Below are positions 1 through 52,098 of a stretch of 52,098 nucleotides of DNA, in pieces. A program made the position numbers and the translations under genes. Below the pieces are notes generated by a model, which made no database searches, was not told the DNA's origin, and saw only the letters and a list, made by a program, of their open reading frames with translations. The stretch lies in the NCBI GenBank assembly GCA_003671275.1, contig QWPB01000013.1, positions 1-52,098 of the forward strand. Reading direction: 5' to 3'. The stretch is from Planctomycetota bacterium (GTDB lineage: Bacteria; Planctomycetota; Planctomycetia; Planctomycetales; Planctomycetaceae). Every line of letters starts with the position of its first letter. Within the stretch, counting starts at the first letter, position 1.

Positions 1-402
1 ATCGGACTAGCCCGTGTACTGTGCCAGCGGGAGAAGTTTGAAGAAGCCGCCACACTCATCAGTGAACTGGAGAAACGCGGTTTCTTGGAACCAGAGGCCG
101 AAGCCATCAAAGCGAAAATCGAGCTGCATAGTGCCGCAGCGGAATCAGGGACCGTCGAAGAAGCCCGCAAGGCTGCTCTGGCAAGCCCGAACGACTTCAC
201 ACTCAAGCTGCATTTGGCGGAAGCCCTGGGCGGCGCTGGGCGGAATACCGAATCGCTGGATATCTGCCTGGAGATTATCGAAGACGGGGCGGGCCCGGTA
301 CGAGATCAGGCGAAAGACATCATGATCCGAATCATGACCACGATGACCGATGTGCTGGTCACAACGAACTATCGGCGAAAACTGGCGACGGTCTGGTATT
401 GA
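1..402 (+). CDS. C-terminal part of a thioredoxin/TPR co-chaperone (CnoX/YbbN-like), 5' end outside window
   Basis: The reading frame is open from base 1, so this is the last 133 residues of a longer protein. The visible part is alpha-helical with TPR-like pairs: a segment around LISELEKRGF, then EEARKAALASPNDFTLKLHL and a final helix ending in NYRRKLATVWY. The closing pattern (helix, then 'yRrkLa' close to the stop) resembles the tail of YbbN/CnoX, where a thioredoxin-like domain is followed by TPRs and the protein acts as a redox-linked holdase handing clients to chaperones. The thioredoxin domain itself would lie upstream of the window and is not seen, so the family call is an inference; a plain TPR protein is the alternative. 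Confidence 0.65.
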   Translation: MGLARVLCQREKFEEAATLISELEKRGFLEPEAEAIKAKIELHSAAAESGTVEEARKAALASPNDFTLKLHLAEALGGAGRNTESLDICLEIIEDGAGPVRDQAKDIMIRIMTTMTDVLVTTNYRRKLATVWY

Positions 403-495
403 TCTCGCTGCTCGGGCTACGCGGAATCGGCCATCGCGTCCGGACGGTGGGGGTGCTAGGGGCCAAACAGGTTGCACGGTTTGTGCGTCCCGCCT

Positions 496-759
496 TCACC
501 CCCCGCCGATTGCCGCCAGAAAGTGGACCTCACTAGAGGGGGCCACCTCCTGCATCAGTCCGCGCAGACTGACGGTCGAATCGATCGAAACTGCCAGCCC
601 CGCGCGCAGCTTGTCCTCTTCCCGCAGACGCCCCTTTAAGGCGGGAAATCGCTGCTCCAAGGCCAAGACAAGTTCCCGCACGGTAGCCCCCGGCAGCTCC
701 ACCTCACGAAGACCGTTCGCCGCGAGCCGCAATGACGCCGGGATGAAGACTTTGGGCAT
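496..759 (-). CDS. MoaD/ThiS-family small sulfur-carrier protein
   Basis: An 87-aa protein with the size and shape of a ubiquitin-like beta-grasp sulfur carrier. It starts PKVFIPASLRLAANG, has the central helix VRELVLALEQRFPALKGRL, and ends HFLAAIGGG. The C-terminal Gly-Gly(-Gly) is the residue that MoaD/ThiS proteins adenylate and thiocarboxylate to deliver sulfur for molybdopterin or thiazole synthesis. Genes of this type also serve in cysteine or siderophore synthesis, and no MoaE, ThiG or CysM partner is visible here, so the acceptor pathway is open. It converges on the partial gene ending at 402, with about 90 bases between them. The extra terminal glycine is slightly unusual, but such tails occur in the family. 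Confidence 0.75.
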   Translation of the reverse strand: MPKVFIPASLRLAANGLREVELPGATVRELVLALEQRFPALKGRLREEDKLRAGLAVSIDSTVSLRGLMQEVAPSSEVHFLAAIGGG

Positions 760-1076
760 GATGTGGGCCGCTCCTGTAAATGATTACACCGGCGCGGGTC
801 GAACAGCACAACGGGCTCCAACGCACCTTAGATGATTATCACCATCTTGGTGCCATTTCAGAAATGGTCATCAAGAAAGACTAGACAGGAATGTCTGCCC
901 CACGGAATCCGTGGCACCGACATTCCTGTCTGTGCGAACCGAAAAAAATTCCGAATCAGCTCGATGGTTCTGCAAACAATCAGGCGCACGGCTTGCAGAT
1001 ACCACACAAAGAAACTCGGGCGATGGCGTTGCGTCAACAGCTTGCGTCTTTGAGAACCGCATTCAGGATTCAGCTC
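760..1076. other. Intergenic region with a palindromic repeat, divergent promoter space
   Basis: This 317-base stretch lies between the divergently transcribed MoaD-like gene and the membrane protein gene. It contains the palindromic element at 883-931 and otherwise no convincing coding sequence. A frame that could extend the downstream gene back to 891 runs straight through the palindrome, so that extension is probably not real. Confidence 0.5.
883..931. repeat. Palindromic repeat, family B copy 1
   Basis: Two perfect 13-base arms, AGACAGGAATGTC at 883-895 and GACATTCCTGTCT at 919-931, enclose a smaller perfect hairpin: CCACGG at 900-905, loop AAT, CCGTGG at 909-914. The whole can fold as a nested stem or cruciform. 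A closely related palindrome occurs at 35133-35183 and a shorter one at 28476-28499, so this is a dispersed repeat and not a one-off terminator. Confidence 0.85.
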
Positions 1077-1718
1077 ATGTCAGAACTTGATCGGGGTCTC
1101 ATGCTGGCGGGAATGATTCTTGTCAGTGGGGCACTGACGATGGGAATCGCATGGCTGGCTTACCGCATCGGACGCGACCATGGACTCCGCTGCCGGAGCG
1201 CACGGCTGGATCGCCTGTACTCCGAAGTTGACCTGACGAATACCGTATGGACGCTTACCGACACGAGCCGACCTCCAGCGCCCAACTACGGCGGTCAAAT
1301 CAAGTTGCAACAACACGGCAGCCGTTTGTTGGCCGAAGGATTCGACCTGCATGCCCAGCGGTGGTCTGCGGAGGGTGTGGTCTTTCGTCGGGGAATCCAT
1401 CTGCTGTTTACCGAGCATCACGGTCGGGGCCTGGCGGTCGGTTCACTGCACCTGACACTCGATGCCGACGGCCAGTCGATGACGGGAATGAAGAGTGCCT
1501 GGAAAGGCGGAAATGGACACGGAGCCATCACCACGGTGACCTGGACATTGAGAGCTGCATCCCATGACCAACCCTGGATTCTCCCTTCAGCGGACGATGC
1601 CAAATCCCCACATGGGGTGTCAACAGAGGCGTTTTCACCACATGCTCGCCCCATGTTTCGCCCCATTGACAAGGCGAATACGGATGTTGTCGAACACATA
1701 TCCAGCGTGATCGAGTGA
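1077..1718 (+). CDS. Hypothetical protein with one N-terminal membrane segment
   Basis: A 213-aa protein that I do not recognise. It opens MSELDRGLMLAGMILVSGAL, giving a single hydrophobic helix at about residues 8-30. The rest looks like a soluble beta-rich domain with the pattern VDLTNTVWTLTDTSRPP, GGQIKLQQHGSRLLAEG and SLHLTLDADGQSMTGMKSAW, which resembles a lipocalin/YceI-like or TIGR03067-like strand pattern, though no motif settles it. I chose ATG 1077 because the next upstream ATG (1023) adds only a polar stretch and the frame further back crosses a palindromic repeat. Start choice is uncertain. It is likely anchored with the beta domain outside the cytoplasm. Confidence 0.55.
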   Translation: MSELDRGLMLAGMILVSGALTMGIAWLAYRIGRDHGLRCRSARLDRLYSEVDLTNTVWTLTDTSRPPAPNYGGQIKLQQHGSRLLAEGFDLHAQRWSAEGVVFRRGIHLLFTEHHGRGLAVGSLHLTLDADGQSMTGMKSAWKGGNGHGAITTVTWTLRAASHDQPWILPSADDAKSPHGVSTEAFSPHARPMFRPIDKANTDVVEHISSVIE

Positions 1719-1898
1719 TTCCAGCCCCGCAGAATCGGCATGGCCGTTCCATTCCGCACCAAAGGAAGCCGAGCCTCGCTGGAATCCCGGAAATCTGGTC
1801 AACCCGTACACGAGTTGCTTAACCCCCGTTCCTGCGAGAGGAGTGGTCACTCAACCACCCGATCGAACCTTGTCGTGCCCTAGTCAAAGGAAGGCATC

Positions 1899-2399
1899 AT
1901 GTTCGGAAGTAAGAACACTCGTTCGAAGTCAGAGCCCGCCGCGATTCCTGCGGTGGCTCCCAAAATCTCCGCTCCGGTCAAGGAAACCGTCATGCCCACG
2001 AATCGCAACTACATCTCGGCTGGCACCGTCATTGAGGGAAACATTGTCTCTCATGAGGACCTGCACCTCGATGGCACCGTGAAGGGTGACATCAAGACAA
2101 CGGGTCGCCTGATCCTCGGCAAAGACTCCAACATCGAGGGAAACATCCTCGCATCCGAAGCCGAAGTCGCGGGCCGCATCACGGGAACGGTGGAATCGAA
2201 GGGATTGCTCACCATTCGCGCCACCTGCAAGATCTTCGGCGACATTGTCACCAAGAGCCTGAATGTCGAGTCCGGTTCGTCGTTTAACGGTCGGTGCAAG
2301 GTCGGTGGCGAAACCGAATCACACGCACAAAACACAGCCATTCCGCGAGCGGCAGCCCCGGCGGCTGCCGCGACAGCGAACGCTTACGCCAAGGTGTAA
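1899..2399 (+). CDS. Bactofilin (DUF583 polymer-forming cytoskeletal protein)
   Basis: A 166-aa protein with the bactofilin core at about residues 38-140. The right-handed beta-helix repeats are visible as a run of short strands: SAGTVIEGNIVSHEDLHLDG, TVKGDIKTTGRLILG, SNIEGNILASEAEVAGRITG, TVESKGLLTIRATCKIFGD and IVTKSLNVESGSSFNG. Bactofilins polymerise without nucleotide into filaments at the inner membrane and scaffold cell-shape, stalk or chromosome-positioning proteins. The N-terminal tail (KNTRSKSEPAAIPAV) and the Ala-rich C-terminal tail flank the core as usual. AAAGGAAGG lies just ahead of the ATG. It is the first gene of a same-strand block running to 12341, which suggests that the following unknown proteins work with a scaffold. 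Confidence 0.92.
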   Translation: MFGSKNTRSKSEPAAIPAVAPKISAPVKETVMPTNRNYISAGTVIEGNIVSHEDLHLDGTVKGDIKTTGRLILGKDSNIEGNILASEAEVAGRITGTVESKGLLTIRATCKIFGDIVTKSLNVESGSSFNGRCKVGGETESHAQNTAIPRAAAPAAAATANAYAKV

Positions 2400-2520
2400 C
2401 TCGACCTGCTCGGGGTTGAGACTAAGCCTGACAATCTGATCCGTCGAACCTCTCGTGCCTTCCCGAGGTTCGACGCGATCAGAAGACTCGTCCCAACGGA
2501 TTGCGTCCGAAGGACAGACA

Positions 2521-2527
2521 AAAGGGG
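2521..2527 (+). promoter_or_regulatory. Ribosome binding site that fixes a GTG start at 2533
   Basis: AAAGGGG lies 5 bases ahead of GTG 2533. No comparable site precedes the earlier in-frame GTG at 2455, so the shorter form of the downstream protein is preferred. Confidence 0.55.
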
Positions 2528-2532
2528 ATACC

Positions 2533-3102
2533 GTGCCACGAAACGTCGTGGAACTCGAACAACAACTGCGGTCGCTGCAAAGCGAACGTGAGGCCCTGGT
2601 TCTCGACATGCGGCGTCTGGGCGAGCAGCTACGGCAGCGGGCACTGATCCGAAATGAACATTCGATCGCGGACTTCAGCGGCTATGGAGACCGTCACCGC
2701 CAACTGCAAGTCGCACTGGATCTCGATCAGACCGGCGCCGCGATCTGGTCCGAATTCGAATCTCGAATCAACATGCTGCACCGGGTGACAATGGCACTCG
2801 CCACTGTGCGACCGCTTCGACAGCTGGCGATGACTGACGGAGTGGATCCAGAACTGCTGGCTCCGGTTCTGAACGATCTGGATGCCGTGGAAACACGACT
2901 GACCAATACCCCCTGGATCGATTCCGACCTCTTAATCCAGCTTGAGGAGTTGCACCATCCGCTTGCCGTGGTCTGGAAATTCCTGAACGAGCGAGCGTAT
3001 CTGACGGACGAGGCCTGGTCCCTCGCCGTGAATGTCATCACCCAGACCTATGGACCTCGGTTGGCCACCGCCATTTTGCGTGACCGCATTCCGATCGGCT
3101 AA
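2533..3102 (+). CDS. Unknown 189-aa helical protein, paralogous to part of the 1005-aa neighbour
   Basis: Starts at GTG with a Shine-Dalgarno sequence and begins PRNVVELEQQLRSLQSEREA, a short coiled coil (about residues 3-40). The C-terminal part, about residues 95-185, contains WIDSDLLIQLEELHHP, LNERAYLTDEAWSLAVNVI and YGPRLATAILRDRI. The same order of landmarks (W, Q, HP, acidic-then-AW, LGRA or YGPR) occurs at about residues 145-210 of the 1005-aa protein encoded at 3395-6412. I read the two as sharing a domain that was duplicated within the locus. No catalytic motif is visible, and I cannot name the family. The next gene begins 35 bases downstream, so an operon is likely. Confidence 0.7.
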   Translation: MPRNVVELEQQLRSLQSEREALVLDMRRLGEQLRQRALIRNEHSIADFSGYGDRHRQLQVALDLDQTGAAIWSEFESRINMLHRVTMALATVRPLRQLAMTDGVDPELLAPVLNDLDAVETRLTNTPWIDSDLLIQLEELHHPLAVVWKFLNERAYLTDEAWSLAVNVITQTYGPRLATAILRDRIPIG

Positions 3103-3137
3103 GCCATTCACTTCACACTCACTCCAAGGAGTCTTCC

Positions 3138-3383
3138 ATGAGCAGTGCCAATTACCGTCGACTGCTGACCAATCTGCCATCCATGGCCGCCGTCGTGAAT
3201 TCGTTTCAGTCCGAGGAGGTTCAGCTGGCCGTCTACCGGGTTCTGGTTGACTCCCTGCTCGAAGCCACCGCAGATGAACCCTCCGCCTCTGCGATCCGAT
3301 CGTCTCGTAGCAGGAGCCGTCCGAATGAGATTGAGCACGAGCTAGTAGAGGGCGACAACATCCACTCCATAGCCGCCGACTGA
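3138..3383 (+). CDS. Small hypothetical protein, 81 aa
   Basis: A clear AAGGAG sits upstream of the ATG. The first 45 residues look like a helical hairpin (NYRRLLTNLPSMAAVV, FQSEEVQLAVYRVLVDSLLE), and the rest is a polar, Arg/Ser- and acid-rich tail. No known domain is seen. It sits between the 189-aa and 1005-aa proteins, with gaps of 35 and 11 bases, so it is almost certainly co-transcribed with them. An adaptor or small regulatory subunit is possible, but nothing in the sequence proves it. Confidence 0.65.
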   Translation: MSSANYRRLLTNLPSMAAVVNSFQSEEVQLAVYRVLVDSLLEATADEPSASAIRSSRSRSRPNEIEHELVEGDNIHSIAAD

Positions 3384-3394
3384 ACTGCATTGCC

Positions 3395-6300
3395 ATGGCT
3401 CGTCTTCCACCGATTGAGCACTCTCCCGCTTCCGGATATCCCAGTATGGCCGCTGACATTGCCATCCTTCAGGAACGACTCGACCAGCTGCAACATCTCA
3501 GTGGCAGCCTGTCTGTACGACTCGAGTCCGAAGCTGTTCAGCTGGAACAGACCGGAACCCCGCCCACGGCATCTCTCATTGCCGATCTAACATCGTTGCA
3601 GGAGCAGACCGATCAGCTCTACGCACTGATGGGCGAAGAAGGCACGAATGGCCCCTGGCACACTTGCGATGATCTGGCGGCTGAGATCGACCGACAGCAG
3701 GCAATCACTCCCATCCATCAACTGATCGAGCGCATCCTTTTGATTCAAGGTATCGATGAGGCGTCGCAATCCGCCATCGCCGCCTTGCACGATGAAGCTC
3801 GCCAGGTTGCCGCGGCCCCGACGAGTTTCTGGACGCCGGAACAGATCCAGAGCGTACAGACCGGACAGCATCCCTGGATGACACTGGTCACCCTGCTCGA
3901 GGACGGAGCAACACTCGACGACACCGCCTGGACAGCACTGAACACCAGGCTGGAATCGAGCCTGGGGCGGGCGGTCTCCGTTGCCGCAGCTCGAGGGCGA
4001 TTGAAGTTCCGCGAAGCAATAAAGTCGATCCACCTCGCGGATACATCATTCCCAACGATTCTGAATGATTCCTTGATCTCCGCATGGACCACCCAGACAA
4101 CGCCTCCCTCGTCCGATGAACTGGCCCTCATCGAAGACCACGTCGCGGTGCCTTTTCCCGCCCCGGAAGTGCAACTCCCCAGTCTGCCGGACAATGCCTC
4201 CGTCAGGACATTCGAACGCAGCGTCATCGCACTGCGAGCCACCGATCAACTGGCGTCCACGGACCTGGACAACCTGTCCGGCGAAATTCTGGATCACCCG
4301 ACGCTGGCGTTTGTCCGACCGGAAGTACGAACTCAGGAACTATCAACCAGCGTGCTCGATGACTGGAGTGAGGATTTGGTTCCGTTGAGGAATCCCGATC
4401 GGAACCCGGCGGCAGCGTCCACGAAGACTCCGCTGTCGACGATCCCGGACTCAGTCATCCCTTCCGTTCATCAGAATCATGATCGAATCTCGCGCGGACC
4501 TGATAATCGCATTGCTCCCGAAAGTATCAACAAAAGCATCTTTGATGATGATGACTCGGACTATTTACCCGGAATGCTGGGGAGTACGGACCCGCGATCA
4601 CCGGGAGCCGCTCGGTCACTGGAATCGTTTCAGCCATCACGCCTCGCCGAGTACCTGCTGACCCAGGCAAGATTCTCCGATCCCTCCGGTGCCACGGCGA
4701 ACCTGGCCGCCGAGATTCTCAACAACCCCGAGGCGAATCGCACAACCCTGCTGCCCGACCTGATACTCCATCTGATTCACGAGGGACGCCCCGGACTGGC
4801 GTACCATCTGGCACGTGGACTCGAAGAACGCACTCAGGAATCGAAGAATTTCGTTCCGTCGTGGCTGGTTCGAGTCTGGACGTTTGCCCATGCACTGCTG
4901 TTTCCGAAGGGCCAATTGGCCGGGATGATTCAAGATGATCTCCAGCAGCATGAATCGCGAATTCCCCGTAAAACACAATCAGACTGGGATCTGGCCCTGT
5001 CGTTGATGATCCGGGCGGCCACATTACGGCCAGCGATCGTTGCCCCGATGACCCGAGCCGCCTCGACGCTGCGGGCCTTTGACCTGCGGGATGGATGCGT
5101 TCAGCTCTACAACTACTGTTCACGAATCGGCAGTTATGGCGAGCGGATTCAAGGGGTTTATCCGGGATTGTTTAAGCAATCCACGGTGGCGACACCCTAC
5201 TCGGAGCAATGGTCAGCACTGCGCGACGACGTTCGCAACTGGCTGGATGATCCCACATCCGTCGGCATTCAATTCGATCTGTGTGCCCCGCTGTTTCAGA
5301 AGGCCCACTGGAGTTTGCGGTCAGCTGGAATGCAGCGGTCGCCCGAGGCTGCCGACACCTGGAAGAATTGGCAGATCGCGTTGCGTCATGCCAAATCGAT
5401 CATCGATCCGGTGATCGCCAATCACCGGCCGGATCTGAATCGCGTCCGCTCGGAGGTGGAAGAAATCTCCGGCATGTTGGCAGCTCCTGTGGAAGATGCG
5501 GATGCTCGCGAGTCGTTCTCGCAGCCCGAAATCCGGGCTTATCTGCGGCAGGCTCTGACCTTTGCCCAACGATGGATCACCCTTCATCAGCGGGCCGCAA
5601 ACTCGGAGACACAAAATTACCTACCTCAGACAGCGGTTGAGCTGCGATCGGAAATCGAGTCCCGACACGATGCCGTCATGGAAGAGCTTCAGGTACTGGC
5701 CAGTTCCTACCCCGCCGTCGAAGTCCGGATGGCGGTGGCCTGTCTGATGTTGTCGGCCCAGGAAATCCGGGACATGGTCAACCCGACAAAACCTGCCGAA
5801 TCGGTCGAGCCCGATCCGCGGCATCTCCTGCACTCCGAGCTGCTGAAGATCACATCAATCAACCTGAACTCCAACTGGGAGCCGGAACTCGATTTCCACA
5901 ACCTGGAAGACGAAATCCTGAACTATCTCTCCCAACCCCAGCCGGACTGGACCACGGCTCTTAAATTGCACTTGAGTCAGGGAAACCACTCCGCAGCGGA
6001 TCGGATTCTCTCCATGAGTCTCTGGTCAGCCGAGGAACGAGAAGCCCTGCAGGCGGTACTGGTGAACGACCGCGACCGCAAACGCACCGAATTCTCAGAG
6101 GATGTGAATTACGTCCGACGGTTGCTGAATGAGACGATTCAGCTGAATGCGATCCCGGACAGTGAACGAGTGGTCTTTCAAACGCGCCTTTCGAAGCTGG
6201 AACGGGTTCTCGAATCCGATGCGGATTTATCGACGGGCCTTCAGGAACTCAATCGATTGCGTAGCGGACTGCTAAAACAACGGGAACGGGAAGCGGAACG

Positions 6301-6412
6301 GATCCGAAATCGGCTCCGTCAACTGGGACGCCCCCCAGCCCCCTCCGAGCGCGACGAAACCCAATCCGAAAGTCCCGCTCCCAAAGGCTGGATCATGGAC
6401 TTCGAGAACTAA
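3395..6412 (+). CDS. Unknown large alpha-helical protein, 1005 aa
   Basis: No recognised domain and no signal peptide. The N-terminal 220 residues are helical and include the landmark block (FWTPEQIQSVQTGQHPWM, LEDGATLDDTAWTALNTRL, LGRAVSVAAARG) shared with the 189-aa protein encoded at 2533. Residues about 320-410 are polar and low in order (DDDDSDYLPG). From about 415 to the end the protein returns to long helices with many Arg, Glu and Leu, finishing in a likely coiled coil (LSKLERVLESDADLSTGLQE, then KQREREAERIRNRLRQ). This build suits a scaffold or adaptor. The start is taken at ATG 3395, 11 bases after the previous stop; ATG 3446 (MAADIAILQERL) is an alternative. The next gene begins about 50 bases later. 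Confidence 0.7.
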   Translation: MARLPPIEHSPASGYPSMAADIAILQERLDQLQHLSGSLSVRLESEAVQLEQTGTPPTASLIADLTSLQEQTDQLYALMGEEGTNGPWHTCDDLAAEIDRQQAITPIHQLIERILLIQGIDEASQSAIAALHDEARQVAAAPTSFWTPEQIQSVQTGQHPWMTLVTLLEDGATLDDTAWTALNTRLESSLGRAVSVAAARGRLKFREAIKSIHLADTSFPTILNDSLISAWTTQTTPPSSDELALIEDHVAVPFPAPEVQLPSLPDNASVRTFERSVIALRATDQLASTDLDNLSGEILDHPTLAFVRPEVRTQELSTSVLDDWSEDLVPLRNPDRNPAAASTKTPLSTIPDSVIPSVHQNHDRISRGPDNRIAPESINKSIFDDDDSDYLPGMLGSTDPRSPGAARSLESFQPSRLAEYLLTQARFSDPSGATANLAAEILNNPEANRTTLLPDLILHLIHEGRPGLAYHLARGLEERTQESKNFVPSWLVRVWTFAHALLFPKGQLAGMIQDDLQQHESRIPRKTQSDWDLALSLMIRAATLRPAIVAPMTRAASTLRAFDLRDGCVQLYNYCSRIGSYGERIQGVYPGLFKQSTVATPYSEQWSALRDDVRNWLDDPTSVGIQFDLCAPLFQKAHWSLRSAGMQRSPEAADTWKNWQIALRHAKSIIDPVIANHRPDLNRVRSEVEEISGMLAAPVEDADARESFSQPEIRAYLRQALTFAQRWITLHQRAANSETQNYLPQTAVELRSEIESRHDAVMEELQVLASSYPAVEVRMAVACLMLSAQEIRDMVNPTKPAESVEPDPRHLLHSELLKITSINLNSNWEPELDFHNLEDEILNYLSQPQPDWTTALKLHLSQGNHSAADRILSMSLWSAEEREALQAVLVNDRDRKRTEFSEDVNYVRRLLNETIQLNAIPDSERVVFQTRLSKLERVLESDADLSTGLQELNRLRSGLLKQREREAERIRNRLRQLGRPPAPSERDETQSESPAPKGWIMDFEN

Positions 6413-6463
6413 ACCCTGTGTCGCATGACATCGAATGGACTTGAGAGCAGGGGCGAAACACAC

Positions 6464-9400
6464 ATGGCAGAATCACCCACACCAACGACTCACCTCCCAC
6501 ACCCCAGGACTCTTCTGGGACGTGACGCCATCCTTGCGTTACTGGAAAATCAGCTACTGACCCGGACTCGCAATGTGCTGGGTGTCGACCCGGCAATTAC
6601 CAATGGCCGGGGAGTGGGACGCACACGGATTCTCGACGAGTTGGAACACCGTCTATCGAGATCTCAGACAGTATTGCGATTGTCTGCATCCGGCCCCGTC
6701 GCATGGGATCACTCTCTTTACCGTGTGACGCAACACCTGGAGGTCATGGGTTCCAGTGGCCAGCGACTCTCCCACCGAACCCATGCGTTGCGCCAATGGC
6801 TCCAATCGCACGAGGATTGGGTACTGATTGTTGACTCCCTGGATGAATGGGAGCCCCTGATCGAACTGACTCAGGGAATCACCTCGGGCAGTTTTCTGGT
6901 CGCCGTGAATGACGGTCGCATCGAATCGCCGGAGGGCTGGCCAGCAGCGATCCCCCTGGGAGCATTGGCCGCTGAGGATGCGCTAACGCTCCTGAAAAAT
7001 GTTCTGCAAAGGGACTGGCACAATCCGGAAGAACGACTGGCGGCGATTCAACTGGTCCAGTGGCTGGAATGTGTTCCTCGTCTCATTGAACGGGCCGGGA
7101 CCACGATCCGCATCAGTGAGCTGAATTGCGAGGCGGGACTGACTTTGCTGCGGCAAATGCCGGATCAGTCCCTCAGCGGAAAAACACTCCGTGGAATCCT
7201 GCTGGCCCTCGAAAAGCATGCTCCCAAGACGATGGAACTGCTGGCCACTGCTGCGATGTTTGGGACACTCCCGATCTCGCAACTCTGGATCGCTCATTGG
7301 ATGCGCCAGCTGGGTTGCGATCGGGGGGAAGATTCGAACAGCCTGCTGAATGGTTCCGGACTCCTGGAATTCCATGCCGGTCGGGACGAGATCACCGTCG
7401 CGGCTCGCCGTGAGGTGGGTGAGATTCTCTCTCCAGAGATCTTCTGTCGCAGTGCCCATCGGGCGTTGGAAGTATTACCACCGGCGGCAGACAAAAGTCG
7501 ACTGTCCGCACTCATCACCGGCCTTCCTGAGGGGACCACCGATCCGTGGGCGCACTTTCGAATCGCCCTGGGCGAGACGATCGAACGGTTCCCCCCCTTC
7601 GATGCCGAGCAGACTCAATGGCTGCGACAGGCCGTCGAAGCAGCACTCGACCTTTCTCTGTACACGCTGGCTCAGCGACTCCTGTTGAAACTACTGAGCC
7701 AGCAGATTCAGGCATCCATTCCCGAATCGATACTACGGACTACGCTCGTCCAGTTGGGATTGGCCTACCTGCAAGGAGAACAGTTTCAGCAGGCCCGCTG
7801 TCGCCTGCGACAGGCTCTTGAATTCTGCCATGGGGAAGAGCCGCTCACCACGGAACTTTTATTGGCCATCGCCGAAATCGACATCAACGAAAATCGCATG
7901 GAGCGGGCCGCCTCCCGCCTGGCGGATGTCCCTTCTCATGCGAGCGGGTACACCTCGCCACACGGTCCGTTGTATGCTGCCCGGCAGCGATTCCTGCAAG
8001 GCGGCATCGCCCTGGGAACCCAGGACGCCAGCGAGGCGCGACGGCATTTTCAGGAATCACTGGAGATCCGTGCGGGGTACCTTCCCGTCGATCATCCAGA
8101 CATGATGAAGACCCGATTGATGCTGGCTCGTACCGAGTTCATGCTCAAGAATTACGCAGCCAGTGAAGTCTTACTGCGAGCGGAAGTCGACATCCGCAAA
8201 CGGTCACCGAATGCGTCTCCCTCCGACGTGGGAGTCGCCCTGAATTTCCTGGGTGAGTTGTACTATCTGTTGGGTCGTCATCAGGACGCCGAGCCGGTCT
8301 ATGAGCATTCCCTCACTTTGCGCCGACAGATTCACCCCGGCGGTCACCGGTTGATTGGAGAAATGGCCGACCGGCTGGCGGTGATTAAGTCGTCGCGCGG
8401 AGCTTATCGGGAATCGGATGACCTCTTTCGCGAGGCGATCACGATCCTGGAAGGAGCCTACGGGCCGGATCACCCAGAGGTCGCGCGCGTCTTGACAGAT
8501 CTGGCGGAAAGCCTATTCGCTCAACACAAGGTCGATCCCGCCCGTCGGTTACTCGAGCGTTCGCTGAATATCCAAGAACGTGCCCTGCGTTCGAACGATC
8601 CACGCCTGGCTCGAACCTGCTGTAATCTGGCTGCGGTGTATGTGGCCCGGGGGCGTTTCACCGATGCCATTCGCCTGTATGAACGTGACATCCAGCAACG
8701 GGAAGGAGCCCAGCGTTCGGACAAATCCGCGTTGGCCACCTCACTGAATAATCTGGCCGAGGCACTCCGATCCGTCGGGCGGTATGACGAAGCCGAACAG
8801 CGACTAAACCTGGCTCTCGCTCTGCGAGAACAAACTGTCGGACAGGAGCATCCCCAGTCCGCACAGATCCTGGGAAATCTCGGCTTTCTCAACTACCAGC
8901 GACATCGCTTCGCAGAGGCCCGCGACTACCTGGAACGATCTCTGCGGATTCGTCAGAAGATGCTGGGCCCCCAGAATCCTCAAGTGGCCATTTCGCTCAT
9001 CGCGTTGGGTGATACGCTGTTTGCCTGCCAGCAATACTCGGAAGCCCGCCCCCTCCTTCAACAGGGATTGGAGATCCTGCTGGCCGCCTACGGAGACCGT
9101 CACCCGCAATGTATCTCCGCTCAGATCAGCACGGCTCGTAATGAATTGCGACTGGGCCATGTGGGCCGAAGTGAATTAATGCTGCTGCGTGCCCGGACCA
9201 TGTTGCAGGAACTCCTGGGACAGGACCATCGGCTGTCTGCCAAGGCGCTCCTCGCCCTGGCCGAACTGGCCCACTTCGAAAAACGGTACGACGATGCCTT
9301 TCCGATGCTGGAGCGATGCCTGGCGATTCAGAAGGGTACTTCCAGCGTCGATCACCTTGATATGACCGAGACCCTTGTCACCATTGCGGCCAATCTGATT

Positions 9401-10132
9401 GCCCGCAAGCTGCATGCGGAAGCACTGCCCCGCGTCCTTCAGGCGCTGGAGATTCAGCATCAGGTACTGGGGCCCTCGCACCCCGAGATGCTCCCGCATC
9501 AACTCATGGTCGGACAGATTCAGCAGGAACTGGGAAACACCCCAGCTGCCGAAGAGGCGCTGCTGGCGGTACTGCACACTGCGGAATCACCGAGCACTCA
9601 AGAGATTCATGACACCGCGGAAAGCCTGCTGATCGATGTACTGATCCGTCGACAGAAGTACGATGCAGCAGCCCATCGACTGCAGCGCCAATTAGCCCAG
9701 GCACAGACTCGCGATGATCCCGCCACGACACTCCGACTGAGTTGCCAGCTGGCGTCGCTGCACTACCTGCAATCGGCCTACGAACAGGCCCGGACACTGA
9801 TGCAGAACTGTGTCACTCTGAGCGAACAACTCCACGGCCCAGCGCACATTGAAACCGCCAAGCATCTCGACAATCTAGGGGGCGTTCACTTCCTGCTGTC
9901 GGATCACGCCTCTGCTGAAAAAGCGGTGCTGCAATCGATTGCCATTCTGGAGCAGAACCCGACTCCGCAGGCTCGGGATCCGCTGAGCAAAGCGAGAAGC
10001 AATTATGCAGAACTCCTGCGACGCACTCACCGTCTGGATGAAGCCCAGCAACTGGACGAGTGTGTGCGGGCCACAAATACCGTAACCACGGGGCAGATCG
10101 CCCAATCGCATGTGCTGGACGACCTCTTCTAG
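6464..10132 (+). CDS. STAND-like NTPase remnant fused to a long TPR array, 1222 aa
   Basis: The first 180 residues have the layout of a STAND/AP-ATPase fold. A glycine-rich loop GRGVGRT (residues 48-54) carries Arg where Walker A normally has Lys, then DWVLIVDSLDEW (118-129) looks like Walker B, FLVAVNDGR (144-152) sits where the sensor arginine strand falls, and IPLGALAAEDALTLL (163-177) matches the 'pL...eA..LL' motif after the NB-ARC core. Residues about 400-1190 are roughly 42-residue TPR repeats of the kinesin light chain/TPR_12 type (for example DPRLARTCCNLAAVYVARGR and DKSALATSLNNLAEALRSVG). In the family such proteins are signal-gated scaffolds; the altered P-loop suggests loss of, or altered, ATP hydrolysis. 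ATG 6464 is preferred over 6425 because AGCAGGGG precedes it. It ends 10 bases before the FKBP gene. Confidence 0.8.
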   Translation: MAESPTPTTHLPHPRTLLGRDAILALLENQLLTRTRNVLGVDPAITNGRGVGRTRILDELEHRLSRSQTVLRLSASGPVAWDHSLYRVTQHLEVMGSSGQRLSHRTHALRQWLQSHEDWVLIVDSLDEWEPLIELTQGITSGSFLVAVNDGRIESPEGWPAAIPLGALAAEDALTLLKNVLQRDWHNPEERLAAIQLVQWLECVPRLIERAGTTIRISELNCEAGLTLLRQMPDQSLSGKTLRGILLALEKHAPKTMELLATAAMFGTLPISQLWIAHWMRQLGCDRGEDSNSLLNGSGLLEFHAGRDEITVAARREVGEILSPEIFCRSAHRALEVLPPAADKSRLSALITGLPEGTTDPWAHFRIALGETIERFPPFDAEQTQWLRQAVEAALDLSLYTLAQRLLLKLLSQQIQASIPESILRTTLVQLGLAYLQGEQFQQARCRLRQALEFCHGEEPLTTELLLAIAEIDINENRMERAASRLADVPSHASGYTSPHGPLYAARQRFLQGGIALGTQDASEARRHFQESLEIRAGYLPVDHPDMMKTRLMLARTEFMLKNYAASEVLLRAEVDIRKRSPNASPSDVGVALNFLGELYYLLGRHQDAEPVYEHSLTLRRQIHPGGHRLIGEMADRLAVIKSSRGAYRESDDLFREAITILEGAYGPDHPEVARVLTDLAESLFAQHKVDPARRLLERSLNIQERALRSNDPRLARTCCNLAAVYVARGRFTDAIRLYERDIQQREGAQRSDKSALATSLNNLAEALRSVGRYDEAEQRLNLALALREQTVGQEHPQSAQILGNLGFLNYQRHRFAEARDYLERSLRIRQKMLGPQNPQVAISLIALGDTLFACQQYSEARPLLQQGLEILLAAYGDRHPQCISAQISTARNELRLGHVGRSELMLLRARTMLQELLGQDHRLSAKALLALAELAHFEKRYDDAFPMLERCLAIQKGTSSVDHLDMTETLVTIAANLIARKLHAEALPRVLQALEIQHQVLGPSHPEMLPHQLMVGQIQQELGNTPAAEEALLAVLHTAESPSTQEIHDTAESLLIDVLIRRQKYDAAAHRLQRQLAQAQTRDDPATTLRLSCQLASLHYLQSAYEQARTLMQNCVTLSEQLHGPAHIETAKHLDNLGGVHFLLSDHASAEKAVLQSIAILEQNPTPQARDPLSKARSNYAELLRRTHRLDEAQQLDECVRATNTVTTGQIAQSHVLDDLF

Positions 10133-10142
10133 AAGAATTGCG

Positions 10143-10580
10143 ATGAACAATCCTATCGACACCATACATCCGAACGATCGCGTCCAGATTCGATATACGA
10201 CCCGCTCCCTGGAAGGGAGCGTGATCGAGACATCGGATCGCCGCGAAGCGCTGGAGTTTCACGCGGGGAACGAGAGTGTCATTCCTGGAGTTTCGCAGGC
10301 CGTGATCGGCATGCGTCTGGGTGAATCTCGCACCGTAACCGCCCCCCCCGAACGCGCGTTCGGTCGCCACAACCCAGACTTGATTCAGTCGACGCCACGT
10401 TCATCGGTTCCCCTTGACACACATGTCGGCGACCAGTTGAGCACGACCTTTGGAAACTCTCGGTTTGATGTCTGGGTCCAGCGGGTCACCAGCACCGAAG
10501 CGATTGTGGATGCCAACCATCCTCTGGCAGGGGAAACCCTGGTGATCGATCTGACAATCGTGGGACACGACCCCGCCTGA
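10143..10580 (+). CDS. FKBP-type peptidyl-prolyl isomerase, SlyD-like, 145 aa
   Basis: The order of motifs is that of SlyD-type FKBPs: VQIRYTTRSLEGSVIETSD, then IPGVSQAVIGMRLGESRTVT and APPERAFGRHNPDLIQ, an insert-in-flap segment (about residues 70-125), and the closing DANHPLAGETLVIDLTIVG. These enzymes catalyse proline cis-trans isomerisation and have chaperone activity through the flap. The His-rich metal-binding tail of E. coli SlyD is absent. No signal peptide, so cytoplasmic. The start at ATG 10143 has AGAAG upstream; a longer frame back to 10110 overlaps the previous gene and is not supported. The 10-base gap to the STAND/TPR gene makes co-translation likely and suggests that it folds or regulates a product of this locus. 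Confidence 0.88.
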   Translation: MNNPIDTIHPNDRVQIRYTTRSLEGSVIETSDRREALEFHAGNESVIPGVSQAVIGMRLGESRTVTAPPERAFGRHNPDLIQSTPRSSVPLDTHVGDQLSTTFGNSRFDVWVQRVTSTEAIVDANHPLAGETLVIDLTIVGHDPA

Positions 10581-10761
10581 CACGGGCGAAAGCCGATTGT
10601 GCAGGTTGTTTCGAAATCGCCACAACGGAAATTGAACAGAACTGCGACCACGGATGGTCAACAGCTGAAACGTCTCGTAAAACGGACGTTTCGAGCCTGA
10701 CACACCCCTCAGCGGTCCGGCCTGGCCATGACCGTCTTGCGTCCGAACAGGACAACTCAAC

Positions 10762-11964
10762 ATGTCACTGAAGCTCACTGCCGAATCGTTTCTCAATGGG
10801 GTCAAGCAAAGCGGCTTGACCGATCCAGATTCGCTCGACGTTCTCATCAAGTCACTTCGGAGTGAAGGAATCGACATCCTCAACTCCACGTCCCTCGCGG
10901 ACGCATTGATCACCAAGGGATGGATTACGCCCTGGCAGTCCGAGAAACTCCTCCAGGGAAAGTTCAAAGGCTTTCTTCTGGGACGTTACAAGTTGTTGAA
11001 CCTGCTGGGTAAAGGCGAGATGAGCTCGATCTATCTGGCCGAACACACCCGGATGAAACGCCGCTGCGCGATCAAGGTGCTTCCCGCGAACAAGGTCCGA
11101 GACACCTCCTACCTGGGACGCTTTCAGCGCGAAGCCCAGGCCGTAGCGTCGCTGGACCATCCGAATATTGTGCGGGCCTACGACGTCGACACGGAGAAGG
11201 AAGGAGGCGTTGAGATCCATTTCCTGGTCATGGAGTATGTGGAAGGCAAAGACATTGAGAAGCTCCTCAATGCCAAGGGACAGTTCACACTGATCGAAGC
11301 TGCTGATTACATCCGCCAAGCCGCCGACGGCTTATCCCATGCCCATGAAAAGGGCCTCATTCACCGGGACATCAAGCCCGGCAATCTGCTGGTGGATACC
11401 AAGGGTACCGTGAAGCTGCTGGATCTAGGGCTGGCTCGATTCTTCCGCGACACTGAGACAGAGTCCCTGACCATCAAGCATGATGAAAAGGTTCTGGGAA
11501 CTGCGGATTACCTGGCACCGGAACAAGCGGTCGACAGCCATGCCGTCGACGAACGAGCCGACATTTACAGCCTTGGCTGCACGTTTTACTTCGCCTTGAC
11601 CGGACATCCGCCATTCACGGACGGAACACTCGTGCAGCGGTTACTGGCCCACCAGACAAAGGCCCCCCCGCCCATCCGCAAACAGCGAACCGATGTCCCG
11701 GAAGGCCTCGCCGCCATCATTGACAAGATGATGATGAAGCGCAAGGACGACCGCTATCAGTCGGCAGCTGACGTTTCCGCAGCGATCGGCAAGTGGCTGG
11801 TCGAACATGGGGGCGACCTGTGGCGCAAAAGCCACCCTGGTCAAGTCGCGCATTTCGCCGGAATGGAAGCCATCCATCCCGCCACATCACCCAATGCCAT
11901 ACCTGCTCCCCCCCCCCCACTCCCATCAACCCAACTTCCACGCCAGCGACCACTCCCGGAATAG
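10762..11964 (+). CDS. Hanks-type Ser/Thr protein kinase, truncated by a frameshift at a C11 tract
   Basis: Residues 1-75 are an N-terminal helical module (ESFLNGVKQSGLTDPD, then LADALITKGWITPWQSEKLL) that is also present in the kinase at 48694-50358. The kinase domain (about 76-345) has the catalytic set: loop LGKGEMSS (82-89, the third glycine replaced by Ser), K105 in CAIKV, HRDIKPGN (201-208), DLG (221-223, Leu for Phe) and APE (252-254), so it is probably active. The frame then enters eleven C (11908-11918) and stops after an odd Pro-rich tail at 11964. The minus-one frame continues open to 12341 and encodes a linker and a membrane helix. With 12 or 9 C the product would be about 526 or 525 aa with a C-terminal anchor, the usual layout for such kinases. 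It is the last gene of the bactofilin block. Confidence 0.88.
   Translation: MSLKLTAESFLNGVKQSGLTDPDSLDVLIKSLRSEGIDILNSTSLADALITKGWITPWQSEKLLQGKFKGFLLGRYKLLNLLGKGEMSSIYLAEHTRMKRRCAIKVLPANKVRDTSYLGRFQREAQAVASLDHPNIVRAYDVDTEKEGGVEIHFLVMEYVEGKDIEKLLNAKGQFTLIEAADYIRQAADGLSHAHEKGLIHRDIKPGNLLVDTKGTVKLLDLGLARFFRDTETESLTIKHDEKVLGTADYLAPEQAVDSHAVDERADIYSLGCTFYFALTGHPPFTDGTLVQRLLAHQTKAPPPIRKQRTDVPEGLAAIIDKMMMKRKDDRYQSAADVSAAIGKWLVEHGGDLWRKSHPGQVAHFAGMEAIHPATSPNAIPAPPPPLPSTQLPRQRPLPE
11908..11918 (+). repeat. Homopolymer of eleven C at the kinase frameshift
   Basis: Eleven consecutive C, read as Pro codons in the kinase frame. Gain of one C or loss of two would join the kinase domain to the membrane-anchor frame. 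Such a tract is prone to slipped-strand mispairing in the cell and also to sequencing error. Confidence 0.9.
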
Positions 11965-12341
11965 ATCGTCCCAGCCAGGCGGGACTTGCCAAAACACTGA
12001 AGCCGCGACGTCCTGGATCCAGTGTGCTTCTCTTGAAGGCAGCCGCATCGCCCAATGCCGCCAAGAAACCCGCCCTCGAATCCAAGTCGACACGTGATAG
12101 TAAACGTCCCACCTGGATCGCCGGACCGCCCTCCGCTCCGCTGGCACCGCCTCAGCTCCCGCCCGTGGTTTCGGCATCGCCAGACAACCGATTTGACCGC
12201 CGATTCATCACGCTGGCAGCTCTGATCCTGGGTGCGGTTCTGCTGATCACGGGTGTGGGATACACTCTGATCGCCGGATCGGACGACGGGAAACCCGAAG
12301 TCATTCCGGAAACGGAAGTTCCCGGGGCACCGACCAAATGA
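11919..12341 (+). pseudogene. Detached C-terminal part of the Ser/Thr kinase: Pro/Ala linker and membrane anchor
   Basis: Read one base back from the kinase frame, the DNA after the C tract encodes about 85 residues of Pro-, Ala- and Lys-rich linker (TPINPTSTPATTPGIDRP, LKPRRPGSSVLLLKAAAS, KKPALESKSTRDSKRP). A strong membrane helix follows (RFITLAALILGAVLLITGVG), then a short acidic tail ending PGAPTK at 12341. It has no start codon or ribosome site of its own at a sensible place, so it is best read as the displaced end of the kinase gene. Whether it is joined by phase variation, programmed slippage or only after correcting a sequence error cannot be told from one sequence. Confidence 0.75.
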
Positions 12342-12433
12342 CAGACAACGCTCAGCCTTGGTCCGGTTCCCGTGGGGTTCTTACCACACCGATGCGGACT
12401 GACTGAGGGGTTGATATGTACTGTGCGTGGAAC

Positions 12434-12631
12434 CTAACTTCCCGGACTCTCCGGGGGTGTCTGGCGGGGCGTCTCGTAAATCTCCTTGCGGTGAATCACC
12501 CACTCGCGGGGGATTTGAATCCCCAGACGAACCTTGTCACCGCGAATCTCGATCACCGAGATTTCAATCAACTGAGTGTCATCCGGTCCGAGCAACAAAC
12601 TCTCATTGGCTCGACGCGACAAAACCAGCAT
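12434..12631 (-). CDS. csrA: Carbon storage regulator CsrA
   Basis: A 65-aa protein that follows the CsrA/RsmA family along its whole length: [35 protein letters not shown], then [12 protein letters not shown]. The dimer binds GGA in the loops of mRNA leaders and blocks or changes translation. The RNA-contact residues near the start (L4, R6, R7) and the VIHRKEIY patch (with the key Arg) are intact. The C-terminal tail [11 protein letters not shown] is variable in the family. A strong ribosome site lies just ahead of the ATG (12637-12643). No fliW, the usual CsrA antagonist gene, is in the window. It is transcribed against the kinase block and away from the hydrolase gene. Confidence 0.96.
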
Positions 12632-12660
12632 GTCTGCCTCCCTTCAACGAACATTCCCCT
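12632..12660 (-). promoter_or_regulatory. csrA leader with strong ribosome site and two GGA motifs
   Basis: On the minus strand the leader reads AGGGGAATG, then GAAGGGAGGCAG before the ATG. The GGGAGG is an excellent Shine-Dalgarno sequence, and both it and the upstream GGGGAA contain GGA, the CsrA recognition core. Overlap of GGA with the ribosome site is the standard arrangement for CsrA autorepression, so self-control is plausible, but no hairpin presentation was checked. Confidence 0.4.
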
Positions 12661-12745
12661 TCCACGACTTTCCGTGACACGGCCACCGAAGTCATTCGAA
12701 GCGACACAGCCCACCGGGAACCGGTTCGCCAGTTTCTGTATTTTC

Positions 12746-13948
12746 ATGGGACTGCTCGTTCTGGCGGCCATTCACGCGGGTCAAGCTTGCGCAACGGACA
12801 CGCCGCCGCTGCCCGCTGGCGTTTCCTTTGACCTCTCGACGCTCGAAAAGCCTCCGACGGTTTATCCGACCGACGTGGCCCCGGCTGATGGAGTTCAAGC
12901 CATCTTTTACGAAGGAGCCGTCTTTCAGGGAAAGCCAACACGGGTCTTCGCCTACTACGGATTGCCACAGGTGCCTGTCGGTGAAAAAGTTCCGGCGATG
13001 GTCCTGATCCACGGGGGTGGGGGAACCGCGTTTGACCGCTGGGTCAAGGTGTGGACCGCTCGCGGGTATGCCGCGATTGCCATGGACACTTGTGGCTGTG
13101 TCCCCATCGGCAGCTACGGAAAATGGCAGCGGCATGAACACGGCGGTCCCCCGGGCTGGGACGCTAGCTTTTCGCAGCTGGATGCGCCCGTCGAGGACCA
13201 GTGGACCTATCACGCCGTTCAAGCGGTCGTGCGAGGACATTCGCTACTGCGATCGCTACCGGGCGTGGACGCAGAACGCGTGGGGGTCACCGGGATCTCG
13301 TGGGGCGGGTATCTGACCTCGGTTGTGTCCGGAGTCGACAGCCGGTTTCAATTGGCAGTTCCCGTCTATGGATGCGGATTTCTTGGCGAGAACTCCGCAT
13401 GGCTGGGGGCGTTTGAGAAACTTGGTCCCGAGAAGTCCCAGCGGTGGCTTCAGCAATGGGATCCGTCCGGCTATTTGCCACGGGCTCGGATGCCCATTCT
13501 GTGGGTTAACGGGACCAACGATTTTGCCTACCCCATGGACTCGTGGCAGAAATCCTATCGTTTGCCCACCGGCGTTCGAACATTATGCCTGAGAATCCGG
13601 ATGCCCCATGGCCACGGCCCAGCAGGCGAAAACCCGGATGAGATACATCACTTCGCCAATCAACACCTCAAACACAGCCCCGGTCTCCCCAGGATCACAG
13701 GGCAGGGCCAGTCAAACAACGAGGCTTGGGCGACGTTTGAATCACCTGTGCCCATTCTCAAAGGTGAGCTGTCATTCACGCGTGATCCAGGACGCTGGCA
13801 AGACCGAAAGTGGGAACAGACCCCGGCTCAGGTCGACATCGCCAGCGGCCGGATAACAGCTCCCATTCCGGCGGATGCCAAAGTGTACTATCTGAATCTG
13901 TTCGATCAGCGGAACTGTGCGGTCAGCACGGAACACATTGAACGGTAA
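12746..13948 (+). CDS. Secreted alpha/beta hydrolase (acetyl-xylan esterase/dienelactone hydrolase type)
   Basis: About 400 aa. From ATG 12746 there is a short hydrophobic leader (MGLLVLAAIHAGQACA). GTG 12674 would give a fuller signal peptide with basic residues, so the start is uncertain. The hydrolase core shows an oxyanion strand PAMVLIHGGGG, the nucleophile elbow GISWGG (Ser), an acid in WVNGTNDFAYP and a catalytic His in RMPHGHGP, a complete triad. The family removes acyl groups from carbohydrates or hydrolyses similar esters. The last 90 residues after the His form a beta-rich extension (GELSFTRDPGRWQDRKWEQT), seen in planctomycete members that sit with sulfatases and glycosidases. A much longer upstream frame overlaps csrA on the other strand and is not coding. 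Confidence 0.85.
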   Translation: MGLLVLAAIHAGQACATDTPPLPAGVSFDLSTLEKPPTVYPTDVAPADGVQAIFYEGAVFQGKPTRVFAYYGLPQVPVGEKVPAMVLIHGGGGTAFDRWVKVWTARGYAAIAMDTCGCVPIGSYGKWQRHEHGGPPGWDASFSQLDAPVEDQWTYHAVQAVVRGHSLLRSLPGVDAERVGVTGISWGGYLTSVVSGVDSRFQLAVPVYGCGFLGENSAWLGAFEKLGPEKSQRWLQQWDPSGYLPRARMPILWVNGTNDFAYPMDSWQKSYRLPTGVRTLCLRIRMPHGHGPAGENPDEIHHFANQHLKHSPGLPRITGQGQSNNEAWATFESPVPILKGELSFTRDPGRWQDRKWEQTPAQVDIASGRITAPIPADAKVYYLNLFDQRNCAVSTEHIER

Positions 13949-14141
13949 CCTCGGGTTGGCCGGTGTGGGCGACATGATGACCATGGGAGCAACACGCCTT
14001 GGGGGCCGTCAAGAACGTATTCGGACAGCAGGATGTGGTTGTTCTCTGGGGTGAAACTCTCTAGACACATCCCCATGAAAGTGCAGGGCGGCTCCCCAAT
14101 GCTGCGGTAAACCCTCAGAATTGGCCACTCAGTAATAAACA

Positions 14142-14167
14142 GAGCGGCGGACTCTCGTCCGCCGCTC
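14142..14167. terminator. Bidirectional rho-independent terminator
   Basis: Perfect 11-base stem GAGCGGCGGAC, loop TCTC, GTCCGCCGCTC, lying between two convergent genes (hydrolase ending at 13948, PVC-type protein ending at 14198). T/A-rich bases flank it on both sides, although there is no long U run. Confidence 0.75.
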
Positions 14168-14197
14168 GTTCCAATTTCGATCAACGCCCTGCATCAA

Positions 14198-17100
14198 TCA
14201 ATGATCGTGGTGATGCTCATGATTATGAGCCGCACCGAAGATGGCGTTCTTCTGGTCTCCGCGGGCGATCACGTAGGCCAAGAGGTCCAGGATCTCGTCT
14301 CGGGTCAGCTTATCCAGGAGCCCCTTCGGCATGATCGATGTCGGGGACTTCGTTCGCGATTCGATGTTCGATTTCTCGATTGTCACCGCAGCTGTCTTGG
14401 CCAGTGGGTTCTCGAGGATCTTGATCGCGTCACCGGTCTCTTCGAGGATCAGGCCGGTATGCACCTTGCCTTCCTTGGTCTCGATGATGTAACTCTGGAA
14501 CTTCTCGTTGATGTTTGCGGAGGGTTCCAGGATCGACTTCAAGATGTCGGCGGGCATCTGCTTGGCTTCGAGCTTCGCGAGATCCTGACCGACCTCCTGG
14601 CCGACTCCGTTCAGCTTATGGCAGGCAATGCAGTTCGTGGCTGCGAAGATCTGCTTGCCGTTGCCGAAGTTGCGGCCACCGTGGGCGACCTCATCCAGCA
14701 GCGGGGCGAGCTCTTCGATCGTCCAGGCTTTGCGAGGGCGGTTAAACTTCAGCAAGTTGTCCTGGGCGGCAACCGCGTTTTTCGCAAGGTAGCCCTCCGG
14801 ATCGGCCTCGTAGGCATCGAGGTCCGCCACGACATAGAGTGCCCCGAACATCCGCCGCCAGTGCCCCGGATAGGTACACACATACGGGTAGACGCCGGGT
14901 TCCTTCGGGACGTTAAAGCTCAGCTTCTGCACGTTACGCGGTTGGAGCAGGGTGCTGGAGAGCAACACCTTGTTCGAGGTCGGAACATAGTGCCGTTCGA
15001 GGGCTCCCGGCTGAGTGGCCTGAGCCTCAGCAGCCAGTCCGACTTCTTCGAGCGATCCTGGTTGGATGATCACGAAGTTGTGCGGCATGATGTCGGTGTT
15101 CTCGAACAGGAACTCGACCGGCTTGCCGGCCTGCACGATCAGGCGTTCCTTGTCGTACAGCATCTGGTCCGGCACGGTGCCGACGCGGATGATCCGTACA
15201 CCGATCTCGCCCAGCCTGGCCCGCATCGCCTTCCCCTGATCGGCAGGCAGCAGCGAGGTCAGCTCGTAGCCGAACTGAATCGCACTGAGTGCTGCCGGTG
15301 AGGTACGCTCAGCGGGAGGCAGGGGAGCGAGGTACGCGATCACCGAATCGAGTAGCGGCTGGGCTTGATCGACGGCCCACTCAGACTTTGGCAACCGCTG
15401 AATGGCGTCAATCGCCACCGTGCGATCGGTCCCGGTGAGGGCGAATCTCACCAACTTGTTGAACGCGTTGGCTTCCTGTCCACGGACCGTCGTCAAGGCC
15501 AGCATCGCCGAGCGGCGGATCAGCAGTTCAGGGTTGCCTGCGGACATATCGAAGTCCGACTTGGGCCGCGGACCGGGCAGCCCGCGCAGAACCTGAACCT
15601 CTTCGCGATTGGCATCCAGAACCTTGAGCGTGAACCCGTCCAGGCGGGACTCGAATCCCTCCGTCCGGTTGAAGATCGAGACTCGCTCGACCGGATACTC
15701 CGCTCCCAGATCGACTTCCCACCAAGGGTCCTGGCCATCCTCCGGAGTGTGAGTCTGACCGCCAGCCGCATAGATCGGATTCGTGTTGCCATCAATGGCT
15801 CGCTGAGCGTTCCCGCTGTGCGAGGTCTTGGACTGAGACGCTTTTCCACGACGAGCCACATTGGTCCCATCGCTATAGACCTCCACTTCCGCCAGCGTCA
15901 ACGGACGGCGTCCCTGCAACTCAACACGGATATACCGTCCGAAAGAACCCTTCGTGTTGGCGTTCCCCGACCGCAGGTTTTCCGGAAGACCATCCAGAAG
16001 TGGCTCGACCTTGGGATAGAGAGCAGCCCGTACACTCGGATCGCGGACCATCGGCATGGCGTTGACCAGATCGCGTAGCGACTTAGCGGACTTCGATGCC
16101 AGCTCCCACGACGGATCGACCGAGCCATCGGCTGCGATCTTCGCCACATAACCAAGCTGGCGAGTGATCGGCTGCTTCGACTCGGTCGCCATCTTGACCA
16201 ATAGAGGACCGGCCTGCTTCTGCTCGTCATCACTCAACCGCGTCAGTACACGGAGCAGGTCAAAGGCGATCGTCTCGCTGCCGCTGGAGGTCGCATCGAG
16301 CCCCAGCAACTGCTGCACCAACAGCTCCGACGCCGAGACGTTGCTCGCAGCGGCGAGTGACCGCAGCACCGATTCTCGCAGTTCGTCACGGACTCCCGAC
16401 CGGAGCAACAGATCCTGGGCCACCATGCGGTAGCGAGCAGTGTTGGAATCGCTGGCGTCGGCGTGAGCAAGTTCTCCTTCCAGACGGATCAGTTCATCGG
16501 TGCTCATGGTCTGAAACAGGTACCGCACCCCAGCGGGGGTTTTCATCGCGATCGGCGTCTTCGCATCAACCGCCGACTTCCAGATCGGTTCGAGAGTCTT
16601 CATGGTCTCAATGGCGAGGTACTCGACCGCGCGGTCCGTTTCCTGCTCGCGAGCGACCACAACGACTTCAACCGCCTCGGGCTTGGTCAGAAAGCTGGCC
16701 GTGCGGACCGCTTCCGCTCGCACACGCGGATGCGGATCGGCGGCTGCGGTGCGAAGCAGGTCGAGCGTTTCGGGGATACGATCCCGCCAGTAGCAAAGGA
16801 CGCGACCGGCAGCTGCGCGAGCGCGATGGTCCTTCGAGGACAACATCCGCTTCAGCAGCCCATCGTTGACGACATCGTGGGACTGATGGACCCACAAGGC
16901 CTCCAGCATGTGGTGCTCATAGTCCGCATCGCCAGCCTTGAGTGTCTTCACCCAAGCGAACACAGCGGCCATCACTTGATCTGTCTTGCGTCCGCTCAAC
17001 TCGATCTTCGCTCGATACCGAACGCGGTCGTACGGCGACTCCAGCAGTTTGACGAGGTCTGCCTCAGACTTCTTGGTGAGGTCATCGCTCTTGAGAGGTG

Positions 17101-19222
17101 CCTTTCCGGTCGCGGTCACACGGTAGACACGTCCATGCGTCCGATCACGATTGGGATCACGCAGGTTGTGTTGCATGTGGCCAATGATGGGGTTCTGCCA
17201 GTCGCCGAAGTACAAGGCCCCGTCCCCCGCGATCTCCAGATCGGTCGGGCGAAAGTTCGGGTCGGTTGAAGTCACAATCGGCTCGACCTCGGTACCAACG
17301 ATCGTGCCGCCATCTTCCCTCAGCTGATACTGCAGGATTCCCTGAAAACCGATGACATTGCTAACCACCAGATTCCCTTGCAGGTCGGCTGGGAAATGTT
17401 CGCTGGAGAGAATCTCGGTGCCTGCGGTCGGACGGGTCCGCTGCTGATAGATTTGCGGCGGAGTCGCGTGTTTTTGCGGGTAGTTCATATGCCCGGAGAA
17501 CAGCCAGCCGGGGTAGGGCTGGGAGCCCGTGCCGTCGTGAACGATGTCGTTCCCCCAGCGGTCCCAGACGTGTCCGTGCGGGTTCGCGAAGCCATGGGTC
17601 ACATAGACGCTGAACTTCTGTGTCCGTGGCTCATAGCGGAACACACCGCCGTTCGAGCAGCGAGCCGGCGGCCCCCAAGTCGATTCGACTTGAGACTGGT
17701 GGAAGGTTCCTTCCTGAAAGTAGAGCGATCCGCCCGGATCGAGGGCGAAGCTGTTGGAGGCGTGGTGCGTATCAGCGGAGTCGAGTCCATTGAGGACGCG
17801 CACGCGGACATCGGCCTGGTCATCGCCGTCAGTGTCTTTGAGGAACAGTAAATCGGGCACGCTCGCGACGAGTACGCCGCCCCCGTAGAACTCAAAGCCC
17901 GTCGGGTTGTGCAGGTCACCGGCAAACGTGATGCACTTGTCAGCCACGCCATCCTTGTCGGTGTCTTCCAGGATCAGCAGCGAGTCGTTCACCGGATCTT
18001 TCGGCTTCCAGTGCGTGTACATCGGCCAGCAGGCGACCCACACACGGCCCTTCATATCGGTGGCCATCTGCACCGGGTTAATCAGCTCCGGAAACTGCTT
18101 CTCGCTCGCAAACAGATTGATCTCCATCCCGGGATGAACGGTCATCTTGGAGATCGCCTCATCCCCACCATCGAGGAAGATGTGCTCCCCATTCGGCCCC
18201 GGTCCCGGCTTGTTCGAGATCACCGGAATAAACGGCTCGGTCTGGGAGTCGTCGACTACAATGTCGCCCTTCCCCTGGGCGATCGACCAAATCCGCTCAT
18301 CGCGGTATCCGGTCATCTGGTCGAGAATCGCCATTTCACGCTGGGCCACGACCAGGTTCGTTTGCTTCTCCGGTTCGAACACTAAACCGGAACGACCACC
18401 GAACACCGAGAACCCATCCGTCACGCGGTAACGGTTGAACCAGTGATGGTCCTTGTCACGGATGGCTTCGATCAGCTTGGAGTCCAGCGGCTTGCCGGGG
18501 TTCTTCAAGGCCGCGGCCCGATCAGGATACAAGGCGCTGATGATATCGACAGCCAGCCAGTGATGCGCGCTGTCCACAGAATGCAGCCCGTCAATCGTCG
18601 AGGTCAACGGCTTCTGCGAGAGATCCACCACAGGAATCGCATTGGCCGTGGCGACCTCGACCATCACCTGAGCATAGGCGGCAATGCGGGCGTTGATTTC
18701 AGCGTTGCGAGCCGCTTCGAGGGCGGTGGCTTTGGTGGTTCCGAAGACCGGATGCTCCCATTGGTCAGCCACCTTCGGCGGCGTGATCAGTACCAGTCGT
18801 GGGGCATTCTCGCCGTTGTACTTCTGCCCGAGGGTGTGCTTCACGAACCCGTCGAGTTCCCCCTTGAACCCTTCCAGCCCAGCCTCGCCCTTCCAGCTCT
18901 CGTTGTAGCCAAAGAACGCCAGCACCACGTCGGTCTGCGTCCGGGTCAGCCACTCGTCCGGCGAGCCAAAGTTCTGCGACCGCAGCCGCATGTTCAGCTC
19001 ATCTCCCGAGAACCCCAGGTTCCGAAACGACAGCTTCTGATCGCGAAACTGCGTCTGAAAGACCGCTTCAAACAGCCCATCATGCTGAAGCCGGTCAGCC
19101 ATCGTATTGCCGATGAACGACACGTGGTCACCCGGTTGAAAGACAAACTTCGCTGGCTCATCCGCCACACTGATTGTGGCACACATCAAGAGCCAGACCA
19201 CTCCACAGGCCAATCGGTTCAT
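14198..19222 (-). CDS. PVC-type multidomain redox protein: SGNH, beta-propeller, HEAT, discoidin, azurin-like and cytochrome c domains
   Basis: A 1674-aa exported protein. Residues 1-20 are a signal peptide; a GGAAGAG site fixes ATG 19222. Next come an SGNH/GDSL-like domain (HVSFIGNTMADRL, FGYNESW), a PVC-type beta-propeller (about 340-720, with Asp-rich DTDKDGVADKC and DTDGDDQADVRV), HEAT repeats (about 720-1050) and an F5/8-like discoidin domain (GRYIRVELQGRRPLTLAEVE, WWEVDLGAEYPVERVS). The azurin-like domain has a full type-1 copper set (H1381, C1449, H1454, M1458, with azurin spacing C-x4-H-x3-M). The cytochrome c domain has C1531-x2-C1534-H1535 and a probable axial M1631. The tail is His-rich (HNHEHHHDH). 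The pairing suggests electron transfer from a propeller-bound reaction through copper and haem outside the cytoplasm. The substrate is unknown; related proteins are linked to carbohydrate oxidation. Confidence 0.9.
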   Translation of the reverse strand: MNRLACGVVWLLMCATISVADEPAKFVFQPGDHVSFIGNTMADRLQHDGLFEAVFQTQFRDQKLSFRNLGFSGDELNMRLRSQNFGSPDEWLTRTQTDVVLAFFGYNESWKGEAGLEGFKGELDGFVKHTLGQKYNGENAPRLVLITPPKVADQWEHPVFGTTKATALEAARNAEINARIAAYAQVMVEVATANAIPVVDLSQKPLTSTIDGLHSVDSAHHWLAVDIISALYPDRAAALKNPGKPLDSKLIEAIRDKDHHWFNRYRVTDGFSVFGGRSGLVFEPEKQTNLVVAQREMAILDQMTGYRDERIWSIAQGKGDIVVDDSQTEPFIPVISNKPGPGPNGEHIFLDGGDEAISKMTVHPGMEINLFASEKQFPELINPVQMATDMKGRVWVACWPMYTHWKPKDPVNDSLLILEDTDKDGVADKCITFAGDLHNPTGFEFYGGGVLVASVPDLLFLKDTDGDDQADVRVRVLNGLDSADTHHASNSFALDPGGSLYFQEGTFHQSQVESTWGPPARCSNGGVFRYEPRTQKFSVYVTHGFANPHGHVWDRWGNDIVHDGTGSQPYPGWLFSGHMNYPQKHATPPQIYQQRTRPTAGTEILSSEHFPADLQGNLVVSNVIGFQGILQYQLREDGGTIVGTEVEPIVTSTDPNFRPTDLEIAGDGALYFGDWQNPIIGHMQHNLRDPNRDRTHGRVYRVTATGKAPLKSDDLTKKSEADLVKLLESPYDRVRYRAKIELSGRKTDQVMAAVFAWVKTLKAGDADYEHHMLEALWVHQSHDVVNDGLLKRMLSSKDHRARAAAGRVLCYWRDRIPETLDLLRTAAADPHPRVRAEAVRTASFLTKPEAVEVVVVAREQETDRAVEYLAIETMKTLEPIWKSAVDAKTPIAMKTPAGVRYLFQTMSTDELIRLEGELAHADASDSNTARYRMVAQDLLLRSGVRDELRESVLRSLAAASNVSASELLVQQLLGLDATSSGSETIAFDLLRVLTRLSDDEQKQAGPLLVKMATESKQPITRQLGYVAKIAADGSVDPSWELASKSAKSLRDLVNAMPMVRDPSVRAALYPKVEPLLDGLPENLRSGNANTKGSFGRYIRVELQGRRPLTLAEVEVYSDGTNVARRGKASQSKTSHSGNAQRAIDGNTNPIYAAGGQTHTPEDGQDPWWEVDLGAEYPVERVSIFNRTEGFESRLDGFTLKVLDANREEVQVLRGLPGPRPKSDFDMSAGNPELLIRRSAMLALTTVRGQEANAFNKLVRFALTGTDRTVAIDAIQRLPKSEWAVDQAQPLLDSVIAYLAPLPPAERTSPAALSAIQFGYELTSLLPADQGKAMRARLGEIGVRIIRVGTVPDQMLYDKERLIVQAGKPVEFLFENTDIMPHNFVIIQPGSLEEVGLAAEAQATQPGALERHYVPTSNKVLLSSTLLQPRNVQKLSFNVPKEPGVYPYVCTYPGHWRRMFGALYVVADLDAYEADPEGYLAKNAVAAQDNLLKFNRPRKAWTIEELAPLLDEVAHGGRNFGNGKQIFAATNCIACHKLNGVGQEVGQDLAKLEAKQMPADILKSILEPSANINEKFQSYIIETKEGKVHTGLILEETGDAIKILENPLAKTAAVTIEKSNIESRTKSPTSIMPKGLLDKLTRDEILDLLAYVIARGDQKNAIFGAAHNHEHHHDH

Positions 19223-19664
19223 GAATCTCTTCCGCGAGGTTATCAGCTGCGCCGGGCCTTCCCGGAGACGCCTCGAAAACAATAACGGGACGGACGAATG
19301 GATCAAAGCGTGTGGATTTATAATCCCAAAAATCTCTCATCCACGAATAACCCTCTCGTATCCACGGGGTCATCAGAGTCGATCGTGGTGTTCGATTGAC
19401 GAGCAGGGCTCTTGTCAAATTCACCCGCGGAATTCAAGGCATGATCGGCGGAAAACTCAGCAGTCAGCCATTCAGCCGAGATCCGCAAATCCCCGCAGTC
19501 CACCTGCGACCGTCGTTCAATCTCAGCAGAGGCAATACGCAAACCACTGGAGCGGCACAGATGCGATCGCAGGAATCTGAATACGAATTGCAACCTTCCG
19601 GCCTGTCCGATTAGTCTGCAGATGCTGCTAATTACCCCAGCGACCTCCCCACATGAGGCATCCG
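19223..19664. other. Divergent intergenic region without a supported gene
   Basis: About 440 bases between the PVC-type protein (leftward) and the membrane protein (rightward). The frames present here have neither domain signals nor ribosome sites. It must hold both promoters; an AT-rich patch near 19315-19350 is the likeliest place, but I see no convincing -35/-10 pair. Confidence 0.4.
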
Positions 19665-20555
19665 ATGTCCGAATCCGACCTGATTTCCAACGAGTCCACG
19701 GACCGCTACTACCGCCACTCGGGACGAGTCCCGTTTGTGGGTACCCTGTCGATGCTCTGCATGGGAGGCATCGCTGCGTTTCTCCTGAGTTTCCTGTACT
19801 CATTGATCTGTTATTTCAATCCCATCGTGATCCTGCAGCTCTTCATCATCCTGGGCTATGGGGCCGCACTGGGAATGGCCATCAAGCTGGCGGGCCGCTG
19901 GACCAAGGTCCGCAATCAGACATTCGCAGTGCTGGTTTCGCTGTTCATTGGTGCTCTGGGGATCCACTTCGCCTGGGTCTGGTACATCTTCATTGTTTTG
20001 GGATGGGATCAGATGGTAATCGATTTCGAACCGACGACGACATTCCTGTTCATTCAGCACTTGGCAGCCCGAGGGGTCTGGCAATTCAAGGGCCATGCCC
20101 CTACCGGCTGGGAACTCTATCTCTTGTGGGGGATCGAAGCGGTGACCATCCTCTTTGTCTGCTTTGCCATCGGGTCACAGATTGAGCACCCATTCTGCGA
20201 AGGGTGTAACTGCTGGACCGAGCCGGGGACTCCGCTGGTGGTGGCTACGTCCGATCACCTGGCTTTAGCCGCCCAACTGGAAGCGGAACAGTACGACGTC
20301 ATTGTCGAACTATCCGAGCGCGGGGTGAACCCAAATGATGTCCTGAAAATTGTAGGGTTTCGATGTCCACACTGTACGGACTCCAGCTATCTGACAGTTT
20401 CCCGTGTGATCACGACCCCGGGCAAATCGGATAACGACAACCCCAATGTGAATGAAACCCACGTCATCCGCGCAATCGCGGTCCCCGATGACATCGTTCT
20501 GCAAGTGACGGAACTGGCAAACCGTCCTCCGACCGACATTCCCGAACTCGATTGA
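19665..20555 (+). CDS. Membrane protein with four helices and two cysteine-pair motifs
   Basis: 296 aa; function not recognised. Four hydrophobic segments lie at about residues 28-52, 54-78, 92-116 and 150-170 (for example LSMLCMGGIAAFLLSFLYSL and YLLWGIEAVTILFVCFAIGS). A cytosolic C-terminal part follows, with HPFCEGCNCW (about residue 182) and GFRCPHC (about 235), two C-x2-C pairs that together could form a zinc ribbon or rubredoxin-like knuckle. ATG 19665 is preferred because GAGG, within an earlier in-frame ATG codon context at 19653, is well placed as its ribosome site. The two Cys pairs separated by about 50 residues suggest a metal-stabilised domain on a membrane anchor. Confidence 0.75.
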   Translation: MSESDLISNESTDRYYRHSGRVPFVGTLSMLCMGGIAAFLLSFLYSLICYFNPIVILQLFIILGYGAALGMAIKLAGRWTKVRNQTFAVLVSLFIGALGIHFAWVWYIFIVLGWDQMVIDFEPTTTFLFIQHLAARGVWQFKGHAPTGWELYLLWGIEAVTILFVCFAIGSQIEHPFCEGCNCWTEPGTPLVVATSDHLALAAQLEAEQYDVIVELSERGVNPNDVLKIVGFRCPHCTDSSYLTVSRVITTPGKSDNDNPNVNETHVIRAIAVPDDIVLQVTELANRPPTDIPELD

Positions 20556-20696
20556 TCTGCCCCAGATGACGCGCTGAAGGAGAGTGACAGCTAAAGTTCT
20601 CCGCCCCCGACATTGGTATCGCCGATCCCGGAAAGAACCTCTTGAATCTTGAGATGTCACTCCGTATCGTGGATTTGGACAATGATCGACACGATC

Positions 20697-20703
20697 AAGG
20701 AGG
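20697..20703 (+). promoter_or_regulatory. Ribosome binding site that fixes a GTG start at 20711
   Basis: AAGGAGG is a perfect Shine-Dalgarno core, 7 bases ahead of GTG 20711. It overrides an upstream in-frame ATG that would place a polar stretch in front of the signal peptide. Confidence 0.8.
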
Positions 20704-20710
20704 ACGTTGC

Positions 20711-21085
20711 GTGAAACGCCATCGCTGGGCAGCCGTTGCCCCCCTGTTTCTGCTTCTATTGGTACTTCGGCCATGGGCCATTGCCCGGGGAGCCGATGAA
20801 TCGCCGACCATCAAATCGGTGATGAAGGTCGCCTTCAAGGACGGCCTCGCCCGCAAAGTGGCCACGGGCAAAGCCACCGCCCAGGAGCAGGGGGAGTTTC
20901 TGAAACTTTCCCAAGCCCTTCAGAAACTGACGCCCCCCCAAGGCGATGCCGAGAGCTGGTCCGAAAAGACCAAAGGGCTTGTCGATGCGGTGCAAGCGGT
21001 CGTCGACAAGAAAGACGAAGGCCCTGCGCTGCTGCGAGCGGCTACCAATTGCATGGTCTGCCACGACATCCACAAGCCCAAATAG
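20711..21085 (+). CDS. Secreted small cytochrome with C-terminal haem motif (class II/c'-like)
   Basis: 124 aa from GTG. A signal peptide (KRHRWAAVAPLFLLLLVLRP, cleavage probably after IARGA) precedes about 95 helical residues. The only haem motif is at the very end: C114-M-V-C117-H118, followed by DIHKPK and the stop. Placing C-x2-C-H in the last helix of a four-helix bundle is the class II cytochrome c (c') layout; the segment VMKVAFKDGLARKVATGKA and the following helices fit this. These bind NO or carry electrons in the periplasm. The next gene starts 57 bases later on the same strand, possibly in one operon. Confidence 0.8.
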   Translation: MKRHRWAAVAPLFLLLLVLRPWAIARGADESPTIKSVMKVAFKDGLARKVATGKATAQEQGEFLKLSQALQKLTPPQGDAESWSEKTKGLVDAVQAVVDKKDEGPALLRAATNCMVCHDIHKPK

Positions 21086-21142
21086 ACGCGACTGTAGCGA
21101 GTCCCCAGGGAGTGAACTGCGCTCCCCATTCCGGAGAGAATC

Positions 21143-22699
21143 ATGCGTTGGTCTCTGCAATTACTGGTTGCCTGCATGGCCCTCCAGTGGGCGGCTACGG
21201 ATCTGTGGGCTCAGCGCCGGGAATTGGTGGAAGACCTCCTCAAGACACTGATTGAATCTCAGGTCAATCGCGGCCAGCGACCGGGGCCACCACCACTCCC
21301 ACCGCAACCGGTTCGCCCGGACTCGCCCTACCGTCTCGCTCGATCAGAAGCCCAAGCAATGTCTGCCGATGCTATGCAGCTCGCTCAGTCACTGCAAATC
21401 GAAGCCCGGACCATGCCCCAGCTGCGCTCTCCGCTGGGGCGACTGTTGCAGATCCAGGCGGCACTGGACGAGTGGAACCAGGGACGTGGCGGTCATGTCA
21501 TGGACTCGTTGGTTCAGGACTACACCGATATTAATCGCCAGTGGCGAACCATTGAGTATCAGCTGCTGCAGCAGCTCGACCTGTCCCAACGGTCTCGCCA
21601 ATTGTTGAAATCCGTCGCCGATCATGACCGAAGGTTGTGCCAGCTGCTGAACATTGAGCCCCAACTGGACCGGACCGAATTAGTTCGACTCAGTTCAGAG
21701 CTGACCACGAACTATCGTCAGCTCATGGACGACATCTATCTGGATCTGAGGCGGAACCCGCAAATTCCAGCCATCCTTCAGAGAGGGCAGCAACTGCAAC
21801 TGCGTTTTCGGCAGACGACGGCACTCATTGATCGAGCCAGCTATGACCAGATTGTGACCGAGTACAAGAAGTGCCAACAAGATTGGCGGGGCTTTTCGGC
21901 CAGTCTGCAACCCGTGGCCACCGACCGCATCCGACGGAGTCTGTTCCGTGTCGAGCAGACCAGCCAATCCATTCAGGAACAGCTATGGCTACCGATCGAG
22001 CTAGACCCGGTACTCATCCGCCAGCTGGTCGAAACCGTGGAGGCCGACGCAGAGCGATTGATGACGTCGATCACCTTGCCTGAACTGCTGGCCCATCCCC
22101 AACCAGACAAGGTGTTGAAAGCCGCGAGTGAGTTTCACGCAACCTGCGACCTGTTTTCCGCCGCGTCCAAGGCGAATTTCGATCGCGAATCACTGCTGTG
22201 GGATTACCGGCTATTTGATGTGCAGTGGCGAACATTTGCCGTCCAATGCCGTGGATTCAATTCCCCTATCGTGCAGCAACAGCTGATGGATGTCGAGACG
22301 CGAATGTCCATGCTGCGCTCCGCATTGGGGTTAGACAGCGGAGTGAACCATGCCGAACTGACTCAGCTGGCGGCCCGACTGGATGAGCTCAGCTTTCAGC
22401 TGGAACAGATCGCCGAACAGCGCGTATTGAACTCTGGAAAATACAACCAGACGTTCCAGACTCAGTTCAAACAGAGCCTGGAAGCCCTGCACCATGCCGC
22501 CCATGTGCTTCATGACGAGGTCTCGACCGAACATGATCTCCAGCATCTGGCAACGCATGCGAACGAGTTAGTCAGTGCGTGGAACGCCTGCAAGATTCGA
22601 GCGGCTCAGTGTCAGCCGGAGCACCAGCAGTTGCTCTACCAGACCATTGCCCAGGCGGAACCTCACATGGTCAGCTTGCAGCTAATGTTCGCCCGGTAG
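21143..22699 (+). CDS. Secreted helical protein of unknown function, 518 aa
   Basis: A signal peptide (MRWSLQLLVACMALQWAATDLWA) precedes a Pro-rich linker (GPPPLPPQPVRPDSP, about residues 48-62) and about 450 residues of long amphipathic helices rich in Gln, Leu, Arg and Glu (QDYTDINRQWRTIEYQLLQQ, MDVETRMSMLRSALGLDSG). There are recurring 'WR' and 'LLQ' helices spaced like a spectrin or helical-bundle repeat, but no family is recognised. CGGAGAG precedes the ATG. It follows the c'-type cytochrome gene and ends at a strong terminator, so the two may form one unit. Confidence 0.72.
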   Translation: MRWSLQLLVACMALQWAATDLWAQRRELVEDLLKTLIESQVNRGQRPGPPPLPPQPVRPDSPYRLARSEAQAMSADAMQLAQSLQIEARTMPQLRSPLGRLLQIQAALDEWNQGRGGHVMDSLVQDYTDINRQWRTIEYQLLQQLDLSQRSRQLLKSVADHDRRLCQLLNIEPQLDRTELVRLSSELTTNYRQLMDDIYLDLRRNPQIPAILQRGQQLQLRFRQTTALIDRASYDQIVTEYKKCQQDWRGFSASLQPVATDRIRRSLFRVEQTSQSIQEQLWLPIELDPVLIRQLVETVEADAERLMTSITLPELLAHPQPDKVLKAASEFHATCDLFSAASKANFDRESLLWDYRLFDVQWRTFAVQCRGFNSPIVQQQLMDVETRMSMLRSALGLDSGVNHAELTQLAARLDELSFQLEQIAEQRVLNSGKYNQTFQTQFKQSLEALHHAAHVLHDEVSTEHDLQHLATHANELVSAWNACKIRAAQCQPEHQQLLYQTIAQAEPHMVSLQLMFAR

Positions 22700-22722
22700 C
22701 CGCGCCGTTAGTATCAATGCAA

Positions 22723-22747
22723 AACGGGAGCGTAAAACGCTCCCGTT
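22723..22747. terminator. Bidirectional rho-independent terminator
   Basis: Perfect 11-base stem AACGGGAGCGT, loop AAA, ACGCTCCCGTT, followed by GTTTTG and preceded by GCAAAA, so it has a T run on either strand. It lies between genes that converge at 22699 and 22811. Confidence 0.9.
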
Positions 22748-22810
22748 GTTTTGAATCCGGAGGGGCCCAGGGAGGTTCCTCCGGTCTTCAAAGCAGAGAT
22801 GGACGCCCGC

Positions 22811-22987
22811 CTAGCGGCCAAACAGCCACTCGTTCTTGCGACGCTCAATTTCCATCAGACGGGCCAGCACGTTCGGACGGTTGTTGCCGAGCAGACGGCC
22901 AGAACGCTGGCGACCTGCCGCTTCTGAGGGAACCTGACTCGCCACGACGAACAGGGCGGTCAGACCGAGAACGATCAACTTGCGCAT
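22811..22987 (-). CDS. Small secreted peptide, 58 aa
   Basis: Begins MRKLIVLGLTALFVVASQVP, a textbook signal peptide with likely cleavage after SEAA. The mature part is only about 35 residues and strongly basic (GRQRSGRLLGNNRPNVLARL, then MEIERRKNEWLFGR). GGGAG lies just ahead of ATG 22987; a longer frame back to 23083 is polar and unsupported. It has its own terminator (22723-22747). The compact conserved-looking tail (helix with ERRKN, ending in W-L-F-G-R) suggests a functional peptide. The family is unknown. Confidence 0.75.
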   Translation of the reverse strand: MRKLIVLGLTALFVVASQVPSEAAGRQRSGRLLGNNRPNVLARLMEIERRKNEWLFGR

Positions 22988-23436
22988 ATAAACTCTCCCA
23001 CTGGGAAGGAGGCCAGGGAGCTCCCCTTCGGTATCCGGGTGACCCACTGCCGCCCGGTTTGGATGGAGGATGTTGACACCCACCCACCAAGATCATCAGC
23101 CATTTCTGCCGATGAACTCGACAAAAGCGACCCACTTCGGCAAGTCTCGCCGATCCACAGCGTGCAACAGTCAGTTTATAGCGATTGTGAGAGCCTCGGG
23201 GGCACCGGGAACAACTCCTATAAGTGGAACATTCGTCATCGATCCCCTGAGCTTGGGACTGGTCCTCATTCCGATCAGAAAACAGTATTCCCCTGACCGC
23301 CTCCATAATCGATAACGAGAGGTGTCATTGAGCGGCCCCGTAAGCCGCCGATGAATCGTCTCGTGCGGGAGGTAGTCCGCTCGAATCGCTTTGCATGGAT
23401 CGGCGGATCGACTGTCGTCACTGCGACTGTTCAGAC
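22988..23436. other. Intergenic region between divergent genes
   Basis: About 450 bases between the small secreted peptide (leftward) and the secreted hydrolase (rightward). No gene is supported. The part at 23325-23385 has several GC-rich complementary blocks (GAGCGG ... CCGCTC), so the leader of the hydrolase gene may be structured, but I recognise no riboswitch. Confidence 0.4.
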
Positions 23437-24804
23437 ATGATGACCCGCATGATGTATCGCTCCCTGCTCTGGGCCGTTTGGGGAATGACGGCATTGTGGT
23501 TCTCGGCGGGATTCGCCCCGGCAATCATGCACGGGCAGGATTCCCCCGTGCCACTGAATTTTGAGGGGGTCTTTCCTGAACCCTCATCCACCGAATTTAC
23601 GGCGGAACCACCTCCCCCCACGATGCCGCATTCCCCGATCGAGGCTCCGGCTGCGGTCTTGGGAAACGCGAACTGCCCCAGCTATTGGATAGTCAGCTCC
23701 CGCTGCGACGTTCAACACAAGCATGAACGGCACTTGGACGACGGTGTACTGGATGTTTACCAGCGATCCCCGGAAGGAGCCTTGCTGCCCTCAGACATGG
23801 GGGCGCTGTCTGCCCAGATTATTCCGGGAGTCCCCGTATTGATCTGTGTCCACGGCAGCTTCGTGACGTGGAATGATGAGTGCGTCGAGTCGCACGCCGC
23901 TTACCAGTGGATTCGAAATGCCTGTCCAGAATTGCCTCTGCAAGTGATTTTCTTCACCTGGCCCAGCGAAGGGCTGGTGACCGGACTGTTGCCGATGGAC
24001 GTGGGACTTCGAGGGCGACAGGCAGAGTTCAACAGCTTCCATATTGCCAAGGTCGTATCGTGTCTCCCCTCAGATTCTCCCGTTTCCTTCCTGGGACACA
24101 GTCATGGCTGTCGAGCCATTCTTTCGACGCTGCACCTGGCCGGGGGAGGTTCCATTCAAGGCCTTACCTATCCCGGATCTCTGGGAGGTCGACGCTACCG
24201 CGCGGTACTGGCGGCAGCAGCTGTCGATCATCACTGGCTGAACCCCCGCGATCGGTATGGCTGTGCGGTCACTCAAGCCGAGTGCATCGCGATTCTGCGG
24301 AACCGCAAGGATCTGGCTCTGGCGACGTACCCGCTGCATCGTCCATTCGCGGGTCGAGCCCTGGCGCGGAGTGGACTGACTCATCGCGATGAGCGAAAAC
24401 TGGGAGCCCTCGGGCAGAAGGTCATCGAAATCGATGTCACGGAGTACGAAGGCCGCAACCACTTGTGGCCGGGCTACTTCACCGTGCCCGAGATCGCCAC
24501 TGAGATTGCCCCCTACGTGTACTTTCCTGGTGCGGCGCAGTACGTGACGCCCTCCATCGAGATGCCAGCCCCCTCCGAGCCGACCCCGGTGAACGCGGCT
24601 TTCCTTCCCCCCTCCATCGCCCCCGAACCGACCACGACTACTTCTCCCGCAGCTGAGTCGACGGACGCCGACACCTCCACTCCGGAGGCCCCCCCCCGAG
24701 ACGATTTCCAGGAGGCACCCAAACGGCAAGCGGTCATGCCCGGTCGCAAAGTGGACCGCGACCGAATCCCGCTGTTTGTCCCGAAAGCGAAGACCGAGGC
24801 ATAA
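23437..24804 (+). CDS. Secreted alpha/beta hydrolase of the DUF900 type
   Basis: About 455 aa. An N-terminal signal segment (LLWAVWGMTALWFSAGFAPA) leads to a disordered Pro-rich stretch and a hydrolase domain (about residues 80-340). Its landmarks are PVLICVHGSFVTWNDE, QVIFFTWPSEG and the nucleophile elbow FLGHSHGCR (Ser in G-H-S-H-G), which is the HG, WPS, GHS order of DUF900/esterase-like proteins. NHLWPGYF near residue 350 could give the catalytic His. The last 100 residues are Pro/Ser/Thr-rich (PPSIAPEPTTTTSPAAESTD) with a basic end. The substrate is unknown. Several ATGs cluster at the start (23437-23455), and I cannot choose among them with certainty. Confidence 0.8.
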   Translation: MMTRMMYRSLLWAVWGMTALWFSAGFAPAIMHGQDSPVPLNFEGVFPEPSSTEFTAEPPPPTMPHSPIEAPAAVLGNANCPSYWIVSSRCDVQHKHERHLDDGVLDVYQRSPEGALLPSDMGALSAQIIPGVPVLICVHGSFVTWNDECVESHAAYQWIRNACPELPLQVIFFTWPSEGLVTGLLPMDVGLRGRQAEFNSFHIAKVVSCLPSDSPVSFLGHSHGCRAILSTLHLAGGGSIQGLTYPGSLGGRRYRAVLAAAAVDHHWLNPRDRYGCAVTQAECIAILRNRKDLALATYPLHRPFAGRALARSGLTHRDERKLGALGQKVIEIDVTEYEGRNHLWPGYFTVPEIATEIAPYVYFPGAAQYVTPSIEMPAPSEPTPVNAAFLPPSIAPEPTTTTSPAAESTDADTSTPEAPPRDDFQEAPKRQAVMPGRKVDRDRIPLFVPKAKTEA

Positions 24805-24841
24805 GCAGCCCCGCCAGACTCATTATGCGATCCCACAACAA

Positions 24842-24874
24842 GACCGCCCGTCAACGATTTGCTGACGGGCGGTC
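24842..24874. terminator. Bidirectional rho-independent terminator
   Basis: Perfect 12-base stem GACCGCCCGTCA, 9-base loop, TGACGGGCGGTC. It lies in the gap between genes converging at 24804 and 24894. The loop is larger than usual and the U run is weak. Confidence 0.75.
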
Positions 24875-24893
24875 CTGGCATTCAATGTGGGAA

Positions 24894-27659
24894 TTACTCG
24901 GCAAACTGAAACTCATTCGACAGCAGCAGCACTTGGGCAATCTCCCATGCACTCTTGTCGTGCTTGAGCAGGTAGCTGGTGGCCCACCCCGCTTCGGTCG
25001 CATCCGGATCACGAGCCAGAATCTGTCGGAACAAAGCGGTTACCGTGGCGTCCGGCGTTTCGCGCTGGGCATCCGTGGCTGCCTGCCGGGCCAGTTCTTG
25101 AACGAAGGGGGCATTCATCGCGAACAGAGCCTGCTGCGGGACAGTCGTCTGCGGTCGCAACGGCTGGCTGGCATCGGGACTGGGAAAGTCAAAGGTCCGC
25201 AACAGACCCGAGAAATTGTTGCGATCAATGTAGGTGTAGACCGACCGGCGATGGGTGAAGGGCCGCTTCTCGATCTCGACGGGACGCCCCCCGATTCGGT
25301 CATCCAGGCTACCCGCCACGGCCAGCATGGAATCCCGCATCGGCTCGAAGGCCAGTCGGCGGCGGTTCTGTCGCCACACCAGTCGATTTTCGGGGTCCAC
25401 CGCGCGCGCGGTGGCATTGTCGATGATCGCCTGCTGATAGGTATGCGAAAGGACAATCTCGCGAATTAAGGCTTTCGTGGACCATCCGCTGTCGATCAAC
25501 CGTCCGGCCAGCCAGTCGAGCAGTTCCGGATGGGAAGGTGGCTCGGTACGCACTCCAAAGTCTCCCTGGGAGGGGACCAGTCCTGCTCCCAACAGCATCG
25601 CCCAGACCCGGTTGGCATAGACGCGTGCTGTCAGGGGATTTTGCGGGCTGGCAATCGCCTGGGCCAGTTCCAGCCGACCACTGCCGTTCGTAAAGCGGGG
25701 GCTGTCATTTCCCCCCAGAATTCGCGGCATACGGCGAGGAACCTGCGGTCCACGACGACCGGGATTGCCGCGTTCGAAGATCACCGGTTCATGTGGTTGA
25801 TCGTTATCTGCCAGCGTCATGGCGTGGGGAGGCGAACCAGGCGATGTCACCACCCACTCGGCCACCTTCTTGCGCAGATCCCGCACATGTTCTCGATGAT
25901 CGCGTCCGTAAACGCGTTCAAGCTGATCGCGAGGAAAGGCCCCCGGCGTGCCCTCTCCATACAGCACCTGCCGCAACTGTTCCTGATCGGGCTCGGGCAG
26001 GGCAGTCAGTTCCGGATGAGCTGTCTTCTCGCGTTCCCAGCGTTCGCGAACCTCCGTCAGGATCTGCCCATACAACTTCAGCAGATCCAGCCTTGTCGTC
26101 GGAGGAGTGTCCTTCAACCGCTGCCAAAGGAGCGGATGACAAGCCCCCTCAGCCCACCCATGGATGCGGGTTTTGGCGGCTTCGGCAAAGCCTTCATGCG
26201 GCAGCTCTCCCAGGTTCACCAGCGCGAACCAGACCGGGGAACCGATTTTGACCGACTGCTTCAGGTATTGCTCCCACTGATCAATTTGCTTATCCCTCAG
26301 TGGTGGATCGAATTTAGGATCAACATCCGGCGGCAGCTGGCCCGTGCGTTTGGCAGCCGCGATCAAATAATCCCCCACTCGATTACGGGCTCCCGTCGTC
26401 AGTTCTGCGTACACCTGATCGAGGTACTTGTCGACCTCGGCCTGACGCTTATTGAACTCTTCGCGGAATTTGATCGACTCGGGATCCTGGGAATCCAACT
26501 CACCAATCTGAGGCAGTTCTCCAGGCTCATGCGTACTCGCCATGACGCCATAGAGCGAGTAGTAGTCCGCAGCTGGAATGGGATCGTATTTGTGATCATG
26601 GCATCGGGCGCAGGTCAGGGTCATCCCCATGACTCCCCGTGAAATGACATCCAGACGGTCATCAATGATGTTGTTGACATCGTTCAAGAAACGCGGTCCC
26701 ACCGTCAAAAACCCCATGGCAGCCAGATTCGGATCCCCCTCAGGCAGCCCCAGCTTATCCGCTGCCAATTGCTCAATCAGAAAGCGGTCATAAGGCTTAT
26801 CGCTGTTGTACGCGGCAATCACGTAGTCCCGGTACGTGTACGAAAACGGGTAACGTCGTTCTTCGGTAAAGACATACCCCTTGGTATCCCCATAGCGAGC
26901 AATATCGAGCCAATGGCGTCCCCACCGCTCTCCGAAACGCGGAGAGGCCAGCAGGGCATCGACCAGATCGGCATCGGCCGTCGGCGAGGGATCGTGGACA
27001 AATGCCTCCACGTCTTCGTAGGTGGGTCGCAGCCCATGAAGGTCCGAATAGAGTCGACGAATGAGTGTGGCCCGATCAGCGACCACGGCAGGTTTCAAAT
27101 CCTGAGTGGCCAGCCGAGCCTGGACAAATCGATCGACGGGCGTCGCTACGGTCGCCGTCTCGGAAAGAACTGGCGGAATCGGGCGGGAGATTGCCTGGTA
27201 CGCCCAATGGCTCCGGGCGGTGGCATCGAAGTCGATCTCACCGTCTGGACGACGCACGAAAGGTGCTGGTCCCGAGCTGGCAGCAGCGGCATCTTTCGGC
27301 CAAGGGGCACCTTGCTGCACCCATTGAGTCAGCAGGTCGATCTTGTCCTGGGAGAGCTTGCCCTTGGGCGGCATCTGGGTGTCGCCTGCCGCATAGTTCA
27401 CAACCTGGATCAGTCGGCTTTGAGCTGGCTGTCCCGGCGTGATCAGGTGTGGAAAAACCGCATCCCGTCGGTCGAGGCGAACATCCCCTTGCTGTTTTGT
27501 CGCCCCATGGCATTCCTGGCAACTTTCAGCCAGGAGGGGACGAATCTTGGTTTCAAAAAACTGGACCGCTTCGGCGGATGGTTCTTCCGCGGGCAAGGCG
27601 ATCGCGCCCACGGAAAAAAACAGTCCGATGAGACCGAACAAGTATGAGCGTGCATCCAT
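24894..27659 (-). CDS. Planctomycete cytochrome protein with PSCyt1, PSCyt2 (DUF1549) and PSD1 (DUF1553) domains
   Basis: 921 aa with signal peptide (about 1-24). The PSCyt1 haem site is C47-x2-C50-H51 (ESCQECHG) with TQMPPKG as the likely axial Met. DUF1549 follows at about 160-370 (DRFVQARLATQDLKP, RWGRHWLDIARYGDT, and a second C-x2-C-H in TCARCHDHKYDP). A long middle leads to DUF1553 at about 650-915 (GRLELAQAIASPQNPLTARV, NRVWAMLLGAGLV, PSHPELLDWLAGRLI). Such proteins are abundant in planctomycetes, usually followed by a DUF1501 gene with which they are thought to act in electron-coupled breakdown of complex sugars. No DUF1501 gene lies beside this one; the next gene downstream is convergent. 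Confidence 0.93.
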   Translation of the reverse strand: MDARSYLFGLIGLFFSVGAIALPAEEPSAEAVQFFETKIRPLLAESCQECHGATKQQGDVRLDRRDAVFPHLITPGQPAQSRLIQVVNYAAGDTQMPPKGKLSQDKIDLLTQWVQQGAPWPKDAAAASSGPAPFVRRPDGEIDFDATARSHWAYQAISRPIPPVLSETATVATPVDRFVQARLATQDLKPAVVADRATLIRRLYSDLHGLRPTYEDVEAFVHDPSPTADADLVDALLASPRFGERWGRHWLDIARYGDTKGYVFTEERRYPFSYTYRDYVIAAYNSDKPYDRFLIEQLAADKLGLPEGDPNLAAMGFLTVGPRFLNDVNNIIDDRLDVISRGVMGMTLTCARCHDHKYDPIPAADYYSLYGVMASTHEPGELPQIGELDSQDPESIKFREEFNKRQAEVDKYLDQVYAELTTGARNRVGDYLIAAAKRTGQLPPDVDPKFDPPLRDKQIDQWEQYLKQSVKIGSPVWFALVNLGELPHEGFAEAAKTRIHGWAEGACHPLLWQRLKDTPPTTRLDLLKLYGQILTEVRERWEREKTAHPELTALPEPDQEQLRQVLYGEGTPGAFPRDQLERVYGRDHREHVRDLRKKVAEWVVTSPGSPPHAMTLADNDQPHEPVIFERGNPGRRGPQVPRRMPRILGGNDSPRFTNGSGRLELAQAIASPQNPLTARVYANRVWAMLLGAGLVPSQGDFGVRTEPPSHPELLDWLAGRLIDSGWSTKALIREIVLSHTYQQAIIDNATARAVDPENRLVWRQNRRRLAFEPMRDSMLAVAGSLDDRIGGRPVEIEKRPFTHRRSVYTYIDRNNFSGLLRTFDFPSPDASQPLRPQTTVPQQALFAMNAPFVQELARQAATDAQRETPDATVTALFRQILARDPDATEAGWATSYLLKHDKSAWEIAQVLLLSNEFQFAE

Positions 27660-27823
27660 GATGGGAGGCTATCGGCGGGAGAAGAAGGCGGGACAATGCC
27701 AAGCGCGGAACGCCCAACATTGCAGTACGCATTCTATGGGCCTGATTCGTCTCTGACGAGGGGAAACCAGGAATGAGATTCCCCTGTCCCGCAGGCACAC
27801 CCCGATTGTCGCCGCCAATCCCG

Positions 27824-28282
27824 TCATTCCTTCAGATCCAGCAGCAGGGTTTCTGAGCCTTCCTGGGGAATGATCAGTACCAAGCCCGATGTTTCCGCGT
27901 TCATGTATTTTTCAGGAATGGACATGGCCTGCTTGGCAGGCTTTTTCAACATCGGCGCATCGTGACCCGTTTCCGAATAGGGCACGTCCGCAGAAGGTGG
28001 CGTCTTGAGCACTGCCACCCCATATGTTCCGGGAACTGCCCCGGACTCGGGCGGAAAAGCAATCAGCTCGAATCGCCCGGTGCCATCCGAGACTGCACTG
28101 GCCGCGGTGCCTTTCTCCGTGGTGGGAGCAATCACGATGATGGCATTATCAAGCGGCTTGCCCTGAAAGCGAATCCCGCCTTTAGCGATGACGGTCTTAG
28201 GACGCGCAGCTTTGTGCGCATCATCCCCCCCCGCACAACTCCACAGAGCCAGGCAACACAGACTAAGCGCGATGAATCGCAC
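27824..28282 (-). CDS. Small lipoprotein with carboxypeptidase-regulatory-like fold, DUF1559 partner
   Basis: 152 aa from GTG 28282, with GAAGGGG as ribosome site. The leader RFIALSLCCLALWSCAGG ends in a cysteine that can serve as a lipobox (LWSC). The mature domain is beta-rich (GGIRFQGKPLDNAIIVIAPT, SDGTGRFELIAFPPESGAVP, GTYGVAVLK), the transthyretin-like layout seen in planctomycete lipoproteins that stand next to DUF1559 genes. It lies directly downstream of the DUF1559 gene on the same strand, with a hairpin in between. The function of the pair is unknown; surface or S-layer-like roles have been suggested for DUF1559. Confidence 0.8.
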   Translation of the reverse strand: MRFIALSLCCLALWSCAGGDDAHKAARPKTVIAKGGIRFQGKPLDNAIIVIAPTTEKGTAASAVSDGTGRFELIAFPPESGAVPGTYGVAVLKTPPSADVPYSETGHDAPMLKKPAKQAMSIPEKYMNAETSGLVLIIPQEGSETLLLDLKE

Positions 28283-28300
28283 GACAACCCCTTCAAAGAG

Positions 28301-28327
28301 GACGGCGCGTTCCTGGAACGCGCCGTC
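28301..28327. terminator. GC-rich hairpin ahead of the lipoprotein gene
   Basis: A 13-base inverted repeat GACGGCGCGTTCC / GGAACGCGCCGTC with a single central T; in practice an 11-base stem with a 5-base loop. It lies 19 bases ahead of the lipoprotein GTG. It may end or attenuate transcription from the DUF1559 gene, separating dosage of the two; no U run follows. Confidence 0.45.
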
Positions 28328-28438
28328 GCGTTGAAAACATCACGAAGAATCGAAGCCGCAACGGGCTCCCAGTCACATCTGGGATTTCGGGTTCGGCAAT
28401 TCCGCCAGAAAACAGACGGAACGGCCTGCCCATCTCGG

Positions 28439-28530
28439 GGACTCAATCAATTCAGTGGGACTCAAACAATCCAGTGGCACAGGGATTCCTGCCTGTGCCG
28501 ACTGAAATGCCTGGCCGACTGAAATGAGTG
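28439..28530. repeat. Two short tandem duplications around a family B palindrome
   Basis: A 19-base unit (GGACTCAATCAATTCAGTG) is repeated at once in slightly changed form (28439-28457, 28458-28476). A palindrome follows (GGCACAGG ... CCTGTGCC, 28476-28499, centre GATTCCTG), then a 17-base unit GCCGACTGAAATG plus four bases repeated twice (28497-28513, 28514-28530). The palindrome shares ATTCCTGCCTG with the repeat at 35168-35183. Confidence 0.75.
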
Positions 28531-28541
28531 GTGCGTCTTTG

Positions 28542-29602
28542 TTAGAACTCACCGACCACTTCACCGCTCCCCCGGCTCCCCAACGCTCCCCAGACCCCAT
28601 AGGGGCTGCGTCCCGAACTGTTGGGGGCGGGTACAGCCGTCGCCTGGTTCCCGGCGTCGATGTTTTCGCTGATAAAACGAACCGCACCATCGGTCATCAG
28701 ACAGTGCGTTCCTCCCACGTGGAGACTGCCGGTGTTGTACATCCCGAGATGCCAATGACTGGCTCCACCGGTGAAGCAACTCGCGGAATTCGGCGGTGTC
28801 GCGGTGGAGAACGCGGAGAAGTAGGCTCCACCATCACCCCAACGATAACCACGGGTCGTGTCACCCGAATATCCACCAGCGGGGTATTACGGGTCTGCTT
28901 ATTGTAGAGTGCGGTGCAGGCTGCTGGATTCGAGATCCCAGTGGTTGCTGCCACGGCCCCCTGTCCGTTGACATCGGTCGGAGCAATCGCCTCGGCCATG
29001 GCGATGGTGTTCGAGGTGCCATCGGTGCAATCTCGAATGCCGTAGCAGGCCAGGGCTGCAAACATCCCGCGAGTTCGGACGATGATCGGAGTCGCCGATG
29101 TATTGCCGTCGCCGTTACCGGCGGCCCCATCTCCGGCACAGAACACGTAGTTCCGCTTGCCGCGCAAAGCACCGACGGGCGGCACAGCGCCTGGATCACT
29201 CGGACAAGTCATCGTCGGGAATGTCCGGTTCCAAGGGGCCGTATTGTTCCAGGGTGGCTGAGAAGAACCGCCCGCAGCCAGTGCGGAAACAATGTTGGCC
29301 ACTGCCGACTGATCGTAGTAGGGAAGCAGCGCCACGACACCGCTGACACGGGTCCGCAGCCCGAGACCTCCCAGTGGTGCCCCGGATCCGCCGGTGTACG
29401 GACAGAACATGTTGAACACTTCATGGTAATTGTGCAGCGCCAAGCCGAACTGCTTCAGGTTGTTTTTGCACTGGCTGCGACGAGCCGCCTCACGAGCCTG
29501 CTGCACAGCGGGCAATAAGAGAGCAATGAGCACAGCGATGATCGCGATCACCACCAACAGTTCAATCAGCGTGAATCCACGCCGGACGAGGGAAGTTTTC
29601 AT
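28542..29602 (-). pseudogene. DUF1559 protein with type IV pilin-like leader, frameshifted near its 3' end
   Basis: The N-terminal part from ATG 29602 is canonical: [20 protein letters not shown] (prepilin leader, cleavage before F), [20 protein letters not shown], then the DUF1559 body with CPSDPG and [11 protein letters not shown]. The frame then runs into a meaningless Pro/Arg-rich tail and stops at 28697. The expected C-terminus, RGYRWGDGG, then [20 protein letters not shown] and GALGSRGSGEVVGEF, is intact in another frame down to 28542. The switch lies at or close to a run of three G (plus strand) at 28853-28855; one extra base there would restore a 360-aa protein. So this is either a recent inactivating deletion or a sequence error. 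Members are secreted proteins of unknown function. Confidence 0.85.
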
Positions 29603-29908
29603 CGTAACGACACCCTTTGACAAGACAGGAATAAGATGAGAGGAGTCAGTATCCGGTGAGACGAACGTTCACCGTAACTCATTGCAGGGTATACCCTATC
29701 GAACTATTTGTCAAATAATCAAAAATTCCAGTAGAAAACAACCCATGAAATCCGTGCGCAGCTCAATCACTTCGCAACCGCCTCCGAAACGGCTGCCTTT
29801 TTCATTACCGACTGACTCCGGTATCATCTCGATTCGACGTAAGCTCCACTGTCAACAACCGTTTGTTGCCAGGACTCCGCGGTGGCCCCTTCGGATTACA
29901 AACAGACC

Positions 29909-31411
29909 ATGGCTGAACGTGTCTATCTGGCGGTTGATCTGGGAGCGGAAAGTGGGCGGGTAATCGCCGGGAAACTGCAAAACGGGATCGTCAGCCTCGA
30001 AGAAATTCACCGTTTCCCCAACGGCCCGATCAACATGGCGGGCACCCGCCGCTGGGATGTCCTGCGGCTGTGGTCGGACATTCAGGATGGCTTGACGCTC
30101 GCCGCTCGGAAGTTTGGAGACAGCATTGTCTCGGTGGGCGTGGATACCTGGGGGGTCGATTACGTCCTGCTCTCCAAATCCGGCGAAGTCCTCGGCCAGC
30201 CATACAACTACCGCGACCCGCGCACGACCGGCATGCTGGCGCACGCCTTCACCCAGGTGGCCAAGCCTGACATCTTCGCCCAGACCGGCGTCCAGTTCAT
30301 GGAGATCAACACCCTGTACCAGGTGATCGCCATGCAGCTGAAAGATCCCGAATTGATGGCTCATGCGGATCGCTTCCTGATGATGCCGGACTTCTTTCAC
30401 TGGCTGCTGTGCGGCAGCCGGGTGGTGGAATTCACCAATGCAACCACGACGCAGTTCTTTCACCCGACCCACCGCGACTGGTCATACGACCTGCTGCGAA
30501 AATTCAATATCCCCACATCGATCTTTCCCGAGGTCGTCCCGCCGGGTACGAAGCTGGGGCGGCTGCGTGATGATGTGATTGTGCGAACCGGCCTGCCCAA
30601 GATCGATGTCGTGGCCCCGCCGACGCATGATACGGGGGCTGCAGTCGCCGCGGTGCCGACGGAGAATACGGGACATGCCAATTGGGCCTACATCAGTTCC
30701 GGAACCTGGTCATTGATTGGCGTCGAGGTCCAGGAGGCGGTACTGGGCCCGCTGGCCCTGGAGCTGAATGTCACCAATGAAGGGGGCGTCGACGGGACGT
30801 ACCGGCTGCTCAAAAACGTGATGGGGCTGTGGCTGGTGCAGGAGTGTCGTCGGTCATTCGAGCGCAAGGGCCGCAAATACGAATACGCCGAGTTGGTGAC
30901 CCTCGCCCAGGCTGCCGAGCCGTTCCGAACCTTGATCGACCCGAACGACCACGAGTTCCTCAGCCCGGACGACATGGCCACCGCGATCGAGGCGTGGTGC
31001 CGCCGGGTGGGTGAGCCGATCCCTGAGACCGACGGACAGCTGGTTCGCTGCTGCCTGGAGAGCCTGGCCTTCAAGTACCGGCAAGTGCTGAAGGGGATCG
31101 AAGAACTGACCGGAACCCCGATCGAAGTGATCCACGTCGTCGGTGGCGGCGGCAAGAACGAGATTCTTAACCAGTTTACCGCCAGCGCCAGCGGCAAGCC
31201 GGTCATCGCGGGCCCGACGGAAGCGACCGCCCTCGGCAACGTGTTGATTCAGGCACGGGCTGCGGGTGACATCGGCTCGCTGGCCGAGATTCGCGATGTG
31301 GTCCGGCATTCGTACCAGCACGAGATGAAGTCGTTCCCCGCACACGACACCGCAGCCTGGGATGCCCAGTATCCCCGGTTTCTGGGCCTGCTCCGCAAGG
31401 GCGTGATCTAA
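29909..31411 (+). CDS. rhaB: Rhamnulokinase
   Basis: About 500 aa, FGGY sugar-kinase family. The phosphate-binding start [60 protein letters not shown] and the late [20 protein letters not shown] are all characteristic of RhaB, which phosphorylates L-rhamnulose at O1 with ATP. ATG 29909 is chosen because homologous kinases begin just before the [13 protein letters not shown] strand; an in-frame GTG at 29882 is an alternative. No rhaA, rhaD or rhaM is nearby, so the pathway genes are not clustered here. It ends ahead of a hairpin at 31433-31454. Confidence 0.92.
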
Positions 31412-31432
31412 GCACCGCACGGTGAAGGCGTA

Positions 31433-31454
31433 GCAGAATTCATAAGAATTCTGC
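31433..31454. repeat. Palindrome with two EcoRI sites after rhaB
   Basis: Perfect 9-base arms GCAGAATTC and GAATTCTGC with loop ATAA. Flanking CACGG (31418-31422) and CCGTG (31454-31458) can pair outside it. AT-rich stem and no U run, so it is a weak terminator at best; it may be a dispersed element. Confidence 0.7.
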
Positions 31455-31560
31455 CGTGAGTTCCTGCTGATGCCAGTGGCGAGGGCCGCCCCTCCGGTAT
31501 GATTCGCGAGATGGCCCGATCGGCCTGCCCGTTAGGTCGCGCAGCGATCAGTTGCCTCCT

Positions 31561-31700
31561 CCTTGGCGGGGTGGTCCGAACGCGGCGCTGAGCGTTGGGG
31601 TTGCAGGGCAACAAAAAGTTACGCGGGAGGTGCCGCCATTCACGCCCTCTTGTGCCTTCGTCCGCCGGACATCCCAGGCGATCTCTAGTTCACCCCGCCA
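31561..31700 (+). repeat. Direct repeat family C, copy 1 (at the 3' end of the kinase-WD40 gene)
   Basis: Aligned by eye without gaps to 34849-34988, with 101 of the first 120 bases identical. It ends 3 bases from the stop codon of the kinase gene (31703). Translated on the plus strand, both copies read PWRGGPNAALSVGVAGQQKV, with all four differences in these 20 codons being silent. Confidence 0.85.
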
Positions 31701-31702
31701 TC

Positions 31703-34700
31703 TCAATTGGAGGGAGCGAGGCGGTTTGCAGACCAGATTGTGACTTGATCAAACTCTCCTCGCACCTCGCTATTTGCCCCAAATACCCCCAGTTGCAACT
31801 TCGAAGGAAGTGGATTGTCGTGCAGCCGAATCGGCTCACAGATCGCAGCCCCATTCATGTAGATCGCTAACGACTGGTCTCGAATAACCACCAGCAATCG
31901 ATTGTACTCGCTGATTGGACGAACTGCCGGATGTATGATCGGTCCGATCTGGGGGGCATGCCATGGGTCGGCATGGGCTCCGATCGGCTCAACCCGCACT
32001 TCTCCCAGGTTCCCGTCCACAATCACTTGGAATCCGATCTCTTTGGTCGAATTTCCTCCCAGCGAGCGAAAGAGGACGAGACCCCATCCGCCAGATGTCC
32101 CTTGTTGCACCCGCCCGACAACTTCACAGGCAAAATCATGATCGAACGTGAGCGGGTGCTGGCTGACACGCCAATTGGCCCGTGTGGGACGAATCACATA
32201 GTGCCCATGTTCGTAAGTGGCCCGGGGGGTATTGGGCTCAACCGCGAAGAGCGCCTTCCAGCCGCTGGGAATCGTGAAATCGTCATGGAGGAGTCTCTCT
32301 GTCATTGAGAATTCGGGAGCCTGAACGCGATCGTTCAAAATGGTCAGGGAAGATTGAATCGCCGCACGCTGGATCGATGAGGGAGGGGCCCCAATACTCA
32401 ATCGCCATAAACGCGCGACCGAGTCCTTTCCCCCGGTGACGACGTGTCGCCCATCTCGGCAAAACACCACCGACTCCAGACCCGTCGTGAATTCGTCAGA
32501 CCGATAACATCGAAGCTGTTCGCCATCAAGAACGCTCCAGATGCGTAGTGATCCATCTCCTGAAGTTGACGCCAAAAGCTCTCCGTTTGGAGATACTGCC
32601 ACTTGAAACACGCCCGCCAGATGTCCTCGGAAGACTCGTTCAATGGCCCCGGTCTCCAGGTTCCAAAGGCGAATCAAGCCATCCAGGCAACTGGTGACGG
32701 CCCGATGACCATCCGGTAGTACGCGGATTTCGGTAACGACCCCGGGATGCGACGACTGACCAACAATCCGATCGGAGCCACCTTCGGTGTCCCAAATTCG
32801 TACCCGACGATCCGCACTGATTGTGACAATCCGTCGATCGTCCGGCATCCAGGAGGCCGAACTCCATGTTGGCTGATTCCCATGCAAACGATGGACTTCT
32901 TGATGCGTATCGAGATTCCACATACGAACCGTACTATCATCGTGGGCCGAGATCAGTCGGCGTCCATCGGTCGTGAACCGGGCAGTCGGGGCTCCCAAGG
33001 GCACTCCCTGCAATTCGAACAGGGGCTCGCCAGCTTTGGTTCCCCAGAAGTTGATCGGTCCCACACTTTGAGATGCCAGTATTCGCTCTCCTTCGGGGGA
33101 GAACTCAATGTGCCAATAATCTTTGGAAATTCGCCCTAATCGGCGGAGCGGCGTGCCGGTCTGCATATCCCACAATTGCACGACCCCACCTGACCCGGAG
33201 GTGGCCAACATGCGAGAGTCTGGAGAAACGGCTACCCCCATGATCCAACCCGTAGAAGCACGAAACGCATGAACTTGCCCATCGATGACTTCAGGGTGGA
33301 TCGATGAGAGTTCGAACGACGATCGCACTGCGGGCTGCGTCTCTGGAGGGCTTTGCTGGCGGGTAATGGCACCGTGTGACAACGTGGGGGCGGCTACGGT
33401 CTCCGGAACGCTGGATGCCGTGGTGGTGACGACTCCCGTGCTACGTCCTTTCCAAACCCAATAAGCGAGCCCTCCGAATATTGCACAGGCCACCAAGCCC
33501 AGCAGTACCGGTGCGATCCGTTGACGCCAGAGGGAACTGCGGGGCTCCAGAGAAACATCTGCACTGACATCCCGGAGAAACCGTGAAACGGCTGACAGAA
33601 GATTTTTACTGGCTGCGGGAGTCTGTTCCCGGACTGGCCCGGGACTGACCACGGGCGAGGCAGGGACGAGTAAGGTCGATTCCCTCGCAGATACTGCGCG
33701 TTGGTCAGGGCGGATGATCGGTCGGCTCACGAGCAGGCAGAGGTTGTGACCTTTCGTGAACTTTCGCAATGCCACCTCCAGTTCAGAGGGAGTTGTAAAC
33801 CGTTCCGCAGGATCCTTGGCCAGCAGACGATGGACCACGACTGCGAGTGAAGCTGGCACATCGTCCCGGAGATCACCAATGGGAGACGGTTGGTCACTGG
33901 ACTGGGGAATTCGCTGGCGAAGGTCGTGTGTGCGACGGGGGCCGCCGAATGGCGGCACTCCTGTGAGCAGGTGGTACAACGTCGCTCCCAGGCTGTACAG
34001 GTCCGCCCGAATGTCGACCAAATGTGAGTCGTGCTCCTGCTCGGGGGCCATGTATTTGGGCGTTCCCATGACCTGCCCGGTCCGAGTCAGATCACTCTCC
34101 TGAGCCTCCGACTCGGACTCTATTAATGCCAGACCGAGATCGAGGATCTTGACAATCCCCTTGCTCGACACAATGAGATTGGACGGCTTGATGTCGCGGT
34201 GGACAAGTCCATGCTCGTGGACATGCTGCAGCCCCGCAGCGGCTTGTCTCACGATTTCGCAAGCATCGGAGATGGTGAGTCGGCCAAACTCTTTGAGCAA
34301 CGAGCCAATGTCTCGTCCATCGACATACTCCATTACCAGATACTGCTGCCCCTGCTCCTCCCCGGCATGATGTGCTCGGACAATATGCGGATGATCGAGC
34401 TTTGCGACGGCCCGCATTTCTCGCTCGAATCGCTCCACGGCCTGGGGTTCCCATAGAGATTGTCTCAACAGAATTTTTACGGCCTCAATCCGATCGAGCT
34501 TACGATGTCTGGCCTTGAAGACCGTTCCCATGCCTCCTTGGCCGAGCTTCTCCAGTAATGCATACGGTCCGAGTTGAGCGAAAGACGCGTCTGCCGGGCC
34601 CACTGGGCCGGCTGGGGGAGCCACACCGTGGTCATCTTTCCGGGACACATCTTCCTGGCAGGCATCCGCATGGGGGTGGGATTTCAGGCTTTCCAACCGG

Positions 34701-34813
34701 GATTCGCAGACGTGGCAGGTCTGAAGGTGTGACTTAACAGTTGAGAGGTCATCCAGTGAAAGATTTCCGTGCAAGTAAGAGGACAATTGCTGAAGTGACG
34801 GGCAGAGCGACAT
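31703..34813 (-). CDS. Ser/Thr protein kinase with anti-sigma-type zinc finger, membrane helix, WD40 propeller and C-terminal jelly-roll domain
   Basis: 1036 aa. Residues 1-45 hold an anti-sigma zinc finger (HLQTCHVCESRLE, H29-x3-C33-x2-C36). The kinase domain (about 84-345) is complete: GQGGMG loop (91-96), K113, HRDIKPSN (205-212), DLG (225-227), APE (256-258). A membrane helix at about 437-457 (IAPVLLGLVACAIFGGLAYW) splits it from an outer part with about seven WD40 repeats at 515-815 (MGVAVSPDSRMLATSGSGG, VQLWDMQTG, VRIWDTEGG, LRIWSVLDGE). A beta-rich C-terminal domain follows (about 855-1030; LLHDDFTIPSGWKAL, FDQVTIWSANRL) like 3-keto-disaccharide hydrolase/LamG folds. It probably senses an extracellular ligand and signals inside. 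It is closely bracketed by direct repeats at 31561-31700 and 34849-34988. Confidence 0.93.
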   Translation of the reverse strand: MSLCPSLQQLSSYLHGNLSLDDLSTVKSHLQTCHVCESRLESLKSHPHADACQEDVSRKDDHGVAPPAGPVGPADASFAQLGPYALLEKLGQGGMGTVFKARHRKLDRIEAVKILLRQSLWEPQAVERFEREMRAVAKLDHPHIVRAHHAGEEQGQQYLVMEYVDGRDIGSLLKEFGRLTISDACEIVRQAAAGLQHVHEHGLVHRDIKPSNLIVSSKGIVKILDLGLALIESESEAQESDLTRTGQVMGTPKYMAPEQEHDSHLVDIRADLYSLGATLYHLLTGVPPFGGPRRTHDLRQRIPQSSDQPSPIGDLRDDVPASLAVVVHRLLAKDPAERFTTPSELEVALRKFTKGHNLCLLVSRPIIRPDQRAVSARESTLLVPASPVVSPGPVREQTPAASKNLLSAVSRFLRDVSADVSLEPRSSLWRQRIAPVLLGLVACAIFGGLAYWVWKGRSTGVVTTTASSVPETVAAPTLSHGAITRQQSPPETQPAVRSSFELSSIHPEVIDGQVHAFRASTGWIMGVAVSPDSRMLATSGSGGVVQLWDMQTGTPLRRLGRISKDYWHIEFSPEGERILASQSVGPINFWGTKAGEPLFELQGVPLGAPTARFTTDGRRLISAHDDSTVRMWNLDTHQEVHRLHGNQPTWSSASWMPDDRRIVTISADRRVRIWDTEGGSDRIVGQSSHPGVVTEIRVLPDGHRAVTSCLDGLIRLWNLETGAIERVFRGHLAGVFQVAVSPNGELLASTSGDGSLRIWSVLDGEQLRCYRSDEFTTGLESVVFCRDGRHVVTGGKDSVARLWRLSIGAPPSSIQRAAIQSSLTILNDRVQAPEFSMTERLLHDDFTIPSGWKALFAVEPNTPRATYEHGHYVIRPTRANWRVSQHPLTFDHDFACEVVGRVQQGTSGGWGLVLFRSLGGNSTKEIGFQVIVDGNLGEVRVEPIGAHADPWHAPQIGPIIHPAVRPISEYNRLLVVIRDQSLAIYMNGAAICEPIRLHDNPLPSKLQLGVFGANSEVRGEFDQVTIWSANRLAPSN

Positions 34814-34848
34814 ATCGCAATCCTCTACTCAACTACACCCAGGGTGAA

Positions 34849-34988
34849 CCTTGGCGGGGTGGCCCGAACGCGGCGTTGAGCGTCGGGGTTGCAGGGCAAC
34901 AAAAGGTTGTGGGGGAGACGCTGCCGTTCACGCTCTTTAGTGTCTTCGTCATCCAGACATCCCAAGCGATGCCTGGTCCACCCTACCG
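34849..34988 (+). repeat. Direct repeat family C, copy 2 (upstream of the kinase-WD40 gene)
   Basis: Partner of 31561-31700 in the same orientation, 3288 bases away. It starts 35 bases ahead of the kinase start codon (34813), so it overlaps that gene's promoter region. Highest identity is in the first 60 bases (56 of 60). Confidence 0.85.
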
Positions 34989-35028
34989 ATCCTCTTCGTA
35001 AATCTGGTTCGAAACATCTTTCCGGATT

Positions 35029-35078
35029 GTCGCCTTTCGCTCTGCGAAAGAGCGATCTTTCGCAGAGCGAAAGGCGAC
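35029..35078. repeat. Perfect 22-base inverted repeat, family A copy 1
   Basis: Arms 35029-35050 and 35057-35078 are exact reverse complements around AGCGAT. Each arm also contains its own hairpin (CTTTCGC TCT GCGAAAG). Arms start with GTCGCCTTTCGCTC and end with GAGCGAAAGGCGAC. A diverged copy with the same core lies at 41562-41676. Confidence 0.95.
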
Positions 35079-35132
35079 GACTGTTTCGCACCAGATCATG
35101 AGAGCCGATTTAGAAGTTGCCTTCTGATCGTA

Positions 35133-35183
35133 CAGACAGGAATGTCTGTGCCGCTGATCCCGTGGGGCAGGCATTCCTGCCTG
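35133..35183. repeat. Palindromic repeat, family B copy 2
   Basis: Arms CAGACAGGAATGTCTG (35133-35148) and CAGGCATTCCTGCCTG (35168-35183) pair with two mismatches in 16. The centre contains GATCCCGTGGGG, comparable with the CCACGGAATCCGTGG centre of copy 1. Same core ACAGGAATGTCTG as 883-931. Confidence 0.8.
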
Positions 35184-35498
35184 CCGAGCCTGTGAACCCT
35201 TCTGAAACTGCTCTCGTGAATCGAAGATGAAACGATACCTTGTGGGGGATGGTTCATCAACAGGGGTGATGAGCGGGTACCACGGGCGGACGCTTGGGAC
35301 TGCCAGTGTTTTCGCGTGGTGATGCGTCATCGGGTGACGGAGAGCCCCAGACAAGGCTCCGATTCGAGGACTTCGCCTCGCCGAGAAGCGGGACGGGGGC
35401 CGGAGAATGCGTCCTACTCTTGCCCATTGGCACTTGTCCCTTGATACTTGTCACTTCCGCTGGCTGACCACTGATTACTGAAGACTGACGACTGACAC

Positions 35499-36443
35499 AT
35501 GGGACTGTTCGACAAACTCAAGGCCGCCGTTCAAAAGACGCGGGATATCCTGCGCACAGATGTGCGCGACCTGTTCAAGTCTGGGGTGATTCTGGACGAG
35601 GTGAAACTCGAAGAGTTTCATCGCGGGCTGATCCATACCGACATGGGGGTCGTGGCAGCCACAGCTCTTGTCGATGAGATTCGCGCCAAGTGCGGCGGAC
35701 GCACCGTCCAGCCCAGTGAGATCTGGGACACAGTCCGGGCCAAGCTCAAGGAGATCCTCAAGGGGAAGGGCGACGCGGTGTGGGATGCGAACCGACCGTT
35801 GTCGCCGCTCAAGCAGGCGGAGTCGGGACCGACCGTGATCCTGGTCTGCGGCGTCAACGGGGTCGGCAAGACCACCTCGATTGCCAAGCTGGCCAACTTC
35901 CTTCAGAAGAACGGCAAGAAGGTCGTACTGGCCGCCGGGGATACCTTTCGCGCAGCCGCCGTCGAGCAACTCACCATGTGGGCCCAGCGGCTGGGGTGCG
36001 AAATCGTGACCAAAGCTTCCGGGAGCGACCCGGCAGCTGTGGCGTTTGAGGGGTGTGATAAGGCAGCGCAGCTCGGGGCGGACTATGTGATCATCGATAC
36101 CGCCGGTCGGTTGCAAACGGCGACGAACCTGATGCAGGAACTGGGCAAAGTGCATCGCGTGATCGGCAAGCGGCTGCCGGGGGCTCCGCATGAATCCCTG
36201 CTGGTACTCGATGCCACGACCGGTCAGAATGGAGTGAACCAGGCGACCAAATTCTCCGAGGCGGCGGGTTGTACCGGGATCATCCTGGCCAAGCTCGACG
36301 GCACGGCCAAGGGCGGCGTGGTGATTGCCATTCGGCAACTGATGGGGATTCCGGTCAAGTATGTCGGTCTGGGTGAAGGGATCGACGATATGCAGGTCTT
36401 CTCACCGGACGGATTCGTCGATGCGCTGTTCGGTGATGCCTGA
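35499..36443 (+). CDS. ftsY: Signal recognition particle receptor FtsY
   Basis: 314 aa, containing only the N and G domains. The N domain is helical (MGLFDKLKAAVQKTRDILRT). The G domain has the P-loop GVNGVGKTT (118-126), DTFRAAAVEQL, IIDTAGRLQ and LAKLDGTAKGG, in the SRP-GTPase order with its insertion box. FtsY docks the SRP-ribosome complex at the membrane so that membrane proteins are inserted by SecYEG. The long acidic A domain of E. coli FtsY is missing, as in many bacteria. Its last bases overlap possible upstream starts of the following gene, which is on the same strand. Confidence 0.97.
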   Translation: MGLFDKLKAAVQKTRDILRTDVRDLFKSGVILDEVKLEEFHRGLIHTDMGVVAATALVDEIRAKCGGRTVQPSEIWDTVRAKLKEILKGKGDAVWDANRPLSPLKQAESGPTVILVCGVNGVGKTTSIAKLANFLQKNGKKVVLAAGDTFRAAAVEQLTMWAQRLGCEIVTKASGSDPAAVAFEGCDKAAQLGADYVIIDTAGRLQTATNLMQELGKVHRVIGKRLPGAPHESLLVLDATTGQNGVNQATKFSEAAGCTGIILAKLDGTAKGGVVIAIRQLMGIPVKYVGLGEGIDDMQVFSPDGFVDALFGDA

Positions 36444-36501
36444 TCCGTCAGCGGAAATTGCGGAAACACCCGCGTCAGCGGACATGGGAACGGAGACAGT
36501 G

Positions 36502-39240
36502 ATGCGGGACGCCAGCCCACGCGTGAACAGTCCGTATTTCCGCAAGCCAGTTATCTCTGGCGCGAGATCAGGTTCCATTCGGAATCTCCGTCGGTACTCC
36601 GCTTCCATGTGGAGCATGATGGCGTGGGTGTTCTGGCTGGTTCCGCTGTGCTTGTCCGCGACCGTTTCGGCCCAGGATGAAGCTCCCTCGGGGGGGCTTC
36701 TAGGGTCGTTTCGTCGAGCGATCGTCCAGGGTTCCCGTCCCATGGGCCGGGCCATCACTCCGCCCGGGGCCACCCTGGTCTGCACGCGGGACGCCATTCA
36801 GGTCTACACGACCAACGCCTACAACAAAGAAGGGGTGAGCTATCTGGCGATCCTGCTGCGGTTTCAGAACACGGGCCCGGATCCAGTCACCGTGTTTTCC
36901 AAACGCTGCCAGCTGACCGTCGGAATGGAAACCTTTCTGCGTGTACAGACTCGGGAAGAGCTGGGCTCTCAGCCCCTGCTGATCGACGATGACCCGGTCG
37001 ACGTGGAAACACTCCAGGGCCAATCCGAACAGGTGATCCCGGCTCGCAGTGTCGCATGGGTTTGGCTGGTCTATGCCAAGATCCCCACCGAGCGCGAGCT
37101 TCCGGAAATTTCGCTCAAGATGGAAACGTCCACAGGGCCGATTGAGGTCAATCTGACCCAATTCGAGAATGCAGCCCTCTCCTTTCAAGTTGAGCGAATC
37201 GGACCGCAAAATTGCATTGGGATTGTCCGCCTGACGGGTGAGTTGAATGCTCTGAACGCCAGCCGATTCATGGCGGAACTGTCGGCGGTGGCAGAGCAGG
37301 GGGCTTCGCGACTGGTCGTGGCCTTTCAAAAGGGAGCCCGCCTGGGTGATCCCCGATTGTCGAACTGGCTGGTCTATGGGCGCGAGCAGGACAGCGAGCG
37401 ATTCATGGCGTTACCCATCTGGTCGGGGGCCATTCAGGACATCGCCTTCGTGGCCATTCCCGGAATGGCTGACGAAAGTGAAGAAAATCTGGCCTCGTCC
37501 GTAGACGATGGGGTTCTCATTCTCAGTCGACATCTGGTCGGTCAACTTGACTCCCAGACCTTGCGACAGCAACTGGCGGTGGGGCACCCGATGATCCGTC
37601 GGGCCGTGTTGTTCAGCGCGGGCGAGATGATCGCCAATGACGATCATCTTTTGATCCTGCCATTTCTCAAGGGACCAGATGCCGACGCACGCCTGGCCGC
37701 CATCCGCGCCCTGAAATCGGCAACCGATCCGGCAGTGATTCCCCCACTGGAGGAAACGCTGCTATCCGGCCCCAGCCAGGAGGCTTTCGCGGCACTCCTC
37801 TCATTAAACGGTTCTCCAATACCAACCGCGCGGGCCCGCGCGGTGGCTCTCATTGAGGCACCCGCTCTCCAGAAAAAGCTGGGTGTCATGCGCATCCTGA
37901 AAGAACTGCCCCTCTCCGTCCAACCCGAATGGCACCCTTGGCTACGAACCCTGCTGACAGACAAATCCGCAAATGTGCGAGGCCAGACATTACAGCTGCT
38001 ACTGGCGGCGGGTGTCACCGACCGCGCGGAACTGCTTCAGGCAGCGCTGCATGATCCACAGATCTCGGTGCGTAACGTAGCATTCGACACCTTGCTGGTT
38101 CATCGTACGGACGGGGAGGAGTCGCTCTTTCGAGAGGAGACACTACGCCGCTCGCGGCAGGGAACCCTGGATAGTCGTTCCCGGATCGCCCTGCGGGAGT
38201 TGGCCGATCCCGACACATTGCCGATCATCTTGAAAGCAATCGATCAGAACCCTCGCGAGAACGATGATCTGGTCAACCTGTATATGCGAATTGGCGGGCC
38301 CGCAGTGTCCGCTGAGATGATCGAGCGTTACAACCAATTTACCCCTGACACTCGCTCAGACATTCTGCAGCGGCTGTATCTCGGTAGTGACCCCGCCTGG
38401 ATCCCCCTGGCAATCGGCGGACTGGAACACGAGGACGACGATCACGCGGAAACGTGCCGCAATCTGTTGGCTGAAGCGACCGATCCGACGGTGCTTCCGA
38501 AGCTGGCCGCCGCGTGGAAACGCTCCTCCGATGACCGGGGACAGTCGATCTGCTACACAATCGGGTCTATCGGAACCGAAGCCGCACTGCAAACACTCCA
38601 GGAGATGCTGAAGTCTGCTCCCGCCCTTCGCAAGAAGGAAGTTCAATTGGGAATTACCGTCTGGAATGGGCAATCGCCATCGAATGAGATCATCCAGGAG
38701 GCCTACAGCCTGTCACAATCCGACAAGTGGGAGCCAGCCGTCGAGCTGTTCACCTTTGCGATTGAGCTGGGGCCAAACAATCCACGGATCTATTCGGGCC
38801 GAGGCCACGCACGGTTGCGGCTGTCCCAGTTTGACGAGGCCGAAGCGGACTTTCGCCGCTCCATGGAGTTGGACCCGGACAACCATAATTCGCTGTCGGG
38901 ACTGGCCATCTGTAAGGCGGTTCGCGGCCAGTATCTCGATGCCATCAAAATGGTGCACAGCAACGCGATGCTGATTCAATTCGGCAAGGAACAGATCTAC
39001 CTTTACAATGTGGCGTGCGTCTATGGTCGCTCGCTGGAACATGTGCTCAAAGAGCCGGCGTCCCCTCAACGGGATGCTCGCGTGCATCAGTATCAGGAGC
39101 AGGCGATGCGGTTCCTGAAATCGGCGGTCCAGCAGGGATTTGACGATGGACACCTGCTGGCAACCGACCCGGACCTGAATACCCTGCGAGAGCTACCGGC
39201 CTTCCAAAAACTCCGGGATCGTGTTCCGGACACCAAGTAG
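36502..39240 (+). CDS. Secreted or anchored HEAT-repeat and TPR protein, about 912 aa
   Basis: Chosen start ATG 36502 has GGAG six bases ahead; ATG 36436 (overlapping ftsY) and 36607 are alternatives. A hydrophobic segment WSMMAWVFWLVPLCLSATVSA (36-60) acts as signal peptide or anchor. Then come a beta-rich domain (about 95-260; GATLVCTRDAIQVYTTNAYN), HEAT repeats (about 370-740; DARLAAIRALKSATDPAVIP, NVRGQTLQLLLAAGVTDRA), and C-terminal TPRs (about 735-830; PRIYSGRGHARLRLSQFDEA, EADFRRSMELDPDN). No enzyme motif. The combination suggests a periplasmic or envelope scaffold. Its place right after ftsY may reflect a shared operon, but no functional link is implied. Confidence 0.75.
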   Translation: MRDASPRVNSPYFRKPVISGARSGSIRNLRRYSASMWSMMAWVFWLVPLCLSATVSAQDEAPSGGLLGSFRRAIVQGSRPMGRAITPPGATLVCTRDAIQVYTTNAYNKEGVSYLAILLRFQNTGPDPVTVFSKRCQLTVGMETFLRVQTREELGSQPLLIDDDPVDVETLQGQSEQVIPARSVAWVWLVYAKIPTERELPEISLKMETSTGPIEVNLTQFENAALSFQVERIGPQNCIGIVRLTGELNALNASRFMAELSAVAEQGASRLVVAFQKGARLGDPRLSNWLVYGREQDSERFMALPIWSGAIQDIAFVAIPGMADESEENLASSVDDGVLILSRHLVGQLDSQTLRQQLAVGHPMIRRAVLFSAGEMIANDDHLLILPFLKGPDADARLAAIRALKSATDPAVIPPLEETLLSGPSQEAFAALLSLNGSPIPTARARAVALIEAPALQKKLGVMRILKELPLSVQPEWHPWLRTLLTDKSANVRGQTLQLLLAAGVTDRAELLQAALHDPQISVRNVAFDTLLVHRTDGEESLFREETLRRSRQGTLDSRSRIALRELADPDTLPIILKAIDQNPRENDDLVNLYMRIGGPAVSAEMIERYNQFTPDTRSDILQRLYLGSDPAWIPLAIGGLEHEDDDHAETCRNLLAEATDPTVLPKLAAAWKRSSDDRGQSICYTIGSIGTEAALQTLQEMLKSAPALRKKEVQLGITVWNGQSPSNEIIQEAYSLSQSDKWEPAVELFTFAIELGPNNPRIYSGRGHARLRLSQFDEAEADFRRSMELDPDNHNSLSGLAICKAVRGQYLDAIKMVHSNAMLIQFGKEQIYLYNVACVYGRSLEHVLKEPASPQRDARVHQYQEQAMRFLKSAVQQGFDDGHLLATDPDLNTLRELPAFQKLRDRVPDTK

Positions 39241-39247
39241 CCCTACA

Positions 39248-39270
39248 GGGACTCCATTCAGGAGTGCCCC
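39248..39270 (+). terminator. Possible weak terminator after the HEAT/TPR gene
   Basis: GGGACTCC, loop ATTCA, GGAGTGCCCC can pair with one bulge, followed by TTTCCCCGTTTTCC. It lies just after the stop at 39240 and before the VOC gene at 39307. Confidence 0.35.
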
Positions 39271-39306
39271 TTTCCCCGTTTTCCCCCACTCCCGAGCGAT
39301 TACCCG

Positions 39307-39780
39307 ATGAGCGTGAATCCTATCCCGACGGGCTGCCACTCCGTGACCCCGTATCTCGTCATTAAAGACGCCGTAAGTGCCATCGAGTTCTACAAATCTG
39401 TATTCGGAGCGGAGGAACTGATGCGGATGGAGATGCAGCCGGGAGTGATTGGACATGCCGAACTGCGAATTGGCGACTCGATTATCATGCTGTCGGAAGA
39501 GTTCGTGGAAATGGGGTTTCGCAGCCCGCTGACGCTGGGCGGCACACCCGTCAGTCTGATGATCTATATCCCTGACGCCGAAGAAGTTTTCGTTCAGGCA
39601 TTGACCGCCGGAGCCCAGCTGGTTCGCCCCGTGATGGACCAGTTCTACGGCGACCGCTCCGGAATGCTGACTGATCCGTACGGCCATGTCTGGACCATCG
39701 CCACGCACATCGAGGATGTCGCTCCCGATGAAATGAAGCGGCGGATGGATGAATTCCTGAAAGAGAATCCGATGAATTGA
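39307..39780 (+). CDS. VOC-superfamily protein (PhnB/glyoxalase-like)
   Basis: 157 aa with two beta-alpha-beta-beta-beta units typical of the vicinal oxygen chelate fold: SVTPYLVIKDAVSAIEFYKS and VFGAEELMRMEMQPG in the first half, SLMIYIPDAEEVFVQALTAG and GMLTDPYGHVWTIATHIEDV in the second. This is the PhnB/YkcA-like subgroup of small VOC proteins, whose substrate is seldom known. The metal ligands of glyoxalase I are not all present: HAEL and the DPYGHVW motif give one His and a structural Asp, so a bleomycin-resistance-like or other lyase role cannot be assigned. Cytoplasmic, single gene. Confidence 0.85.
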   Translation: MSVNPIPTGCHSVTPYLVIKDAVSAIEFYKSVFGAEELMRMEMQPGVIGHAELRIGDSIIMLSEEFVEMGFRSPLTLGGTPVSLMIYIPDAEEVFVQALTAGAQLVRPVMDQFYGDRSGMLTDPYGHVWTIATHIEDVAPDEMKRRMDEFLKENPMN

Positions 39781-39836
39781 ATCATCGACGGCGTCGAACG
39801 ATCGAACCGGGGATAACCGCCTGCCCCCCGGCAGCG

Positions 39837-40127
39837 TCACTCCTCATCCTCGCTCGCCGGACTGAAGGTGGAATGATGCAGCACCCAGTAGACTCCCGCC
39901 GTCATGACCCCGCCGATCATTGCCAGGAAGGCCCAGGCAAACGGCCCGACAAACCACATCTTGCGTCCCCGAAGGACGCGGTCGCTGGCTTCGCGATACA
40001 CGCCGATCATCAGGAGCAGATGGACAACAAACGTCACCATGCCCAAGATTAACGCGTACACCATACCAAACGCCGCAAACATGGCGGAAAACTCACGCCC
40101 CAAGGCCGGTAAAAACTGTGGATTCAT
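39837..40127 (-). CDS. Small inner-membrane protein, two helices, 96 aa
   Basis: Two hydrophobic segments at about residues 16-43 (FAAFGMVYALILGMVTFVVH) and 58-85 (FVGPFAWAFLAMIGGVMTAG) are joined by a basic loop (YREASDRVLRGRKMW). The C-terminus is acidic (SEDEE). AGG lies ahead of the ATG. Similar two-helix proteins are often annotated as DUF-type or phospholipase-D-nuclease N-terminal-like, but I cannot assign one. It converges on the VOC gene with a 56-base gap. Confidence 0.7.
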   Translation of the reverse strand: MNPQFLPALGREFSAMFAAFGMVYALILGMVTFVVHLLLMIGVYREASDRVLRGRKMWFVGPFAWAFLAMIGGVMTAGVYWVLHHSTFSPASEDEE

Positions 40128-40187
40128 GGGGACACCTAAGACAGGTTGAAATGGCGTTCCGCAGCTCGATCGGCCACGGTCCAGGGA

Positions 40188-40994
40188 CTATAGGTTGCGA
40201 CACGCACGCTTCACCAGCAAGGCCGTTTCCCGGGTCGGGCTCTCGCGGCTCCACCGCTGGCACAAATCACGAACCCAGCCCGGGTGCGACTTCCCGGCAT
40301 CGTTCAGCCAGTTGGCCACCGAGTCCCGCACATACTTGGCCGGATCGGACCGCAGCGGTTCCAGCAAGGCGGCACCACGCTGGGGTGCCATTTTGAGTTC
40401 GGCGATGTGGGCACACCAGACCCCGCGCGGGCGAGTGACCTCGGACGCGAACCGACGGATGTTGTCCGACGACTCATGAACCCACGGCTGCAACCGATCG
40501 AGCGCTTCATCCAATGAGGCCGCGATCGCCGGACGAACCGCCATCCAGGCCCACTCCCGCACGCCGAAGTGGGGATCATCGGCCAGCGGTCGAATCCGCG
40601 CCAACCGCTGCGTGAGAGTCTGCTCCGGCAGCGCGGCCAGAGCAAACGCCGCCCAACCGCGAACCGTGTCCGAGGGATGTTGGCAGAAGGGCTTCAACCC
40701 CTGAAGGCCGAACCGTTCGGCCAGAATCTGACCCGCGACCTTCATCCGCGTGGTGATGCCCTCGGTCGGAACCAGCCGCGCGATCTCGGCGGGTGGGACA
40801 ATCGGTACAGCACAGGTCATCAACCATTGAAAGTCGACCGCCAGTCCTTCGGCGAGCGTGGCGGATTCCACAGTGCCGTTACTGAGGGCCTGCAAAATAT
40901 CGAGGGGGATGTCGCTCCGCCGACTGGCCCCGACGCGATGGACCAGCGGAGGTGGCGGGGACTGACCAGGATGAGAACGGGAGCGACCAGTCAT
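40188..40994 (-). CDS. DNA alkylation repair protein (AlkC/AlkD-like HEAT superfamily)
   Basis: 268 aa, all alpha. The closing region carries landmarks of the AlkC/AlkD group: GVREWAWMAVRPAIAASLDE, NIRRFASEVTRPRGVWC, RSDPAKYVRDSVANWLND and KSHPGWVRDLCQRW. These ALK-repeat proteins bend DNA and remove alkylated bases, using a conserved Trp/Arg/Asp pocket (the 'SEVTRPRGVW' and 'YVRDSVANWLND' patches fit). The N-terminal 35 residues are polar and Pro-rich. The start codon overlaps the stop of the upstream gene at 40991 by four bases (ATGA), so the two are translationally coupled. Confidence 0.8.
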   Translation of the reverse strand: MTGRSRSHPGQSPPPPLVHRVGASRRSDIPLDILQALSNGTVESATLAEGLAVDFQWLMTCAVPIVPPAEIARLVPTEGITTRMKVAGQILAERFGLQGLKPFCQHPSDTVRGWAAFALAALPEQTLTQRLARIRPLADDPHFGVREWAWMAVRPAIAASLDEALDRLQPWVHESSDNIRRFASEVTRPRGVWCAHIAELKMAPQRGAALLEPLRSDPAKYVRDSVANWLNDAGKSHPGWVRDLCQRWSRESPTRETALLVKRACRNL

Positions 40995-41491
40995 GGGGTG
41001 TTGTCCATCGGCACCGGGGAGGGGCTCCCGCTGGAAACTCGTTCCAGTCGCAGTTTCACCGGATCCGGAAAGGTTGCCGTGGGGCGGGCCTGGAGTTGCA
41101 AGGTGTTGTCGGGGAGAAATTCGTATACCAGTGGGATGATGTCATCCTGTGCGAGTGGCGTCTTTCGAATCTTCGCGACCATCACGTCGATCAGCCGAGA
41201 CAGACGATCACGAATACTCGCGCCCTTGGGAAGCGTGTATGTTTCGGTCACGATCAACTCCCCCGCTCTGACGCGCCACCGATAGTCCACAGCGTATGTG
41301 TGATGATGCGTGACCATCCATCGATCCGTGCCGAAGGAGCCTTCAAACGGATCCGGCGATCCCTTCACGGCCTGCCAGTCTCCGACGAACAACTGCTCTT
41401 CAGGACTCAGCGGATCACTCCACAGAGACCCCACGAGCAATGCCAACGCGGCGAGCGTTCCGAATATCAGGAGTTTTCGTCGGCGCGACAT
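40991..41491 (-). CDS. Hypothetical protein with N-terminal membrane anchor, 166 aa
   Basis: MSRRRKLLIFGTLAALALLVGSL is a signal-anchor. The rest is beta-rich with Trp and Arg at intervals (EQLFVGDWQAVKGSPDPF, TYAVDYRWRVRAGELIVTET, LQARPTATFPDPVKLRLERV) and resembles the lipocalin-like patterns common in planctomycete small secreted proteins. No known motif. It overlaps the downstream DNA repair gene by four bases, so it is the first gene of a two-gene operon. Confidence 0.68.
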   Translation of the reverse strand: MSRRRKLLIFGTLAALALLVGSLWSDPLSPEEQLFVGDWQAVKGSPDPFEGSFGTDRWMVTHHHTYAVDYRWRVRAGELIVTETYTLPKGASIRDRLSRLIDVMVAKIRKTPLAQDDIIPLVYEFLPDNTLQLQARPTATFPDPVKLRLERVSSGSPSPVPMDNTP

Positions 41492-41561
41492 CGGTAGAGC
41501 CTTGCTGGTTGGCGTGATCCCAGCAGCCAGTAAGGATCATTCGACAATCAACTGTACCATC

Positions 41562-41676
41562 GTTGCCTTTTGCTCCGCAAAAGAGCGTCGAGCGTGGGGC
41601 CAGCGTTAGCACGTCGCAGAACTCAATTCGGACATGACACGCTTCGGCGACGCTCTTTCGCGGAGCGAAAGGCGAC
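41562..41676. repeat. Palindromic repeat, family A copy 2, at the 3' end of hemB
   Basis: Arms 41562-41590 and 41648-41676 match as reverse complements with three mismatches in 29, and each arm is itself a hairpin (CTTTTGCTCCGCAAAAG; CTTTCGCGGAGCGAAAG). Inside them AGCGTG (41591-41596) and CACGCT (41638-41643) extend the stem. The right arm reaches the last base of the hemB stop codon, so it probably acts as its terminator. Confidence 0.85.
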
Positions 41677-42659
41677 TACCCCAACCACCGGCAGGCGTCC
41701 TTCGCGAAGTACGTCAGAATCATGTCCGCCCCCGCGCGGCGGATACTGGTCAGGATCTCCAGCGCCACACGCTGTTCATCGATCCAGCCGTTGGCCGCCG
41801 CTGCCTTGACCATCGCGAATTCGCCGCTGACGTTATAGGCAGCGAGCGGGACATCCGGATGAGCGGCCTTCACGCGGCGAATGATGTCGAGGTAACTCAA
41901 GGCGGGCTTGACCATCAGAAGGTCCGCCCCTTCTGCGAGATCGAGGGCCACTTCCCGCAGCGCTTCGGCCCCGTTGGCGGGGTCCATTTGATAGGTCCGG
42001 CGGTCGCCGAACTTCGGCGTACTTTCGGCGGCCTCGCGAAACGGGCCATAGAACCCGCTGGCATATTTGGCCGCGTAGCTCATGATCGGAATCGAGCTGA
42101 ACCCGGCTTCGTCGAGTCCCCGACGAAGAGCCTGGATCATTCCATCCATCATCCCGCTGGGAGCAATCATGTCGGCCCCCGCGCGGGCGTGGCTCACGGC
42201 CTGCTTCACGAGATTGACGAGCGTGGGATCATTGGCCACATCGATCCGCCCCCGATCCTCCAGCAAGACGCCGCAGTGCCCATGATCGGTGAATTCACAG
42301 AAGCACAAATCGGTGATGACCAGCAGATTGGGTGTGGCCTCTTTAATCGTGCGGATCGCCTGCTGCACGACCCCCTGATCGTCCCAGGCAGAACTTCCGC
42401 AGGCGTCCTTATGTGCCGGAATTCCAAACAGGATCACGGCGGGAATCCCCAGCGAATCGATCTCCCGCACCTCGGCCGCCAGTTGATCAACGGTCAGCTG
42501 GGCATGCCCGGGCATCGAGCTGATGGGGATGCGAGTGTTCTGGCCATACCGCACAAACAGCGGCAGGATGAAGTCATCCGGTGACAGCGTCGTTTCGCGA
42601 ACCAGATCCCTCAGCCGGGGATGTGAACGGAGACGACGGAGACGGATTTGGGGGAACAT
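41676..42659 (-). CDS. hemB: Delta-aminolevulinic acid dehydratase (porphobilinogen synthase)
   Basis: 327 aa, full length. It condenses two 5-aminolevulinate molecules to porphobilinogen in haem synthesis, in the cytoplasm. The two active-site lysines are present (K198 in [11 protein letters not shown]251 in [10 protein letters not shown]), and the Cys set C119, C121, C129 in [14 protein letters not shown] makes it a zinc-dependent form. The N-terminal arm [20 protein letters not shown] is typical and helps octamer assembly. The gene has its own unit, bounded by a hairpin upstream (42776-42808) and a repeat element at its end. The product would feed the many c-type cytochromes encoded in this window. 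Confidence 0.97.
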
Positions 42660-42775
42660 CAGTCGAACCTCTCTCTGGACTGCCAGTCACTGAGCCTGCA
42701 GATCTGAGAAAGTATGACGAACCACAGCGCTGGCGGCGAGTGGACGACGGCCGCTCTCCACTGGCTCAGAAAATA

Positions 42776-42808
42776 CAGAAAGCACAGGCGATGTACCTGT
42801 GCTTTCTG
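42776..42808 (-). terminator. Terminator of the aminotransferase gene
   Basis: Perfect 13-base stem CAGAAAGCACAGG, 7-base loop, CCTGTGCTTTCTG. On the minus strand TATTTTC follows the stem. It lies between the aminotransferase stop (42833) and the hemB start (42659). Confidence 0.85.
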
Positions 42809-42832
42809 AATCACATGCGGAAGAAGCCACCG

Positions 42833-44077
42833 TCAGACGGCTTTGGCCTGTGGCGGCAGATCGAGCTTGGCACACTTGCCAATCTCGCGAACGGCCTGAC
42901 GCAGGCGGTTCGAGTTCTCAACGATCGCCAGTCGCAAATAGCCTTCGCCTTCTTCTCCGAAACCTCGACCGGGGCTGACAGCGACGCCCCCCTCTTCAAG
43001 AAGCTTCATGGAAAAGTTGATCGACCCCATACCCGCAAACTGGTCGGGGATCTTCGCCCAGACGAACATCCCCGCACGGGGCCGTTCGACATTCCAGCCC
43101 AGCCGGTTCAGTCCGTCACACAGCACATCGCGGCGGCTCTGGTATTCCTTGGCCATCGCTTCGACCGCATCGTCGCAATGTCGCATAGCGATGATGGCGG
43201 CGATCTGAATTGCCTGGAAAATCCCGTAGTCGTAGTAGCCCTTGATCGTGTGCAGGGCGCGAATCATCTCGGCATTGCCGCAGCAGAAGCCGACTCGCCA
43301 GCCAGCCATGCTGTAACTTTTGCTCATCGTGGTGAACTCGACACCAACATCGAGCGCACCGGGCGAGGCCAGGAAGCTGGGGGCCTTGTAGCCGTCGTAA
43401 CAGACATCCGCGTAGGCGAAGTCACTGATGACCAGGAAGCCGTACTTCTTGGCGAGCTTCACCAGATCGTCCCAGAAGCTCTGATCAATCACCGTCGAGC
43501 TGGGATTGTGCGGGAAGTTGGCGATCACCAGCTTCGGCTTCGGGTAGAGGTGCTCGCAGGTATAGGCCACGTTCGACAGGAACTTTTCCGGGTTCCGTAC
43601 GTCGAGATGGATCACGTTCCCGCCCGCCATCACGACGGCGTACGTGTGAATCGGGAATGTCGGCGAAGGCGAGATGGCTGTGTCACCCGGTCCCATCAGG
43701 GCCAGGCACATATGACTGAACCCCTCCTTGGAGCCAATGGTGGCGATGACGTTCTTCTCGGGATCGAGCTTCACTCCGTACTTGCGGTCATAGCGGATCG
43801 CGACTTCCTTGCGGAGGTTCCCGATGCCGTTCGCGACCGAGTAGCGATGATTCTTCGGGTCAGCCAGAGCTTCCGCCAGCTTGTCCTGAATGATCTGCTC
43901 GGGTGGGTCTGTCGGATTCCCCATCCCGAGGTCAATGACATCGGTCCCCGCCTTCCGCATCTCGTACTTCACCTTGTTAATCTTGGCGAAGAGGTACGGG
44001 GGCAGTCGTCGCATCCGCTCTGCGACGGGAATAGAGAACGGGTTGTCGGCAAACGGGATTTCAGATTCGTTACGCAT
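42833..44077 (-). CDS. PLP-dependent class I/II aminotransferase (alanine/LL-DAP aminotransferase-like)
   Basis: 414 aa from ATG 44077, fold type I. The N-terminal block [38 protein letters not shown] and the PLP lysine in [13 protein letters not shown] match the AlaC/YfdZ and DapL-like group. ANFPHNPSS (the Asn of the PLP pocket), [14 protein letters not shown] and the carboxylate-binding Arg in [12 protein letters not shown] are intact. AlaC-type enzymes make alanine or glutamate-derived products; the LL-diaminopimelate route is a second option. Sequence reading alone cannot separate them, so no symbol is given. A longer N-terminal form back to 44128 is not supported. Confidence 0.88.
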
Positions 44078-44612
44078 GACCGAGGCCTGGAGAAGGGGCA
44101 AAAATGATCGAAACCCCAGCCAGGACACGACTTGGCTGTGGACGGTTCGCCCCTGTTCGGATGATTATAGGGAATCCTCCGCTGGCAATCGAGATCGGTC
44201 ACAACGGTTCTTCCTCTTCAGCCAAGAGTGCCGATTTTGACAGGTTTACGGCGGGGACCGAATCACCGCCCGCAAGGTCGGATGGTCTGAACCGGGCCGC
44301 CGGTACGCAATCCAGGGCACGAAAAACCCCTTTCACTCACGGCTCGTCACGCCTGAGCCACGGAATCATCCGATAACATGCTTTTCGTCAGCCGCAAAAC
44401 TCCCGTAGATGGGATGCCGCTTCTCCCAACGTTTCACGTTCCGGGTGAAACCACAGCCGTTTGTTCGCCCGCCCCCACTCGGAATTCCAGAAACGGTACC
44501 GACATTCACGCGGCTCCATGCCATGGCACCCGTCGCGATGCCTCCCGGTCGCACTTCCCGTTCGGACAGGGCCAATCCTACAATCGCAGCCTTGCCCCCT
44601 TTTGAGGCCGCG
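44078..44612. other. Divergent intergenic region without a supported gene
   Basis: About 535 bases between the aminotransferase (leftward) and glcE (rightward). Open frames here have no domain signals. GlcE-type proteins begin close to QTFAPTS, so the frame that runs on upstream to 44409 is probably not translated. No known RNA motif is seen. Confidence 0.45.
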
Positions 44613-45839
44613 ATGCGCATGCAGACCTTTGCTCCCACGTCCATTGACCAGCTACAAGGTTATCTGGAGGAGGACGCTGTACCCCATCGGCGGTCACTGG
44701 CTCTCATCGGGGGAGGAACGGCACTCCGTTGCGGTTTCCCACTGAAGCGGGAGTGTGTTCGCGTGGAACTGGCGGGGTTGTCGCGAGTGGTGGATTACCC
44801 CGCACGGGACATGACAATCACTGTCGAAGCTGGAATTTGCGTGGCCGAACTCCAAAGAGTGCTGGGCACCGAGCGACAGCGATTGTCGCTCGATCTGCCA
44901 CAAGCGGCGGACGCTACGATCGGCGGAGCGATCGCAACAAATGCTGGCGGTTCCCGTCGTCTGGGGCATGGAACATTCCGAGACTATCTGATCGGAATGG
45001 CGGCCCTGGATGGTCAGGGGAGGGCGTTCCATGCGGGTGGCCGAGTCGTCAAGAATGTGGCCGGTTACGACCTGTGCAAGTTGATGATCGGGTCGCAAGG
45101 CTCGCTGGGGATTCTCACCGAGGTGACACTCAAAGTCCGACCTCTGCCGGAACTGCTAGAAGTGGTGTTGCTGGCCTACGATTCTTCCGATGCGGTTGAA
45201 GTGGCATTGCAGCACATGGTGACCACCGCGACGCGCCCCGTTGCGGTTGATCTGTTCAACGCTCTGGGAATTGAACGCTTGCAGAGTCTGGCGGGACTCC
45301 CACTGCCCCAGGGGCGGTATCTGCTGGTCGTCGTATTGGAAGGCAGTGAACGCGAAGTCCGCTGGCAGGTCCAGACACTGCTCGATGAAATGCAGCCGAC
45401 CCGACCGATCGCGGATGAAGCCATCGGGCCGTTGGAATCCGCCGTTCTGATGCAGGCCCTGACGGAATTCACGGCGGTCGCTGCCGATACACCACAGGCC
45501 CACTTGAGTGTGCCGCCTTCCTCGCTGTCCAAAGTCGTTTCGGAACTGAACCTGCAGGGGTTCTGGATTCAGGCCCACGCGGCCAATGGCCAGGTGCGGG
45601 CAATCTTTCCCGAACGCTGGTCGACCGGGGAATCACTTCCACAGAACTGGGACAAAGTCCTGGAGGTCGCCACCCTCGTTCGAGGACAGGCGGTTCTGGT
45701 GGGAGGGATCGAACGGATTCGAAACCATATGCCCGTGATGGGCCATCGCCGCGACGATTGGTCAATCATGGAAGGGATCAAACAACAGCTGGACCCCCAC
45801 GATCTCCTCAACCCTGGACGGGTGCGATTTCACAGTTAA
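44613..45839 (+). CDS. glcE: Glycolate oxidase FAD-binding subunit GlcE
   Basis: 408 aa, PCMH/VAO-type FAD domain then a C-terminal FAD-linked oxidase domain. LALIGGGTALRCGFPL, ISVEAG-like TITVEAGICVAELQ, ATIGGAIATNAGGSRRLGHG, VVKNVAGYDLCKLMIGSQGS and LGILTEVTLKVRPLPE are the FAD contacts expected of GlcE. The family is part of the GlcDEF complex that oxidises glycolate to glyoxylate. Start at ATG 44613, with GAGG ahead; the frame upstream is probably not translated. glcD and glcF are not beside it, so they would have to lie elsewhere. It converges on the isomerase gene with only 14 bases between stops. Confidence 0.88.
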   Translation: MRMQTFAPTSIDQLQGYLEEDAVPHRRSLALIGGGTALRCGFPLKRECVRVELAGLSRVVDYPARDMTITVEAGICVAELQRVLGTERQRLSLDLPQAADATIGGAIATNAGGSRRLGHGTFRDYLIGMAALDGQGRAFHAGGRVVKNVAGYDLCKLMIGSQGSLGILTEVTLKVRPLPELLEVVLLAYDSSDAVEVALQHMVTTATRPVAVDLFNALGIERLQSLAGLPLPQGRYLLVVVLEGSEREVRWQVQTLLDEMQPTRPIADEAIGPLESAVLMQALTEFTAVAADTPQAHLSVPPSSLSKVVSELNLQGFWIQAHAANGQVRAIFPERWSTGESLPQNWDKVLEVATLVRGQAVLVGGIERIRNHMPVMGHRRDDWSIMEGIKQQLDPHDLLNPGRVRFHS

Positions 45840-45853
45840 ACATTTGGCTGCTG

Positions 45854-46693
45854 CTACGCCCCGAACAGTTCACGGTACAGACGAATGGTCTGTTCCGCAG
45901 CTGCGTCGGAATTGGGCCAGGGCAGACACTCCGCGGAGACATACCCGCCATAGCCAACCTCACGCAGGGCCGCCACAATGGGAGGCCAGTCCATATGACC
46001 CACTCCCACGGCACAGCGGGTGGTGTCGACGCAGTGTACATGCCCCAGCCAGCGTCCTGACTGACGAATCCCCGCCGCGATGTTGACCTCTTCGATGTTC
46101 ATATGGAACAGGTCCGCCAGCAGACGCGTGTTGGTGGCTCCGAACTCCTCCAGCAGCAATACTCCCTCTCCCTGTGTCTGACAGAGATTGGTTTCGTACC
46201 GGTTGAGCGGTTCATAGATCAGGGGGACGTTGTATTGGCGGGCATGTTCTCCCAGATCGACCAGGGCCTCTCCCAACCAGCCCATCGCAGTGGCTTTGCT
46301 GACTTCACCACCCCACCGGCCCTGCATCGATCCAATAATCGCCGGCGCTCCGTTCACGCCCCCGAAGTCGATCATCGACCGTACGAAATCCATGGCCTGG
46401 CGGCGAATGGCCGAGTCCGGATCAGTGAGCCGCAACTGGCGGACTACCCACCCCGCACCGGTACCGACCGCCGCCAGCTTGAGCCCGGTATCTTTCAGTG
46501 ATTGACGCAGTGTCGACGGAGAGACGGTGTCCGGCCCTGGGGCGAACAGCTCGATCGCATCAAAGCCGAGTGCTGCAGCCCGCTCGATGCCGTGGTTGAG
46601 ATCGTCCCAATAAACGAACGGCCCCCCTTTCGCCTGGGGGACCAGCGAGATCGTCACAGCGGTAGAAATTCGAGAAGGCATCGAAGGCTTCAA
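45854..46693 (-). CDS. Sugar phosphate isomerase/epimerase (xylose isomerase-like TIM barrel)
   Basis: 279 aa, AP-endonuclease-2 superfamily. The metal and catalytic residues run in the usual order: YEPLNRYE (Glu), LADLFHMNIEE (Asp, His), LGHVHCVDTTR (His) and VSAECLPWP (Glu). The N-terminal part has ALGFDAIELFAPGP and KLAAVGTGAGWVV. Members isomerise or epimerise ketoses, or act on inositol derivatives; the precise sugar is unknown. It overlaps the M28 peptidase gene by four bases (ATGA), so it is the last gene of an operon with tatA and the peptidase. Confidence 0.88.
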   Translation of the reverse strand: MKPSMPSRISTAVTISLVPQAKGGPFVYWDDLNHGIERAAALGFDAIELFAPGPDTVSPSTLRQSLKDTGLKLAAVGTGAGWVVRQLRLTDPDSAIRRQAMDFVRSMIDFGGVNGAPAIIGSMQGRWGGEVSKATAMGWLGEALVDLGEHARQYNVPLIYEPLNRYETNLCQTQGEGVLLLEEFGATNTRLLADLFHMNIEEVNIAAGIRQSGRWLGHVHCVDTTRCAVGVGHMDWPPIVAALREVGYGGYVSAECLPWPNSDAAAEQTIRLYRELFGA

Positions 46694-48207
46694 CGAGAGG
46701 GTTCTGGAGAGTTGGGATTCCCACTGCCGTTCGCTGTGGGAGTGGCTTCCGTTTCAGGCGAGGGCGGGATCAGGCGGATGCGTCCAGCCCGTTCGACCTG
46801 CCAGCGCCGCTGACGGAATCGCGGAGTCGGTTCCACAACCCCGAGCAGGTGATCGCCCGGCAGGAAACCGGCCGCAGCGGCCTCGCTCTGTGGCTGCACG
46901 CGGGTCAGGATCGAAGTCTCAGGTTCAGGAGGGTCCAGGGCGATGGACATTCCATCAGGCAGGGGACAGCCTCGTAACTGGATCGTGAGTTCCGCCGGAG
47001 AACCCTCAGCGGCCCGCCGGACGAAGAGCGTCGATTCGCAAGGTGCCGACCGCAACAAGGCCATGAAATCTTGGGTATCGCGGACTGCCGTCGAGTTGAC
47101 CCGGACAATCTCATCTCCTGGCTGTAAGCCAGCCATCGCCGCAGGCGAATTGGATTCGATCAGCGTGACAATCAAGGGCATTCCCGGACGCCAGTTTGGC
47201 GACCAGGAGACCCCCAATCGGCCCGGCGGGATGTTCTGAGGCAACGCAGCCACGACCTCACGACGGCTCTCTCCCCGGAACTGCAAGGCCCCGGGACGCT
47301 GGTCATTGGCGAGTTCCGTGATACATCGGGTCATGACCCGGCCCACGCGACAAATCCCCTCGACATTCAACTTTTCGACATCGTCGCTCGGACGGTGGTA
47401 GTCGTAATGCAGTCCCGTAAACGGCATCAGGTAAGGAATGTGCCTCTGATAAAACGAGTGCTGATCACTATCGTCTCGCTGTGACCAGTCGAAGTCGAGA
47501 TGCATATCACTCTGGTTGGCATGTATCATCTGGGAACGTAACCGCAGGGCTGTCCGAACCCCGAACACCGTCAGGCGATCGTCTTTCAACCGCCCCACCA
47601 TGTCAAAATTGACATAGAACTTAATGGGAGCCAACGTGGGCTGAGATTTCAGCCAGTGCTCGGAGCCTAACAACCCTTTCTCTTCCGCATCCCAGAACGC
47701 AATGACCACGGTCCGGCTCAGTGGTGCCCCCAGTCGAAGGGCCTCCGCAATTTCCAGCAAGCACGAAACTCCGCTGGCATTATCGTCCGCACCGTTATGG
47801 ATCTGGCCGAACGGGCCCTGACTATTGGTCCGGTTCCCGAACCCCACATGGTCGAAATGAGCCCCGAGGACGATCCACTCGTCTGTCAGCTGGGGATCCC
47901 CGCCTGGTAAGACCGCAATCACATTCTGAAATCCCTGCCCAAACGGCTGGCGAAAATCATCACCCGTCTGAGGTTGTAATCCCAGGTTTTTCAATTCATG
48001 GGCGAGGTAGGCGGCAGTGGCCAGACCGCCTTCGGTCCCCGCATCGCGCCCCTGCAATGTGTCACTGGCCAGAAAATCCACAATGGGCTGAATTTCTGAC
48101 ACCGTAATGGATGCGGGAGACGGTTCCTCAGCGTGACACAGCGAGGCTCCTGGAAATCCCCACAGCATCCCCAAAACCGCGCTCAGTCCCAGCTTAGCGC
48201 GGACCAT
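46690..48207 (-). CDS. Secreted M28-family zinc peptidase with PDZ domain
   Basis: 505 aa from ATG 48207, with signal peptide MVRAKLGLSAVLGMLWGFPG. Metal ligands of the M28 aminopeptidase family are in place: AHFDHVGFG (His), HNGADDNASGV (Asp), WDAEEKGLLGS (Glu pair), NFDMVGRL (Asp) and FTGLHYDYHRPSDD (His). It removes N-terminal residues from peptides in the periplasm. A PDZ domain follows at about 320-410 (LIESNSPAAMAGLQPGDEI, VNSTAVRDTQDF), and a second, weaker one may lie at 430-470. The frame upstream of 48207 overlaps tatA and is not coding. tatA ends 4 bases before this gene starts, and the isomerase overlaps its end. Confidence 0.92.
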   Translation of the reverse strand: MVRAKLGLSAVLGMLWGFPGASLCHAEEPSPASITVSEIQPIVDFLASDTLQGRDAGTEGGLATAAYLAHELKNLGLQPQTGDDFRQPFGQGFQNVIAVLPGGDPQLTDEWIVLGAHFDHVGFGNRTNSQGPFGQIHNGADDNASGVSCLLEIAEALRLGAPLSRTVVIAFWDAEEKGLLGSEHWLKSQPTLAPIKFYVNFDMVGRLKDDRLTVFGVRTALRLRSQMIHANQSDMHLDFDWSQRDDSDQHSFYQRHIPYLMPFTGLHYDYHRPSDDVEKLNVEGICRVGRVMTRCITELANDQRPGALQFRGESRREVVAALPQNIPPGRLGVSWSPNWRPGMPLIVTLIESNSPAAMAGLQPGDEIVRVNSTAVRDTQDFMALLRSAPCESTLFVRRAAEGSPAELTIQLRGCPLPDGMSIALDPPEPETSILTRVQPQSEAAAAGFLPGDHLLGVVEPTPRFRQRRWQVERAGRIRLIPPSPETEATPTANGSGNPNSPEPSR

Positions 48208-48211
48208 CTCA

Positions 48212-48397
48212 CTAGCCCCCGATCTGCTGGGGAGGCTCCGGCTTGGTGGTGTCGTCGTTCTCGCCTTCCTTGATCCCTTTTTTGAATTCCGTGATCGACT
48301 TGCCGACGGAGCGCATCGTCTGGGGAAGGCGACTTCCAAACAACAAGAGCGCCACCGCCGCCACGATGAGCAACTCCACATGGTTGAATCCGAACAT
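48212..48397 (-). CDS. tatA: Sec-independent translocase protein TatA/E
   Basis: 61 aa: MFGFNHVELLIVAAVALLLF is the single membrane helix (FG doublet at the start of the helix hinge), then GSRLPQTMRSVGKSITEFKK is the amphipathic helix that lines the Tat pore, and the charged tail GENDDTTKPEPPQQIGG is disordered. It forms the pore for folded proteins. The GAGAGG ribosome site fixes the start; a longer frame is spurious. tatC is not in the window. It is the first gene of a likely three-gene operon with the M28 peptidase and isomerase. Confidence 0.93.
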   Translation of the reverse strand: MFGFNHVELLIVAAVALLLFGSRLPQTMRSVGKSITEFKKGIKEGENDDTTKPEPPQQIGG

Positions 48398-48693
48398 CGG
48401 CGAAAATCCTCTCGGTTCCGATACCTCCGCGAAAGAGGCATCCCATCCCCGATTGTCGCGGAACAGCTCCAAGCAGCACGCGCTGCCCAAGGGCTCGTTT
48501 CGATTATCTCAGTCTACCCGGCCCAGCCCCGATTCTCAAATATCGATCGATTCGAGAAGCGATCACTTCATGCGAGTGGGAATTCCTGGTTGACAAACCC
48601 GCAAAGCGGAAGAGTTCGGGCAGATTCAGAATTGGTACTCAGACTTGACCGACAAGCCTGTCCGTGCGAACGGAACACAGAATCCGATCGGAC

Positions 48694-50358
48694 CTATAGC
48701 CACAGCAACCAGGCCAATCCAGCCATGCCAATCAGCCCCGCGACAGCCAATACCCAGACCCAGCCGGGCCAGCCCACACGCGGCTTCCGGACAGTGAATC
48801 GAGTGGTCGCCGACAATTCGATGCGGTCCCCAACTTTGGGAAGCGAGGTTTTGCGACTCTCCCCATTGGACTGAAAATTCACACCCCCAATGGCGGACAG
48901 CACCCATTTCTGCCCGTCAAAGGCCAGTCGACAATGGTGCAGGGCCAGTTCCGGATCGGCGAATACATGATCGCAATCGCCCGCTCGACCCAGCAGGTTG
49001 TCGCTGCGATCCACCAGCATCTGGTCTCCCTGCTCGAACACCAGAAGCAGACGCTGATCGACTTCGACGCGGGTCACGGGCGGGGCAGGCGCGGACGGTT
49101 TCCGGGGACGGACCACGTTTGGAGTGGTCGTCGATTCGACGGACAGTCTTCGCTCGGGACGGGGTTCGACCTTCGTCGGATCTTTATTGACAGCTGTTGA
49201 AATTCGGGCGGTCGAGGACCGATGAAGCGCCGCAGAGCCTGACAAGGAGACCGCCAATCCACGCTCCTCGGCTCGTTGGCGGCGGCGCTGCACGATCTCC
49301 GAATAGACAAACGGGACGGACTTTCGCTTGGAGAAGGGAGCCAGTGCGTCGATCACGTCCTGCATCGACTGCGGGCGATCGGCGGGCGATTTGGCCATCA
49401 TTCGCTCAACCAATTGACTGAGCGCTGGGGGAATATCCGGAACCAGATCCACCAGTTGAGGCACCGGTTGATGGCGGTGCGCCTCCAGCACCTTGGGAAT
49501 CGTCGGCTCGTGGTAGGCCCGCCGCGCGGCCAGGATCGCAAACAAAGTGCAGCCCAAGGCGTAAATGTCGGCCTGAGCCGTCACTAACAGGCTGTCGCGG
49601 GCCTGCTCCGGAGGCATGTAATCGTAGGTCCCCAAACAGTCGTGTCCAAAGATCATCGACAGGGAAAACTCTTCGTCGTGTGCCAACTGGTCCGCCAACG
49701 TCAGGCCAAAATCGACGACCTTCACCAGCCCGCTGCGATCGACAAGGATATTGTCAGGCTTCAGGTCCCGATGGACCATCCCCAACTTGTGGATCTCCTG
49801 AACCCCCTGAGCTGCTTGAGTGATCATGTCACAGGCGGCCCCGATCGGGAGCCGTCCGGCAATCGAGACCAATTCCTGAAGCGTGATCCCTTCGAATAGT
49901 TCCAAGGCGACATAATCGGTCTGACCGAAGACTTCTTCCGCGGTCCCCGAGTCGTAAGTCTCGACCAGATGGGGATGGTGAAACAGCCTACCCGCCCGGT
50001 CTTCGAGGCGAAACCGGGCCCGCATGCCCGCATCATTCCGGAATCGCTCCGACAGGACTTTCAGAGCGACAATGCGTCCCGTCGACCGCTGCAAGGCACG
50101 ATACACCGTGCCCATGCCGCCCCAGCCCATCGGTTCCTGAATCACATAATCGGCAATCTTCAACCGCCGGTGATTACCCCGCAGCAGTTCGCTGGCCTGA
50201 AATGATGTCAGCAGTGACTGGTCGACCAGCTTCTGGGCCAGCACTTCGGGTTCCGCCTGAATCGCCTCGCGTCCCAGAACCTCAGCGACCCGCTGCGCGG
50301 GCAGCCAATCGCTGCGTCGCAGGGCCTCCAAGAACGAAGTTTGCTCTTGAGTCGCCAT
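48694..50358 (-). CDS. Ser/Thr protein kinase with FHA domain and C-terminal membrane helix
   Basis: 554 aa from ATG 50358. Residues 1-70 form the same helical module as in the kinase at 10762 (SFLEALRRSDWLPAQRV, LVDQSLLTSFQASELLRG). The kinase domain (about 70-335) is complete: GWGGMG loop (78-83), K100, HRDLKPDN (196-203), DFG (216-218), PPE (249-251, Pro replacing Ala in APE). A basic Ser/Thr-rich linker leads to an FHA domain at about 445-525 (LLGRAGDCDHVFADPEL, ALHHCRLAFDGQKWVL), which binds phosphothreonine. The Ser and Asn of a classical FHA site are only partly recognisable. A C-terminal helix (WPGWVWVLAVAGLIGMAGLA) anchors it in the membrane. It probably phosphorylates itself or a partner that the FHA then binds. 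Confidence 0.9.
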   Translation of the reverse strand: MATQEQTSFLEALRRSDWLPAQRVAEVLGREAIQAEPEVLAQKLVDQSLLTSFQASELLRGNHRRLKIADYVIQEPMGWGGMGTVYRALQRSTGRIVALKVLSERFRNDAGMRARFRLEDRAGRLFHHPHLVETYDSGTAEEVFGQTDYVALELFEGITLQELVSIAGRLPIGAACDMITQAAQGVQEIHKLGMVHRDLKPDNILVDRSGLVKVVDFGLTLADQLAHDEEFSLSMIFGHDCLGTYDYMPPEQARDSLLVTAQADIYALGCTLFAILAARRAYHEPTIPKVLEAHRHQPVPQLVDLVPDIPPALSQLVERMMAKSPADRPQSMQDVIDALAPFSKRKSVPFVYSEIVQRRRQRAEERGLAVSLSGSAALHRSSTARISTAVNKDPTKVEPRPERRLSVESTTTPNVVRPRKPSAPAPPVTRVEVDQRLLLVFEQGDQMLVDRSDNLLGRAGDCDHVFADPELALHHCRLAFDGQKWVLSAIGGVNFQSNGESRKTSLPKVGDRIELSATTRFTVRKPRVGWPGWVWVLAVAGLIGMAGLAWLLWL

Positions 50359-50482
50359 ACAAGTCCCATGGAACCAGACGGGACAAGGGAACCGAATGTC
50401 CGCCAAGCATCCATTCAACTCTAGTTTACGAATTATCGACCATCAGTAGAAGTTCCTGACGGAATCGGAGAATGCTTTTCGA

Positions 50483-51241
50483 CTACTGCCGTTCAAAAAA
50501 GATCACGTGCTGGCGAGGCAACCCCGTGTAGGTTTTCTGCCACACCAGATTCAGTCCTTCAACGCTGGCCTCTCGCTTGACCTGTTTTTCGGCCATTTTG
50601 TGGACTTCTTTGATTAGGACACGCGGGTCTTCCTTGCGGTATTCCACAAATGCGACTCGGCCTCCAGACTTCAGGGATTTGGCAATCTCCGAAAGCATTT
50701 CATAGGGCATATCAAACTCATGGTACACATCGACCATAATAATCAGATCGACCGACCCCGGCTTCAGATTCGGAGAGGTCGTCGTGCCCAGTACCGGAAG
50801 AATATTCGTAATATTCTTCTTTTTGCAGTTCACCGCCAAGGCGTCCAGCATCTCTTGCTGGATGTCGACAGCCAGTACGGTTCCCTGAGGGCCGACCTGC
50901 TCCGACAGCAGCAGACTGATGACTCCCGAACCTGCCCCAATGTCCGCCACTGACTGACCGGGTTTCAGTTCGAGAGCCTTGACCAGGGCTGACAGGCCTT
51001 CTTCTTCTTCCCGCTCCGGGCGTTCCAGCCAGGAGATACCCTGGTGCCCCATGACATGAGCGATCTCGCGTCCCAAGTAGAACTTGCCAATCCCGTTCGG
51101 GTCGTGCTCTTCTCGGAATACGTACCGACCGCCGCTGGTGGGGTCCGCCGGTGGTGCGGGCTCTTCCGAGCACAGACTGTTCAGACAGCACAGGCTGTTC
51201 ACGCAACCGATCAGACAGACCGCCCATGCCGCGATGCGCAT
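50483..51241 (-). CDS. SAM-dependent methyltransferase with an export leader
   Basis: 252 aa. The first 25 residues (MRIAAWAVCLIGCVNSLCCL) form a short hydrophobic leader; LIGC could even be a lipobox. The catalytic part is a class I methyltransferase: motif I VADIGAGSGVISL (about residues 97-109), AVDIQQEMLDAL as the adenosyl-binding acidic strand, VDLIIMVDVYHEF as motif II and RVAFVEYRKED as motif III. The family uses S-adenosylmethionine, a cytoplasmic cofactor, so a leader is unexpected. The sequence ISWLERPEREEEEG is typical of a planctomycete/proteobacterial group of such proteins. The substrate is unknown. Confidence 0.85.
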   Translation of the reverse strand: MRIAAWAVCLIGCVNSLCCLNSLCSEEPAPPADPTSGGRYVFREEHDPNGIGKFYLGREIAHVMGHQGISWLERPEREEEEGLSALVKALELKPGQSVADIGAGSGVISLLLSEQVGPQGTVLAVDIQQEMLDALAVNCKKKNITNILPVLGTTTSPNLKPGSVDLIIMVDVYHEFDMPYEMLSEIAKSLKSGGRVAFVEYRKEDPRVLIKEVHKMAEKQVKREASVEGLNLVWQKTYTGLPRQHVIFFERQ

Positions 51242-51317
51242 CGGAGAGTTCCTCAGCGAACCATCTTGTCTTCCCGGATCGGTATCGATCCTTGGAGGGC
51301 GTTATCCCGCCTCGACT

Positions 51318-51677
51318 CTAGATCCCGGCCAACGCAGCCGCCTGATCATCCTTGATGTCAAACAGCTTATTCAGCTTGGTAATGGCGAACACTTCATAGA
51401 TGTCCGGGCGAATGGAGCACAGCTGCAGCTTCCCGCCAGCGGTCTTCACCTTGTTGTTCATGGTGATCAACTTGCCAAGCGCGGCACTCGACAGGTATTC
51501 CACGTTGGAGAAGTCCAGAACGATCTTCTTGCGTTTGTCCTGATCCACTAGACCAAATAGTTGGTTCCCGATCATCTGGATGTTGTTTTCGTCGAGGATT
51601 TTCTTGTCGATAAAGCGCGCCACAGTGACGTCGCCCACTTCCTCGATGTCCAAACGTCGTTGACCTGCCGGGGCCAT
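51318..51677 (-). CDS. STAS-domain anti-sigma factor antagonist
   Basis: 119 aa from ATG 51677 (a TTG at 51692 is also in frame). The STAS fold is plain: RRLDIEEVGDVTVARFIDKK, IVLDFSNVEYLSSAALGKLI and LQLCSIRPDIYEVFAITKLN. The serine pair in YLSSAALGKL is the phosphorylation site by which an anti-sigma kinase inactivates the antagonist. No anti-sigma kinase or PP2C phosphatase gene is next to it, and it could be controlled by one of the Ser/Thr kinases in the window, which is only a guess. Cytoplasmic. Confidence 0.9.
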   Translation of the reverse strand: MAPAGQRRLDIEEVGDVTVARFIDKKILDENNIQMIGNQLFGLVDQDKRKKIVLDFSNVEYLSSAALGKLITMNNKVKTAGGKLQLCSIRPDIYEVFAITKLNKLFDIKDDQAAALAGI

Positions 51678-51889
51678 AATGGGGATTCCCAAGTGAACAG
51701 TGACTGGAGGAGGTTGAACTTCCCCAGATTCCGGGCCGCGTCAAGTTGGATTGGCCCGAACCTGATATGTGTAGGGACGATCTTCTCGCGTGACATGGAG
51801 CGTGTCAAGTGAAGGTGGGGGAACGCCACATTTGCCAATTCCGTCAAGGAGCCTTCGAACCCCCTCCCCGCGCCCCTCGTTTTCGAAGA

Positions 51890-52098
51890 TTAGTGGGGGC
51901 CTGGGGGTGGAATAGGTTCCGTAGAACGGGTTTTCAGCAGCTCTTGTGCGGCATGATATGCCGTGGAAACTCCCGGTTGCGGCAACAATCCCCCTCCCAG
52001 GATCAGCGCTGCGAGTGTCAACACCGCAATGGTTTCCCGTGCCCCCATTTTCAGGTCAACCGCCGAAACATGCCGGGTTCCCGTAAACAACAGAAAAT
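51890..52098 (-). CDS. C-terminal part of a NADH-quinone oxidoreductase subunit M-like protein, 5' end outside window
   Basis: The frame is open to the right edge, giving the last 69 residues. FLLFTGTRHVSAVDLKMGAR then ETIAVLTLAALILGGGLLPQ is a membrane helix with a closing GLLPQP, close to the end of NuoM and related antiporter-like subunits (DL..RE, then helix, then G.yPqP). It would belong to complex I, a proton-pumping NADH:quinone oxidoreductase. Only the end is visible, so NuoL or an Mrp-type antiporter subunit cannot be excluded. nuoN, which often follows nuoM, does not follow here: the next gene encodes the STAS protein. Confidence 0.6.
   Translation of the reverse strand, partial: FLLFTGTRHVSAVDLKMGARETIAVLTLAALILGGGLLPQPGVSTAYHAAQELLKTRSTEPIPPPGPH

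Follow-up and report, generated by a model that had tools for sequence, protein, structure and literature searches.

The window, i.e., the whole analysed stretch of 52,098 nucleotides of a Planctomycetota contig, contains a block of eight genes in the order P0001, bactofilin, P0003, P0004, P0005, TPR protein, FKBP, and Ser/Thr kinase (Table 1). The initial annotation had described seven genes on one strand, beginning with the bactofilin. All seven are indeed located on the forward strand, but the start of the block was misplaced, with P0001 being an additional first gene. The short intergenic gaps that had been reported were confirmed by measurement (35, 11, 12 or 51 depending on the start chosen for the TPR protein, and 10 bases), and it was from such gaps that a single transcript had been proposed for positions 2533-10580. 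One transcript cannot be the general case, however, because the FKBP gene has the opposite orientation in five relatives. Scans for promoters and terminators were uninformative, as they returned one promoter-like site versus 4.2 expected from shuffled sequences and 14 terminator-like sites versus 11.4 expected.

Table 1. Genes and sequence features of the block (positions refer to the window).
Feature	Position	Strand	Basis or remark
P0001, anchored beta-barrel protein	1023-1718	+	homologues directly upstream of bactofilin in relatives
Bactofilin	1899-2399	+	PF04519, E 7.1e-27
P0003, helical domain common to the P0005 N-terminus	about 2533-3102	+	profile match
P0003, alternative GTG start	2455	+	
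P0004, 81 aa, core protein	3138-3383	+	G[DE][SN]IH-type motif at the C-terminus
P0005: P0003-like N-domain, SIFDD in a disordered linker, alpha-helical C-domain, GWIMDF tail	3395-6412	+	predicted model
P0006, TPR protein: degenerate STAND-like domain and TPR array, C-terminal SHVLDDLF	6464-10132	+	
P0006, upstream ATG	6425	+	
P0007, FKBP-type prolyl isomerase, SlyD/SlpA type	about 10143-10580	+	PF00254, E 2.1e-15, alignment
P0008, module-clade Ser/Thr kinase, frame stops early	10762-11964	+	PF00069, E 5.4e-51
Run of 11 C, kinase frame lost here	11908-11918	+	longest homopolymer of the window
Kinase C-terminal transmembrane segment, frame differs from that of the kinase domain	12204-12278	+	ORF 11793-12341 versus single-ORF relatives

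The bactofilin matches PF04519 over residues 38-134 with 94 bits (cut-off 27.9) and is the only match to this family in the whole source genome. It starts with the peptide MFGSK, which resembles a membrane-targeting sequence; the N-terminal targeting consensus is reported to be of the type MFSKKKK and to be present in many but not all bactofilins (PMC12448750). All 17 module bactofilins of the set begin with MF[GA] followed by a lysine within the next residues, with the MF starts inferred inside longer ORFs. The bactofilin ORF at locus L146 has no MF start.

As had been suggested, P0003 and the N-terminus of P0005 share a novel domain, since a profile built from P0003 alone scores 88 bits in P0005. 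None of P0001, P0003, P0004, and P0005 matches a Pfam family over the cut-off, and the same holds for scans of eight P0001 and seven P0003 members. Profiles of P0001 and P0004 have no sequence relatives in the PDB. For P0005, comparison with solved structures yielded only two weak matches by sequence (E 0.25 and 0.93), and by fold the best Foldseek match had an E of 0.044, short of the threshold of 0.001. VIA-align places its model at Z 5-6 next to TPRs and further repeats of helical type, which would reflect a common arrangement only; the best VIA row, a DnaK model (Z 9.5, spanning 96 residues in the helices of the C-terminus), was dismissed as typical helical-bundle similarity. The predicted SlyD-like isomerase is an FKBP_C protein (PF00254, 57.2 bits versus a cut-off of 21.1), which also aligns nearly end to end with the SlpA equivalog NF011676, at 58.3 bits and thus under the curated cut-off of 125.

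The large protein upstream of the FKBP gene had been described as STAND-like with TPRs. Its TPR array is confirmed (TPR_12, E 1.4e-90), but the STAND-like part needs correction: the domain is degenerate and reads GVGRT where the Walker A lysine is expected, AAA_22 remains under its cut-off in the window protein, and none of 20 TPR ORFs has GK[ST] at the P-loop position, which is occupied by G.GRT in the window, L065, L067, and L068. The domain is absent from the short forms of the protein and hence dispensable. The TPR array is also what the protein has in common with the TPR protein of the FxSxx-COOH system (NF040586; best stretch 723-1093), whose model it matches with 211.8 bits, under the cut-off of 300.

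The kinase is of the Hanks type, with the catalytic Lys, HRD, and APE elements; its residues K105, H201-R202-D203, D221, and P253-E254 are invariant in all seven aligned sequences. Together, 22 module kinases form one clade with a support of 100/100. They share their N-terminal and kinase domains and a C-terminal transmembrane segment with long planctomycete Ser/Thr kinases, but the latter carry a beta-helix-like outer domain (a large outer part is present in all four examined, L133, L117, L144, and L112), whereas the module kinases of 21 relatives end 6-59 residues past the hydrophobic segment. This segment was detected in 20 of the 21 relatives tested, with a mean Kyte-Doolittle value of at least 1.87 over 19 residues; the value for L069 is 1.35. 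The glycine-rich loop reads GGM in 39/39 long kinases versus GEM(S) in 17/22 module kinases and GETS in L069; the four from reduced loci fit neither pattern, and the GEM loop was therefore rejected as a mark of the whole clade. The initial annotation had considered the membrane anchor of the window kinase to be displaced. Since 17 relatives have single kinase ORFs that measure 519-640 aa between stops and the frame in the window breaks at its longest homopolymer, a displacement or split by design was rejected, and the break may stem from a fault in the assembly, a genuine mutation, or phase variation.

Whether the gene order is kept in relatives had been named as the check to run, and it is: the full eight-gene order occurs in 8 loci from 5 genera. 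Reduced loci consist of bactofilin-P0004-TPR-kinase or bactofilin-P0004-kinase, and the core of the module thus comprises P0004 and the kinase, usually with bactofilin and the TPR protein. The parts lie dispersed in G105, and the sole remnant in G144 is a P0004. P0004 was found in 30 of 170 genomes sampled from the budding planctomycete family (about 1 in 6) and had no match in the other 140. G061 and G123 (among the 24 of one search) and three marginal P0005 matches (E 7e-7 to 8e-4, among the 7 of another) were not counted as carriers. Strong bactofilins, defined as PF04519 matches with E below 1e-20, occur in 22/30 genomes with P0004 versus 0/140 without it; matches at E 9.6e-11 or worse, including a partial second match in G105, were not counted as strong. 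Two of the P0004-less genomes contain weak matches above the Pfam cut-off (G059 in an ORF of 5304 aa, G153 in one of 141 aa). Eight genomes with P0004, a complete genome among them, have no strong bactofilin, which indicates that bactofilin is dispensable in some lineages.

Every carrier found belongs to one family, so that the genes might simply be neighbours by chance or through the shared ancestry of related genomes, with no joint function. This reading is largely refuted and we regard it as highly improbable. The order persists across genera at identities to the window proteins of 18-68%, only 3 of 239 cross-genus locus pairs have a same-side flank homologue in common, with the remaining 236 sharing none, and bactofilin follows the presence of the module. 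A chance neighbourhood is rejected by an order that is kept while the flanks change. Purifying selection is strong, with dN/dS of 0.04-0.32 in 34 of 35 gene-by-pair comparisons, although these ratios are rough because many dS values exceed 1; in the remaining comparison, a TPR pair, dS is saturated and pN/pS is 0.13. The distances of the components are correlated in each of 21 pairs (r 0.51-0.90, 0/300 permutations as high), a result that does not separate co-evolution from shared descent. With its order conserved, its parts co-occurring, and four proteins without a Pfam family, the block resembles a hitherto undescribed machine for signalling or assembly, as the initial annotation had supposed, and none of the papers among the literature matches listed deals with such a system.

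A patchy distribution would also suit a defence or stress cassette, with an anchored Cap15-like barrel and the STAND-TPR protein as sensors and the kinase as effector. P0001, which is part of the block at 9 loci including the window, is predicted to fold into an 8-stranded beta-barrel behind a membrane helix at the N-terminus (mean pLDDT of the model 73.7), and its best Foldseek match is the cyclic-dinucleotide receptor Cap15 (7n34, E 1.6e-3). Cap15 likewise combines an 8-stranded barrel with a membrane anchor. The VIA alignment of the two (Z 12.6, rmsd 3.1 over 101 residues) is tied by avidins and designed barrels, however; Cap15 and P0001 have no common Pfam match, and the ten window proteins scanned include no cyclase. 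The kinase matches the PADLOC models of the PD-T4-6 anti-phage kinases strongly (best E 2.7e-105, up to 351 bits), but it matches 36 PADLOC models or families at once, which looks like general kinase similarity, and its partners match no specific defence model: P0001-P0005 and FKBP have no PADLOC match, and the TPR protein has matches to two TPR models and, weakly, to PDC-S20 (E 0.003). The STAND-TPR architecture would fit a sensor, but the Walker A lysine and, in short forms, the entire STAND-like domain are missing. Together with the purifying selection and the correlated divergence of the parts, these observations make a role in defence or stress signalling improbable.

Several components carry short conserved peptides in their disordered tails or linkers. 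With regular expressions written after the sequences had been seen, and at loci that are mutually related, the P0004 tail motif occurs in 24/24 members of the set versus 0.009 expected from shuffled sequences, the tail motif of the TPR protein in 18/20 versus 0.076, the P0005 linker motif in 13/18 versus 0.11 (missing in the other five), the P0005 tail motif in 14/21 versus 0.073, and the bactofilin-tail motif in 6/17 versus 0.18. A looser expression for the P0005 tail hit 17/21 but was expected 7.5 times, and for this reason only the narrower one was used. Three copies were left out of the P0004 count: the copy in G134 has the motif, that in G105 ends with DSSIHD, and that in G144 has lost it. 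In three of the four P0005-less loci of the set (L119, L130, and L134; not L143) the linker motif is found in the bactofilin tail, and the bactofilin tail at L146 carries it as well. At L022 and L067 it is kept where bactofilin is missing, and its partner therefore need not be bactofilin. P0004 of the window has Asn where most copies have Ser, which argues against phosphorylation of this residue. As judged from sequence, the peptides suggest docking. A precedent exists in Caulobacter, where a 13-residue peptide of the client PbpC binds BacA polymers (PMC12448750).

The module resembles BacA-PbpC in its bactofilin, which has an N-terminal MF..K peptide, and in the short conserved peptides that its presumed partners carry in disordered regions. 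Accordingly, one might think of envelope growth, with the bactofilin steering polar wall or stalk synthesis like Caulobacter BacA and the kinase timing it; the membrane-targeting-like start of the bactofilin would fit this function, and two sources report bactofilin roles in stalk and shape (PMC12448750, PMC4460556). Unlike in BacA-PbpC, however, no wall synthase was found in the module, which instead contains a kinase, a TPR protein, a helical adaptor, an FKBP, and new small proteins. No wall-enzyme family exceeds its cut-off in the ten window proteins to which the scan was confined, the gene families that remain linked in relatives are again these eight, strong bactofilin is missing from some module genomes, and most genomes of this budding family have no P0004 match. 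We therefore consider envelope growth an unlikely explanation. The role in cell shape, division, or compartment structure proposed initially was not borne out either, as the scan of the ten window proteins yielded neither a wall family nor a division family, and a distribution this patchy speaks against a core function in division.

In the most likely reading, to which we assign a probability of roughly 0.5, the module is a membrane-attached scaffold that gathers a dedicated Ser/Thr kinase and helical adaptors. Linkage, co-occurrence, the single kinase clade, and the common peptides suggest that scaffold, adaptors, and kinase belong to a single module, as the initial annotation proposed. The bactofilin would polymerise and bind the inner membrane via its N-terminal peptide, and the kinase would be held in the same membrane by its C-terminal helix. 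Since it has no outer domain like that of its long relatives, the kinase is expected to respond to an intracellular input. Docking of P0004, P0005, and the TPR protein on common components via their short disordered peptides might result in a multivalent assembly, and the kinase probably controls its composition by phosphorylating putative targets within it. FKBP could help one partner to fold or could switch it, and the anchored barrel of P0001 may serve as an accessory ligand-binding input.

Planctomycetes are described as an exception to FtsZ-dependent division (PMC4460556). A further, tentative proposal is that these FtsZ-less budding bacteria possess a previously unknown assembly, in which a membrane-bound bactofilin filament, peptide-docked TPR and helical adaptors, and a kinase lacking an outer sensor are combined, the barrel provides the ligand input, and the polymer replaces an extracellular sensor as the switch of the kinase. 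If bactofilin controls the kinase, this would represent a new wiring from cytoskeleton to signalling in bacteria.

In a sample of 297 genomes of the class, each of the 9 strong bactofilins belongs to a module genome, which makes the module a direct handle on the role of this cytoskeletal polymer there. Other planctomycete classes have bactofilins in tandem (18/20 loci); these share the bactofilin domain with the module but consist of two adjacent bactofilins, and 3-kb stretches at these other-class loci match no other module profile except for a divergent kinase beside one of them (L265). Nine more genomes of the class sample exceed the Pfam cut-off weakly, with 22-34 bits for the single best stretch, and in five of these the ORFs of 143-440 aa may encode divergent bactofilins.

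The seven genes that the initial annotation proposed as a bactofilin-to-kinase system lie on one strand of the window, with the coordinates and short gaps claimed for them, and an eighth, P0001, is an additional member of the block whose homologues elsewhere directly precede the bactofilin. The order is P0001, bactofilin, P0003, P0004 (81 aa), P0005, a TPR protein, an FKBP-type protein and a kinase. In the window block, Pfam matches cover the bactofilin (E 7.1e-27), the kinase, the array of the TPR protein and the domain of the FKBP-type protein; no family at the cut-off was matched by P0003 (seven proteins scanned), P0004 (21 scanned) or P0005 (the window's protein). The conserved gene order on which the proposal had been made to depend was found: among 28 loci from 27 genomes, eight loci in five genera carry all eight genes together (the window, L019, L020, L059, L060, L061, L065 and L068), in mostly unlike surroundings. 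In 23 loci (L023, L026, L064, L070 and L224 were left out), a same-side flanking homologue occurred in 3 of 239 cross-genus pairs, compared with 8 of 14 same-genus pairs. In L020, L065, L067, L068 and L069 the FKBP gene runs in the opposite direction. Relatives share 18–68% identity with the window proteins, and dN/dS ranged from 0.04 to 0.32 (at most five relative pairs per gene, two for P0001; one TPR comparison saturated), ratios that are rough because many dS values exceed 1.

P0004 and the kinase occur together in 21 of the 28 loci. In three of the seven others (L025, L058 and L070) the contig ends near or within the block; one genome accounts for both L023 and L026, on separate contigs; and L064 belongs to genome G105, in which parts of the block are scattered. 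Bactofilin and P0001 are absent from five loci (L022, L024, L066, L067, L069); G122, a genome in a single contig of 7,744,989 bases, has a block without these two. In L021 and L057, from one further genus, neither the TPR protein nor P0001 is present. Of the eight families, only bactofilin, P0004, TPR protein and kinase are present in the loci of genus g72 (L221–L223, L119, L130, L134, L137, L138 and L146, several being the same contigs), and just bactofilin, P0004 and kinase in G112 (L228, L143). From these reduced and partial loci, P0004 and the kinase are therefore the most constant pair, followed by the bactofilin and the TPR protein. Locus L224 (G144), the last of the seven, retains of the block only a P0004 without its tail motif, next to upstream neighbors resembling those of L130 and with no bactofilin, TPR protein or kinase found beside it, which looks like loss of the module. 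The truncated P0004 of G134 possibly reflects decay or an assembly error. In G123, the 20-kb stretch with the two P0003-domain ORFs contains no other block genes; we regard these ORFs as a diverged or fused relative.

Coordinates of features in the window and in two related loci
Feature	Location	Position	Strand	Remark
P0001	window	1023-1718		Upstream of bactofilin
Run of 11 C	window	11908-11918		In kinase gene; reading frame lost; longest homopolymer of the window
1702-aa ORF	window	14198-19306	-	Resembles a planctomycete multi-domain secreted haem protein on sequence reading
Ser/Thr kinase ORF	window	31703-34828	-	252 bits against module kinase profile
Ser/Thr kinase ORF	window	48694-50442	-	222 bits against module kinase profile
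Truncated P0004	L221 (G134)	~9057		60-aa ORF; internal stop reported by search
P0003-domain ORFs	L071 (G123)	6038-11271		1525-aa ORF and adjoining 249-aa ORF, both with the domain

Because the searches with P0004 and P0005 score only the top candidates from a first look, their genome counts are lower bounds. The P0004 profile matched at least 30 of the 170 genomes of the window's family, spread over 14 of 58 genera, and at least 24 of the 130 with ≥90% completeness and ≤5% contamination. Among 397 genomes sampled from the class, at least 20 were matched, every one in this family. P0005 was found in at least 8 of 59 genomes, including its own, and its profile matched at least 24 of the 170, two of them not counted as carriers (G061, at E 2.4e-6, and G123, with just the P0003 domain); in 392 genomes sampled across the phylum it gave at least four strong matches, all from the family, and three marginal ones. 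The named records are metagenome genomes, mostly labelled Planctomycetaceae, Planctomycetota, Schlesneria, Planctomyces or Planctomicrobium. Polar budding is the division mode of all described members of the family according to an excerpt of PMC7716917; the missing P0004 match in 140 of its 170 genomes therefore argues against a general role in division, one of the functions initially suggested.

The bactofilin is tied to the module. A strong PF04519 match (E <1e-20) was present in 22 family genomes, all among the 30 with P0004, and in none of the 140 without; in 21 of the 22 it shares a contig with a nearby P0004, the exception being G105. The only PF04519 match in the window genome is the block bactofilin. 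Two P0004-less genomes had weak matches above the cut-off (G059, 5304-aa ORF; G153, 141-aa ORF). In a class sample of 297 genomes, 18 exceeded the cut-off: all nine strong bactofilins belong to module-bearing genomes, and five of the nine weak matches lie in ORFs of 143–440 aa from other families (L236, L237, L238, L240, L241), possibly divergent bactofilins. Of 314 genomes in a phylum sample, 66 exceeded the cut-off, and 18 of the 20 loci inspected from other planctomycete classes have two adjoining bactofilins. In one of these classes, L265 has a single bactofilin next to a divergent Ser/Thr kinase encoded on the other strand, possibly an independent pairing.

In a tree of 71 kinases, the 22 module kinases form one clade (support 100/100), adjoined by 39 long kinases (706–1309-aa ORFs) that are not themselves a single clade; ten other kinases completed the set. 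Both further kinase ORFs of the window fall outside the module clade. Four long kinases (L133, L117, L144, L112) combine a TM segment with an outer part, beta-helix-like on reading without a profile; kinases of this type, near relatives of the module kinase, occur in many planctomycete records. A hydrophobic segment is present in 20 of 21 module kinase relatives (mean Kyte–Doolittle 1.87–2.96; 1.35 in L069), and since 6–59 residues follow it in all 21, these kinases have no outer sensor domain. The "displaced" anchor of the window kinase was partly borne out: the TM segment indeed lies in another frame, but the frame is lost at a run of 11 C, so that the protein ends early at 400 aa. This run is possibly an assembly error or a phase-variable site.

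P0001 was modelled (8 rows, mean pLDDT 73.7) as an eight-stranded barrel after a long N-terminal helix. Its top Foldseek match was Cap15 (E 1.6e-3; none at 0.001), with which avidins and designed barrels tie, so that the fold class alone is shown. The helix is followed by positive residues, which suggest a barrel on the cytoplasmic side. Modelling of P0005 (16 rows, mean pLDDT 68.7, pTM 0.49) gave a helical N-terminal bundle (17–205), a low-confidence linker (208–428) that is presumably disordered, a helical C-domain (approximately 430–980) and a loose tail, and structure comparison gave no clear relative. The description of the TPR protein as STAND-like holds for the N-terminal region of its long forms, but the Walker A lysine was not found there and short forms lack the region. 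G.GRT occurs in the proteins of the window, L065, L067 and L068; no clear motif was seen in the region in L019, L023, L025 and L066, and the L020 protein apparently starts with TPRs.

The module as a whole fits none of the known systems tried, although its parts include known families. The kinase matches PADLOC models, which we weigh neither for nor against a known anti-phage system. In line with the initial statement that no named system has this make-up, no description of such a module was found in the open-access literature, among the matches listed (subscription papers were outside the scope). In the best reading, it is a membrane-attached scaffold that would gather the kinase and its adaptors. 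The analysis shows the conserved block, the co-occurrence of its parts, the core, the kinase clade and the peptides; we infer polymerisation, docking, substrates and the biological role.

Conserved peptides, with patterns chosen after the sequences had been read and expectations obtained by shuffling, are consistent with docking. P0004 ends in G[DEST][SN]IH in 24 of 24 proteins of the set (0.009 expected); outside it, the G134 copy has the motif, that of G105 ends in DSSIHD and that of G144 has lost it. At the C-terminus of the TPR protein stands [SCA]H[VA]L (18 of 20; 0.076 expected), and the P0005 tail carries W.MD or FDIFS types (14 of 21; 0.073 expected). In 13 of 18 proteins the P0005 linker contains S[IV]F[DE] (0.11 expected; three rows without the N-terminal domain left out), the exceptions being L024, L062, L063, L064 and L066. 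Among P0005-less loci of the set, the same motif is in the bactofilin tail in three of four, L143 being without it; the L146 bactofilin tail has it too. Peptide docking on a bactofilin has precedent in PbpC, which attaches to BacA polymers by an N-terminal peptide of 13 residues with YKFDD at its end (excerpt of PMC12448750). The linker motif is, however, also present in L022 and L067, which have no bactofilin, so that P0004, the TPR protein or the kinase may be what it binds instead.
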